64,000 nucleotides of DNA from Lactifluus volemus (taxonomy: Eukaryota; Basidiomycota; Agaricomycetes; Russulales; Russulaceae). Shown piece after piece: positions 1 to 64,000 of this stretch. A program made the position numbers and the translations under genes. The notes below the pieces were generated by a model. That model did no database searches and was not told where the DNA came from. It saw only the letters and a list, made by a program, of their open reading frames with translations. Position 1 is the stretch's first letter, and each line of letters opens with the position of its first letter. The DNA is taken from positions 62,001-126,000 of the forward strand of contig WTXI01000084.1 of the NCBI GenBank assembly GCA_022376515.1. The letters run 5' to 3'.

Positions 1-59
1 GTTGGCACTTTCCCGCCATGGAAAGCTGGCACTTCTGACGAGACGCTAGTTCTGGCAGA

Positions 60-676
60 TCGGCCAAAGCTCAGGCTTTTCTCGTGCCAGTGGTTGTTCT
101 GGCAGGCATCAACGCGACTCCTGCAATTACTTGAATATCTGGTGAAATGTGGATCTGATCGCGTCGTAGATGATGCCCGTTCACATATCCCGAACTCCCA
201 AAGGTACTGCGGAGGACCAGGGGTGCCAATGGTAATGTCTCCCCGGCGCGAGCGATTTCCGGACTACATGTTGAACACTTCCACACTTATTCTATAGTGT
301 GGGATCGCTCAAAGGAGCTCAAAGGAGCTCGTGGAACTTCTTGCCGATGTCGATGGAATTCGTCAGGAGCGTAAAATGGCCAAGATGAATCGTACCAAGT
401 ACGTCGGTACTGGCAATGATGGATTCTCCTTTCGGTTGCGGCGGGCGTTTCGGAGGGTTCGGAAGTGAATCCATGGGGAGTCACAGTGGCGAATGGGTGG
501 AGCGCGAGCGGTTAAGATCGAGGTGGGTTACTGCCTCTTCTTTGGAAGATTATCGTCACACATGGTCAATCTACAGAGGCTGGAGCGAGCAGCAGCGGGT
601 TCCGAGATTCTACTCCGAGGAGGACCGATGTTGAGGAGTACGATGTCACCGCATCACCCGACAACCACCAGGGTAG
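60..676 (+). pseudogene. Epsin (ENTH-domain protein) gene fragment, copy 1
   Basis: Translated pieces match the ENTH domain of epsins, endocytic adaptors that bind phosphoinositides and clathrin. One piece (about 118-205) reads LLEYLVKCGSDRVVDDARSH. A second (about 310-400) carries the DRSKEL, DVDGIRQER and TKYVGTGNDG signature. A glycine-rich GGRFGGFGSESMGS segment follows at about 430-480. The frame changes several times and stops intervene, so no full-length product is possible. The fragment closely resembles the minus-strand copy at 46674-47440. It fades out at about 676, just before the LINE insertion point at 730. The family call is confident; whether 1-60 also belongs to it is unclear. 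Confidence 0.75.
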
Positions 677-714
677 TGTTGCCGCGGTCCAGTCCGGTCC
701 TGATTGAGTTGACA

Positions 715-729
715 GCTCAAAAGTAACTC
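715..729 (+). repeat. LINE target-site duplication, 3'-side copy
   Basis: GCTCAAAAGTAACTC lies next to the poly(T) run. The partner at 36648-36663 differs only by one extra A. A 15-16 bp duplication fits target-primed reverse transcription. Confidence 0.85.
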
Positions 730-749
730 TTTTTTTTTTTTTTTTTTTT
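730..749 (-). other. LINE poly(A) tail
   Basis: An uninterrupted run of 20 T on the plus strand equals a minus-strand poly(A). It sits between the target duplication (715-729) and the LINE 3' UTR (750-921). Confidence 0.9.
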
Positions 750-921
750 GAATTGGGGTTTATAGTCCCCGCGTATATTGCGACAAGACTAAGTTACTCT
801 GTACAAGGTACTATCCAATCGGAGACACAAGTAAGGAAACAAGATAAATGATAGGGGGAGAAAGAAGGAGCATAATAAGAGGAGGCTAGAGAGGAGGGAG
901 CGCGGCCAAGGCCGGAATCAT

Positions 922-3076
922 TCAAGGGGGGTCAGGGCGGGGTGGGAGCGGCCGGAGGCCTTGTTGTGAGAGGAGTAGGAATTGGGCTAGACGTCGGCCA
1001 CCTGCTTCAGTAGAGAAGAGGTACTGTGAGGAGAATCCCTCGATAGTGGAGGCGCGATGGTCAGAGTGGAGGCAGCAGTCATAGAGGACGTGGTTGATGG
1101 AGTAGCGGTGAATGGGGGCCGGTGTGGGTGGGCCTGAGTGGAGCGGTGAGAGTGAGGGTGTGAAGGGGACATCGTTGCAGGGGCAGAAGGTGTTGTCTCC
1201 CGCTAGTGGCCGGAACTGGTCACTATAGTCGGCGAAGAAGGCGTGTTGACTGAGGATTTGTAATCCAGACGTGAAGAGGTGTCGATTTTTGTGGGAGAGT
1301 AGCCCCCGAACAAATGGTGGAGGTTGGTTTGATGGGGTGTTAGGGCACGCGCGCCAGGCCTTGTGGCCCGGCGTGCGAGGGAGCTCCCCAGAGGCGAGCT
1401 CTTTCCCCCATAGGTCGAAAGCGAGATTAGAGGGGGGGACTGGGGGCTCAACCACCAAGATAGGTTGCAATTCTCGAAGGAGGCGATCGAGTTCCTCTGA
1501 CCCAGGGACACAAGCCCAAGACTCCTTGAAGAGCCGTAGCTCGACGGCGCGCGCTGGGGAAGGGTCCAGGAAGGAGGAGAGAGAAGAAGTAAAGTAAGAA
1601 GCAAAAGAAAGAAAAGGGGACTTAGAAGAAGTGTTCATGAGATAAGGTAGTACCAACTTGTTCAGTAAGAGAATATAAAGAAAGCCCCCCGAAGGGAGCG
1701 AGAGGAAAAAATTGAGACCCTGCGAGAGGGCCTTGAGGAGTGACCATCTACGGTCCGTGTCCACCGACACCCCCGACTGCAGCAACCTCTCCCCACTGTA
1801 AAGTAAGAAGGCATGTCCGTAAGAGTCAGGGGTGGGGATAGGAAGGGATCTAATGTAAAGGCAATGGGCAAGAGGGGGGGGTTTAGTGATGAGGGAATGG
1901 GTGAGAGAGTGCACCTCCTTAGGGGAGGAAGCATAGGAAGTGAAGCCCTGGTGTGCCCAGGCGGACGAGTATGGCGGGGAAGGGTATGAGAAAGGAAAGA
2001 GTGGGGGGGTTCTGGATTTGACTAAAGACCAAAGGTTCGTAAGGGGAAGGAAGGTGAGACGCCATCGTGAGATGGGGTTGGACCAGACCGATGTGAGAAG
2101 AGGGGAGGATGGGGGAAGTGATGAGAGGCGGGTGATGTACTGGGTCCTGAGTTTAAGCAGGGTGTATCGTACAGGTGGGATGCTAAGTAAATGGTGGAGC
2201 GGGGCAGTAGGTGTAGTACGAAAGGCGCCACTGAGGCGTCTACAGGCTTGGTTCTGCGCCACCTGAAGGGGCTGAACCAAGCCTTTCTGTTTAACGTCAG
2301 TGAACCAAATGGGAGAACCGTACGTGAGAATTGGAAGAATTACCGCGAGGTAGACTTTACGCCAGTTGGCGAAGTCCAAACCCCGAACAGAGTTGCCGAG
2401 GACCCCCAGGGCCGCTAGGGAAGAGCGGGCTCTGGAGGCCATGATGGAGACGTGTTCCTTCCACGAAAGCGTGGGGTTGAAGTAGATACCGAGGTAGCGA
2501 ACCACCTTGGATGCTTTGACTGTGTACTCACCGTTGAAGGGATCCCGAAGAGCGATGCGAGTTAAATGAGGGCCAAAATGGCGTTCGACATGGCGGGTGC
2601 GGAAGATCATAAATTCCGTCTTCTCCGGGTCGAGCCGGAGCCCCACATCAAATAGCCAGGAAGCTGCTTGCTCGTACAAACGCGCGGCCTTCGACGCCGC
2701 AGAGCGGTACGTTTCCCCGCTGGCAGTGATGCAGCCGTCGTCAACATATAACTGGAAGGAAATGAAGGGGGAGGGGTCCGAAGAGTTAAGGAGAGTGAGG
2801 AGGGGCGCCGTATAAATAGCCGAAAGGATAGGTGAGAGGGGCGAGCCTTGGGGGGTGCCGTAAGAGAGTGATTGGGGGTCATGTGTGAAACCATTAAAAG
2901 AAAGTGAAGCCGTGCGATCGGAAAGGAAAGAAAGGGTCCATTGGACCAGGGGCTGTGGGAAGCCGTAAATGTGAAGGAGGTGCGCAACCCGGGCGGGGTT
3001 CAGGTTGTCAAAGAAACCTTGGATGTCGAAGAAGATGGTTGCAGCAACGTGTCCGGCCTTGAGGCAAGACTGGGCT
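922..3076 (-). pseudogene. LINE ORF2, 3' half: reverse transcriptase palm, thumb and C-terminal Cys/His region
   Basis: This is the second half of the LINE polymerase. It begins in the RT palm (FFDIQGFFDN, then GTPQGSPLSP and the catalytic YVDDG), continues through the thumb region (RYLGIYFNP, SYGSPIWF-like) and a poorly conserved section that could be a decayed RNase H. It ends in the Cys/His motif typical of these elements (FCPCN, later NHVLYDCCLHSDHR) before the stop at 922. It is open throughout. It is cut off from its first half (31661-33374) by the Gypsy insertion. If the Gypsy and one CATCT copy are removed, the codons join in frame (HLAH-LAQSC). The open frame seen upstream of 3076 belongs to the Gypsy LTR, not to the LINE. 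Confidence 0.92.
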
Positions 3077-3081
3077 AGATG
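3077..3081. repeat. Gypsy target-site duplication, 3' copy (AGATG)
   Basis: AGATG on the plus strand matches 31661-31665. Both flank the TGTCACGG...CCGTGACA ends, and removing one copy restores the LINE frame. Confidence 0.9.
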
Positions 3082-3561
3082 TGTCACGGTCAGGTCACCG
3101 TGGCGTGATTTCGGGTCTGAGTCGTGCTGACTAAGCGGAACGACAAAGCGGCCGCAGGGACTAAGGCGCGAAGGTCTAGTCAAAGAGTAGAAGACTTGGC
3201 TGTGGCGTGATCCACACAAGTCTTCAGAGGCTTCACTTAAAGAGGAAGCGGTCTTTCAGAGGGGAAGGGGAAGGGAAGGCTGAACAGCCACTTGTATTGC
3301 TCGCTGTATCGACTACCTGAGTTCTACAGGAGAATGAGCTTAAGGCCCGTCTCAGAGGTACAAGGGATATATATACGGGACTGTCGGATCGTACTAGAAT
3401 GTTCAGGATGTACCTGTGAATGTATGGAATCGTACAGAATCAGCCGGAACATTATGGAACTAAGCGGAAGGTGGGAGAATCGTCCAACGTATCGATGAGT
3501 AAGCGAGGAAAAATGATGAGTCGGGGTCACCTGTGATCGTCACGTCACGTCTTCCGTGACA
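3082..3561 (-). repeat. Gypsy 3' LTR, complete (480 bp)
   Basis: On the minus strand it starts TGTCACGG and ends CCGTGACA, a perfect 8-bp inverted terminal repeat. A TATA-like run (GTATATATATCCC, near 3366-3379) is a plausible promoter. Positions 3314-3561 are nearly identical to 31413-31660. The distal 232 bp (3082-3313) have no counterpart in the 5' copy. Confidence 0.92.
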
Positions 3562-3575
3562 TTACCCCCTTATTA
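3562..3575 (-). promoter_or_regulatory. Gypsy polypurine tract
   Basis: The minus strand reads AATAAGGGGGTAA immediately before the 3' LTR, where a polypurine tract primes plus-strand DNA synthesis in LTR retroelements. Confidence 0.7.
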
Positions 3576-3587
3576 GCGTCCAGAGAT

Positions 3588-4306
3588 CTAGGCAAAGTAG
3601 TTGCTTCGCCTAAGGGGGCGTCGGGCATGTGTAGGGCAGCGTGTCTTCTCGAGGTTGACGTGGTCGATGGGGACTTTGCATGTGAGTCCGTGGTGACAGT
3701 TAGTGTGCGGGACGTTACATTTGTCTTCGACGTGTCCACTACGATTGCAAAACTGACACTTTCGTAGGAAGTGGCAGAACCCAGTGTCATGGTCCTCACG
3801 TCTACACCACTCACAGAAGTTTTCCCGTCGAGTAAGTTCTTCCATCCACGGGTCCTCCATCACGTCCATCCCGTCACGTCGAGTTACGTAGGAGAGGTGA
3901 GCGCCACTCCCAAATCCCCCTCCGATATCGGTATTGATCATGTGTGTGATGCGGAACGCGGCGTTGGCGTTAGCGAGATGTTCGTAGGTAGCCCACGCTT
4001 CCTCCTGATATGCCAAGAACTTGCGACGTAGGTGGGCCATGTGGCGAGCTGTCCTCCTCATTTTACCGACGAATAGACGATGGCGGATGACCTCAGCCTT
4101 TAAGGTTGGGTCTTCGAGGTCTTCTAAGGCCGCATCGACCAGGGGTGTGTGTTTCTCATCTTCTGCGAACAAGAATCGTTGTTTGCGGTTGTAGGGGCGC
4201 TGGGGGAATCGGGCTTGTTTTGCCCGTAATGGACGGCAACTCGTAGGACAATTCTTTCCCTGGGTACCCAGGACTGAGGGTCCGTCGTCGTCCGTCATGT
4301 CGATGA
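3588..4306 (-). pseudogene. Gypsy accessory ORF downstream of pol, part 3: tandem zinc knuckles
   Basis: This is the C-terminal part of an ORF lying between the chromodomain and the 3' LTR. Two knuckle-like Cys/His clusters are visible (CEWCRREDHDTGFC, then CQFCNRSGHVEDKC, followed by a further PHTNCHHGLTC). Nucleic-acid binding of Gag nucleocapsid type is therefore likely. It stops at 3588, only 13 bp before the purine tract. Parts 1 and 2 lie at 26097-26623 and 24818-25156. The reading frame continues exactly from part 2 when the giant transposon and one GAAC copy are removed. A Gag-like module 3' of pol is unusual for chromoviruses. Whether a normal gag also existed upstream cannot be seen, because that region is deleted. 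Confidence 0.8.
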
Positions 4307-4310
4307 GAAC
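4307..4310. repeat. Giant transposon target-site duplication, left (GAAC)
   Basis: GAAC directly precedes the left terminal inverted repeat; partner at 24814-24817. Confidence 0.85.
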
Positions 4311-4356
4311 ATCAGCAAAATGTCCGAGCAGCTTATTTTTACTTAAACGTACTTAA
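4311..4356 (+). repeat. Left terminal inverted repeat of the giant transposon
   Basis: It starts ATCAGCAAAATGTCCGAGC and continues AGCTTATTTTTACTTAAA. It matches the reverse complement of 24768-24813 with only a few mismatches. Confidence 0.9.
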
Positions 4357-5400
4357 AATTTTTTTTTAAGTACTCTAAGTACTTTAAGTACTTTAAGCTC
4401 TTTTAAGACAAGTCGGCCTCCAGGAATTTGCTTATTTTTACTTAAAATTTACTTAAAAAAACGTCATTTTTAAGTAAATTTAAGTAGTTATAAGGACTCC
4501 ATAAATTCAGCTTTTATCAAGTTTAAGCACACTTTAAGCACTATTTCCAATGCTTTTAAGAGGGTTTAAGTAATGATAAAGTCCTATAAGCACACTTTAA
4601 TCTCCAATGCAGGCACTTCCTATTCATTTAAGCGCACTTTAAGCTCCAACATAGGCACTTCCTATGCTTTTAAGAGCTTATAAGTAATGATAACCACACT
4701 TTAAGCTCAAAAACAGGTACTTCCTATGCTTTTAAGAGCGTTTAAGTTGACAATGTCCTATAAGCTCAGCTTTTTCGAGTGTAAGCACACTTTAAGCTCC
4801 AAAACAGGTACTTCCTATGCATTTAAGTACGCTTTAAGCTGCAAATCAGGTGCTTCCTATGCATTTAAGTACACTTTAAGCTGCAAATCAGGTACTTCCT
4901 AGCATTTAAGTACGCTTTAAGCTGCAAATCAGGTACTTCCTATGCATTTAAGTACGCTTTAAGCTCTAAATCAGGTACTTCCTAGGCATTTAAGTACGCT
5001 TTAAGCTGCAAATCAGGTACTTCCTATGCATTTAAGTACGCTTTAAGCTCTAATCAGGTGCTTCCTATGCATTTAAGTACACTTTAAGCTGCAAATCAGG
5101 TACTTCCTAGGCATTTAAGTACGCTTTAAGCTCTAAATCAGGTACTTCCTAGGCATTTAAGTACACTTTAAGCTGCAAATCAGGTACTTCCTATGACTTT
5201 AAGGAACTTATAAGCGCAACTACAAAAAGATAAGCCCTTTAAGGGCTTCATTAAGGACGAGATAAGTAATCTAAGCTGATAAGAGTCCCACGCTTAATGT
5301 ACTTAGACCATGGTTAAGCTCGCCATTATTAGCACTTTACGGAGCTTAGTCTTCGAGACACTGCTTAGCTTATTCTTTACCTGAACTTATCTCACCCTAG
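4357..5400. repeat. Left subterminal CTTAAA-rich repeats with a 42-bp tandem array
   Basis: The A/T-rich block is dense in TTTAAG/CTTAAA. From 4819 to 5194 it holds nine units of about 42 bp, each starting GCATTTAAGTAC and containing CTTTAAGCT, AATCAGGT and CTTCCTA. Degenerate units extend back to about 4560. Subterminal arrays in cut-and-paste elements usually bind the transposase; here that is inference. No gene is seen between 4357 and 5675. Confidence 0.85.
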
Positions 5401-5674
5401 GCTCTATAAATGTCCCTTATCTAGATTAAGTCAGTATACCAAACCTGCCAAGAACGTGTATGAGAATCGTGAATACGCGTGATCGAAGAGATGCTAAGAC
5501 ATGGCTGGGAGACAGACAGGGTCAATACACCAACGCAACGCATGTCCCCACTAACAAGGAAAGAGGCGAAATCGTAAGTATGAATAAGGCGGAGAACACT
5601 CTGGAAAAAGGGACATCAGCGTGATCAAAAGCGCTTGAAGCAAAAACGAACACGACTCAATACTGTCACCATCT

Positions 5675-7475
5675 CTACTGTACGCCTTCATCATCTGAAT
5701 CAGGAATGTACTTCAACTTCGCCCGAGGATCAGATATTGCAGCAATGTCAACTTCCATTGGCATATCCTCATGGATTGTCGCCTGTATAGCTCCTGTGAT
5801 ATCGCCTTCGCCCGAGCACAAATTTTTTCAACAACGCCAGGGGCTTGATCTTTCAGACATTGAGTATACGCACGCGTTGTCACACCCCAGACACTGTCAC
5901 TGAACGACGTATCCCAGAGGTGCTCAGTGGGCGTGAGCGGATAGTGATTCGTCTTCTTTTGGGAAGCCCTCTCTATGGTGATGTTGCCAAAGGCCCAGAG
6001 TGAATACGCCCGTTCAACCTGACAAAGTACTGAACCAAAGGATTATCAGGTTGAGAGTTAAAGTGCGCACCGCTGCTGCGCATAGGCCAGCCACACCCAC
6101 TGGCAGAAGGTCCACCGGCTGAAGATCCTTCATGCCTCGAACGATATTGAAATGAACAGCAAAGACTTGCAGGAAGTCATTGCCGAAGAAGAGGCCCTTT
6201 CCTTCCTAAACAGTTATTCTGACTAAAGCACCAATACGTTCGTTGGTAATCAGAGTTACGCACCGTTGGTTTAGAGTACAAGAATCGCTGGTCCGTGAGC
6301 TGATGCTGTGCATATGACCGGCAAGCCTCATCCGAAGGAAATGCGTAATCGTTGAAGTAAAACATGGACACAACTTGATTAAGTGCCGCAAAGCCAATGG
6401 CACCACGCCACGAGTCGCTGAGGCGCTGTTGGGCCTACTGAAACGTAAGCGTTCTCCCCACCTTTGCAAGGAAGGGTACGTACCACGCTGTAGACCGGAC
6501 AGTCCGAAACACGAATCTTATATGGAATATTACCATCATATATGGCATTCCAGATGGTTTGCATGGCGTCAACAGCCCTTTTACCTGAAAAACCCCAGAC
6601 GTCCCTCTGGACCGCCACAAACGCAAAGTACGAAGGAAGAAACGATCGGGACCATTGATCGTCATCACGACATCCTGCTGGTAAGTCCTGGATGGAGAAC
6701 GCTCGTTTCCTTTTCGTGTCGTCTTCATCGACATCCTCCTTCCTCTTTTTGGCTTTCCCCTTTTTGCTAGAGTGGCCGAAACTTGCCTGGGGGACGTTGA
6801 CACCAGACGCCGCCATCACTAGACCCTAGATCATATTATAAGTTATAAGTTAAAGGGAGAAAGTGGACTACCGCGCTTGCCAACTGCTGCCCATAGTTAA
6901 CTGGGCTATTCATGGATGGGGGCCCAACGCTGTCCTTCTTTCGGCTGGTGATTCTCCTCTACATCAGTCATCCCTGCCTCACTTGAATGAAGAAGGAAGT
7001 GCCCATCGTCCCCATCGCCATCGCTAACGTTCATTTCCTCTCCGTGTTGCGTCACTGGCAGTTGAAAGTATGTCGTCTCACGTCGCAGTCGACGTCCAGC
7101 AACATGCTTCGGAGTTGCCTCAGGCTCCGTATCCTGGCCGACTGTGAGCTCAAGACCATGAATCCAGTAAGTTTTCACCTCATCGTTGGCATTCCGGATT
7201 GCTGATTGCCGAGCCCGAGTACGCCGTGGTGTGTCGTGCACCATATCTGCCTTTCGAGGTTGAGCATTCGCCTTAGCGGCCTCACGCTGTGGTCGACTTG
7301 TAGGAGTTTGCCTCGCCGAGGCTGTCTGAGGTATCACTTGAACCACTGATCATGGCACGTAAAGCTGAAACATAGGGCGTACCTCTCGGCCTGCGTTGCT
7401 AGTCTCTGGCACTGCAGACCTTTGTCTTTTTGATGCTGAATTTGCCTTGGACTTAGGTGTTTTTGTTTTAGGCAT
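5675..7475 (-). CDS. DUF6532-like protein A of the transposon, multi-exon
   Basis: The likely start at 7475 gives MPKTKTPKSKANSASKRQR. The first intron has donor GTACGC after GRE and acceptor ATGATCAG. The next exon (about 6906-7340) is low-complexity and charged. The core (about 6440-6819) carries a Lys-rich stretch, then DLPAGCRDDDQWSRSFLPSY, then VWGFSGKRAVDAMQTIWNAI. Further exons (about 6040-6371) hold NDYAFPSDEACRSYAQHQL and LQVFAVHFNIVRGM. The gene ends ADPRAKL-like then YIPDSDDEGVQ with a stop at 5675. This layout matches a widespread family of unknown function in Agaricomycetes that I know as DUF6532. Function is not known. It is a paralogue of the gene at 11646-14027. Exon borders are approximate and small lesions cannot be excluded. 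Confidence 0.65.
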
Positions 7476-7499
7476 TGTGAGCGGATGAAAAAAGCAAGG

Positions 7500-9040
7500 C
7501 AATGTCACACAGTTGGAGCAAAAGTCGACGTCGTGTTCGAAACTGCCACGCGCACAGATTGGCTGCGCACGGACCCTGTCCGCTTACGTCAGTTTCGCTC
7601 CGCCAACACCTACTCGATCTAAGGATAAGAACTCTGAAGCACTTTAGCGACCTTAGCCAGCTACTTAGCCACATAACCTTGCTTGCATTACGTTGCTCGT
7701 TCTGCTTTGTTTTGTGACATTCACCCGTCTTTTGTGGTTACTCCGCAGCATAATCTATCTGGTTCTTAAAGGAGGGCTGTCTTTTTGCCAAAGCAGGCTG
7801 CAGCCGCTCTCGGGTGGCTCTCATTGGTCGGCGTGGGGTCGTGCACCTGACCGGTCACGATCTGCAGCCTGTGTCCAGGCTGTCGCCCGCTGGTAGCCCC
7901 TATCATCATTCACCGCGTCTTCAACCTTGCTGTTCATGGCAAGGTCGCATGCCACACACTCCTTCACACTGCCGCTCTCCGTGCTGCTCTCATGGGTCGG
8001 AGTGGAGCACAGCATCTGACCTCAATGCTGTCTTTTTACCAAAGCAAGATCTTCGGTCCAACCGGCACTTGACCCGTGAACTGCCTGCGTTCATGAGGAC
8101 GTCCCATGCTCACTGTCGCTCGCTGTCCATTATCGTCGCTTTCATCATCATTCTGTGGCTCTTGGTGGCCACGCTGCAGCCGTGGCGACCCGGTCAACTC
8201 AGGGGTGTAACGTGAGTGATCCCCATCCGCAACGTTCCATATATTCGGTTTACTTTCTTATCCTTCATTGGCGAACTCAACTTCTTCCCACCTCCATCTC
8301 CTCCGTCGCCTGTTCCCTCATCGCATTTGCCAAAGCGGGCTGCAGCCGTTGTCTAACTTCTTCCTGTCCCCAGTCAAGATTTAGAATGACTTGAAATATG
8401 GCCGGGAAAATGTTTCAGCCACCCAGGCAGGCGGCACCAGTCAACGCGGGCTGCGGGCGGAACGCCAGAATGTAATCATTGATTATACAGTTCGTCGCAT
8501 CGTTTTCTCTGCCTTACTTTTCGACAACTTACAATCTCAGTGCTTTCTCTCTCCCCCTGTCTCCTCCTCACGTGTGCTGTCTCAAAATGGCAGTTGGGGA
8601 AGCACTTTCTTGCGGATGACATCACTGATGGCAAACTTCGGACCCCTCAACTGCCTCATTTGGTCGTTCCTCACTTGGCCGTGCACCTCACTTCTTCCCA
8701 CCTCCATCCCCTCCATCGCCTGTTCCTTCATCGCGGGACAGTTTGCAGCCCCTGTCGGCGGGCTCTCATTGGTCGGCGTGGGGTGCAGGAACCGTTCAAG
8801 ATCCGCAGACCCTGAGCTCACGCTGTGGCTCGACTCTCGCGCAAAGGATCCGCACACTCTGGCCGACGTTGTGGCCAGGTGGCCCGTTCGTTAAAGGAGC
8901 CAGCGCGGGGTCGTGCCCAACGATTGACACATTTCTACACCAAACGTCGTTATCATAAGATCAAACATCCCGGTAAAAACAACACCTCTCAATATCAAAA
9001 TGTCGCAAACGAGACCCTCCCACTGAAGATGTTTTGTGAC
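7500..9040. other. Noncoding block with internal repeats inside the transposon
   Basis: No convincing gene is seen. Two motif blocks recur. ACTTCTTCCCACCTCCATC and its flank occur at about 8279 and 8691. CTCATTGGTCGGCGTGGGGT and its flank occur at about 7818 and 8765. GCCAAAGC(A/G)GGCTGCAGCCG occurs near 7786 and 8330. The open frames here are shadows of these GC-rich repeats. Confidence 0.5.
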
Positions 9041-9049
9041 CTATTACAG

Positions 9050-11058
9050 TCACCCCACTCTGTTTCTACATGAACCGTCAACGGAGAGGAAATCAAGCTG
9101 ATGACTGGTGAAAGAACGGGTAGCGCCATAGACAGAGAGACGGTGGGGTTGACCATCAAGCAGTTGAATGATTAGTCTCTGACTGGCACGAGGAGCAAGG
9201 ATACAGCGGAGGCGATTGGCGATGTAAGACATCCTGCACAACGAACTTGGACGTAATGAATGCATACCACCAATTCAGCTCAGGGCCAGAAAGGACCCTC
9301 CGTGGGCTGGGACCGCGGCTGGTATAGTCAGCTTGACTTCGTTGTCAGGCTGGAACACACCGACGCCCGGAATGAGGGAAACGAAGGAAAGTATGGTGCC
9401 AAGATAGTCCAAGACCGGAATCTTGCTCTCGTCGCCATCATATAAGTGATTCAACACCTTTGTCACGAGACAAGATACCACATTGTCAAGCATCTCCGTA
9501 ATGGGTACATCCGTCTCGACGGAGTGACGTACAGCGACGGGGCCCTGTAGAGTGGCCACACGCTCCGGATCCTGATCGAAGACGGCTTCGATATCCTCTG
9601 ATGGCCAGAGAGAATCCTATATGAGATCAGCTTTTTGCTTCGCCCGATCATGATACATAATACATACTTTTTGAACCACACCTCAAAGCCATCATCTAAA
9701 ATTGGAATGAATGGCACGGACTTTTGGCCGGAACGCTGCGTGATATTGAGGAAGTATGACTTTTCTTCGTGGGCCAAAAGCTGTTCCCTGCAAGAGGATA
9801 CATCTCAAAGAAAGTGGAGACAAAGGTGGACGGCTTGTCAAGGAGTGTTTAAGTGAGGTTTTGGGCCTGCCACCGTTGACGCCAGCAAAGGCTCTTCGAC
9901 ACGGTGCAACCAGTCTCCTGTGAGGTTGTGCAGAGAGACATCGGGCCAGCGTCCCTCGTGAACAACGTACATAAACCGTATAAGGCGGTGCACAACCTCC
10001 TCGTAAGTCATATCGCTAAGATCTTCGACAACGCGGCCCTCCTTCTTCACCGGGAACCAGGGCTTGAAGTAGTCGGCGTTGAGCCTCTTGATTACCTCTG
10101 CACGGCGCTCCTGGGGCCAGGCGCCACGCTTCTCGTGAGGAAGTTTAGAGACAGAATCATCGTACCCTTTCCAGAGCCTGAGAGCGCGGTTGTTGACTTT
10201 GTGAATGGGTTCTCCCAGCTCCGAGCGCACGGTAATAATGCCACCAGTGTCTCTCGCATATGTGCCCTGCCATTGCGCATCATCAGCACCCGCAGCGGCA
10301 ACAATGAGATCCTTGACTGAAGATGAGGTGTGTGCCTCCTTAGCGACGATGACGCGGGAGCCAAAGAGGAAAACGTCGAAAGGGATCGATTCTACACCGA
10401 ATTCCTTCGACCAGTCCCGAAAAAGATATGGCCAAGTGTCTTCCGAACCACCAAAGCCGGAGCCGGCCACAAGGGTAATGTTGCGGATAGTTGAATAGGT
10501 TGCGAGGATAGGCTGATGAAAGTCCTCGAATGACTCGGAATGAGTGGTGACCATCAGCACGGCCACCAGTCCGTTGCAAAATAATGGCGAAGTCAGGGTT
10601 AGCTGCCGCAATGTTGACGACCTGGTGGATGCCATCGACAGAACCGGGCTTGAATGCGACATAGCAGATCCCAACGGACTTGAGACCAGTTATGATCTCA
10701 GAGGCGTTCGTGGTCAGTATGCCAGCTGCCACACAGAACACTTCTATAGGAAGGCCCTCGTGGTGCATCTCCTGCCAAGGGGTGTTGGAAAGAGAACTGG
10801 CGAGGATTGATGTAGAGGGAGTTGAGGGTCAGACCAATCCCTGGAAGAATTTTGGTCTCAACCTCGGCAACTTTGGCGCGAAGGGCTGCTAGGGAGTAAT
10901 GTCCGCCACCAGCAAGTTCGACGTGATACCCAGCTTGAAAGACAACAGAGACAAAGCCCGCCTTGACAGTGGTAAGCGTCATGCCAGTAACCATGATCGG
11001 GGGCTTGCCGACAGATGAGAGAACGGCGTATCGATATAGATTTTGCCATCACCGCCAA
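9050..11058 (-). pseudogene. Fatty acid synthase beta-subunit fragment (enoyl reductase to dehydratase region)
   Basis: Fungal type I FAS builds long-chain acyl-CoA in the cytosol. Read on the minus strand, this segment follows the beta-subunit order. The enoyl-reductase entry (KPPIMVTGMTLTTVKAGF, then YHVELAGGGHYS and LTLNSLYINPRQF) is followed by AAANPDF, SFEDFHQPILATYSTIRNI, ITLVAGSGFGGSEDTWPYLF, FLFGSRVIVAKEAHTS, GTYARDTGGIITVRSELGEP and MTYEEVVHRLIRFMYV. Lower down lie LQGPVAVRHSV and a LYGAARS-like piece. The frame shifts several times, so it is a dead fragment. It ends near 9050, roughly where the second fragment (19230-22490, plus strand) begins in FAS order. Sequence from 11058 to 11640 may hold further upstream remnants that I could not assign. 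Confidence 0.85.
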
Positions 11059-11645
11059 AGTTGTCGGTAAGTGGGATCACAGGCCATGGAGGGATGCACC
11101 ATACCTAGTATTGCCTGACAGGGAAGTATCCCTCAGCCATCCCGACGCCCCTCCAACACGTGTGTTTCCAAACCGAACGGGACGTTGTATGTAATGACAT
11201 GAGATGCTGTTGTTGGTGTTATTGGCGTGTGCGTAGTGCGGGGCGGAGTAAGTGGCAACGGTGTTGTAAGACGGCTTTGGGAGTTGCGGAAGACATTGCG
11301 AATGGCGAGCGCGTCCGGCATGCGAAAGAGGCGGAAGTGGGTGGCAATGACTGTACAGATGGTAAGAACGTGTGTTGCATGGTCGTAGCCACTGCCAATG
11401 GCATCCCGAAGCCATCAATGAGCACGAGTGCGCCGCGCGGGGTTGGGTAGCCTTCACAAGAGAGCGCCTCGACACCGCGCCAACGGCGACAGAGTTGAGG
11501 AGTGGTATGCATGTGCCGTGGGAGTAGAGAAGGTAAAACAGGCGGGGTAGAAGCGAGGAACAGAGGCATATTGGATCAGAAGACGTGGAACGAACAGCGT
11601 AGCAAATCCATTTCATTGAAGGTGATTATATAAGCGCAGAGGATT

Positions 11646-14027
11646 CTACATTACGGACAACGCGGACAACTCGGAACCTTCATTATCTGATTCTTCGAGA
11701 GGAAGAAACGGGGCCGCAGGCTGAGTGGTTTTGGTTGACGAAGCTTCAGTGTTGCTCACACTACGTGTGTCCTTAATATAGGGCGGGCTTTCTCAACGAT
11801 GTCCTCGAAATCTTTGCCCGTCAACCCAGACATGCCTTCCCGAAAGCGCTTCGATTCTCCGCCCCAATTGACCATAGAGAAAAAAACGTATTTGTTAGAC
11901 TCAACAAGGGTGGTTCCACTGATCATGGGCTTGAAATCCTTGGATTTCGGGTCACCGTGAGCTTCTTCAAGAGCCTCAATCGTAATGCATCTTTCGGCCC
12001 AAAATGAAAGCGCTCATTTACACTGCAAATGGTCTATATCAGGCCTTTGAAAGAGACGCTCAGAATGAAAGGCTTACAGCAACTGCCGCAAGGACGATTG
12101 CAGCATAGGGGCGCCCGTTGTCGGTGATGTCGGGGATTATATCTGAACCCGGACTGCAGTGAGATAAACGGCAAATGTTTGGAGGAAGAGTGGTCCACGG
12201 AATGGAAGCCTGACTTTCTGCAAAGCGAAGTCAAAACATAGAAGCTGAGAGAGAGAAAGCAGAAAAACCTTGACATGGCCAGCAATCGTTGTTGGAGGGC
12301 CATAAATGAACTTGTCTCGTTTAAGTTGACCTTGGCAGTAGGCTTGACGCGTTTCATTTGAATTGTATTCATCTTGGCTGTTGAGAAAGTTGTTTAGCGT
12401 CATGAACGCTGTCGATCCAAATGGAGCACGCCACGAATCACTGAGGCATTGGTCTATCTGCTACAGTAAATGAGGTTAGAAGGCAAGACTCAAAAAGAAA
12501 GAAAAATATGCACAGAAGGGAAAATGCGGGAAATGTCTTTCTTCGCGCCCCAGATATGCTCAACAATGCGTTCGGCCACCTGAAAGATGATCTCACTTCC
12601 CCCCAAGGACCAGCAATCATCCTGACACCCAGCCCAAAGGTAAAGCGTTGGCATGAATCGTTTTTTCCATCGAGGGTCGGACAACAAAGGATCGTTTTTT
12701 TTTTCCGCCTTTGTAAGCCCCCCTCGAATTGATTGCTTGTCGTTCTTCACTTGAACGATTGCCTTTATAAAAATTTATTAATAAGAATCTGAAATTCCGG
12801 AAGAATGTTGAAGTTGTACTGACATCGCTATTAAGCCGACGCTTGCCTTTAGCTGGGGAGGCACGCGCACGGGCCTGTTCAGGGCCAACCCTCTCATCTG
12901 GGTCAGATATGCCGCCATAATTGGAAGTAGGTTTGACATGAACAATAGCTTGAATTGCAGAGCGCCCAGATGTGGTGGCCGTAGAGGGGTGCAAAGCTGA
13001 AGAAGCATGTGAGCTGTGGCCAAGACTGGGCAACCTTGTGTTCTTGGCAACGAGCCCGCCTCCCAACGCGGACGTGTTTGTCTTTTTGAACCACTCTGAG
13101 AGGCGATCAGATTCGGTAGGGCCATCCCTGCTAAGATTAAAATAGAAGAGTGTAGTGGGATCGAGGGTGAATATCGATGTCATTTGTGAAACGATCCGGA
13201 AAAGAAGTCAACGCAGCGAAAGAAGTCAATCACGAAGCCAATTGTTTGTCGATGTTGTTACGCACCTTGCTCTTTGAGCGACCTCGCGCCTCATTTCGGA
13301 TTCCTCAGGTTGAGGCTCCATTGGCACCGACTTTGTCTTTTTCGATGTCCGTCCTCCATCACCCTTTTATGCATGTTCAGTGTACAATAAAGAGAATGAA
13401 CATCTGAATACTCACAGAAACCCTGGATCGTTTTTCTGATAAGCGCACAAGAGGCGTTGCAACCTCATCGATGTTGTAATCGTCGACGTCAACTCGAGCA
13501 GCCTGCTTGATGTGTTCAATACCCTCCCGAATTCCCCTCTTCCTTGCCTTGATCCTTTTCGTCGTCCCAATGTCAGAAATTTCATCAGCTGTGGATTCAT
13601 CTGCCATGGCCACTTCCTCGTCCGTTGCACTTTGCTCAGTGCTAGGAAACCAATCCTCGGGCTCGGGTACTGACATCGTAGCCGGATATGGAGTAACTGG
13701 GGTCGCAGGTGCCTTGTCATGGGCCGTTTTGTTGGTAGGTGGTTGCAGATGTGGCGTGGTATCCAGTGCGTATTCTGCTGCTGCCTGTTCCTCCATTTCA
13801 GCTAACCTCGCCATAGCATCGGCTGCCGCCTGCTTCTTTCGAGCCTTCTCTTGCGCCTTGGCAACTTTTTTGGCCTGAGCCTGACCTTTTGGCGCCCTGG
13901 GGGTTGCCACTAGTCCTGCGTTCACGGCTGGGCGAACGTTTTTGCTCGAGGCTCGTGTACGAATGCCATCGTAGTCCTGGGGAGTTTGAACCCCATCAGG
14001 CTCAAGTTGACGACGTTTGGGTGGCAT
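11646..14027 (-). CDS. DUF6532-like protein B of the transposon, multi-exon
   Basis: The start at 14027 gives MPPKRRQLEPDGVQTPQ. A long first exon (to about 13400) is rich in Lys, Ala and acidic residues, with a likely coiled-coil stretch (AKKVAKAQEKARKKQAAADA), and resembles a nuclear N-terminus. The core exons hold PRWKKRFMPTLYLWAGCQDD, then VAERIVEHIWG, then a SDSWRAPFGSTAFMTLNNFL-type segment, LKRDKFIYGPPT and LQTFAVYLTAV. The last exon has SGTTLVESNKYVFFSMVNWG, FREGMSGLTGKDFEDIVEKA and ends in an acidic tail (EESDNEGSELSALSVM, stop at 11646). The design is the same as the gene at 5675-7475. It is transcribed away from the transposase, with an intergenic region shared from 14028. Function is unknown. 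Confidence 0.68.
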
Positions 14028-14389
14028 GCGGGAGTAGTGTGCTGTAATGGTAAGGTCGCACGGAAGACGCTAGATGACTTGTCGTTTTTTTTTTTTCATG
14101 GACTCGTCACGTGTCATCCAGCCCGCCTGCTTGACGCAAAAATGTTCCTAGGCTTTTGCCACAACAATGTAAGGTAGACTCAACGGCTGGGCTCGAGATC
14201 TGTCACTTTTCGTCATCTTCGACTTCGTGCCTGCCCTCAACAAACCCCGGCTCGATTTGGACAATTTATTTTCAGTTTATCTCAACATCGCGTCCTCGAT
14301 CCCGACGCTTTCCAATTGCTTCGAGATCGTCCGACATCGACACCCGTATCTCACGACTACGTTTACCCTCTCCAATTTTATTTTTCTCG
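14028..14389. other. Upstream region of the DUF6532-like B gene
   Basis: No gene is recognised. The stretch separates gene B (minus) from the transporter fragment (plus) and probably includes the gene B promoter. Confidence 0.4.
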
Positions 14390-14775
14390 CTCATGCAACT
14401 GAGCACTTTTTTCTGCCTCCCCGAGGGCGTTTTCGCTACAACCACATTCGTCACAGGGATTACGCTAGCTGTTACTGGCTCATATCTTCAGACCTCCGTG
14501 ATTGCCATAGCTTCCCTCTTCGGGCCAACGGTCATCCAATCTATGCTGTCAGGACAGGCGGTGGTCGCCGTCACCCTCTCCGCCTACAACTCATCAGGGC
14601 GACCACCTCGCTATGTGCCTCGAAGTCGGCCTCCCGGATGGTGTCGCTGAGACAAAGTCCGCAAGGTTATTTTTCGGATTTCTACCACATTTTTGATCAT
14701 GTGCGGAGCTGCTAATGTCTGGATGACGCGGCTGCCTTCATATCGTGCCATCGTGCCGTGCGATGCGCCATGGAT
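14390..14775 (+). pseudogene. Equilibrative nucleoside transporter (ENT/FUN26-like) fragment
   Basis: Two frames together give an ENT-like stretch. The first has AVTGSYLQTSVIAIASLFGP and then SGQAVVAVTLSA, the conserved transmembrane 4-5 region of fungal ENT proteins. The second, after a frame change near 14600, has FRISTTFLIMCGAANVW then MTRLPSYRAIV. There is no start codon in context and both ends are missing, so this is a captured fragment, not a working transporter. It lies between the divergently transcribed DUF6532-like gene and the transposase. ENT proteins carry nucleosides across membranes; nothing suggests that role here. Confidence 0.72.
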
Positions 14776-15104
14776 ATGTAGACAACGGAGGTACTCCTTT
14801 TGTGACTCAGGTATTTATCGTAGATCTTTTGTTAAGTGGATAATGTAAGAGCATCCAATAAATCCTTCATCAATTTGGATCACATTGTTTGCTTAAGAAA
14901 TCAGCCTCGTTCTTGTCCTTCTTGTCTTGGTTGATCTACAATTCATCCCGTTTTGTCCTTACGCTGCGTTCTAGTTCCAAACGCCTTGTGCCCCCCCGTC
15001 CCGAATCGTCCCGAATCGTCCCGCAGGTGCCCTCATTATTCTGGTACTTCTCTGTCTTTTGAACTCACCCGGGCTCCCAGGAGCTCGTACAACAAGTGCT
15101 GACC
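14776..15104 (+). promoter_or_regulatory. Presumed transposase promoter region
   Basis: No coding sequence is recognised. A pyrimidine-rich stretch and a short direct repeat (CCCGAATCGTCCCGAATCGT, about 14999-15020) lie upstream of the transposase start. The promoter role is inferred from position only. Confidence 0.35.
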
Positions 15105-18100
15105 ATGGATATTTCTTCTCGAGAACCTATGCTTCTGAACCCAGAAACGGCATCCCGCATGCTTTTACCGTGTCCTCAAGATGGTTGCAATCGCTGGTTT
15201 GAAACCAACCAAGGCCTTAACTATCATGTCAATCACTTTGGGCACTTTCAGCATCCTGGCATCGACGTTCCTCTTCCTGCCAACCATGGCCATGGAAGAG
15301 AAAGGATACTGTACTTTCTGAACTTACATGTTACTGCGTGATGTTAATTGTTCCTTCATCAGGCAGCCTCTCTCTGGGACTGATGATTGTAGTATGGACT
15401 CAGATCCACCTAATTTCCTGTATGCGTTCCCACTCAATTCCATTTGAAACTAGTTCTCACGAAATTTCAGGTCACCTAGACGCTCTCCGAGCCCTTTCAG
15501 CATGGTGCTGAGCGTGCCCACGCCCCCTTCCCCCGTCCCAAATGATGACTATGATCATTCCTTTGATCCAGATGTTACTTTCCCACATGACCATGGATTC
15601 AATCACGATGATCCAGGACTACTAGACTTTGAATTTGGTAACAATGACATTGAGGAGTTGGGTAATGATGATGACCTGGGGCCGCTTGAACTTGACAATA
15701 GCGATGCACGACTGCAGAGAACTTTCCCTCTACTTTCTGCAAGCCCAACATCATCTGAGCGTAGTGTTGTCTCACAGTTGCCGGGCCCTCATTCACCACA
15801 TCTTGCCGGGAATACCACCCTCACTTGACAGGTATGTAACTGACTCGGAGAGCTGTCTTCAGTTAAACTTATGAGCCATTTCCACAACTAATACGAAGGT
15901 GTCCCAATTACACATGACATTCCAGGACGTCTCACTGAATCACAGTCCCTTCATGCCTGGGGTGCTTTTCAGGATCGTATCGCCTTTGAGCTTGCAGATT
16001 TTTTATATCGCCAAAACCAGATGTCTGCAAGTGATATTGACTACCTCCTCGCACTCTGGTCTGCTACCCTGGCTCCTCATGGTGGCGCACCCCCATTTCC
16101 CAACCACCGTGGTTTATATCAGGTTATTGATGAATCTTCTGTGGGTGACGTAGGACAGTGGGATTCTTTCACTGTCAGTTACCATGGAGTGCCAGAAACA
16201 GGGCCATGTCCATCATGGATGCTCGCTGAACATACTATCTGGTTCCGAGATCCTGTAGCTCTCGTTCGGAGTCTGATTGCTAACCCCAATTTTAATGGCG
16301 AATTTGACTATGTCCCATATCATGAGTACGATGACGCCAATCAGCACCGCTTCTCTGATTTCATGTCAGGGGACTGGGCTTGGAGACAAGCTGTCTGTAT
16401 CTACCATCTTTTCTCGGGAGTCACGACACTGAAATTTATTGCTTATTTAGGATGAAATTGCTCATGATTTGACCACGCATGGTTCCTTTTTTGTTCCGTT
16501 AATTTTAGCAAGCGACAAAACTACCGTGTCTGTCGCAACAGGTAACAATGAATATTGGCCCGTGTATTTGTCCCTTGGCAACATCCATAACAATGTCCGC
16601 CGAGCTCACCGCAATGGAATCGTCGTCTTGGGATTTCTTGCCGTTGCAAAAGGTAAGCCCCGACTTGAGCTCCGAATATGCGCCTTCCTGATGCTGACTG
16701 ATCTTCATTTCGAAGCCGAACAGCAGTTTTCTGAGGATTCAGATTTCTGCCATTTCAGACGGCAACTCTTCCACACCTCATTAGCCCAAATCCTTCTACC
16801 TCTGCGTGATTGGATGTCCACCCCTCGGATTGTTCGGTGTAGCGATGGCAAATTTCGTCGTGCGATTCTTGGACTTGGCCCATATATAGCCGATTACCCT
16901 GAACAGTGTCTTCTCTCCAGCGTTGTACAAGGATGGTGCCCCAAGTATGAGCTAGGCTAAGTTATTATTTGCACTCTGATCAATTCTTGATAGATGTCTT
17001 TCACCACCAGAGGACCTTGGCAGCAACGAAATCACTCCACGAACAAAGGACCATACCGTTTTTGTTGCCGAGAATTATGATTTGTCGCCTGCGTGGGACA
17101 ATTTCGGCGTGATTGGGGACATTGTAGTATGTGCTTTATACTCAACATCTGACATAGCATTACTTTAAACTCTTCCTTGTAGCCCTTCACAGAGAGCTTC
17201 CCTCGTGCCGATATTCACGAGCTCCTTTCGCCTGATCTATTACATCAACTCATTAAAGGTACATTTAAAGATCACCTCGTGACGTGGATTGGAGAGTACT
17301 TGGAGCTATCTAATTCGAAGCAAGAAGCCAAGAAAATCGTGAGCCAAATTGACCGACGGTAAGGGTTGTACAGCTTCAAATGACGATTCATGGATCTTGA
17401 ATGTTGTACCAGGATTGCCATTGTTCCTCCCTTCTCTGGTCTTCGGAGATTTCGCCAGGGTCGTGGGTTTAAACAATGGACGGGCGATGACTCTAAAGCT
17501 CTGATGAAGGTGCATCTGCCTTATTTGTTGTGTGGTAGTTGCTGATGCCATTGTTTCAAGGTTTATCTCCCAGCGATCGAAGGATATGTACCTGACGATA
17601 TGGTCTGCACGCTGCGTGCCTTCCTTGACTTTTGTTACCTCGCACGGCGTAACGTTCTTGATTCGGAAAGTCTCAGTCAATTGCGTGAGGCACTGCATCT
17701 CTTCCGCCACCACCGCACTGTCTTCGAAACGACCGGTGTACGCTCCGAGGGACATATCCCCCCCCGCCAGCACTCTATGGAACACTACCCAAAAGCCATC
17801 CGTGATTTCGCGGCACTCAATGGTCTGTGCTCGTCGATCTCAGAATCAAAACACATCAAGGCTATCAAGGAACCTTGGCGTCGATCCAATCGATATAATG
17901 CATTGGGGCAAATGCTTGCGACAAATCAACGTATCGATAAACTTGCCGCTGCTCGAGTCCACTTTAACGATAGTGGGATGCTGGAGGGTAATATCGTCGA
18001 CGCTTTGATGTCTGATTCATCTGGTGGGGTTTGTTCTGCAGATCCCTCATTTCCGCACTCATTTTTGTTAAATGCAGCATCTGAGGATGACTTGGTTGGG

Positions 18101-18889
18101 CCTGTAAGAAACGAGGCCAAAAGTGATGACTCAGAGTCTGACAATGGGGATATTCCGATTAAATGCACAAGACCTTCGATTTCTCTGTCGGCAAAACCAG
18201 TTCGTACGTCCCTCAATCTCTGAACTTATTACATCTAGCAGTACTCACAATCTTTTCAAGAAAGAAACGTTAGTGTATCCGATATTGCTAGACCGCATCA
18301 TCTCCATACCCTGATCACGGAGTTTCTTGAACAACAAGAGCTCTTGACCCCCATCCCCAATTCGTTTGAACCACTCATTGCCATATATCCTTCTGCCAGG
18401 GCAACCTTCTATGCTCCGAGCGATATCTGTGGTGTTGGCGGGATGCGCAGGGAATTCATCCGGGCTTCATCCACCTGGAGAAAGGGTGTTGGCCGATTTG
18501 ACACCGTATTTATCAAGTTGGACAACCAAGAGCGTGGAATGAGAGACCTTGGTGTTGCACGGCTTCAGTTGTTATTTTCCTTCCGTTTCCTCAACACAAT
18601 TTATCCATGTGCGCTCATCAATGACTTTCATGTTGTTGGTGATCAACCAGACAGGAATACCGGCATGTGGAAGGTCAAGCGCGCAGTTAATCATCGAAAC
18701 AGGCGTCCGATCTTGCGTGTCATCCACTTGGCCAGTATTATCCGTGCAGCACATCTCATACCTGTTTTCAAAGATACATCGCCCGTCGCTGATGATGAAA
18801 CTCCTGACACTACCCTTGATACTCGCCGCCGTGGACTTTTTTATGTTAATAAATACATAGATCACCATGCATTTGAGATTGCATTCTAG
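15105..18889 (+). CDS. Plavaka-type transposase, multi-exon
   Basis: The start ATG at 15105 gives MDISSREPMLLNPETASR, then an N-terminal C2H2 finger (CPQDGCNRWF ... HVNHFGH). An acidic linker (about 15502-15828) follows. The transposase core runs over exons at about 15900-16455, 16469-16960, 16995-17120, 17185-17360, 17410-17510, 17556-18223 and 18263-18889. Marks are ILASDKTTVSVATGNNEYWP with its first catalytic Asp candidate, YIADYPEQCLLSSVVQGW, ADIHELLSPDLLHQLIKGTF and SSISESKHIKAIKEPWRRSN with the Glu candidate. Introns are short, with GT-AG ends. Members of this family move by cut and paste through a DDE RNase H fold. I saw no stop inside the exons I could trace, so the gene may be intact. 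It is the only mobility gene in the element. Exon borders are approximate. Confidence 0.85.
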
Positions 18890-19229
18890 GATAATGACTA
18901 CCATAACTACATGTCTCTACACCTCAAAACGTTGAATTGACAATACAAAAGCATCAGTCGACAATCTGGCTCGAGTCGCTCTCCCCGTGCGAAGCGGCAC
19001 ATGGCCATTTGACACAAATGCTCTTTCACGTCATTCTCAAACACTCGCGCTTTCTTTCCCACAGCAATGTCACCTCCGCCGGCCATATTGTCCTCCATGT
19101 TATGAATTCTGCACTCATCTCCTCTAAGGCTGCCAACTGTACCGACGTCTTCGTCCCGGTCGCATTGGTCGCTCAGTCAAGGCGATGAATGCCAAGGCAA
19201 TCCCGTCATAACCTACCTTCAACGGCATG
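18890..19229. other. Spacer between the transposase and the second FAS fragment
   Basis: No gene is recognised. It should contain the transposase terminator and the junction to captured FAS sequence. Confidence 0.4.
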
Positions 19230-22200
19230 GATCAGCCAAGTCGGCACCGATCCCCCTTGCTACCAAATATCATCTTACTTAAAGCGCAAATCCTTCCATC
19301 TACCGTGCACCAACCACCAACGAACCTTATTCAAAGGTCTCGGGGGACTTTAACCCCATTCACACGAATCCTACTTTTCCTTGTACGCATCATTGCCGAT
19401 TACGATGCGCCGCTACTCAGCGCTACATGGAGACTGTCGTGGCCTTGGGCATCCGAGATCGCGTACACAAGGGAGTACACAAATTTCTTGATAGAGGATG
19501 ACGGAGACTTACTTCCTTCTAGTTACAACGTCAATTTCGTCAGAATGGTCCTTCCCAGAGATGAACTCACCGTCGGAATCAAACATACAGCTATGCACAA
19601 TGGCAACTTTGTCGTCGGTGTTACCACCATCAACCAGCACGGTGAGAAGGTTCTTGAGGGAACTGCTGAGGTCGCGCAGCCGCCCACTGTCTATGCATTT
19701 ACCGGCCAAGTTTCGCAGGAGCAGGGTATGGGTATCGTGCCGTCTGGGCCTCTGCCGACGCACACTTAATCTCTGCCTATGGATTTTCTATTGTGGAAAT
19801 CGTCCGCGAGAACCCTAAGACGAAGACCATCCACTTTGGTGGATTCAAGGGCCAAGCCATCCGCGAGCGATATATGGAGATGACCCATAACACGACAGAT
19901 CGATGGCAACATCAAGAGCCTCCTGTTGTTCGCTGATATACACGTCCGCACCCTTCAACACAACTTCATTCATCAAATTGGTCTTCTTTTCGCTACCCAG
20001 TTTGCGCAGCTTGCCCTTGTCATTATGTCGCATGCTCGAGGATATGCGCTCGAAAGGCTTCATCCAGCATGACACCGCTTTCGCTGGCTACTCGCTGGGT
20101 GAGTTCTCTGCTCTCTCTTCGGTTGCTGATATCTTGCCCAGTTCCCTTCTCGTCGATGTCGTCTTTTACCGCGGCCTGACTATGCAGCGTGCTGTCAAAC
20201 GTGACGAGCTAAGCCTCTCGAACTATGCCATGTGTGCCGTCAATCCCAGTCGTGTTAGCCAGACGTTCGATGATGCAGCCCTCCGTGAGGTCGTCGATAC
20301 TATCTCCAACGTTCAGAGACTGCCTATTGGAGATCGTGAATTTCAACGTCGAGGTGCGTCACCATTTTAATGGCTACTGATCGGTACCAAGGCCAACAAT
20401 ATGTCTGTGCTGGCGAGCCTGTCGCATTGCAAACTTTGACGATCCGTCACGAACGTCCTCAATTATCTCAAGGTGCAGAAGATCGATATCACTAAGGCAT
20501 GTATCCTTAGATTTCTGGCTATTCATTACGCTCACAATCACAGTCCCGCTGACCGAGAAATTTGGCCTCGCTAAAGTTAAGGATATGATGAAGGACTTCG
20601 CCAACAACTGCAACAACCATGCCCTTAAAAAGCAAAAGACCGAAGCTTATATTGTGCTTGAACGCGGTCTCGCCACCATCCCTCTCACAGGCATTGATGT
20701 TCCCGTTACCTCTGGTCTGGCGTCATGCCCTTCCATGCATGTGAGTTTAGTTTCGCTTTTCGCTCTCGCTCAATCTAAGTGACCCTTCAGACCTATCGAA
20801 GAAAATACCATCTACTCCCAGGGATCTGTCGCTTCATGAAAGTGTCTATATCCCTAACTCAATCGCATCGCCCTTCGCCGTCAACAAAGCCTATGCCGAA
20901 CTCATCTATAAACCATACATCATCTCCACGGCTCTCGAAAGTTCTTCGCAAGTGGGATGAAGAACGCTGGGATGCCCCTGAGCAATGGCAGAAGCTCGCC
21001 TCAGTTCTGCTAGTCGAGCTGCTATCTTACCAGTTGCTTCTCCCGTGCGCTGGATCGAAACCCGAGATCTATTCATCGGACAGTACAAGTTTGAGCGCTT
21101 CATCGAGATTGGCCATCCCCAACTCTCACTGGTATGGCCGTACGTACCCTCAAGGCCAAATACGAGGCGAAGGATGACTCAACTAGCGTTGTCCGTCGAG
21201 GATTTTGTGCTTCAAAGCATCAGAAGGAGATCTATTATTAGTTTGAAGGTGAGATTGAGGCAACATCTGAACCAGACGCAGCCAGCGAAACTGCCCTCCA
21301 GCACCCTCTTTCCACTGCCAAACGTGCCAGTCGTGATTTCTACCGCTACTCCAGCTGCCGCTTGTCCTGCTGTTGCCATCGAAGACACCCTGATCTGTGA
21401 TGTCGACATCCTTGCTGCGATTGTCTCTCAAAAGTTAAGGAAGCAACTCAGTGAGATCCCTCCCTCCAAGTCTATAAGGGATCTCTGTAACGGCAAGTCG
21501 ATCCTTCAAAATGAGATTATGGGCGACCTTCAGGGCGAATTCTCATCTGCGCCTGACAAGGGCGAGGAGCTGCCGGTCGAGGAACTTGGCGCTTCCCTTG
21601 CGTCTGGTCACTCCGGCAATCTCAGAAAGTATTCCACTAGTCTCGTGTCGCGTGCCATTGGTGGCAAGATGCCTGGTGGTCTCAATATCTCAAGTGCAAA
21701 AGCTCACCTTTCTAGGAAATGGGGCTTGGTTCCCCAACGCGCCGACGCCGTGCTACTAATTGCTACCACCACGGGAGCCTGCCAAGCGCCTGGGCTCAGA
21801 GGCCGAGGGCAAAGCCTGACGATATTGCGCGTGAGTACGGTGATACCTACATCGATGTTATCCAGCCCGTTTTTGACGCGTCGAAGGCCCGTAACTTCGA
21901 CTCCCTGTGAAACTGGGTTTGTCAAGATGCTCTCATGTCCTACGATATTCTCTTCGGCCGTCTCACTACCGTCGACTGTGAGATCACTCATTGCCCGTTG
22001 TATCACCATAATGAATCACGCAGCCCTGATCTCATTAAATTTATGGAGTTTATGGTCAACTGATGCGACACCTCAAAGGGTGAGACAGACGTAACTTGGT
22101 CAAGAACTCCTCGACAATTGCCGTGATGTCGTTGGTCAGCCGCTGTTGCATAAGGACGGTGAGGATTTCCTATTAGACCCATATACGCATTTCTCATACA

Positions 22201-22490
22201 CTTCTTTAGTCACATTCTCCACAGCGTCTCGCGCCGAGATCACTAGAGAAGGATGACATCGTCTCCTCTGGGGTCAACCGGGAGAACGTACGCAAAGCAG
22301 AGGCGTATGTGGAGGAGATGGCCAGTGCCGACTAGACTTCTGGTTCAGTCAACAGTCAAAAGATCCAGGATGACGTCGTCAAACTCTGGAACGCCATCAA
22401 GTCTCAATCAGAGATCAGTGAGAAGCAGAAGGACCGCATCAAGACCCTTTATGCTGTCAACTGCCCGTCAGGTCCGCCATCGCGTCCAGA
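19230..22490 (+). pseudogene. Fatty acid synthase fragment: dehydratase/MPT end of beta running into alpha N-terminus
   Basis: The order follows fungal FAS. A hot-dog-like region ends LEGTAEVAQPPTVYAFTGQ (about 19700). YGFSIVEIVRENPKTKTIHF follows at about 19780. The malonyl/palmitoyl transferase site is [15 protein letters not shown] near 20090, where family members usually have GHSLGE. Then come [32 protein letters not shown], a KFERFIEIG stretch and, without a break, alpha-subunit sequence: LAAIVSQKLRKQLSEIP, KSIRDLCNGKSILQNEIMGD, SRAIGGKMPGGLN, then a decayed stretch to about 22490. Direct beta-to-alpha continuity suggests a source gene with fused subunits. Frequent frameshifts make this a pseudogene. 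It faces the opposite way from the fragment at 9050-11058. Confidence 0.85.
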
Positions 22491-22539
22491 AATTTCGCGT
22501 TCGACCCATCGTCTCCCGCGTTTCGCGACTTCACATGTG

Positions 22540-24356
22540 CTTGATTATGACATATCCGAGATCACCGTCGTTGAGCCCTCCTCTCCCTCAAAGGTCCCTT
22601 CGTCATCATCACCCCCAGGCACCGCCAAGTCAGACACATTCCAAACAACTTCACGAGTCTTGGAGCAGACTTCCACCTCCGCCGTTCCGGGCGTATCTAC
22701 TTCCCTGTCGACGGCGGATGAGAAAGTGACGCTTGATATACGGTGGACCGTACTTTGCGACCTTTTCTTGGTACTCATCGCAGACAGCGTGTATGATGCA
22801 AGATCGCGCGTTCTACTTGAGATGGTCGCCATCTACCTTGGCTTTGGGTGGCTGGACTTTGTCAAGTTTAAACAGAGAGTGTCGGAGGCACTCGAGATTC
22901 AGGAGGGCATCGAAAACATGGAGCAACGAGAGATTATTGAGAGCCGGCAGAAGTCCTCGCGAAAACGAAGGTACATGATGGTCGGTTTGGCGACGCTCGG
23001 TAAGTCTTTTGTTTCCCTTCGCTCTCGTGATCTATGCCAATTTGGTTTGCCAGGGGGTGGTCTTGTAATCGGATTGTCAGCAGGACTACTCGCACCGGTA
23101 ATTGGAGCTGGCCTCGGTGCGGCCTTTACAACCGTCGGCATATCTGGAACAGCTGGCTTCCTCGGCGGCGCAGGCGGTGCTGCGGTCATTACAACTGGAG
23201 GCGTTTTGACCGGGTCCAGTATAGCCGCCTCAGGCATGGCGCGGAGAACTGGGGCGGTCCGGACATTTGATATGCTGCCATTACACAACAACAAGCGAGT
23301 CAACTGCATTGTCACAGTGCCAGGGTGAGCCCCTGCACCGCGTTCTGGACAGGGCCTCCATTCATTGTTAACCGCTCAATGTCATTTTACGTTAGATTTT
23401 TGAATGGGCAACTGGACGACCCTCGCTTGCCCTACAGTGTCCTAGACCCCGTTGTAGGGGATGTCTTCAGCGTTCTCTGGGAACCCGAGATGATCCGTGA
23501 GACCGGAAGTGCGCTGCGAATAATGACGGCTAAGGTTCTCTCACAAGTTGGACAGACTGTCCTGGCAGCCACTGCCATGATGGCGCTCATGAGTGCGCTG
23601 CAGTGGCCCATCAGTAAGCGTGTTCCCTTCTTATTCGCGTCTTTCCTCGTAGATCACGCCACCTCGTACAGTCCTGACCAAATTGGGGTATTTGATCGAC
23701 AACCCCTGGAACAATGCGCTCGATCGGGCCAAAGCGGCAGGCAGCGTCCTTGCGGACATTCTCGTTCAGTGCCACCTCGGCGTCCGACCAATTACACTCA
23801 TTGGGTTCTCTCTCGGAGCACGGGTCATCTTCTACGCTCTGCTAGAACTCTCGAAGCAAAAGGCATTCGGTGTCGTACAGGATGTCTTTTTACTGGGAGC
23901 AACCCTGTCCGCTTCCCGAAAGAATTGGTTTCAAGTACGCTCCATCGTTTCGGGTCGCTTCGTAAACGTGTTTGCGCGCAACGATTGGGTATTGAATTAC
24001 CTTTTCCGTGCGACAAGTGGCGGTGTCGGGACTGTCGCTGGCCTGCATCCCGTGGAGAATGTTCCAGGGCTAGAGAACGTCGATGTCACTGATAAGATCA
24101 CAGGACATACGAGTTACCGCATGTTCATGCCGCTGATATTGGATCAACTGGGTTTTCCCGTCTCAGCTGACCACTTTATGAGCCTGAGGTGAGAGTCTGG
24201 GTTTAATCTGAGTTTTTCCGGAGTCACTTAGCCTTGCAGGAACCTGATTTTGAAGAAGACCGCATTGTGGTTCGCGAAGGGGAGGAGGTCCCAAAGAAGG
24301 GTTGGTTTTCAACAAGAGGGAAACCGTCCGCACCTGTTGTCTCGATCACCACTTAA
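22540..24356 (+). pseudogene. DUF726 (TMCO4-like) alpha/beta-hydrolase gene, captured and 5'-truncated
   Basis: Five exons can be traced: about 22540-22999, 23054-23324, 23396-23613, 23672-24188 and 24240-24356, all with GT-AG introns. The protein has an N-terminal helical part (YDARSRVLLEMVAIYLGFGW), then RKRRYMMVGLATLGGGLVIG, and Gly/Ala-rich membrane segments. The hydrolase core follows, with VNCIVTVPGFLNG and the nucleophile motif GFSLGARV. It then runs DVFLLGATLSAS, FARNDWVLNYLFRAT and VDVTDKITGHTSYRMFMPLI. Just before the last intron one T seems missing (HFM instead of HFYEPE), which shifts the frame. The last exon in the ancestral frame still reads PEEPDFEEDRIVVREGEE. The usual N-terminus is absent and is replaced by FAS sequence. 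The stop codon lies in the terminal repeat. Family role (lipase-like membrane protein) is known only loosely. Confidence 0.85.
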
Positions 24357-24767
24357 TGTACTTAAATTCTGCTTAAAATGTTCTAAGTTACATGTGTTGC
24401 TTAATTGTCACTTAAAACATTTGGTTGACTCCTTACCGGTTGTGTCTGTTTTCTTAAATTTCACTTAAAACATCCGGCTGACTGCTTACCAATTGTATCA
24501 ATTTGCTTATTATCACTTAGAACTTTCAGTTATCTTAATCTCCACTCAATGTACTTAAATTCTGCTTAAAATATTTGGTGGACCTCTTAACAGTTGTATC
24601 TGTTTGCTTAATTTCCACTTAAAACATCTGGTTGATCGCTTACCAGTTGTATCGATTCGCTTAATTATCGCTTAGAACTTTCAGTCCGCTTAATATACTT
24701 AAATGTACTTAATCCTACTTAAAAAGCAATTTTAAGTACTTTTTAAGTGCTTTTTAAGCGAGAATCT
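24345..24767. repeat. Right subterminal CTTAAA-rich repeats of the giant transposon
   Basis: Two diverged units of about 190 bp share CAATGTACTTAAATTCTGC (24347 and 24540 areas), CACTTAAAACAT, TTACC(A/G)(A/G)TTGT and CGCTTAGAACTTTCAGT. Their sequence differs from the left array but the CTTAAA theme is shared. Confidence 0.8.
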
Positions 24768-24813
24768 TTAAGTGACTTTAAGTAGAAATAAGCTGCTTGG
24801 ACATTTTGCTGAT
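24768..24813 (-). repeat. Right terminal inverted repeat of the giant transposon
   Basis: On the minus strand it starts ATCAGCAAAATGTCCAAGC and continues AGCTTATTTCTACTTAAA, mirroring the left end. Confidence 0.9.
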
Positions 24814-24817
24814 GAAC
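24814..24817. repeat. Giant transposon target-site duplication, right (GAAC)
   Basis: GAAC directly follows the right terminal inverted repeat. Dropping one copy and the element restores the interrupted reading frame. Confidence 0.85.
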
Positions 24818-25156
24818 GAAGCTAGCTGTGGACGTTCCATTGCCATCTGGAACATTGGGTAATTTCCAGTCAGGGAGGATTTCGTTAGGAATCCATCCCA
24901 CTCCGGGGTGGACATTCGGTTGAGGTCCATCGGGGGTAGGGGTTCGCATCATTTCGCGCTGTTCCCTTTCGGCTTCCTCGAGGGCCATCACAACGTCATG
25001 GGAGATAAGCGTTTCCACTGCTTCGTCGAACGGGGAAATGGGCTCATCGGGGGTAGTCGGGGGTAGGTCAGGGGTGTTCCCTGGCGGAGTTGTAACGTGG
25101 TAGGAAGGGGAGGGTGGAACTGGAGGGAGGTCGGATTGGTAGGACGGCGCTGGGCT
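24818..25156 (-). pseudogene. Gypsy accessory ORF, part 2 (linker region)
   Basis: This middle part is proline-rich (SYQSDLPPVPPSPSYH) with an acidic helix (SHDVVMALEEAEREQREMM), and ends STASFV at the giant transposon. It continues upstream into part 1 in frame once the solo LTR and one GGGCT copy are removed (ILTSP-APSYQ). No domain is recognised in it. Confidence 0.8.
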
Positions 25157-26091
25157 TGTTACGGTTATGCGGGCCGCCCGGCCCATTTCTTACTGTTTTC
25201 CGTTTGATTTTCGACTTGTGTTGTGACCTAGGATCCCTTTCCTTGGCCAGCCCCCTCTGTTCCGCTTCTAGGGGCTGTGCGTCGCCGTTTTGGACGTGTA
25301 TTTGACTCAGGGATCATGACTCAAATCTTGAGTCAGCGTTCTTGACTCAGATCTTGAGTCAGACGCACTGAGTCAGTTCTTGAGTCATCAGAACTGACTC
25401 AGGTCCTTAGTCAATAGTCTTGACTTCGCTACTGTACTGTGACCTTTGTAGGATAGTTGGCTGGCCCTCTGTACACATAAATAGGGCCCTGTAGACGAGC
25501 TGAAACCCCAGCTTCAGCTTCATCTAGAATCGCAGTTCATTGTCTCCTGCTCACACTCGCATCGAGTCTCTTCCTCTCTTCTTGTGAATCCCCTCTTCGT
25601 ACCTTGATCTAGGTACTTTGCGCCACGATCAGACATCTGTGAACTTGTTCCATTTCCGTACAACAAGTCCCCAGACGCCTGAACCCTAATACGAATGCGC
25701 TGTGAGAAGTAGTCCCCACTTCTCACCCCGCGTCCGCCCTCGAACCTTAGTTCAACCTCTCACGAGTGTCCTTGGAAGGCGAGCATCTCTTGCATTCCAA
25801 TTACACTCGCGCCCGTGTTGCGGTTGAACCTACACATCGTCATTAACCCATCTGCCACCGTCTATCCCTTTTGGGAACGGTAACTCCGACCATCGCGTGC
25901 GCCGGTCTGCTAGTCCGTCTCGCGCGATACAGACACCCAGAGTTCGCACAGTCAAGTCTACTCCACACAGGACCTTGCCTGCGCGTGCTAGAATTGATTA
26001 TTTGGTGTTGCTAGTCTTGTCCGACTCGCCACAGCAAATAGCCAACCAGAACGACGCTCACTTCGAGCCACGGTCCCTGCGAACCGTGACA
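25157..26091 (+). repeat. Solo LTR (935 bp) of a different retrotransposon
   Basis: It starts TGTTACGG and ends CCGTGACA, and is flanked by the perfect 5-bp duplication GGGCT (25152-25156 and 26092-26096). Inside, TGACTCA-type sites recur between about 25310 and 25420. A TATA-like CATAAATAGGG lies near 25477 and a pyrimidine-rich leader follows, which favours plus orientation. No internal retroelement genes remain, so it arose by LTR-LTR recombination. It is unrelated in length and sequence to the 480-bp Gypsy LTR. Confidence 0.9.
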
Positions 26092-26096
26092 GGGCT

Positions 26097-26623
26097 TGTC
26101 AATATTCGTCCCAGACGTCGCATCGTTTCTTCTGTGATGTCTGTTCGTGGGCGGAGCATGAGCGGGGGAGGTGACGGGATCCTAGTAGACCCAATGCTGT
26201 ATCGAGGGTCTGTACTGCCTAGCCGTCGTAGCGCTTCTTGGAGTGGGAAATTCCACATGTTTGCAGCCTTCAACACGTCCATGGCATGTTCGACCGCCCA
26301 TCGGAAGTGGGTAACTGCGTCTTGGTCAGGTAGTGGGTAGGGCAGGTGACCGGTGATTCTCATCGCTGATCGTGTAGGAAGTCTGTGGAAATCCTGAGTG
26401 GCACCAATGATTGCGGCTTGGTAAGCCATCATGATGTATCTATTGAAGTTTGGTTCGTCTGTGGCATTGAATGCCGCTACTGGCATTCTTTGGCGGTGGA
26501 TCGGTTCGAGGGTCCCTCCTTCCGTGACCTCAAGGTCTACGCTGAAGTCGGGGGTGGTGAGAGAGGTAGAGGGGTGTCGGTAGTAGTTGGGGAGGTAGTG
26601 GGGGAAGAGGTGGAAGACATGTT
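26097..26623 (-). pseudogene. Gypsy accessory ORF, part 1 (N-terminal)
   Basis: It begins MSSTSSPTTSPTTTDTPLPL at 26623, 72 bp after the pol stop at 26695. After a one-base frame change near 26540 it continues FSVDLEVTEGGTLEPIHRQR, then FNRYIMMAYQAAIIGATQD and VTHFRWAVEHAMDVLK, and runs to RILTSP at the solo LTR. The helical character is compatible with a capsid-like domain, but I recognise no named family. Together with parts 2 and 3 it would be about 530 residues. Confidence 0.65.
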
Positions 26624-26694
26624 GCTGTAGTTGTGAACTGGTTGGGTGAACGGAGTAGTGGGATGAGGGACGTTTAGTAGAGTGGGGGTTGTAT

Positions 26695-29600
26695 TTATAC
26701 TTCTGGTCGTCCAGCCGTAGCGGAGTTTTGATAATATTCTTTGAGGAGTTCGGGGGCGTCTAGGGCTTTGTGTTTGACCCATGTATTGTCGGAGTTTGGG
26801 TACCCTTTCCAGTGGACGAGGTATTGAAGTCCTCCTCCTCTGCCCTTTTGCTTCTTCACGTCTAGTATCGCATCGATTTCGTATTCTTCTTCACTCTTAT
26901 CGATGATCGGTGGTGGTCGTGCAAATGGCGTGCCGTAGGCCTCCGTCTCCTTATATGGTGATAGGAGATCGATATGGAAGACGTCGTGCACCTTCATTGA
27001 CTCTGGGAGGTCTAGACGGAACGCCACCGGCGTCACTTCTTCTGTGATTGTGAAAGGTCCGTATCTTTTGGGCATGAGTTTTCGTTTGCCCTTGATCGAT
27101 AGGTTCTTCCCTTCTAACCACACTTGATCACCTTTCTTGAGTTTCTCCGTCGTCTTTCCTCGTGGGTTTCGCGGCGTCTTGTCGTCTTTAGTCTTTTGTA
27201 TCATCTGAAGTCGTTCTTGGGCTGACTGTCTGGCTTCTGCGAGTTCTCGGAGTCGATCGATCGCTGCTGGGACGTTCTCTTCGATCAGTTGAATATTGAT
27301 TTGGGGGTGCGTTCCATGAGGAGTTCATGAGGTGATTTTCGAGCTATGTCATGTTTCCACGAGTTGTGAGTGAATTCTGCCATGGGGAGCAGTCGTGCCC
27401 AGTCATGGGGTCGATTGCTGGTCCATGGTCGTAGGTATTGTTCTACCCACGCGTTCATTCGTTCTGTCTGTCCGTCAGTTCGTGGGTGAAACGCGGTGGA
27501 CAGATTTTGTTGGATCCCTGTGTCTTTACAGATTGCACGAGAGAAGTTGGAGGTAAAGCGTGGATCTCGGTCTGATATGATTCGTCGTGGTAAGCCGAAC
27601 CATGGTACTAGGTGGCGGAGGTATTCCTTAGCGACTTCAGGCCGTCAATTGTTTTCGTGCATGGGATGAATTTAGCCGCTTTGGAACATCCCTGGTCGAC
27701 GATGGTCAGGATGCTGTCATATCCTTCTGACTTTGGTAAGTCTGTGATGAGGTCCATGGATATATATTGAAAGGGGCCGTCTTCTACATGTGTATCAAAA
27801 CGTTGGAGGGGTGCTTTCGATCGTGGGAGGTTCGTCTTTGATTCTTGACATTTGGCGCACCCTTTCACATATTCTTCTACGAATTCTCGGAGTCGGGGCC
27901 CTTCGTACGATCGTTTGACTAATTCCCATGTATTGGCGATACCTGGGTGTCCACCAATAGGGCTGTCGTGGATTTGTCGAAGGATCGATCGTCGACGTTC
28001 TATGTTGTCTTCCAGGAAGGTTTTACGTAGGGAGTCATGTTGGGGTTCAGAAAAAAGGGTGTCTGGCAGGAGAATGCGTGGTTCATCGGTGTTCACCCCC
28101 TTATTAAGGTCTGATCTCCGCGATAGGAGGTCGGCAACGGTGTTTTGGTGTCCAGGGATATGGGCGAGGGTATAGTTGAAGTCCTGTAGGAACGTGAGCC
28201 AACGGGCTTGTCGTCCTGTAACTTTCTGTGGTTCACAGAAATATTGAAGGTTTTTGTGATCCGTCCTTACTTCCACGGCATGTTTAGCTCCGAGGAAGAA
28301 CGGTCGGCCACATTTAAACCCGAATATGATCGCAGCCAGTTCTTTGTCGTGGGTGTCGTAGTTTCTTTCGGCATCTAGGAGGGTCCGGCTATGGAACGCG
28401 ATTGGGTGGATTCCATCATCAAAATCCTGGGCAATGACAGCTCCTAGGGCGAAGCCAGAAGCGTCTGTTTCCAGGATGAAGCGTTTGGTCCAATCAGGGG
28501 CTCAAAGGACTGGTGATTCAGTACAAACTCGTTTTAACTGGTTGAACGCTGTCTGTTCCTTGGTCGACCACGACCACTGTCGATTTTTGCACGTAAGGTC
28601 ATTTAGGGGTCGTGCAATGTTGGAGAAATGGGGAATGAAGGCGCGGTAGAAGTTACAGAATCCAAGGAAGCTGCGCACTTCTTTTACAGTAGTAGGTGTC
28701 GGCCAATCAGTGATTCCTTTGACTTTGATGGGGTCCATCCGAATCTTGCCATTGCCGATGATCACTCCCAAGTATTCAACTTCCTTTTGATGGAAGTGGC
28801 ATTTTTCCGGTTTAAGGAAGAGATCGTGTTTTGCCAGTTTGTTTAGGATGTGATCGACTCGTAGACTATGAAGGACTTCGTCGTCTGTAGTTGCAATGAT
28901 GATGTCGTCCATGTAAATCTTGACCCATCCTTCTTGTATTTCATCTCGGAATATTTCGTCCATCATTGTTTGGAAGGTAGCTGGGGAGTTGCATAGACCG
29001 AAGAACATTACTGTAGGTTCGAATAATCCTTCACTGGTTTTGAATGCTGCCTTCCACTTGTCACCTTCTTTTAGTCAGATATTGTTGTATCCCCAACGAA
29101 CATCAAACTTAGTGAATAACTTTTTATCCGCTAGGTCGTGAATGAGGTCGGTGATCAGGGGAAGGGGGTAGCGGTTAGGGATTGTCCATTCATTAAGTTT
29201 CCGATAATCCTGTACTGGTCGTAACTTCCCGTCCTTTTTTCCTACGAAGAAGAAGCCACAAGCATATTGTGATTTGGATCTACGAATTCTTCCTAGTCGT
29301 AAGTTCGTGGCGATGAATTCTTTTTGTGCTTGCTTCTCAGCAGGGGATAATGGGTATACGCGGCAGTCTAGTGAGGTGGGGGCGCCTGGTTTTAGGTCGA
29401 TGGCATGGTCCCATTTCCTTGGTCCTGGGAATCGTTCCGAGGCATCTTCTTGAAAGACCTTCCCATACTGGTGGTATTGTTTCGGGACGATCTGATCCCA
29501 GGTTTTTTTGTCTTCCTTGGCCTGCACTGCCAATTGAGTGGCCATCGTAGTTTTTGCTATTCTAGGGGATAGGGTTTCTTCTCCTTTAGTGATGGCGACG

Positions 29601-29888
29601 ACTTCTCCGGATAGTTCCCCTTTTTCCCAGTCGATGGTAGGATTGAACGATTCAAAGAAGGGGTACCCTAGGATGACGTCATCTTCTCCTATGTCGGTGA
29701 CGAAGAATAGGTGGTCGCATGGTTTCCCATTTAGCTTGAGGGTTAGTTCGACACCTGTCGTCGTTTTTCCTGCTTGATTGATAGTTCCATCCACATTGCG
29801 GACATTTCATGGTCGTTGTAGCGGTCGCTCTTTTAATCCGAGTTTGTTTACCAGTCGCAGGTGGATGAAGCATTCAGTGGCTCCTGTG
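26695..29888 (-). pseudogene. Gypsy pol: protease, reverse transcriptase, RNase H, integrase, chromodomain
   Basis: Minus-strand order: an aspartic protease remnant starting TGATECF (its catalytic Asp lies beyond the small DNA element and is lost) with VILGYPFFESFNP; RT with KFDVRWGYNN, FFGLCNSPATFQ and YMDDIIIATTDD; RNase H; integrase with the HHCC finger (HPGIANTWELV ... CAKCQ) and SMDLITDLPKS; and a C-terminal chromodomain (YLVHWKGYPNSDNTWV, about 26790-26890). The chromodomain usually steers integration to heterochromatin. Breaks include in-frame TGA stops near 29075, 28500 and 29810, and frameshifts near 27635 and 27306 (the latter in a C5 run). The element cannot make its own polymerase. 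Orientation and order agree with the flanking LTRs. Confidence 0.92.
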
Positions 29889-29889
29889 C

Positions 29890-31411
29890 ATCAGGAAAAT
29901 CCAGAAAAAACTTAGTTGGCTTAACCAGCTTATTTCATTTTTAAGCCTGTCAAGTTGCTCAAGCTGCTTATTTTTTACTTAGAAAATGAGTATGTACAAC
30001 AAGTAAGCAAATCAAGGCCAAAGATAAGCACATTAAGTAATTAAGATGTGTAAGACACTTAAGACAAGCAAAACAGAAATAAAAAATTAATTTATGTAAT
30101 TTAACTAAAGTCCGAAAAAAGATATGCTAAGTCGCGACTCGCGAAATTTTCGCTAAGTCGTTACAGTGGGTGTGTATTATTTACTACTGTTTGCACAATG
30201 TTGATTTTCGTGCCTCTCGAGTCTGCCGCCCCTTTCCATCTCTCCCTCTATCCCCCTCCGTCGTTGTCTGCCTCGCCCCAACACGTCCCACCGCTGCCTC
30301 CTCCGCGTCCCCTCCTTCTCTGCCCCTGCCTCTGCCTCCTTCTCTGCCTCCTTCTCTGCCTCCCTCTCTGCCTCCCTCTCTGGCTCTGGCTCTGGCTCTT
30401 GTTCTGGCTCTGCCTCTTCGCGTCGTCATGCGCCTCCTGTGCCCGCGCCTCCCCCACCGCTTTTGTTTCCTCTTGGATCCACTGTCTCTGTGAGGCAGTC
30501 TACGTTGTCGCGCTGCCTGCGCCGACGTCCTGGTACGTTATCACGCTGCCTGCCCCGCCTCAACGCTAACTGACTTTTTTTCTTTTTTTTCGTCGCCTCC
30601 TCCTCCTCCTTGACTACCTGCTCCCGCGCTGCCGCCTCTGCTGCCTGGACCACCACCCCCTGCGCCTCCTCCTCCTACGTCTCGCGCCTCCTCCCGTGCC
30701 TCCTCCCGCGCCTCCCGTGCCTCCTCCCGCGCCTCCCGTGCCTCCTCCCACGCCTCCTCCCACGTCCCGCGCCTTCTCCTGCGCTTCCTCCTGCGCTTCC
30801 TCGCTCCCTCGTGCCCCGCGCCTCCTGTGCGTCCCGTGCGTTCTCTCGCGCCTCCCGCGCGCCTCGCCTCCTCCCGCGCGCTCGCTCTCGCCCCCATGCG
30901 CCTCGCCTCCGCCCGCGCGTTCTCTCGTGCCTTCCACGCCCCTCGCCTCCTCCCGCGCGTTCTCTCGCGCCTCCCACGCCCCACGCCCCCTCCCGCGCCT
31001 CCTCCCGCGCCTCCCGCGGCCTCCTCCCACGCCTCCACCACCACCACCACCACCACCACCTCCCTGTGGCCCTGCAGCCCCCCACCCCTGCCAGGGCTGT
31101 TCCACCAAGGCTGGTGGAACCATTGTCTCCTGTACATAGTCATGTTGTAGTTTAGCTCAATATATGATTTTTATTGCCCTAAATCTGTGTGCTTGAAAAC
31201 TTTTGGTAAGCACAGATCTAAGCTGCCATTTAAGTGAACTAAGCCCAAAATAAGCATCAATAAGCCCTGGTTAAGTCAAATTAAGGAGAAGACCTAGCTT
31301 AGTCTAAGCATGGCCAGCTTAGAGACATTTTGCTTAAAAGTGCTTAGAAGTGTTGTTAAGTCATATTAAGCATGCTCAAGTGCTGTTAAGAAAAACTCGG
31401 ATTTTCCTGAT
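29890..31411. mobile_element. Small (1522 bp) TIR element, probably a non-autonomous relative of the giant transposon
   Basis: Both ends start ATCAGGAAAATCC, close to the ATCAGCAAAATGTCC of the giant element, and both have CTTAA-rich subterminal stretches (29900-30110 and 31180-31400). Flanks are GTGC and GTAC, an imperfect 4-bp duplication. The interior (30170-31150) is C/T-rich simple sequence made of CTCCC, CGCGCC and CCTCC motifs, giving long Pro/Arg-rich frames on both strands that I do not regard as genes. No transposase is present. Its right end abuts the broken Gypsy 5' LTR and its left end abuts the broken protease, so a deletion accompanied it. Confidence 0.75.
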
Positions 31412-31412
31412 G

Positions 31413-31660
31413 TACCTGAGTTCTACAGGAGAACGAGCTTAAGGCCCGTCTCAGAGGTACAAGGGATATATATACGGGACTGTCGGATCGTACTAGAATG
31501 TTCAGGATGTACCTGTGAATGTATGGAATCGTACAGAATCAGCCGGAACATTATGGAACTAAGCGGAAGGTGGGAGAATCATCCAATGTATCGATGAGTA
31601 AGCGAGGAAAAATGATGAGTCGGGGTCACCTGTGATCGTCACATCACGTCTTCCGTGACA
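31413..31660 (-). repeat. Gypsy 5' LTR, truncated (248 of 480 bp)
   Basis: It is nearly identical to 3314-3561 of the 3' LTR. It stops abruptly where the 1.5-kb TIR element begins (31411). The missing remainder, the primer-binding site and whatever preceded the protease were lost with or after that insertion. Confidence 0.9.
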
Positions 31661-31665
31661 AGATG
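31661..31665. repeat. Gypsy target-site duplication, 5' copy (AGATG)
   Basis: AGATG abuts the outer end of the 5' LTR; partner at 3077-3081. Confidence 0.9.
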
Positions 31666-33374
31666 GGCCAGGTGTCCGGCGCCATCCACGGCGCTGCTGT
31701 AGTCCCGGGAGCCAAATTGGAGGGGGGGAGGATGTGATAAGTGTTCAGGTCGGCTAGGAGGCATTTGGCGACTATCTTTTCCAAGAGTTTGCCAGCGCAT
31801 TCCAGGAGGCTGATGGGTCTGTAGGCCTTGGCCAGGGAGTAATCTGGCTTGCCCGGTTTGTGGAGGACGACGACCCGGGCCGCCTTCCAAGGGTGGACTC
31901 CAAGGGAGAGAGCAGCCGAGAAGAGAGTAACGAAGCGTGAGGGGGAAGCGGCGAAGGCCCATTTGAGAAGTTTGTAGCCAATGCCGCTAGGGCCGGGAGC
32001 CGATTTGTTGGAGGTGGGCGCCAGCGCCAAACGAATTTCAGAAAGAGTGACAGGGCCATGATGCCGAACGGGTAAAGGAGGGGGGTCCGAAGGGAGTGTG
32101 ACCGCCTTCCCGGGGGGAAGGGGCGGAAAGAACCGAGATTGGAGGATGGTCGCCATGGCAGGTGGGTCGGCGGTTAAGGAGTGTGTGGCAGAATCAAGAA
32201 GGGGGGGGATGAGAGAAACCGAGCGGCCGTGCCGCCAACGGGCAGCTTTCCAGAGGTTATCCGGAGAGCAGTGGTCGAGGAAGTCGTGAGCGGCGTCGCG
32301 CTTGGCCTTTGTGATGGTGGTACGGAGGGCATGGTAAAGAGGTGCGCGGAGAGGAGGTGGGGCCTGCTTCCAAAGAGCGAGAGCGGCAGAGCACTCCTGG
32401 TTCCACCACCGGGCTCCTCGGGGGTCCGGGGTCGAACATCGGTCGAAGAAATCGGAGCAAACCGCGTCGATATCCTGCAGGAGGCGATCGGCTTCCCTGG
32501 AAAGATCGGCTTCAGACGTGATCGGGAACGTGATTGGGAGGGCACGGAAGGCGTGTTGCCAGGCGACTTCCATGTCATCGATCAATTTGAATCCCGGGAG
32601 ATCCCAGGCGGGGGGGGGAGGAAGGGGAGAGTGAAGGGAGAGAGTGGTGGAGAGAGCAGCATGGTCGGAGTGAAGAGAGAGATCGAAAGAGACAGTGATA
32701 GGGGAGAGATCGAGGGAGGCGGCAGCCAGGGAGTTAATGAGGAAGAGATCGAGTACGGAAGGTGCATGTCCTGGGGGTCCCCTCCAGGTAGGCGTACCGA
32801 GGGGGTTTAGACAGGCAAGGTCCTGTGACGTCATCCAGTCCTCTAGGAGGGGGCCCCAGGAGGAGAGAGCGTGTCCAGGAGGCGACCACATGGCACTGTG
32901 GGTGTTAAAATCGCCTACGACCAGGGTGGGAACCGTGTTGTCAATGGAGGAGGAGAGGAGGCCGTGGAGGCCGTGCCCATGATCTGGGACCGAGTGATAG
33001 AAATTGTAGAGACGGAAAGAGGGTGCGGAAATGAACGTGAAGTCGACGGCCATGCCAGAAGGGGAAGAGAGGCCGTCGATCGATCGGAGGATCGGAGAAC
33101 AGACGGACATGAGAGAGTGATGGACGTAAAGGAGGGTCTTGGCGTGTTGGCCAGGTGTGAGAATAGGGCTCAGACAAGTCCATTTGTCATTGGCAGCGCC
33201 CCCAAGAACCGGGAGGCCGTCGGGGTCAGAGTTGGAGCGAGAAGTGGAAATATGTCCGAACCAGGGTTCCTGGACGGCGAGGATGTGATGGTCAGAAGAT
33301 TGGAGGAGGGCATGCATCATGTGATTGCGGCGGTGCATGTTCACCGACAGTATCTTAATATGGTCTAAAGACAT
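31661..33374 (-). pseudogene. LINE ORF2, 5' half: AP-like endonuclease and start of reverse transcriptase
   Basis: The ATG at 33374 gives MSLDHIKILSVNMHRRNHMM. The endonuclease/exonuclease/phosphatase domain follows with AVQEPWFG, TLVVGDFNTHSAMWSP and SDHAAL, the usual Asn, Glu, Asp and His positions. The RT start follows (TSNKSAPGPSGIGYKLLKW, RVVVLHKPGKPDY, AYRPISLLECAGKLLEKI). Near 31728 a run of seven C shifts the frame; the ancestral frame resumes as LQFGSRDYSSAVDGAGHLAH to the Gypsy insertion. The ATG overlaps the ORF1 stop (ATGTCTTTAG), suggesting reinitiation after ORF1 translation. The remaining half is at 922-3076. Confidence 0.9.
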
Positions 33375-36300
33375 TGTCGACGGGCAGCCGCACGTTCAAA
33401 TTTGAGCCAACGTTGTTCCTCTGGCGACAAAGCAACAAGTTCGGAGGGGGAAGGGCCGTCTGGCCGAGAGGCAAGGGCGAGGACATGGGCCGGGAAGTTG
33501 GACGAGTCAATCGGGTTGATGTCATGGAAGATCGGGATAGGGCGGGGTCTGGAGATAGCAGAAACCGGTGCGGCTTCCGGCAGGGTATGTGAGGTGATAG
33601 GCACGGGCGAGGCCGGGGGTGGGGCTCTTTCGTTATCGGGGGGAGTCAGGAGACGGTAGGCGGCGCGGAGAGGGCAAGAAACGTCAAGGGCGGAGTGTCC
33701 AACCGGTGAAGGGCCTTTCCCGGACTTCCGCTTGGTCCGGGTGCAATTGAGACAGGTAGACTCACAGTGACAAGTGGACGGCTCTTTGTGTGAATGAAGG
33801 TTGGGGCATAGGTTGGCATGTTGTTCAAGAGGGTGGGGGCCACCACAGCGGGGGCAGATGGTTTTGTTTTCTGGGACGCGGCAACGTACGGCCTGGTGGC
33901 CTAACGCCCAGCAGCGGTTGCACTGCTGGAGGGTAGGTCGGGCCTCAAAGCGTTGTGCAGTGGTCTGTTGGCCGAAGAGAGCAGGGGGAGAACGAATGAG
34001 TGAGGGGACGGTTTTCCCGTCGGGGTCAACTAGACTGAGTAAGACGGAGGAATGACGAGCGAAGAAGTCGATATCTTTCTTGAGCCACCGGGGGGCGGCA
34101 AGGAAGGTTATGCCAGAGCAGACAGGGTTGGATTCCAGTTCACAGCGGAGGTCTTGTTCGGAAGGGAGGTCGCCATTCTCGTCTCGGATGGTCGGGACTC
34201 CGTTGAGGAGGACCCGGACCGAGCCTTTCTGTGGGGCGAGGAGGCAAGGCGGGAAGGGATCGGTGAGGACTTTACGGAGACGGAAGATTGCCTCCATGGG
34301 GGGCGAACCAGCAAAGGTGAGGACGAAGTTGTGTGAGTTGGGGCCTTGCCAGCGCCCGGCTAGGAGGGAGACACCATCAGAAGGCACCGTGGACTGTCGG
34401 ATGGCTCTCTGAAGGTCCCTGGTGATTGTCCCTTGATCTCCCCTCACGGGTTCCTGTAGGAGGACAGGGGAGGTGCGAATAAGCAAGTAGTCGGTGGTGA
34501 GGGAAGGGGAGGGGGTCTTGTTGGTCTGGGGTTTCTGTGTAACAGGTTTGGTAAGATAAAGATCGATGATGGCGGGGGCCGTGAGATTGGCATTGGTCAG
34601 CTTTTTCCCCCACTTGGCGTGGTAAGCGGCCAGGAGCTGGGGGCGAGACATCTTGAGAAGTTCGTCTTTAGTGAGGACAGAGGAAGGGGGAGGAGATTGT
34701 GACGACGGAACGGGAGGGCTCGTGTGGTGTGCAGTAGATCGCGGGTTGGCAGGCTGCTTGCCTTTCCTCTTTCGACTGTTATGGGCAGCGACGGTCCAAG
34801 GGCCGGTGGGGGAGTGGGCTTTGTCGGGGGGTGGCGGTGGTGGGTTAGGGGCTGAGATGGGTGGGAGAGTCAAAGGGGGTGCCGATGGAGGAGCAACTGG
34901 GAGGAGAGGAGGAAAAGAGGGATCATCGATGCGTGCAACGGGGGGAGGAGAGGGGTCTTCCCAACCGGTGGGTTGGGGTAGGGCCGGCATAGCTGTCTGG
35001 GGAGGGTCTCCATAGTCCATTTCGAAGTCAGGGCCGAAGTCAGGGTAGCCCTCCAGCACTTCTACTCTGAAGTCAAGGTTCTTCACCTTGGATGAGAGCG
35101 ACGAGAGGTGAGCCATGATTTCAGAGAGGCCCGGCACGGATGGGGTGGTAGGGAGGGGAACAGGAGGGACCGCGGGGAGAGGGGCCGAAGGGAGGGGTTG
35201 AATGGGTTGTACAGTGGAGGTTTGGACGGGGGAGGCTGGAGGGATTCCCGGACCCGGGAGGAAAAAAGCAGGGGGTTCGTCTGGGGGGCAGATGGGAGAC
35301 GCCTGAGGGGTGCGGTTGGGGGAGGGGTGAGCAGACTGTGCCCGAGATGGGGGGCATGCGAGGGGGTCTACGCGATGGGTCTTACGTGAGGATTTGGCAG
35401 CAGATTTTGGGGGAGGAGGCAGCGCCTGGACCGCAGCAATGCGAGCCGCCTCCTTGGCCTCTTGGGCTTCGATACGGAGTTGTTGTTTGTATGCGAGGAA
35501 GTCGGCGTCCATCTGCTGCCTGAGGGAAGCGCGGTAAGCTTCGTATTCCTCAGAAAGTTCGCGTGATGCCTGCGTCTGTAGACGGGTAAATTCGTCCTTG
35601 TGAAGGGCAGTGACCTGGGCCCGGGCGTCATCCAGGGATTCACGGGTAAGAGCAGCGATAGTGGTGCGACGGTCCTCCTCCGCCAGGGAGGGGATCACAC
35701 GATCAGAGATGTGTTGGGCCATGTCCTTGACCCACGAGCTTAGTTCAGGGTGGGAGGTGTCAGAGGGGAGTCCGAGGACATGCCCTATCAAGGAGGCTTT
35801 AATTTCCGAGAGTTGATCGGTAACCCAGCGATCGGCGAGTTGGGAAAGGTCTCTGTGAGCGGCATTAAACACAGAGGTATGAGCGATCTGGACGTCGTGG
35901 CCACAAGACATGAGGGCAGCCTGGAAACGTTGTTCCATTGAGGCTGTGTTGCAGTTCTCGAGGCAACGCATGCACAGCGACCAGTGAGCAGGGTCAGTGA
36001 GGAAGGAGGAGAAGAAGGAGTTAATGGCGTGGACACCGGCAGCGGTGGCGGCAACCGAAGTCTCGAGTGACTTGGAGGGGTTGGGTAGGGGGTGGGATTC
36101 GTCAGGAAGTTCGGGGTTGAAGGTCATGCAGGAACGGCGCATGCCCCCATGGATCTGGAGTATGATAGTGGCCGCAACCCTGAACCAGAGTTCCCTGGGG
36201 ACGGCGGAATTGGGGGAGGAGGAAGGGGTGTCAAACCCGTGGCTGAAAAATTCTCCCAGGCGTTCAAGTGCTGCCCGGGTGACGCTGCCGTTGGCCGTCG

Positions 36301-36532
36301 CGTCAAAGAAGGAGGAAGGAGGGGTGGGGAGGAGGTCAATGGTAAAGGAGGGGAGTGAAGTAGCTCCGGTGACAAGGTGCACATCGCCGAGGCCGGGAGG
36401 GACGGGGACAGGCAAGGAAGGGTGTAAGGGGGTGTAAGGAATAGGAAGGGCGGGGGGTTCCCCAGAGGGAGGAGGTGGGACAACGGGGTCCATTGGAGGA
36501 GGAGGAAGGAAGGGGGATGTCGACAAAAACAA
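33365..36532 (-). CDS. LINE ORF1: Gag-like RNA-binding protein (1055 aa)
   Basis: The frame is open over its whole length from MFLSTSPFLPPPPMDP at 36532; a second Met (MDPVVPPP) lies 13 codons downstream. The first part is helical and includes a coiled-coil-like stretch rich in Glu, Arg and Ala (about residues 310-370, AHIAAVQ-type). A long Pro-rich linker follows. Then comes a conserved domain (LLIRTSPVLLQEPVRGDQ ... HNFVLTFAG) and C-terminal zinc knuckles (CNRCWALGHQAVRC, CPRCGGPHPLEQHANLC, then a CHCESTCLNC cluster). ORF1 proteins of Tad1-type elements bind the element RNA. It overlaps ORF2 by 10 bases. Its intactness contrasts with the broken ORF2. Confidence 0.9.
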   Translation of the reverse strand: MFLSTSPFLPPPPMDPVVPPPPSGEPPALPIPYTPLHPSLPVPVPPGLGDVHLVTGATSLPSFTIDLLPTPPSSFFDATANGSVTRAALERLGEFFSHGFDTPSSSPNSAVPRELWFRVAATIILQIHGGMRRSCMTFNPELPDESHPLPNPSKSLETSVAATAAGVHAINSFFSSFLTDPAHWSLCMRCLENCNTASMEQRFQAALMSCGHDVQIAHTSVFNAAHRDLSQLADRWVTDQLSEIKASLIGHVLGLPSDTSHPELSSWVKDMAQHISDRVIPSLAEEDRRTTIAALTRESLDDARAQVTALHKDEFTRLQTQASRELSEEYEAYRASLRQQMDADFLAYKQQLRIEAQEAKEAARIAAVQALPPPPKSAAKSSRKTHRVDPLACPPSRAQSAHPSPNRTPQASPICPPDEPPAFFLPGPGIPPASPVQTSTVQPIQPLPSAPLPAVPPVPLPTTPSVPGLSEIMAHLSSLSSKVKNLDFRVEVLEGYPDFGPDFEMDYGDPPQTAMPALPQPTGWEDPSPPPVARIDDPSFPPLLPVAPPSAPPLTLPPISAPNPPPPPPDKAHSPTGPWTVAAHNSRKRKGKQPANPRSTAHHTSPPVPSSQSPPPSSVLTKDELLKMSRPQLLAAYHAKWGKKLTNANLTAPAIIDLYLTKPVTQKPQTNKTPSPSLTTDYLLIRTSPVLLQEPVRGDQGTITRDLQRAIRQSTVPSDGVSLLAGRWQGPNSHNFVLTFAGSPPMEAIFRLRKVLTDPFPPCLLAPQKGSVRVLLNGVPTIRDENGDLPSEQDLRCELESNPVCSGITFLAAPRWLKKDIDFFARHSSVLLSLVDPDGKTVPSLIRSPPALFGQQTTAQRFEARPTLQQCNRCWALGHQAVRCRVPENKTICPRCGGPHPLEQHANLCPNLHSHKEPSTCHCESTCLNCTRTKRKSGKGPSPVGHSALDVSCPLRAAYRLLTPPDNERAPPPASPVPITSHTLPEAAPVSAISRPRPIPIFHDINPIDSSNFPAHVLALASRPDGPSPSELVALSPEEQRWLKFERAAARRQCL

Positions 36533-36647
36533 ACGAGGATGTTGTAGGCAGAGTTCAAATGGCAGAGCGTTGAGGAAAGCAGAGTCAGGTCGCGAGATAC
36601 CAGGCGGTTTCTGACTAGGGATGGTGGTGGTAAGAGGTCAAGGAGCT
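36533..36647 (-). other. LINE 5' UTR / internal promoter region
   Basis: This short stretch lies between the 5'-side target duplication and ORF1. LINEs carry an internal promoter here; no motif is evident. Confidence 0.5.
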
Positions 36648-36663
36648 GCTCAAAAAGTAACTC
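36648..36663 (+). repeat. LINE target-site duplication, 5'-side copy
   Basis: This partner of 715-729 marks the 5' end of the LINE, about 115 bp upstream of the ORF1 start, so the element appears full length or nearly so. Confidence 0.85.
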
Positions 36664-37672
36664 GGACCGTCGAGTTCACACCGGTGCCACTCGCGAGTTG
36701 CCACATCACGAGACTTGGACGTCCAGCCAATAAGAATCGCTCTGATTGTTTAAATTCACACGCTCAAAAGGTTTTTGCATCGCGGAATCGCCGGTGGTTG
36801 TGGAAAGCTGTCCGAGACACAGCCTTTCTTTGCTTACAGTGTCGCGAGCAGGAACAGTATCGTTTGACAGGGTTCGGTGCATCTGACGCAGACATGAGGG
36901 AGGGATGCTGGTTCTAATCTTGAGATGCGCCACCTGCCGAGTGTAGAGTATTCGCAGGAAGGCACCTATACCCCTTGCTTTTCCTATCTACTTAGCCAGG
37001 GTTCTTTAACGGGGTCTCGCCACCTAACTGGCCCCTTATGTGGCCTTCCAGCCCCGGCCGATAGGGCTGGCCCCAACCGGTTTCCGTTTATAGTACGCTT
37101 ACTTAACTGTCCCTTTCTTCTGTTTCCGCCTTCTGGCCCACCCATCCACATTTGGACTACTGCGCCTGTTCCAAAGGAAGAAATGGGGCGCACTGGGGCG
37201 CTTGGTCCCGCCTATACTTCTTCTGTTCTAGCCTTCCAGCCTCGCCCATTGTTCCTAAAAGGGATCACACTGTGTTCTCCGTGTTCCGTTCTGTTTCCCG
37301 TCTGTGGGCACTCTCTGAGGTCCTTACTCGCCCGCTTCTTTTTCAGCACGTGGTGCCAAATTACGAGTGTCATTTGCTGGCTGCACGGCGCGCCCCGCGG
37401 CCTCATTGCGTTCCTCGGAACTACATCATCATCGTCTGATAGCTCCGCATGACCTTCCTTCCCTCACAGTCACCATAGGGTAGGCGCTGTGCTTTCCGGT
37501 CCTCACTAGTCCCTTCTCGCGAACAAGCCAATTAATACCGACCTTCACCGCCACATCAGTACTACTGGCGACATTTTGTTTGCTGTGTACCTGGGTCTTT
37601 TTCTGATGAGGAGTGGAGCTTGTGTTCTTGTGAACCATCTTCTTTCTCAGTTGTACCCTCCTCGGAGGCACC
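36664..37672. other. Host flank right of the LINE, no gene recognised
   Basis: An open frame at 36925-37452 (plus) has Ser/Pro-rich composition and matches no family I know. Neither strand shows a convincing gene. Confidence 0.4.
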
Positions 37673-38327
37673 TTGTGGATCTCTCTTCCAACACTAGACC
37701 TGTATGTCGGTTACTCCCTCTCTTACCCTACTGATTTGATCCCTGCTTTCAGAGAGGACCACCCGTTGCTGCGTATACCAAAGTCATTTTCTCAACTCCA
37801 AGATCTGAACCATCTCCTCAAGAAATATCGCGATATCCTTTCCGCATCCTTATCTCCTATGTCCTCACTTACCTCTTGTAAGTTGTCCCACCCTGCCTAC
37901 GCCCATCGTCGAATGTGAACTGCGGTGCGACATGGACACCTGGGCGGCCTCACTGGACATCGTAGTGGACCCACCACCCCAATCGATTTCCTGCCTTCGT
38001 CGACACCACTTGTCATCTGGGGGAGGGAGTTTCTGGCTTACGCTGACACATGATGCCGTCCTTGCCGGTGAGGGACACCTCATGGCGATCGTACGGCGTG
38101 GTCCCGGTCGCGAACGTGGCGTCGTCATGCTCAACGGCTCCTCGGTCTCCGTGGACGTCGAGGAACTCCCCGAGGTGGAGATCACGTCACTCAGCAAACA
38201 AAAGCGCATCAAGCCGCCGCGGATCCCGCTCGATCAGCCGCCCGTGCTTGGCGCCATTCGTTGGCGGCATAGGGGGGGAGCAACGATTTGCCGGCGCGAA
38301 CGAGGTGGTGACGAAGATGGCCTTTTG
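37673..38327 (+). pseudogene. Unrecognised coding remnant (possibly a START-like lipid-binding protein)
   Basis: Two adjoining frames look coding: PAFREDHPLLRIPKSFSQLQ with DLNHLLKKYRDIL (about 37740-37860), then, after a frame change, VECELRCDMDTWAASLDIVV and FWLTLTHDAVLAGEGHLMAI, ERGVVMLNGSSVSVDVEELP and KQKRIKPPRIPLDQPPVLGA (about 37915-38265). A GTAAGT at about 37876 could be a splice donor. I could not place a start, and the end dissolves after about 38290. The second part has the feel of a fungal START-type protein, but I cannot confirm it. Confidence 0.4.
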
Positions 38328-39204
38328 AGCCATATGAAATACAAAGTAGTAAGTTACACCTTTACTGTTTTTGAGGACAGACTACCGTTTAGACCTACAC
38401 CGGAGCGGTGGCGGTACCATCATTCTTAGCCTTCACCAAACAAACAGACCAAGTGCGACTGCGTGATGCTCCAAAATGCTATCCGCCCGTCTGCCTACGC
38501 CCAAGACCAAGATCATCATATTTGATTGCCTTACGCCATTTTCTTTTTTTTATACTTGTTCTTATCCCACAGAGAACCCAAAAAGACACAAAATAACCCC
38601 CAAAATCAGTTTTTCAACTTGTGTTGTCCTGTCCCGCCTTCTTGTTGGCGTGCGTGCTCGTTTTCTCGCCCTGTCCCTCTTCTACCATGTGGCAAGTGGC
38701 CAGGCCCCTTGAGGCATATGGGATTTTTTGGCACGTTGTGTTGGAACTTTCGTTCGTACAAAAGAGACTGTATATGCGTTACTAATTGCAATTGTACCCC
38801 CACCAAACCAACAAAAAAATCATCATCGCTTTTTAATTAAATGCTCATAGAGGAAAGCTCAAGCACACGAAACGTACTCCACTCTCCGTGTAGCAGTTCG
38901 ACATCTCCAGGCAAAAAGTTACGATACTATTTCGACTAAATAAGAGACTTTCGTAACACAAGTCCACGTAAAGCATCGGGGTAGAGAAAATGCAATAAAG
39001 CGACTATACAGGCCAGAAGCAGATGTTCATATAGGGTATGTCCGAGGTTCAGATCTTCAGAGTCCGTGAAGTAGATGGGGGGGGGCACGTAGGTACCGAT
39101 ACGTGGGGAAGCATATCGGAAAAAGATGACCAACCGTGCGTCCTTCGATTTACAGTGGGAGTTACTAAGTGACCAATGGGATATAGAATGCTGACCGTTG
39201 GAGA
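38328..39204. other. Intergenic, no gene recognised
   Basis: Composition is A/T-richer with short frames only. It contains the 3' flank of the LEA_2-like gene on the minus strand. Confidence 0.45.
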
Positions 39205-40620
39205 TCAGCCCGCGTTAGCAGGAAGTTGGAAGGGACAATTCGCGTTGGTGACCGTTGTCGCGGCGGCATGCCGAGAGGGAAGTCCAGCGATGTCCATGAC
39301 AATATTGACGCGGAATTGAAGGCCTAGATAGAGGATAAGCTATCCGATTATTAATAAAGCAGCATGGCAAGAAGAACGAACCTGGCCGAGAGCCATTGGC
39401 ATATTGAATCGAATTTCTGCAAGCATCGTACCAGTTGATCCCTGTGTGGATGGATGGTCAGCTATTTCAGTAGCATGAAAAACAAAAATAAAGGGCTGAT
39501 TGACATGTCAAGTCACTGTCGTTGGTCGCCACGTATGTAAAGTTGAGTGGCATTAGAATGTTTGTAAATGCCTTGGCAGGGAGCTTGGTATGGTTCATGT
39601 GACCCTTTCCGACCAGATAGAATGAGTTGAGATCGTACACCTGGGCATCCAGGGAGTTGAAAACGAGAGGCAAAAAGTTGGAGTTAGTGTCGACTTGAAG
39701 CGAGAGCTCGGCGGGGAAAGAAAAGTTGGCGGGAAAGCGGCTAAACTCTGACGGGATGGATGCGTTCCACGAGCCTGTCGCCTGCTGAAGAGGATTCGAT
39801 GCATTGACGGCGAAGCTAGGCACGCGCGGGATGACAAAGGCGAGTATGACACCAACGCTGCGGGAAAAAGTGGGTTTGTATACGATCAGCGCTACGCGGG
39901 CGGGTGAACGAATGCGGCGGGACATACACGGCACAGGTCCCGAAAAGAATGAAGACGATCGTGCGACGGGTGAGCCATTTGCTACCACACAAGCCGTACG
40001 CTTCGCGATTGAACGCTTTCCACTTTCTCCCGAGATTCTCCCTTTTTTTCTCTCTCCGTGCGCCTTTGGTCATACTCTTCAGTTCATCTTTTCCCCACTC
40101 CGCGCCGAGAGCGGGTACGGTCACCAACTCAACGGGTCCCTGGGTTCTGGATTCTTCATCCGGTTTGCCAGAGGCCGACGGTGGAATTTGCCGATAGCTG
40201 TAAAAGAAAGGTGAGGAGGAGCGTCAACCGGGAGCGACACTTGACGCACCTTGGCTCTTGGTGACCGAGACCAAACGCTTGGCTGTAGCGGGGACCCGTA
40301 TTGTTGAAGTCTGCAAAGACATCCCAACCGCCTTCATTGGGTTGTTCAAACTCATCATTGCCGCCCTTGACGGGTTCCTCGCGTCCAGCGTCAAAGTATG
40401 ACATCCGGTTATATCCTGCGCTGTGTGTACGGATGTGTCCTTCTGAGCCTGTTTGGGGGGTTGTAGGGCTTGCAGAGAGGAAAAATGATGAGGAAGAGTC
40501 GCGGCGGGATCGGGGGTCAGACGATGTGAGTTGTGCAGTGTAGTCTCGATTGAGGGCATCTACGGAGGTCCTACGACCCCCATAGAATGATGATACAGTG
40601 GATTTGCGATCATAATCCAT
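39205..40620 (-). CDS. LEA_2 / NDR1-like single-pass membrane protein
   Basis: Five exons join cleanly: 40620-40250, 40197-39928, 39857-39505, 39441-39382 and 39323-39205. All four introns are GT-AG and 52-70 bp. The product starts MDYDRKSTVSSFYGGRR and has a Ser/Asp-rich cytoplasmic N-terminus. A Lys/Arg-rich segment (GARREKKRENLGRKWKAF) precedes one transmembrane helix (TIVFILFGTCAVGVILAFVI). The extracytoplasmic part follows the LEA_2 pattern (PANFSFPAELSLQVDTNSNF, LVFNSLDAQVYDL, LNFTYVATNDSDLT, WINWYDACRNS, FRVNIVMDIAGLPSRH) and ends at Gly with TGA at 39205. Basidiomycete homologues share this layout; their role is not established, although vacuolar or plasma membrane location is likely. 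It is divergent from the dehydrogenase gene at 41465. Confidence 0.88.
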
Positions 40621-41464
40621 GGTGTATGACTAGAAACGAAAGGAAAGTCGGCGTCGTGGTGAACGGCGGCAAGGAATTGGCCACATCTTGATCGCAATGT
40701 GTGCGACTTCCCACGTGGCCTATTTTCACACGCTCCCTTTGCCTACGAGAGCACGTGCTTCCCTTAAAATGGCACCACGCCTTAACTGCAACGTTCTGCG
40801 TTTTATAAATTCAGCACAAAACACTGTTCCCGAGCGCGCCTCACAGAGGCTTCGAAAACGTGGTCTCCAACTTTGTATATAAATAAGAATTTGCCATGAC
40901 AGCTTTAATCGTCGTCTATGGCGTGCGGTGCTGCTGCAGTCCACAGGCGTCCAAAAGTTTTGGGACATTTCTCTCTGCGCGGGAGATCGACGGGTTGTCT
41001 GGGGTGTATCCTTGCGGCCTCTGCTGTGGGTGTAACAACTTGAAAGTATCTTGTGAGTTCGTAGATAGTAGATGGCTGTGTCGCTTAATTGATGCGAAAA
41101 GTGGCTTGTAGCGGCCGGTAGCTAGGTGGTACTATACCTATACCTGAATGTCTCGATGACGAGGTTACTGTATGTCCATCCTGTTGCCAACGTTGAATTG
41201 TCGGAATTCGGGGACTCATCCTCACATGATTAGTCCCGAGCTTGGTCCCGACTCCCGAGTGATAGCCGACCTAGCGGAGCGGTCCGCAACCTCACTGTGT
41301 TTGTTGAGATGGTCCCACTCGAGCTCTTCTCTTCTTCTTTTACGCTACATCACTGAAAGCGAAAGTATCGCGACAAACAAGCTGTGCTATAGACTGGCAT
41401 CAATTGAGGTAATTGTTGCATGATAGCTTTTCTTTGAGCGTCTTCCCAACGTAGACTAGTGATT
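40621..41464. promoter_or_regulatory. Shared intergenic region between divergent genes
   Basis: This 844-bp region separates the LEA_2-like gene (minus) from the FMN dehydrogenase gene (plus). It should carry both promoters. No specific site can be assigned with confidence. Confidence 0.45.
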
Positions 41465-43109
41465 ATGACAGGTGATCCCATTGTCCCGCAAACGACATGG
41501 TCACAGTACCTCGTTCAAGTCTACGCCAATGGAGAGACCTCAGTCATCGGTTCGTATGACTATCGCATCCTTGAAGAAAAAGCACGCGAAGCGACCAAGG
41601 CTATTCAATGTACGTGACCTTACTCCCAAACATGAAAGCTTGCTAATCGAGAGCAACATTAGCTGCATACATGTACACGTTTGGCAGTGCTGGTACTGGC
41701 AGTACATATCGCAACAACTTCGAGGCGCTCGATCGATGGCGCATCATCCCTCGTATGCTTCGCAATGTTACCCATCGTAACCTTGACGTACGCGACAACT
41801 TCTCCCACTCCCGCCCGCAACTAACGAAGCCGTTCTAGACGACCCTCTTCGGGGTCAAGCTTCCTTCACCTATAATTATAGCTCCCGTTGGAATACATGG
41901 AATCCTGCACGAGGATGGCGAGCTTGCGACTGCTAGCGCAGCGGCAAGTGTCGGCGTGCCGTTCGTCATGTCGAGCGCCAGTTCTCGTTCCATCGAAGCT
42001 GTGGCCAAAGCCAACGACGACGGACATCGCTGGTACCAGCTATATTGGTGCGTACCACCCTCATCGTCCCATCGATATTCTATTTCCACACACTCGTGTC
42101 GCTCACACGGGCGCAGGCCACTGCACAACGACGTCACGCTCTCGATCTTGGGCCGTGCCAAGGCGGCGGGTTTCACTGCGCTCATGGTCACCGTGGACAC
42201 TTTCATGCTCGGATGGCGACCGTACGATCTCGACAAGGCTTACCTGCCCTTCCTCGCCGGTGTGGGAGCGCAAGTCGGAACGTCGGACCCAGCCTTCATG
42301 AAACGGATGGGCCTGGCACCGCGCGTTGACGAGCGTCCTGCATTCCCACTGGACTTGGACGCATTCCGGGCGCGTCTCGCTGCTGGCGACGAGGAGGCGC
42401 AGACGGCCCTTATGCTCGGTAGGGCGTGGGTTGAGCCCACCTCGGGCGTTTTCCGCTCGTGGGAAGACCTCAAGTTCTTGCGCGATAACTGGGACGGGCC
42501 CATCGTGCTAAAGGGCATCCAGACCGTTGAGGACGCGCACGCGGCGATAGACTCTCGCATGGACGGCATTGTCGTGTCCAATCACGGTACGTACGGTGCC
42601 ACAGCCCCTGCGATCGATGTTAACTGACGGGGTCTGTTTTTTTTTGGACGCGAGACAGGTGGGCGACAGGTTGATGGTGCCATTGGCTCGTTCAGTGCTC
42701 TTGAGAAGATTACGGCATCGTCGAGGGTCCGTCGCGCGCAGCAGCAAGGAAAGTTCACCGTACTGTTCGACTCTGGAATCCGCAAGGGATGTGACGTCAT
42801 CAAGGCGATTGCGATGGGTGCCCAGGGCGTACTCGGTGAGCACGCATTCCTTTCTCTCTCATGAAAGTCGGAAATAAGCGAAGTTTGCTGATGGATCCTC
42901 TCGTGCCGCTACTGGCAGTTGGTCGGCCGATCATGTACGGACTCGTGCTGGGTGGCAAGGAGGGCGTCGAGGAGGTGCTCCGAGGACTGCTTGCAGATAC
43001 GGAGATCACGCTGGGTCTCAGTGGGTACAGGAGTATCGATGAGATCTGGGGGAAGAGGGAGGCGATATTGGAGAAGGCAGATACGCTACCGAGATGCGCC
43101 AAGCTGTGA
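41465..43109 (+). CDS. FMN-dependent 2-hydroxyacid dehydrogenase (lactate 2-monooxygenase-like)
   Basis: Six exons join in frame: 41465-41609, 41663-41787, 41839-42047, 42117-42586, 42659-42835 and 42919-43109. All introns are GT-AG and short. The product starts MTGDPIVPQTTWSQYLVQVY. The FMN TIM-barrel signature is complete: YTFGSAGTGSTYRNNFEALD, LFGVKLPSPIIIAPVG, FVMSSASS, WYQLYWP, LMVTVDTFMLGWRPYD, PIVLKGI with the flavin-contacting Lys, VVSNHGGRQVDG with the catalytic His and substrate Arg, DSGIRKGCDV and VGRPIMYGL. The LGWRPYDL and KAYLPF stretch favours the lactate 2-monooxygenase subgroup over flavocytochrome b2; no cytochrome domain or mitochondrial leader is seen. It would oxidise L-2-hydroxyacids in the cytosol or peroxisome. 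All key residues are present, so it should be active. Confidence 0.92.
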
Positions 43110-44633
43110 GCCGAATGAGTTGAGTGGTACGCTACTACTAAGCTGAAGATGCTTTGATATTGTTGGTTTGTCGTAAAGAGGATCTAGTTGCTATCTATAT
43201 AAGTTATTACCGATCCACCTCATATTATGGCCATGCACACGAGTCGGGAACAAGACTAAAGAAAAATAAGGCAAGAAGGAAGAGGAATGACTTGTCGAGG
43301 TACAAAAAGTCTGAGACTGGGGAGGGAGACCTGGAGTGGGAGTACGACAGGGCACTGGAGACAATGCACTCCGAACCCGTCATGCCAGTCACTGCAGCAG
43401 ACTTCTTCAAGTTCGGAAAAGAGGCCAGCACCGACTTACGGCTAATAGAACCGTGGGCGGCCTGAGTCCGGGCGGATGGGGGGTCGGCCGCCACGTGCGG
43501 CGGGCGACTCGGACTCGGAGACGGTGACGCCGGGGACGTCGCTAGAAAGGTTCCGAATGATAAACTCATCTATTCAAATGCATTTTTTTCCTGAACGACG
43601 ACATAACTGGCCACTGGGCTCGGGAAAAAAACTGAACGCTTCCCACTGGCATGCCAGCGGAGGCGGTACCGCCGCCTAGTAGTAGTAGCTCACTGGTACT
43701 ACTACTGGCAGCAGAGCCGTCCGCCGCCATCGCCGGCAGCCCGCCGAGGCCAAATACTTCCTCTCAATAAACCAATTGAGTAAATGTCCGCAGCCACGTC
43801 TAACATGTAGCGTCCTTTGTGGTGGGATTCGAAGCGGCTTGTATGACGTGACGTGATGACCGGCGCTTCAGATCTTCGGACCCCAGCAGTCTCGTATCGC
43901 GGGGCCAACCTCGAGAGCCCCCAGGATTGCTACCAAAAGTTTGGGCGCAGTGGGGATTGTGGCGAATGACACACGATGACGTAGTGTTCTTCGTTCTCGT
44001 CCACTACCAACCACACATTCAAAAGGTCGGCCCCAGAACTTTCCAAGGAGGACAAACTTACTGATCCTTCTCATACGGCCTCTTTAACATGACCGAAGTC
44101 CCCAAGGTGGACCTTTTCTGTTGGCGAGGAGAGGTGCTGCCGTTTAGTAGCCAAAGATGCCCGTGCATGCATCTGGTCCTTCGGAAGCATATTTCCCATA
44201 GTTTTCAGCTAGTCAGTAACTCATCGGCGAAACTCCATGCCAGCACGGATTGCCACGCGAGGCTGGAAGGGTAGCTCTGTTCTTTGTCGAAAGCGCCAAC
44301 CTCCCAAAAGGGGACTTTAGAGAAATGAAGTGCGAAGCGGTCGCAGTTCATCACACTACACTTTATGAAGAACCCACCTTGGTTGTTTCGACACAACCCG
44401 GGGCATCTGGAACCCCCCAGGGAGAAACAGAAAACGAAAAAGAAAAAAATGGCGCCAAATGAGGCCGAGTAATGCGGTACCTGATACATACTATACCTGG
44501 GCCTGTGGCGTTCTCCCTTATCAGCATTATCTCCCGAACGCCTTATCAAGACCGGAACTGAACGTTGTTTCAACTACAAGTCATCCGTTACATCATCGAA
44601 CTTCGTTGTTATGGTACGTGGTTCTTCTCCTAA
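43110..44633. other. Intergenic, no gene recognised
   Basis: Short frames at 43154-43465 (plus) and 43225-43569 (minus) have low-complexity or Lys/Arg-rich products and no family match. Around 43677-43707 there is an imperfect inverted repeat built from GTAGTAGTAG and ACTACTAC. Confidence 0.4.
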
Positions 44634-46531
44634 ATGCCCCTAAAGTTCGTCCTCTCATGTCCTATCGATATTCTCTTGAAGCAAATCACTAGTCCTGACG
44701 GTTTGGGCAATCTTCCTACGCTTCCCATCGGGCCCGGAAAAGGTGTGGACCCTGAACTTCCCGAAGACTCCTCGGACACTCGCCTCGGATATACCAGCCC
44801 TACGTCAGATCTCAACAAAGTACTACGCAAATTCGCTCGTCTAAACCCCAAAACAAAAGCAAATACGTCATCTCAAGGCCTGGGTAGGGCGGGAAAGATT
44901 CGGGCAGCGTTATCATATGCTCCCCATCAGGGCAATGGTTCTGTTGACCTTGAAGAACCGGGTAACGGGCATGCTGGGGCTCTAAAAACTGAAATTGACG
45001 ATGTAAACCGTTCTAGCGTGGTATATGAAATCACCGCATAGATGACGATTGTGCTAACGATATGACGCCTAGTATCCGTATAGTTCCGGAAACGCTGGAA
45101 ACATCGACATCACATCCCCTAGCTCGTCGTCCAAACCCCGATTCCCTGGGCTACAGGATGGCTTTGGCTTCGGGAGAGGAAGAAGAAGGAGCATGTCCTT
45201 TCTCCCCACGGAGGAGGATATCATAGAGGAGGACGAGTCCGAAAGTGCTACCCCCCAACACCCTCCAAGGGGGGATGTTCCTCCTGTGTTGGGTTTCCTG
45301 TTTCTTCACCCAGCTCCCGGAAAGTAATACTTTTCTAGGCAATCTACAGGTCGCACAGGCAATGCTGGTCATTCTCGTCGCGTGTCGTACCCCATGGGTT
45401 CTGTACACTCTCAGGGCGCAGACGAAGTTCCCACGACGAAAATCGTCAAGTATAGATCCACTGGTCGTGGTGGCGCAGGGAATATCGTCCGCGATCTCTC
45501 GCGCAAGTCAGAGGAACCGCACAAAACGCCAATTGATAGCGGCACCGGTCGAGAGGTCGGGTCGTCGTATATTAGTGGGCGGTCGCTCTCTGGGCGCCGC
45601 AGACTGGTTCGTGGTTCTTCTTATCGCCACGCCTGAACTGAACTTATGATTGTACCGGCGCTTTCAATCAGCAATCCACTAACCAAAGTGACGTTGACAA
45701 CGCGGTATGTATTTTCCCGTGCCTGGCTCGAACTCACGCATCTGAAATTGAGAACCAGATGGGGTCTACCAGCCGTGGCAGAGCTAGAAGGATGCGGTCT
45801 GATGCCTTCCGTCCAAGCAACAGCAATAAATCTTTCCCCGTTCATCCGGATCAGCGCAGGCATTGGTACGAACTGGACCTCATAGCTACTCTCCGTAGCC
45901 TGCAAGATACTGGTGTAGTACGCGAGACCACCACTATTGAGGATTGCGTTTCGTTAAAGCATGTTGCTTAGTATTCTTCTGGCCGTGGCGGCGCAGGCAA
46001 CATCGTCCGATCGCCTCCCCAACCATCCGGACCCAAGCCAACACAGAGCTGGCGAGGAACATTGGGGAAAATCCGCCCCACGGAACCTACAAAGAAGAAG
46101 GATATCCGCAAGCACAAACATGGTACCGACCAGCAACCCCAGGGGTTGTACGTTTTTTCTCCGTTTTCCTCGTCCTCGAGAACCTCTCTTACGGGAGATG
46201 TTTATTCACTGGCAGGGGCTCCAACGGCCGCCGAGGATTCGTGGGCCCTGCACCACGGGAGTTGACAGGAACAGAAGCTACCACGCTTCCGCACGATGAT
46301 GACCACCTGCAGGAGGGGCAGACTGACAAGCAGCATGGTGGATCCCACCATCTCCCTCACAAGCCCAAGAAGCCGCCACGCTCGAAAGCTCATGGAGTGA
46401 TGGAGCTTTTGCCACGCCTCGTCCTTCGTGGAGCGCACAAGGCACACCACGACGACGGCAAAGAAAAAGCTCCCATGGTGCCGATCCCCATCGATACACC
46501 TCCACAACTAAACGGAGCGTCGGTCACGTGA
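44634..46531 (+). CDS. DUF3602 (PAR32-like) protein with GRGGAGNI repeats, gene model approximate
   Basis: The family is marked by repeats of the type (S/T)GRGGAGNI. Here are YPYSSGNAGNI (about 45073), RSTGRGGAGNIVRDLSRKSE (about 45458), a degenerate GSTSRGRARRMRS (about 45760) and YSSGRGGAGNIVRSP (about 45967). The first exon (from about 44634, or a later Met) joins the second through a clear intron at 45021-45072 (GTATAT, branch CTAAC, TAG). A final part to 46531 is His/Lys-rich (HGGSHHLPHKPKKPPRSKAH). One step near 45330 needs a frame change that I could not explain with a normal intron. Yeast Par32 modulates ammonium transporters under TORC1 and Npr1 control; transfer of that role is inference. 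Confidence 0.6.
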
Positions 46532-46673
46532 CACGATAAGGGCTGGTTGGAGGAATAACATGGATGATTTCATCGCTACTTTGTCTGATTGTCTGTATTT
46601 TACTGTAATTGACCGTGGTTCTGCTTAAACGAGGCCACAATTGTATGCCTGAAAATCTGCAAAGTCATCATCG

Positions 46674-47440
46674 GCGTTGCCAGTTGCTACGTTTACGTGG
46701 GCATGTTGATATCAATAACAATAAAAAGATAGCATGTCATCCAGATCGAGTAAGTTCACGACCGGCGCGGGTACGGGCTCTGGTGCCTTTCCTGCAGTTT
46801 TTGACTGTGTTGTAGACAAACGAGTCGATTGAACTGTCAAGGAGGTGACCCTGGTGGATGTCGGGTGATGCGCGTGATGTCTCATCATCGCCAGCATCGT
46901 ACTCCTCAACGTCGGTCCTCCTCGGAGTAGAATCTCGGAACCCGCTGCTGCTCGCTCCAGCCTCTGTGGATTGACCATGTGTGACGACAATCTTCCAAAG
47001 AAGAGGCAGTAACCCACCTCGATCATAACCGCTCGTGCTCCATCCATAGTCGCCACTGTAACTCCCCATGGATTCACTTCCGAACCCTCCGAAACGCCCG
47101 CCGCAACCGAAAGGAGAATCCATCATTGCCGGTACCGACGTACTTGGTACGATTCGTCTTGGCCATTTTACGCTCTTGACGAATTCCATCAACATCGACA
47201 TCGGCGAGAAGTTCCACGAGCTCCATTGAGCGATCCCGCACTATAGAATAAGTGTGGAAGTGTTCAACATGTAGTCCGGAAATCGCTCGCGCCGGGGAGA
47301 CATTACCATTGGCACCCCTGGTCCTCCGCAGTACTTTTGGGAGTTCGGGATATGTGAACGGGCATCATCTACGACGCGTTCAGATCCACCCTTCACCAAA
47401 GATTCAAGTAATTGCAGGGCCTGTGATTGAACACCACAGT
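46674..47440 (-). pseudogene. Epsin gene fragment, copy 2
   Basis: The minus strand shows epsin parts in order: remnants of the ENTH core; then CGGRFGGFGSESMGSYSG, FRDSTPRRTDVEEYDAGDDE and LLDLDDMLSFYCY at an intron (47201-46712). The copy is closely similar to 60-676 in the opposite orientation, and its 3' end (46674-46890) matches 57247-57550. Intron sequence near 46700 is retained, so copying was at the DNA level. It breaks off at both ends and cannot make a whole epsin. Confidence 0.75.
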
Positions 47441-47975
47441 CATCAGCTAAATAAATCGTTGATCAAGTCGCGGCGTACCTTGTAGATTTGCCGTCGGTGT
47501 TCCAAAAATTGAAACTTTCCACGCGAAAGGAAAATCAAGATTCACAAGTTGAATATAGCTCAGAACGAATCTTTGAATGTCCCTTGGCATTGACGTCGTC
47601 GGAGTTGGCCTTGGAGTGGTTATTGACGTTGCCTCTGGTCTGCTAGTCACTTATAATATGGTGTTCATCTGCTTCACACTGAAATGCATGGTGCACCGCT
47701 TTGCGGGATACCTCAGTACCAACTATGGATATTGTGAGGAATACCTCTGCCACGGAGAATGTGCATGCACCTGCACGCAGTGTACCTCCCTCCGCCAGTC
47801 GCCTCCCATGATACAGCGTGCAAAGGCTGACAAGCACAGAATTCTGTGTTATTCAACATACCGCATTTGGCATAGTTTGTTTGTACCAGCGCCAAATGTA
47901 AATAAATCTCGTAAGCGGACGGAGCGCAGTCACGGTCACTTATTCATGTGTTCCTGAGCTACGGCTACCCCCTTT
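47441..47975. other. Upstream region of the F-box gene
   Basis: No gene is recognised. It is expected to hold the F-box gene promoter; nothing specific can be named. Confidence 0.4.
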
Positions 47976-49799
47976 ATGGACCCCGTCCCAGCTGAAACCC
48001 ATGCTCGCCTCTTACGAGGTATTGACGAAGACATCGAGTCGTTTAAAGTGTCCATTCGAGCATTAAAGTTCAAACGTAATTCGCTTGCTTTGGTCTCGCG
48101 TCTGCCTCCTGAAGTTTTGGCCACCATATTCTCATTTGTATCGTCACCTGGGGGACCAAAGGTTCCCGTTCCAGATGCAAAACCTGATCGTCTTGGATGG
48201 CTATGTGTCGCTCACGTTTGTCATCTATGGCGTGAGATAGCACTCAACCAACCCCGTTTTTGGAGCCACATCGACTTCACCGCGCTGACCTCAGCAGGCA
48301 TAGCTGAGATGCTCACTCGGGCGAGGATGGCTCCCTTATTCCTGAAGGCGAATATTGCTCACGACTGGGACATGGCCCGGATATCGGCCTGTCTGGAAGA
48401 AATTGGAGCCCATATTTCCCATACTGCCCACCTTACCATTGTTGCGGGATCTGTCCTCCTCCAGAAGACGCTTGAACGACTCCTATCACCTGCCCCCACC
48501 CTTGAGGTTCTTTCGTTGGCTAACAAGTCTCATCCGAGTGGACACTTGCAACCAATGTTATGGCAACGAATAAGCATCCCCGATACTCTTCTTGGGGGCA
48601 TAGCCCCTAAGCTCTCTCACATCGAGCTCAGTGAGTGTGACATCAGCTGGAAGTCGCCTCTACTTAAAGGCTTGCGTCGCCTCGATATATTTGAGCTCTC
48701 CACACATGCGAGGCCGTGTCTCGAAGATTGGCTAAACGCCTTGAATGAAATGCCCAAACTAGAAGTGCTTATTCTTCACAACGCCACCCCACTTGCCGCT
48801 CAATGTCTCCCACGCATATATGAGCCTGCCCGCACCGTGACACTTCCCTTCTTGACGCAGATCGACGTCACTGCCTCTGCGGAGGATTGCGAAGTCGCAC
48901 TTGCTCATCTAGCGCTACCAGCTCTCGCCTGGCTACACGTCAACGCCGCTTCCTACGACAGGGAAGGCAACGACGTCCAGGGTGTTATTCCACATATATC
49001 GCGAAATGCCCACGGGCCCCAAGACACCGAGCCCCTTCGTAGCATATTGATCGGTGGCGAAAATACGAGCCCCAAAATTTTTGCATGGACCGTGCCAAAT
49101 GCAGACGTTAATGTGAAGAATACCAATACTATCGCCTTACTTGGTTCAGAATCCTCCCCGCGTGCTTTTTTTTCTGCTACGGGGGCTTGGGCTCAAGGCA
49201 CGGGCACCGTGATCGTTGATGCGCTGTTGGCGACACTCCCTATTAATTCCCTCTCGACCATTACGGCACGGAATGAACTCAGAAAGGAAGTTTGGGTTCG
49301 TCAAGCGCCAAGATTATCCCTGCTCGAGCGTGTACGCCTTTTCCCCACAGCGGTGGTGGCATTTATGGAGATGCTATCAGAAGCTGAAGTTGTGCCACCC
49401 CATCTCCCCCTGCTCCCATCGCTCACAAAGCTCATCCTTGTCGACGATCAATTGACCGTGTCCAGGACATACCATCTGCGCGATGTCCTTATAAAGCGCG
49501 TGGAACAGGGGGTCCCGATAGAAACTCTTGATCTAAGCACCTGCATTATGACTGACCGTGCAATTCAGTTACTTGCCGAGATCGTGGTCGATGTAAGGGG
49601 CCCAGCTAATACTTTGCAGACAGGCGGACCAGCGGGGTACCCATACGATGAGGATGAAGAGAGATCTGAGGAATTTACTGAGGATGAACAAGAAGAATGG
49701 GAGCCGGAAGAGTGGGTGGGTTCGGACGATGATTATGATGACGTTCATTATGAAGCTGATATCTTTGGCGACATTATGTACCCCGAATGCTGTATGTAG
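47976..49799 (+). CDS. F-box protein with leucine-rich C-terminal region (607 aa, intronless)
   Basis: The start MDPVPAETHARLLRGIDEDI is followed by a coiled-coil-like helix. The F-box (about residues 43-95) reads SRLPPEVLATIFSFV, then HVCHLWREIALNQPRFWSHI. A long Leu-rich part follows with LRR-like strands (LEVLSLANKS, LSHIELSECDI, LEVLILHNATPL, IETLDLSTCIM), ending in an acidic tail (DEDEERSEEFTEDEQEEWEP). F-box proteins dock substrates on SCF ubiquitin ligases through Skp1. Families like this are large and variable in Agaricomycetes. The frame is intact and no intron is needed. The start is preceded by a short Pro-rich leader region at 47950-47975. Confidence 0.88.
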   Translation: MDPVPAETHARLLRGIDEDIESFKVSIRALKFKRNSLALVSRLPPEVLATIFSFVSSPGGPKVPVPDAKPDRLGWLCVAHVCHLWREIALNQPRFWSHIDFTALTSAGIAEMLTRARMAPLFLKANIAHDWDMARISACLEEIGAHISHTAHLTIVAGSVLLQKTLERLLSPAPTLEVLSLANKSHPSGHLQPMLWQRISIPDTLLGGIAPKLSHIELSECDISWKSPLLKGLRRLDIFELSTHARPCLEDWLNALNEMPKLEVLILHNATPLAAQCLPRIYEPARTVTLPFLTQIDVTASAEDCEVALAHLALPALAWLHVNAASYDREGNDVQGVIPHISRNAHGPQDTEPLRSILIGGENTSPKIFAWTVPNADVNVKNTNTIALLGSESSPRAFFSATGAWAQGTGTVIVDALLATLPINSLSTITARNELRKEVWVRQAPRLSLLERVRLFPTAVVAFMEMLSEAEVVPPHLPLLPSLTKLILVDDQLTVSRTYHLRDVLIKRVEQGVPIETLDLSTCIMTDRAIQLLAEIVVDVRGPANTLQTGGPAGYPYDEDEERSEEFTEDEQEEWEPEEWVGSDDDYDDVHYEADIFGDIMYPECCM

Positions 49800-50451
49800 T
49801 CTCAGGTACCGAGTCCTTTTCCATCAAAAATACATAACTCTCTATGATGTAGCACCGTGTCACTGGTTACCCAATAACATGTTTCGCGTTAGCGCTATCT
49901 GTGCTCCCCACTTATGCCCAGAGAGCTCACCTCAGTCTGGGAATAGGACCGAGGAGCGCTAAAATGAGCGTCGCACGCTATAAAGGCTCCGGTCGTGCTA
50001 TTGTCAGGCGGGGTTGGGTGATGGATCACCGTGATTGTTCAAACGTTCAAGTTCAGCTGCAATGAGAAATTGATTGAATTAAATTCAAGGTAAATTGAAG
50101 CAATCAATCCTATTCCGAAAATTTACGAGATTTGTTATGTACTTCAATCTGAAAACGGCGACTGGTGATGCGGAGCACCAGGTGCGCATCATCACACATA
50201 ACCCTTTAAGATTCACAGCGCACGGTACTACTAGTAGTACCTGACAATGGCGCAGCTATGGTCATCGTAAGCGAGGAAAGCGCTGTGAAACCGTGCCAAG
50301 TTTGGTGGAACACCTATCATTCAGGTGGAATGCAGAGACGTTAGAGCGCCAGGTAGAGCCTCGAGGTCCGCTGACAATCACCCAGACACGCAGATGTTTA
50401 ATTGAACAGACCTTTTGACGGAAAGAGATATGGTATATGATAGTACTGACT
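49800..50451. other. Intergenic between the F-box gene and NLR copy 1
   Basis: No gene is recognised. It contains the perfect 18-bp palindrome GGTACTACTAGTAGTACC at 50224-50241. Confidence 0.45.
50224..50241. repeat. Perfect 18-bp palindrome
   Basis: GGTACTACTAGTAGTACC is its own reverse complement and lies downstream of two converging genes. It may be a terminator stem or chance. Confidence 0.5.
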
Positions 50452-53400
50452 CTATTTAGGTAAATTGTGAAGATATACTGTAGCCCAATTCGATCCGTGT
50501 ACAAAGGTTGCCAATTGAAGCTTGGTATCGTGTTTACCTGCAATCCAAACCGTGTTAGATCTATGAAAATATGGCCTGTGGACCCGGGGAATCCATAAAA
50601 GGAGTTCTCCCTCATCACCACACACCCACCCATCACTCTTCAGCAGGAACTTGTTCATAAAATGGCTCTCCTCTACTCTGGCCATCTCCACACTTCCGGT
50701 CACAGCGTGATCTTCTGAGGACGGGCTGATGCGCTGCCCGTCCGGCGAAGAATCGACAGATTTCATATATCCGGTAAACATGCTTGCCACGCCGCCTGTT
50801 GCTGCGTCCCACATGCAAATCGTGCCATCTGATGAGGCCGAGGCGATGTGCCGCCCATCTGGTGAGAATGCGACAGACATGACCCAATCTGTGTGTCCCA
50901 TGAACGGGCCTGCCACGACATCTCCTGTTTTAGCGTCCCACATGCGAATCGTGCCATCAAATGAGGCCGAGGCAATACGATGTCCGTCCGGCGAGAATGC
51001 AATAGAGACAATCGCACCAGTGTGGCCAGTAAACGGACCCGCTGTGACCTCTCCCGTTGCAGCATCCCGCACCCAAATCGTACGATCGAACGACGTCGAA
51101 GCAATGCGCTCCCCATCCGGCGAAAATGCAACGAATTTGGCGCGATCTGTGTGTTCAGTAAACGGATCCGCTACGAGATCCCCCGTTGAAGCATCCCACA
51201 GGCAAACCGTGCAATCGTCTGATGCCGAAGCAATGCGCTGCCCATCTGGAGAAAATGCAACAGATCTGAGCGCACTGGTGTGTCCAATAAACGGGCCAGC
51301 TACGACCTCCCCCGTTGTGGCATCCCACACAAGGATGGTGTTATCTGCCGAGCCGGAGGCAATGCGTTGCCCATCGGGCGAGAATGCAGCAGAATTTACC
51401 CAACTGGTGTGCCCAGTGAATGGGCCTGCTACGACGTCTCCTGTTGTGGCATCCCACACCCGAATCGTTTGATCGTTCGAAGCCGAAGCGATATGCTGCC
51501 CATCCGGCCGGAACGCAACGGATTTGACCCAACCGGTGTGTCCAATAAATGGGCCTGCTATGATCTCCCCTGTTGTGGCATCCCATATGTAAATCATGTG
51601 ATCAGCCGAGGACGAGACAATGCGCTGCCCGTCTGGGGAGAATGCAACACAGTAGACCAAAGCAGTGTGTCCAGTCGACGGATCCGGTACCTCTCCTGTT
51701 GCGGAGCCCCACACCCGAATCGTGTGATCAAAAGAGGCCGATGCAATGCGTTGGCCATCTGGAGAGAAAGCAACAGACAAAATATGATCAAAGTGCCCAA
51801 TAAACGGGCCTGCTACGATCTCTCCTGTTGTGGTATCCCACACCAGAATCGTGGCATCGGTCGAGGCCGAGGCAATGCGCTGCCCGTCTGGCGAGAATGA
51901 GATAGAAAGGGCCCCATCGACGTGTCCAACAAACGGGCCAGCTACGACTTCTCCGGTTGCGACACTCCAGATTCGAATTGTACGATCCTCTGAGGCTGAT
52001 GCGATACGCTGGCCGTCTGGAGAAAATGCAACAGAATTGATTTGATCGTGTGTCCAGAAAATGGGCCTGCAACAACGTCTCCTGTTGTGGCATCCCACAC
52101 CCGAGTCGTGAAGTCATCCGAGTCCGAGGCGATATGCTCTCCATCCGGCGAAAATGCAATCGATCTGCCCCAACCGACGTGATCAGTAAACGGGCCCGCT
52201 AATATTTCTCCTGTTGCGGCACGCCATACGAAAATGCCATCGTCTGCAACCGAGGCAATGCGCTGACCATCAGGAGAGAATGCAATCCATGCGACCGAAC
52301 TATCGTGTTCAGTAAATGGAGCTGTCACAAGTTCTCCTGTTGTGGCGTCCCACAAACGAATCGTCCCATCATTCGACGCCGAGGCGATGTGCTGGCCGTC
52401 CGGAGAGAATGTAACACATGTGATCCAATCGGTGTGTCCAGTAAATGGACCTGCTACGAGCTCCCCTGTTGTGGAATCCCACACCCGAATCGTGCAGTCT
52501 TCTGACCCCGAGGCAATGTGCCGTCCATCCGGCGAGAATGCAACAGAGTCGACTGACTCGTTATGCGGAATGGTCATTTCTAATGCTGGCCAATGAGACA
52601 ACTGCCCGCGCTCCAACCGTAGCGTATGAGGAAATTGACCAAGGTAACGCTTGACAATATGGGAAGAGGATGGTGCGAATGGCAGCGCAGAGATATAGAT
52701 GTGGGGAGCACTCCTTGCTATAGCCATTCCAAAGTACCGCACAAACGCGGACCCATCGTCTACAATGGCCAACAAATTTTCAAACTGGGCTTGGGAAGGC
52801 TGTTGCGATTTTACAGAATAGTTAGTACATGCCATGTGCCATGTTGAATTACAAGGTGTACTCGCCTTCCGCGGATCAGACCGCAACCAAGTGCTCAAAG
52901 ATGACAACGCCGGTGATGCAAGGCCCACACTACTCTTGATGCTAAGCACTTCCAGCCAAAACAGAAACTTCGTCTCAAAAAGAGATCGAAGCTTCACGAA
53001 GAGGTCCTGTTCGAACGCAACGTGTTCTAGATGATCGTCCCAAAAGATGCAGGCATATGATAGAGCTGATGGGATGTGTTTCATGATTCGAGAGTCAATG
53101 TCTGGGACATCGCTGTTCGCAAGATATGACGACTCCAGTTCACAAATATTGAACCTGAGCTTGTCAAGCATTAAACCAAGGCACGAATGTGCCAGCTCGC
53201 GGTGCGCATCGACCAGGTCCACATAAAATAGTCACTCTTCTTGGTGATCAGAAAGTCGCGGAATGATGTGTGAAGAGGAATGATGGGACGCGTTCGATCA
53301 GATGACGTCACATTACTCAGCAGCGAGCCGAGGTGACGGAGCATTTCAAGAACGGGATCTGAATCATCGGGGTCATCAATTGGAGCATGCAGACGCAGAG

Positions 53401-55939
53401 AAATCAAAGAATTGATTGAGAGCGGTTCGAACGCAGCAAATAGATGTCCCATGATGGAACGGAAGAGAATTTGTGCTTCATGAGGCTTGAAGTATCCTTC
53501 GAGAACTTCTTCATATAGCTTGTCCAGCGGATCTTGTCCTTTCCTATCTCTCGAGTGGCCCAAGAGGCGCTGTACGCACTTCCTCTTGCTAAAGCCAAAA
53601 CTAGCAGGAGGGCTGCTTATGAATCCACTTGCAACAGCTGCCCACTGGAATAAGCCCTCTGCAGCCTTTGCTAGATCGACACCATAGTCCTTGAATACGT
53701 CTGGAGGGAGCTCCGTCTGAGGATACATGCGAATATCTTGCTCTGTCTTGGCAGCCAGCTTCGCATCATCCATGTAGAGCGTATCAACAGATGGCGCTTC
53801 GGCGAACGCAGGTTCGATGCCATCCTCAGACCTCGAGGTGAGAAGTATGCGAAACTCGGATGGGAGATCGATGAGATGTTCTGCAAGAAAAGTGTGTAAT
53901 CCTTTTTTCCCCGATGCATCGCCACTCTCGTCCAAAGCATCGATCACGATAACAATTGGTCCAGAAAGTGGCAGGTTCTTGAGGGGCTCGACCAGAAGGG
54001 ATTCGAAGAGTGTATGATAGTCCCGGGTACCACGAAGAGAAGAATTATCTTTGATGGCCTTCCCGAGAGCGAGTTTGAATGGAGGATGGCGATCAGAGAG
54101 ATCGCGAGCAATGGTCGTGAATAGTTGGTAAGCTTGATCTTTCGACTGTTCTTTACGCAGAAAGGAAAAGTAAGAGCCGAGACACTTCTTGTCAAAGCAA
54201 CGTGCAACTTCGTGTGCAATCGAAGACTTTCCCGTGCCTGCCTGTCCGAGGAGAACAAGCCCACGTTGAGATTTCGGATTCTCGACCCACTCGATTATAT
54301 GGTCCAGGAAATCTTCGCGTGTGCCTGGAAGACACGCTTCTCATCACCGAATCGCCACCCTCCCTTGTAGGGCAATTCTCTTATTATTGCCCCTAATTCT
54401 GTGTTCCACTTGTCAGGTTGACAATCCGACAACCCTGCAACCTAAGACGTACCAACTTCTAGAACAGCAATCTCGGTCGTGATAGCAGCACGAGCAAGGA
54501 AATTGTCTCGCAGTTGGACAAGGGTGGTGCGGTACTGATCTATTTTTCCATCCACTTGGCCGACAATACTCTTCAAAGTACGCTTGCCTACAAATCACAC
54601 GTTTGTAATGACTAACGAGAGAGGCTAAAACGACGTACCAAGGTTCACATCCTCCGCATACGATCTGATAAATTTGGCAGATTCGGACACGCATTCTAGC
54701 ATCTCCTCCAGGATCGACACCTGCCTCGACTCCGGCTTGATGTTCCTCAAAGTGTCCGCCTCTTCCGCAAATTCAAAGGCATCACGTATTGCCTCAAGTA
54801 GCGTCTGGATGTTATCGTCACGTTGAACCTGTTGTAGCAAAGCCTAGCAGAGAGGTGAATACAAATAGTGAGGCCCCATGTCCTAAGACAAGATCATGAG
54901 ACGTACCTCGGGATCTTCGAGAGCAGACTCCATGCTAGACTTGCATAAGGTTCAGCTGAAGAACGGGAGTTAGCTCAGGATGGATCGACAAGAACGGTAT
55001 TGGTCATACTGTTGCGATTGGAGTGACAGTGTCCATCACCCGCTTGATGACGGTAACAGCACTTTTCCATGTTGTTATGTATTGATTTATTGACGGCTTC
55101 CTCGGCGCGGCGGAGAGTAGTCCGCGACGTCTCTGTCACGGTCTCGATCTCCTCTGCTCGTTGCACAAGAGTACTGTTCTCCATAGGAAGGCCACCCTGG
55201 ATAAACAGTCAGGGGGCAATAACTGACATGAGTTGTATGGTTTCAGCGTTAGTTTGGGCAGTAGGACGCACAGCACTTCGTTCAGATATAGGGATATGGC
55301 TGCTGGAGGGCTAGGGGTGTTGATTGCCGCTGTCAGAGAGGAACTCGTGTTGCGGATACGATGACCATCAAAAAGACAGTGACCGGCTCTGCAGGGCGTC
55401 CAGCACGTCCAACAGCACTACGGAAAATGATTTCAAGTTCTACATGTACGACAATCAGCCAGGGGTATGAGTAGAATTTCCATGAAATAGACCGACCGCG
55501 ACGGGGTTCACAGACGATCTCCTGCCTTCCAACAAGAATATTTGTCGTCGTGGTCTTTCTTCCATAAAGAGATATTGTAATTCGGGAGAGTTGTTGTACA
55601 GCACTGTGGGAGACTCAGTTGTACGTAAGACTAAATAAAACATGACATTTCTCACAAGGTGTCGACGCTCTCATTCCATTCCACGCGTTGAGCCACGCTC
55701 CGCGCAGATCGTGATTGCCATGTCTTCTCTCCGTCGGTTAGAGTTACAAAATATTCTCTCTGTTTCGCAAGGATTCCAAGGGTCTTGAGACGAGGAAGAT
55801 TGTGCGCTCTGAGGACTGACAGGCGGACGGAAATCAACTAACTTGCTTGTCGGAGAGAAAACGCATGACACGTACCGGTCATCTGAAGGGTCCCACTCGG
55901 TAGCATATCGCTGATCTGATGTTGATCTGTGGTTGACAT
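50452..55939 (-). pseudogene. NLR-like gene 1: C2 - helical - NACHT - 14x WD40
   Basis: The start at 55939 gives MSTTDQHQISDMLPSGTLQM. The first intron (55816-55875, GTACGT...CAG) leads into a C2 domain (TVLRAHNLPRLKTLGILAKQ, ITISLYGRKTTTTNILVGRQ). A helical part follows (DDNIQTLLEAIRDAFEFAEE). The NACHT has Walker A GQAGTGKSS (near 54230) and Walker B VIVIDALDESGD. About 14 WD40 repeats (52590-50760; [24 protein letters not shown]) and the tail GWVCGDEGELLLWIPRVHRP complete it. Such proteins are candidate fungal innate-immune or incompatibility receptors. One-base indels break the frame before the P-loop (near 54328), at the NACHT-WD40 junction (near 53233) and in WD40 repeat 5 (near 52048). 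It is duplicated at 57559-63029. Confidence 0.88.
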
Positions 55940-56583
55940 CCTTCAGAGATTTTGAGGGCCTGGGCTAAGGTGATATTTGAAAGCGGTGAAAAATACTACG
56001 AAGTGTAAAGCTGATTGAAATGGAGGTCAAACTTGAAGGCTTAAGGCCAAGAAGCGAACAAATAATAAAAAATCAACCGTGGGAACGATCAGATGTGCTC
56101 GGCGATCCCCGAGGATGGATATGATGGTCCCACGTTCAGCGTCCAACACGCCGGCGATCCCGGAGATTGGACATGATGAATACTAGACGATTTCAAGGGG
56201 TATTCAAGAAATGGGTCATCACCAAGGCGAGTTTTTTACTTGTTGCTTCTCGCCCTGCTTGGTTACGGGGTGGCGGGCAATGATCGTGACAGTGATCGCC
56301 GCAAGCAGTGAACCACCACGAGTGTGGAATGGGGATAGGGACAGCGGGGCAGGATGACAGCGTGGGAAGCGTAGCGGACATTGTACAGTTACCCGACGCT
56401 GAGATAAACACAGACAACGTGGCTTCATCCCCAACCACTACATACTCGAGGCAGCACCCGATCCTCCACCGGGTATCTTCCAAACCACGGTTTAATGTGA
56501 TACCTATGAGCTAAATGCGTTTAGGCTGGGAGAGGGTGCCCAAAGTGGATTTGGGGAACAGATTGTCTCACAGAGGAGTGAAT
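50452..56583 (-). repeat. Tandem duplication, unit 1 (about 6.1 kb)
   Basis: It is directly repeated at 57559-63663. It covers the whole NLR-like gene and about 640 bp upstream. The shared upstream edge contains GTCTCACAGAGGAGTGA in both units (56565 and 63644 areas). Confidence 0.85.
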
Positions 56584-56751
56584 GAAGAAAAAGAAGTCAA
56601 AATCTACACTCCTAGTTTATAAATAACAGTATCCTGCCGCAACTCACAGAAGCAGGTCGTCCGCCCCGGCGGGCGCACCACTCCCTCCGACTCGGACGCT
56701 CCGAACCATGGGCTTCGCAAACGACCAAAATCTGCCATCCAACGATGGAAT

Positions 56752-57558
56752 CTAATTCTGTACGCCCCAAATACCTGCCTCAGCCTTCTCCTTTTCAAGA
56801 CCCCGGATGCTCTTACTGCCAGCTGGTTCGCTGGCCGTGGCCGAGCCGAATGACAGAGCCCACAGGTCACCGTTACTTGACTTTGTACGAGTAGTAGCAG
56901 CAGACATCACAACCCAGGAAGTGGTCCCGGCGCTCATGGGAGATGTTGTTGCTGACCGCAAGGATGTGGGACTCATGACGGGTGTTGCGTTGTGCCCGAC
57001 TGTTGTCGCTGGAAGTGAGCTGGGACGCGCCTGTGGTGACGACGTCGACGGCAGAGTGTTGAAAGAACAGTACCAAACTCTGGGCTGCGATGCTTTCCCG
57101 GGCGTGTCCGTGACGAGGGAATTGGAGTGGGTACCAGACGCGAGGAGGTCCGTGAGGTTTGATTTGGGAGGAGCCGTCGCTGGTGCTACAGCCAAGGGTG
57201 CGGTGGCAGTCGCCGTCGCAGGTGGCGACGGTGGCACCGCCTCGTCATCGGTGTTGCCAGTTGCTACGTGTACGTGGGCATCTTAATATCAACAACTATA
57301 AAAATATAGCATACCATTGAGTGCAGCCTGAGGGAGTGCCTTGTTCGCCACCACCGCTGAGATGGATGTGCTCCCTCCCTTTGCTGGCCAAGTGTCAGTG
57401 TCACCAAGATCCAGCAAGTTCACAACGTGTGCGGGCACCTGCTCTACTGCAATTCATCCACGCGTTGTAGAAGAAGAACAAGTCGATTGAACAGTCAGGG
57501 AGGTCACACTGGTGGTTGTCGTGAGGCGGGGTGATGTCTAATCAACGCTAGCATCGTA
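56752..57558 (-). pseudogene. Epsin gene fragment, copy 3 (C-terminal part)
   Basis: On the minus strand the stretch resumes where copy 2 fades and continues to the epsin C-terminus: NLLDLGDTDTWP, an intron with GTATGC, then a Ser/Thr/Pro-rich frame (57237-56752) with NLTDLLASGTHSNSLVTD, SSNGDLWALSFGS and the C-terminal KSIRGLEKEKAEAGIWG box. The last exon is open, but the upstream part has stops and the ENTH domain is missing. It lies between the two NLR units and ends exactly where unit 2 starts. Confidence 0.72.
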
Positions 57559-60500
57559 CTATTTAGACAAATTGTGAGCATATACTCTAACCCAATTCAA
57601 TCCGTGTACAAAGTCTGTCAATCGAAGCTTGGTATCGTGTTTACCAGCAATCCAAACCGTGTTAGATCTACGAAAATATGGCCTGTGAACTCGGGGAATC
57701 CATAAAAGGAGTTCTCCTTCATCACCACACACCCACCCATCACTCTTCAGCAGGAACTTGTCCATAAAATGGCTCTCCTCTACTCTGGCCATCTCCACAC
57801 TTCCGGTCACAGCGTGATCTTCTAACGACGAGGTGATGTACTGCCCGTCCGGCGAAGAATCGACAGATTTCATATATCCGGTAAACTGCTTGCCACGCCG
57901 CCTGTTGCTGCGTCCCACATGCGAATCGTGCCATCTGATGAGGCCGAGGCGATGTGCCGCCCATCTGGTGAGAATGCGACAGACATGACCCAATCTGTGT
58001 GACCGATGAACGGGCCTGCCACGACATCTCCTGTTTTAGCGTCCCACATGCGAATCGTGCCATCAAATGAGGCTGAGGCAATACGATGTCCGTCCGGCGA
58101 GAATGCGACAGAGGCCACCAATCAGTGTGTCCAGTAAATGGACCCGCTGTGATTTCTCCTGTTGCGACGTTCCACACTTGGATCGTACGATCATCTGAGG
58201 CTGAGGCAATGCGCTCCCCGTCCGGCGAAAATGCAACAAATTTGAATGAATGGGAGTGTTGAATAATAAAAGGAGCTGCTACGCCTGTGGCAGCATCCCA
58301 CAGGCGGACCGTGCAGTCTTCTGAGGCCGAAGCAATGCGCTGCCCATCTGGAGAAAATGCAACAGATCTGATCCAATCAGCGTGTCCAGTAAACGGGCCA
58401 GCTACGACTTCCCCAGTTGTGGAATCCCACACACGTATGGTGTTATCTGCCGAGCCGGAGGCAATGCGCTGCCCATCTGGTGAGAACGCAACAGAGAGTA
58501 CCGAATCGGTGTGTCCAGTGAATGGACCTGCTACAACTTCTCCTGTTGTGGCATCCCACACCCGAATCGTTTGATCGAACGAGGCCGAAGCGATATGCTG
58601 CCCATCCGGCCGGAACGCAACAGATCTGACCCACTGGGTGTGTCCATAAATGGGCCTGCTATGACTCCCCTGTTGTGGCATCCCATATGTAAATCGTGCG
58701 ATCAGCCGAGGACGAGACGACATGCTGCCCGCCTGGTGAGAATGCAACACCGCTGACAGAGGCAGTGTGTCCAACCGAGAGATCCGGTACCTCTCCTGTT
58801 GCGGACCCCCACATCCGAATCGTGCGATCCATTGAGGCCGATGCAATGCGCTGGCCATCTGGCGAGAACACAACAGAATAAATCTGATCAAAGTGGTCAG
58901 TAAACGGGCCTGCTACATCTCTCCTGTTGTGGAATCCCACACGCGAATCGTAGCATCGGACGAGGCCGATGCAATGCGCTGCCCGTCTGGCGAGAATGAG
59001 ATAGACAAGACCGGATCATTATGTCCAATAAACGGGCCAGCTACTACCTCGCCGGTTGCGACACTCCAGATTCGAATTGTATGATCCTCTGAGGCTGAAC
59101 CGATACGCTGGCCATCCGGAGAAAATGTAACAGAATTGATCTGATCGGTGTGTCCAGAAAATGGGCCTGCAACAACGTCTCCTGTTGTGGCATCCCACAC
59201 CCGAATTGTGAAATCATTCAAGTCGGAGGTGATGTGCTGGCCATCCGGCGAAAATGAAATAGATCTGCCCCCACCGACGTGTTCAGTAAATGCGCCCGTT
59301 AAAATCTCTCCTGTAGCGGCACGCCATACGAGAATGCCATTGTATGAAGCCGAGGCAATTCGGTGTCCATCGGAGAGAATGCAACACATGTGACCCACAT
59401 GTTGTGTTCAGTAAACGGGGCTGTTACAGGCTCTCCTGTTGTGGCATCCCACAAACGAATCGTCCCATCTTCCGACGCCGAGGCAATGTGCTGGCCGTCC
59501 GGTGAGAATGCGACGCATGTGATCCAATCGGTGTGTCCAGTAAATGGCCCTGCTACGAGCTCCCCAGTTGTGGAATCCCACACCCGAATCGTGCAGTCGC
59601 CTGAGCACGAGGCAATGCGCCGTCCATCCGGCGAGAATGCAACAGAGTTGACTGCTTCGTCGTGTGCCGAAATCGTCATTTCTAATGCTGGCCAATGAGA
59701 CAACTGCCCGCGTTCCAAGCATAGCGTATGAGGAAATTGACCAAGGTAATGCTTGACAATATGGGAAGACGACGGAGCGAATGGCAGTGCGGAGATATAG
59801 ATATGGGGAGCACTCCTTGCCATGGCCATCCCAAAATACCGCACAAACACGGACCCGTCATTCACAATTGCCAACAATTTCTCCATCTCGGCTTGGAAAG
59901 GCTGTTGCGGTTTTACGGGATAGTTATTACATGTCATATTGAATTATGGTGTGTACCGACCTTCCGCGGGTCGGACCGCAACCAGGTGCTAAAGATGACA
60001 ACGCCGGTGATGCAAGGCCCACACTGCTCTTGATGCTAAGCACTTCCAGCCAAAACAGAACTTCGTCTCAAAAAGAGATCGAAGCTTCACGAAGAGGTCC
60101 TGTTCGAACGCAACGTGTTCTAGATGATCGTCCCAGAAAATGCAGGCATATGATAGAGCTGATGGGATGTGTTTCATGATTCGAGAGTCAATGTCTGGGA
60201 CATCACTGTTCGCAAGATATGACGACTCCAGTTCACAAATATTGAACCTGAGCTTGTCCAGCATCAAACCAAGGCACGAATGTGCCAGCTCGCGGTGGGC
60301 ATCGACCAGGTCCACATAAAATATCACTCTTCTTGGTGATCAGAAAGTCGCGGAATGATGTGTGAAGAGGAACGATGGGACGCGTTCGATCAGATGATGT
60401 CACATTACTCAGCAGGGAGCCAAGGTGACGGAGCATTTCAACAACGGGATCTGAATCATCGGGGTCATCGATTGGAGCATGCAGACGCAGAGAAATCAAA

Positions 60501-63029
60501 GAATCGATCGAAACGGTTCGAACGCAGAAAATAGATGCCCCATGATGGAACGGAAGAGAATGTGTGCTTCATGCGGCTTGAAGTATCCTTCGAGAACTTC
60601 TTCATATAGCTTGTCCAACGGATCTTGTCCTTTCCGATCTCTCGAGTGGCCCAAGAGGCGCTGTACGCACTTCCTCTTGCTAAAGCCAAAGCTAGCAGGG
60701 GGGCTCTTTATGAATTCACTGGCAACAGCTGCCCACTGGAATAAGCCCTCTGCTGCCTTTGCTAGTTCGACACCATGATCTTTGAACACATCCCGAGGGA
60801 GCTTCTTCTGAAGATACGCGAGAATATCTTGCTCTGTCTTGGCAGCCAGTTTCTCGTCATCCATGTAGAGTCTGTCGACGGATGATGTTTCGGCGAACGC
60901 AGGTTCGATACCACCGTCTGGCCGTGAGGTGATGAGTACGCGGAATTCGGCTGGGAGGTCGATGAGATGTTCTGCGATAAACGTATGTAATCCGGTATCG
61001 CCAACTGTATCTCCACTTTCGTCCAATGCATCGATAACGATAAGAACCGGACGAGAAAGTGGCACGTTCTTGAGCGGTTCGAGGAGAAGGCTTTCAAAAG
61101 TGCACGATAGTCTCGTGCACCACAAAGCGACGGCTTCTCCTTAAGCACCCGACCCAGCGTGAGTTTGAACGCGGGATTGTGATAAGAAAGATCGCGAGCG
61201 ATTGTCGTGAACAGCTGGTAAGCCTCGGTTTTCGAATGCTCCTTTCGCAGAAAAGCAAAGTAAGAGCCGAGACACTTGTCCTCAAAGTGACGTGCAACTT
61301 CGTGTGCAATCGAAGACTTCCCTGTGCCTGCCTGTCCGAGGAGAACAAGACCACGTTGAGATTTCGGATTCTCGACCCACTCGATTATATGGTCCAGGAA
61401 ATCTTCGCGTGTTCCCGGAAGACAACGCTTCTCATCACCAAATCGCCACCTCCCTTGTAGGGCAATTCTCTGATAATTGCACCCAGTTCTGTGTTCCACT
61501 TGTCAGGTTGACAGTCCGATATCTTTGTCACCCTAAGTACGTACCAGCTTCTAGCACAGCAATCTCGGTCGTGATAGCAGCACGAGAAAGGAAACTCTCT
61601 CGCAGCTGGACAAGGGTGGTGCGGTACTGATCTATTTTTCCATCCACTTGGCCGACAATACTCTTCAAAGTACGCTTGCCTACAAATCACACGTTTGTAA
61701 TGACTAACGAGAGAGGCTAAGACGACGTACCAAGGTTCACATCCTCCGCATACGATCTGATAAATTTGGCGGATTCGGACACACATTCCAGCATCTCCTC
61801 CAGGATCTTCGCCTGCCTCGACTCCGGCTTGATGTTCCTCAAAGTGTCCGCCTCTTCCGCAAATTCAAAGGCATCACGTATTGCCTCAAGTAGAGTCTGG
61901 ATGTTATCGTCACGTTGAACTTGTTGTAGCAAAACCTAGCAGAAGTGACCACAAAAGAGTGAGTGCTCCATATTCTGGGACAAGACAAGGAGATGTACCT
62001 CGGGGATCTTCGAGAGCAGACTCCATGCTAGACTTGCATAAGGATTCAGCTGAAGAACGGCAATTAGCTCAGGATTGATGGACAAAAATGATACGGGCCA
62101 TACTGCTGCGATCGGAGTGACAGTGTCCATCACCCGCTTGATGACGGTAACAGCACTTTTCCATGTTGTTACTGCATTGATCTTATCGATGGCCTCCTCG
62201 GCGCGGCGGAGAGTAGCCCGCGACGTTTCTGTCACGTCGATCTCCCCAATTCGTTGAACAAGAGTACTGTTCTCAATAGGAAGGCCGCCCTGGATAAAGA
62301 GTCAAGGGGGAATACCCGACGTGAGTTGTATGGTTTCAACGTTAGTTTGGGCAGTAGGACGCACAGTATTTCCTTCAGATACAGGGATATCGGCTGCTGG
62401 AGGGTCGGGGCGTTGACTGCCGCTGTCAGAGAGGAACTCGTGTTTTCTGGCACGGTAACCATCAAGAAGACTGTGACCGGCTCTGCAGGGCGTCCAGCAC
62501 GTCCATCAGCACCACGGAAAATGAGTTCAAGTTCTGCATATACGACAATCAGAAAAATGTATGAGTAAAATTTCCATGCATTAGACCGACCGCGACGGGG
62601 TTCACAAACAACCTCCTGCCTTCCAATAAGAATGTTTGTCGTCGTGGTCTTTCTTCCATAAAGAGATATTGTAATTCTGGAGAGTTGTTGTACGAAACTG
62701 TGGGAGACTCAGTCCTACATAAGAATAAACAAATCGCGACATTTCTCACAAGGTGTCGACGTCTCGTTCCATTCCACGCGTTGAGCCACGCTCCGCACGG
62801 ATCGTGTCTGCCACGTCTTCTCTCCGTCGGTTAGAGTAACAAAATATTCTCTGTGTTTCGCAACGATTCCGAGGGTCTTAGGCGAGGGAGGTTGTGCGCT
62901 CTGACGACTGACAGGCGGACAGAAATAAGTAACTTGATTATCAGAGAGAAAACGTATGACACATACAGTCACCTGAAGACTCCCACTCGGCAGCATATCG
63001 CTGATCTGACGTTGATCGGTCGTTGACAT
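57559..63029 (-). pseudogene. NLR-like gene 2: C2 - helical - NACHT - 14x WD40
   Basis: This is the tandem copy of the gene at 50452-55939 with the same domain order. The start at 63029 gives MSTTDQRQISDMLPSGSLQV. The NACHT part (61450-60500) reads RGLVLLGQAGTGKSSIAHEV and PVLIVIDALDESGD, then SSVDRLYMDDEKLAAKTEQD. WD40 repeats run from about 59690 to 57900, with the tail GWVCGDEGELLLWIPRVHRP. Breaks are more numerous than in copy 1: one base missing at the first splice donor, another in the C2 domain near 62881, one in NACHT near 61098, one at the NACHT-WD40 junction near 60324, and several within WD40 repeats. It is probably not functional unless these are assembly errors. Confidence 0.88.
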
Positions 63030-63663
63030 CCTTCCGGGATTTTGAGAATCTGGGATAAGGTGTTTGAGAACGGTAAAATACTACAGTAAAGCTGATCGAA
63101 GTGGAGGTCAAAGGGCGCAGCGAACAAATAACAAATAATACTAACGGGCGCCCCTGTCTGATCACCCCCCCTTTCTGATCAGTCCAATTTTTCTCGCCCA
63201 AATCTTGGTCAATCACCACAAAATTTAGCCTACAGTATCTAGTACCATGTGTGACCGTATTCCATCCAATTTATTTTTTGGTAGAAATCGTAATGTGTGG
63301 CGAAATAAAAAAAAAACAGTGTGTTTGTCACGCCTGACTGTGTCGGAGTTTACAATATTTCCGAAAATGGCAAGTTCAGCGCTCGCAACAGCCAATCAGA
63401 GCCTCAAATATGACGTGTGACCATAGCGTGACTCATCAGAAAGGGGGTGATCGGCCCCCGTGGCAACGATCAGATTACCTCGGCGATCCCCGAGATTAGA
63501 GGCGCATTTATCTTGTTCACTAGTCTCTTACTTCCCGGCGTTCCCCACTGCTTGGTTCCGGGGTGACGGAAATGCTCGTGCTGCAAGCGGGGAACCACAC
63601 AATCACGTTCGAAACTACTTGAATGCCCAGTCTAATGTGATTGTCTCACAGAGGAGTGACTCA
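57559..63663 (-). repeat. Tandem duplication, unit 2 (about 6.1 kb)
   Basis: It is a direct repeat of 50452-56583. Divergence is highest upstream of the gene and in the WD40 array. Confidence 0.85.
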
Positions 63664-63772
63664 GAGAGACACCGTCCCCCGTTTCATGGCGAGCCAATTC
63701 TGATATGCACATAACTCAAGTGCATTATCTTGTCTTGTATAAATAATACACATCACCTTCCGCCTCACGTCG
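63664..63772 (+). promoter_or_regulatory. Presumed core promoter of the right-edge gene
   Basis: A TATA-like GTATAAATAATA lies at about 63737-63748, some 30 bp before the ATG region at 63773. Confidence 0.4.
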
Positions 63773-64000
63773 ATGCGGTGCGCTAGCGTCAAATCACACG
63801 CAAATGGCGCAACGCGCACCATTCTGCTGCAGCGATATGCATCCACACCGCGCCGTCTAATCGATATCGAGCTCGTGCACGCGCAGCGCCGCAATATCGT
63901 TTCCCCCGTACCTGTCCAGATCACATCCGCTGATGCAGCTGCGCAAGTAGGATCTCTTCTGGACGTTGGAACCCAATTCGAGGTACGTGGCTTGGTCAGG
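63773..64000 (+). CDS. 5' end of an unrecognised gene, cut by the window edge
   Basis: An open frame from the ATG at 63773 (MRCASVKSHANGATRTILLQ, then RYASTPRRLIDIELVHAQRR) remains open to the end of the window. The basic N-terminus could be a mitochondrial leader. A possible splice donor (GTACGT) lies at about 63982. I recognise no family. Confidence 0.4.
   Translation, partial: MRCASVKSHANGATRTILLQRYASTPRRLIDIELVHAQRRNIVSPVPVQITSADAAAQVGSLLDVGTQFEVRGLVR

Follow-up and report, generated by a model that had tools for sequence, protein, structure and literature searches.

The stretch of DNA analysed here (the window, 64,000 nucleotides from Lactifluus volemus) contains a complete PlavakaB-type DNA transposon of 20,505 bp (4310..24814), delimited by paired termini, by empty sites and by a second colinear copy in the 62.4-Mb genome, the 628-contig draft assembly of which was searched for termini and cargo. 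The features of the locus very probably reflect a mobile PlavakaB element with its own transposase gene, which took up host fragments at least two, probably three, separate times and went on moving. The element begins with CATCAGC at 4310 and ends with GCTGATG at 24814. Its terminal inverted repeats, identified by inverted-repeat detection and by the terminus search, are located at 4310..4357 on the plus strand (CATCAGCAAAATGTCC...) and at 24767..24814 on the minus strand; both are 48 nt long, with a mutual complementarity of 90%. A preceding sequence-only reading had treated 4311..24813 as one transposon with terminal repeats of about 46 bp: the single unit is borne out and the repeats are real, while the repeat length becomes 48 nt and the element grows by one base per side, to 4310-24814. 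Inside the repeats lie a TTTAAG-rich left subterminal region of ~42-bp tandem repeats (4358..5320, inner limit approximate) and the right subterminal repeats (24336..24766), which start within a few bases of a captured DUF726 piece.

The letters GAAC literally flank the element on both sides and had been taken as its target-site duplication; they consist of AA plus the terminal C/G. The duplication is best read as AA (4308..4309 and 24815..24816), because most pairs of the family have 2 bp: among 17 terminus pairs examined, it measures 2 bp in 13 and 3 bp in two, and is missing in two. Empty sites, which had been proposed as something to look for, were found in four uninterrupted Gypsy copies, and a single AA is present at the pre-insertion site in all of the related copies read (4/4). 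The 4-bp duplication is thereby ruled out. The Gypsy copies on C524 and C571 display the same 2-base overlap, judged from coordinates only. The uninterrupted copies establish what the sequence-only reading had sought to show by an in-frame rejoining of the Gypsy ORF. As far as sequence can tell, the 20.5-kb element is thus shown to have entered the Gypsy copy as one unit, with a 2-bp duplication.

Regarding the load, pieces of three host genes are present, as had been reported, and all three source genes are still found in the genome. The first fatty-acid-synthase (FAS) piece, from the PF08354 region (9077..11089, minus strand), matches host C589:79494-81536 at 89.7% and is inverted relative to the second, from the acyltransferase and ACP region (19182..22456, plus strand; host C589:78598-74998, 89.0 and 86.1%), which has one internal deletion of ~260 bp. 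The nucleoside transporter piece (14345..14789, plus strand) corresponds to C556:1100096-1100686 at 94-100%, PF01733 being found in the host frames. The DUF726 piece (22547..24333, plus strand; host C90:63293-65081, 99.1%) is truncated at both ends relative to the host frames. A 330-aa stop-to-stop frame on the plus strand runs over the FAS/DUF726 junction (22336..23328) and is a possible chimaera. The segment at 7760..8918 recurs at many other loci in a genome similarity search.

Relative to the host genes, the changes common to both copies amount to 190/2613, 67/633 and 156/2003 for FAS (7-11%), 16/393 for the transporter (4%) and 6/1787 for DUF726 (0.3%). Because this shared divergence differs among the pieces, it suggests captures of different ages, on the assumption that the present host genes were the donors. 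Other long FAS-like matches are 83-89% identical, among the 39 of 117 candidates scored; a lost or different FAS paralogue as donor would make the FAS capture look too old. The pieces would have been taken up as DNA, since the 1,787-bp match to the DUF726 host gene stays colinear across host frame changes resembling introns. By analogy with other systems, the pieces may have been copied in through template switching to other loci during the repair of breaks inside the element; no long homology was seen at the six capture junctions inspected by eye, without statistics.

The Plavaka-type transposase anticipated by the sequence-only reading is located at 15105..18889 on the plus strand, with PF18759 matches in two open frames (E 1.5e-27 and 1.4e-56). 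Its open core of 873-876 aa, 59% identical to an Amanita protein, is modelled in eight exons (15895-18889); the model covers the core only, with introns assigned from the sequence alone, by visual choice of GT-AG sites. An in-frame TGA lies upstream, at 15826-15828. Near 15171-15250 a zinc-finger-like C/H pattern is visible by eye, without a tool match. Homologues number 2522 among the 7995 candidates scored, and PF18759 is found in all 120 listed. Compared with these 120 relatives, the transposase departs at three positions that are at least 97% conserved, and its C(2)C and H(3-4)H motifs, which in PlavakaB lie between the second D and the last E (C308-x2-C311, H516-x3-H520, E540), are kept in 98-100% of them; the assignment of the catalytic D residues is one that we infer. 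By analogy with other CACTA-clade elements, the transposase would excise the element by its CATCA..TGATG ends and paste it elsewhere, and the same enzyme probably moves the many 2-3.6-kb elements with common ends.

With an exon model limited to the core and a TGA in frame upstream of it, the element could instead be non-autonomous by now, another PlavakaB transposase having mobilised both copies in trans, with the cargo as passive junk. The transposase of the second copy, on C390, is consistent with this, as it carries two new stops and a nested element, and so is the ratio of amino-acid-changing to silent differences, which in the two further genes of the element, A and B, is no different from that in the captured pieces (15:15 vs 46:27, P 0.27, small sample). 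However, the core in the window is open and keeps its conserved residues, and the other transposase-like loci, on C43 and C86, are partial and ~90% identical in the stretches fetched, among the 39 of 117 candidates scored. We consider mobilisation in trans unlikely, with a real chance of being correct.

Genes A and B had been described as DUF6532-like. NCBI has gene models for both on the minus strand, gene A (P0123, BGW80DRAFT_1463801) at 5678..7475 and gene B (P0121, BGW80DRAFT_1255837) at 11759..14027, but gene A matches DUF6532 with 18 bits, below the Pfam cut-off of 24 bits, and gene B has no DUF6532 match at E<=1 in Pfam. The two genes resemble each other and, among the 40 of 77 genome candidates scored, matched the window and C390 copies only; the three of their exon stretches checked in C390 are free of new stops and gaps. 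These observations could point to a carrier of selected cargo, Starship-like in effect, in which the element or the host would benefit from genes A and B or from the FAS/DUF726 chimaera. Against this, the ratio of changing to silent differences gives no sign of purifying selection in its small sample, the captured genes are represented by truncated pieces, and stops interrupt the FAS2 and DUF726 frames checked in C390, which leaves selected cargo a doubtful explanation. Within the preferred reading of a mobile element with its own transposase gene, a further proposal can be put forward tentatively, as having somewhat less than an even chance: a Plavaka that grows by accretion, mobile throughout, whose layers of host DNA of different ages would record the order of capture, which would also mobilise the small elements, and of which genes A and B would be element genes (e.g., helper or anti-silencing) and not cargo.

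The second complete copy, C390:84435-111694, is 27.3 kb long, enlarged by insertions, and colinear end to end with the window copy; its cargo consists of the same pieces in the same order. Aligned blocks longer than 1000 bp are 97.8-98.6% identical, except for 4760-7875 at 95.9%, and two short blocks reach 99.0 and 99.4%. The C390 copy is decayed, mainly by CpG-to-TpG changes, whereas the window copy keeps an open transposase core; CpG-specific C-to-T change after insertion, as expected for a methylated copy, may account for this decay. No known RNA genes were detected beside the C390 copy: Rfam matches at the gathering threshold were absent from stretches L009 and L012 (C390), as from L028 (C449), which were searched jointly. 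The earlier proposal, that other copies with the same or different cargo would support movement as one unit, is borne out by these paired termini of the same family, embedded in different flanks and bounded by a different duplication (GAG vs AA in the window). From this second colinear copy with different flanks and its own duplication, it follows that the element travelled with its load in one piece; the claim that the whole segment moved together holds, with the same load at a second site and empty sites present. Collectively, comparison of the two copies shows that the load travelled with the element, as in plant gene-carrying transposons.

In favour of a segmental duplication, in which recombination would have placed a 20-kb block bearing old termini on C390, the left flank of that copy occurs in many repeats on C390, C603 and C116. 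However, homology ends at the termini on both sides, with none beyond them in the stretches compared apart from one common 40-bp stretch at unrelated positions; the two duplications differ, and the window insertion has empty sites. A segmental duplication is accordingly rejected as very improbable. That the assembler joined separate elements and host pieces is hardly credible, even in a repeat-rich region of a 628-contig draft, and is rejected, because a second contig shows the same arrangement, junctions included, at ~98% identity and with its own decay, and because the empty sites are consistent with one insertion event.

Most work on multi-gene capture by DNA transposons concerns plants, and a transposase is absent from many carriers; in basidiomycetes, Helitrons move blocks of DNA. 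The present fungal genome combines an open transposase core, two loaded copies, host sources, empty sites and layers of different age, and because such features coexist in one genome, the order of capture, and capture during as opposed to between moves, are directly testable. The element, from the little-studied PlavakaB lineage, would mean that in basidiomycetes blocks of 20 kb can travel by way of a Plavaka, in addition to Helitrons and Starships.

According to the portion of the account available, PlavakaB elements of Agaricomycotina have 5'-CATCA..TGATG-3' termini and duplications of 2 or 3 bp, and some families carry a captured TET/JBP gene (Kojima 2025, PMC12730594). The window element has the same termini, 2-3 bp duplications and a PF18759 transposase, and by these features, without a transposase tree, appears to match that lineage; it differs in its load, made up of fragments from three other host genes and of the related genes A and B, and no TET/JBP match was found among its open frames scanned with Pfam. 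The excerpted descriptions of CACTA-clade elements offer further parallels. Tgm-Express1 of soybean contains fragments, both exonic and intronic, of five host genes (PMC1947982), but is a plant element of 5.7 kb described at one locus, no transposase of its own being mentioned in that excerpt. A 20.5-kb putative autonomous CACTA in a soybean F3'H allele (PMC2613891) shares size class and clade, again in a plant, and enlarged En/Spm elements of the red alga Chondrus crispus (16-20 kb, 4-5 ORFs; review PMC6431247) are similar in clade and size, with extra ORFs described there rather than captured host pieces. Pack-TIR or Pack-TYPE elements likewise hold host DNA between terminal inverted repeats, here matching the C90, C589 and C556 genes, and are sometimes amplified by transposition; the extracts consulted describe Pack-TYPE elements as non-autonomous (PMC8277862, PMC8903248), whereas the window element retains an open transposase core. 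Starships, in the passages available, are mobile fungal cargo carriers with a tyrosine recombinase (PMC12134995, PMC13066641), of 42-606 kb and lately also reported in a basidiomycete (PMC13066641). The window element shares mobile cargo in a fungus, but is smaller and has a Plavaka transposase; no tyrosine recombinase captain was detected by Pfam in 27 open frames and five further queries. The literature search turned up no publication on a Plavaka that combines fragments of several ordinary host genes, in line with the initial impression that no such loaded element was known, yet its component traits are in print. The element is therefore not a new class, its precedents being the captured TET/JBP in Plavaka and the 20-kb size and multi-gene capture in plant CACTA elements.

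With up to three mismatches allowed, the genome contains 128 matches to the terminal 27-mer (64 per strand) and 0 to the reversed control pattern, an abundance far above chance expectation. Among the 115 termini located, the suggested search for inverted pairs returned 46 pairs closer than 30 kb, two of which are the loaded copies; 39 of the 46 are below 3.5 kb, and 40 of the 44 others span 2.1-3.6 kb. In the middle of one small element, C135, the sequence matched other members, with no obvious host gene among the matches listed. The loaded elements are of one type, with at least two complete copies and a third ended by the contig edge (C477:1-1051), a lower bound given that 115 of the 128 termini were located, 23 of the 115 being unpaired, and that scoring in the similarity searches covered 40 candidates out of 77 and 39 out of 117. 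They are set apart as one type from four other long pairs, C33 (6.3 kb), C11 (7.4 kb), C116 (4.6 kb) and C607 (12.4 kb), which share only the ends with the 20.5-kb element, apart from one 89-bp stretch of C116 that is 73% identical to it. The C607 pair has a second left end inside, and the C33 pair aligns as an element of the 2.9-kb type divided by insertions.

The 20.5-kb element is a PlavakaB-type DNA transposon with an open transposase core, and the several pieces of host genes that it carries differ in age. Its terminal inverted repeats, at 4310-4357 and 24767-24814, are 48 nt long and 90% complementary. In the searched genome (62.4 Mb in 628 contigs; the window is part of C612), the terminal 27-mer with up to 3 mismatches occurs 128 times in a pattern search, compared with 0 occurrences for the reversed control. 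For Lactifluus volemus (Russulales), two of the element-encoded proteins exist as public gene models. The duplication proposed by the sequence-only reading is present at both ends, but its length is 2 bp (AA) and not four (GAAC): the additional bases arise from the element's last G with a flanking G, and its first C with a flanking C. Of 17 inverted terminus pairs with flanks read, this element included, 13 show a 2-bp duplication (one of them, on C334, can alternatively be read as 8 bp), two show 3 bp (C390 and C301), and two show none (C179 and an element nested in C390). The characters that define PlavakaB in PMC12730594 are CATCA..TGATG ends, duplications of 2-3 bp and its transposase.

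Searches with the left and right flanks point to uninterrupted copies of the host Gypsy element on C334, C29, C157, C502, C524 and C571, where the two flanks join with an overlap of 2 bases. In all four copies that were read (C334, C29, C157, C502), a single AA is followed directly by the right flank; therefore, the 20,505 bp arrived as one insertion, as had been proposed from the interrupted Gypsy frame. Beside the element, a different repeat breaks the Gypsy copy from 25157 (25157-26092 and onward); its matches reach 97-100% at many loci, and a stretch of 936 bp is 94-96% identical on C477 and C116. A further terminus-family member lies inside a Gypsy copy at C33:37115-43397, and the uninterrupted form near window position 1391 is seemingly its empty site.

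The sequence-only reading had looked to paired termini with the same cargo elsewhere as support, and such a copy exists: at C390:84435-111694 the element recurs over its entire length, with its parts in unchanged order. Excluding the repeat-rich stretch 4473-4759, the two copies align in seven blocks; of the five longer than 1000 bp, 4760-7875 shows 95.9% identity and the other four 97.8-98.6%, while identity in the two short blocks is 99.0 and 99.4%. Insertions account for the greater length of the C390 copy (27,260 bp); one of them, a 2,296-bp terminus-family member, lies in a transposase intron predicted by eye. Its target-site duplication is GAG, and its flanks have only one 40-bp stretch in common with those of the window copy, at unrelated positions. 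Movement of the element as a loaded unit is consequently well supported. A third copy, at C477:1-1051, is truncated where the contig stops; it matches the left end at 98.4% over 686 bp. Repeats of the C390 copy's left flank are numerous along C390:66652-245822 and occur also on C603 and C116, at 77-93%; the two C390 stretches tested gave no Rfam match.

Three host genes have contributed to the cargo. Fatty-acid synthase (FAS) pieces lie at 9077-11089 (minus strand; C589:79494-81536, 89.7%) and 19182-22456 (plus strand; C589:78598-74998, 89.0 and 86.1%). The C589 gene shows FAS-type domains in five of six frames scanned, with no match in the sixth, and their order follows the gene: FAS_N, acyl carrier part, reductase-like domain. 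The DUF726 piece, at 22547-24333, differs from C90:63293-65081 by 16 mismatches (99.1% identity), and a predicted 330-aa stop-to-stop frame crosses its junction with FAS. For the transporter piece (14345-14789) the counterpart lies on C556, with 94.2% identity along 397 bp and 100% along 57 bp; two host frames there match Nucleoside_tran.

Taking the host gene as outgroup, changes common to both copies were counted; each of these either predates the split within the element or marks a difference between the actual donor and today's host gene. The counts are 190/2613, 67/633 and 156/2003 positions for FAS (7.3, 10.6 and 7.8%), 16/393 for the transporter piece (4.1%) and 6/1787 for DUF726 (0.34%). 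The gap between FAS and DUF726 is much larger than sampling error would give (Fisher P 1.7e-45). Our reading is one of successive captures, in which DUF726 would be the latest, shortly before the copies parted. The FAS donor may instead have been another paralogue, a caveat to this reading given the longer FAS-like matches elsewhere, at 83-89% to the element. Successive captures could have proceeded by template switching during gap filling, a mechanism borrowed from animal Pack-TIRs, for which it is proposed in PMC8277862. FAS-like sequence occurs at many loci (C589:43847-46739, C599:13581-16472, C619, C233, C625, C146, C20, C207, C79 and others), and the host appears to have scattered parts of its own fatty-acid-synthase gene around its genome. 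Two of these loci (C589:43847 and C599:13839) are nearly identical to each other and have no frame of at least 180 aa over the match. C589:40318-50000 and C599:10320-20000 are 99.87% identical over 9.7 kb; in places, both haplotypes may be present in the assembly.

The two complete copies differ in their state of preservation. Among 484 substitutions, 373 are C/G in the window and T/A in C390, versus 55 in the opposite direction. Window CpG cytosines read T in C390 at 315/2246 sites (14.0%), against 58/7760 at other sites; for changes the other way round CpG is again highest, at 31/1666 (1.9%). Polarised by the host genes, private changes number 133 in C390 (54, 12, 36, 21, 10) and 28 in the window (8, 3, 4, 10, 3), and the C390 transposase carries 2 new stops. 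The C390 copy therefore looks like a methylated, dying one. In the window transposase, the core at 15895-18889 comprises 8 exons that are all open, with predicted GT-AG introns placed by eye. It retains C(2)C, H(3)H and E; judged by the 120 relatives listed out of 2522, it differs at three positions that are 97% conserved. Upstream, towards the putative N-terminal exons, an in-frame TGA lies at 15826-15828.

Two listings of pattern matches, together with a similarity search, located 115 termini. Of these, 92 can be joined into 46 inverted pairs spanning less than 30 kb: 39 are below 3.5 kb, and the rest measure 3.6, 4.6, 6.3, 7.4, 12.4, 20.5 and 27.3 kb. Members on C135, C33, C11, C116 and C607 have in common with the 20.5-kb element a left end of at most about 145 bp and a right end of 125-140 bp, with one additional 89-bp stretch on C116. 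Since the 3.8-kb transposase gene does not fit in pairs below 3.6 kb, the 20.5-kb type is the only transposase-bearing type found with these ends, and it plausibly drives the family.

Apart from the duplication length, the sequence-only observation was real and correctly seen. Within the mainly open literature covered, including PMC12730594, PMC8290104 and PMC9674265, no Plavaka with several ordinary host-gene pieces was found, and literature searches on CACTA gene capture in fungi, giant transposons, fungal transduplication and captured fragments of host genes yielded no Plavaka report besides PMC12730594, which describes a captured TET/JBP gene in some PlavakaB families. Soybean Tgm-Express1, with pieces of five host genes (PMC1947982), resembles the window element in carrying several host gene pieces and belongs to the same wider clade; a 20.5-kb putative autonomous CACTA element is reported from soybean (PMC2613891), and a red alga is reported to have En/Spm elements of 16-20 kb (PMC6431247).

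Genes A (5678-7475) and B (11759-14027), two related element genes, have genome matches only in the window and the C390 copy, among 40 of 77 candidates scored. A gene B relative, P0122, is 98% identical and comes from a different public data set (a JGI contig of 6184 bp), a hint that the element occurs in another strain or sample. The short stretches 7760-8918 and 11092-11400 recur at many loci and may be small transposons that either inserted into the element or were captured by it.
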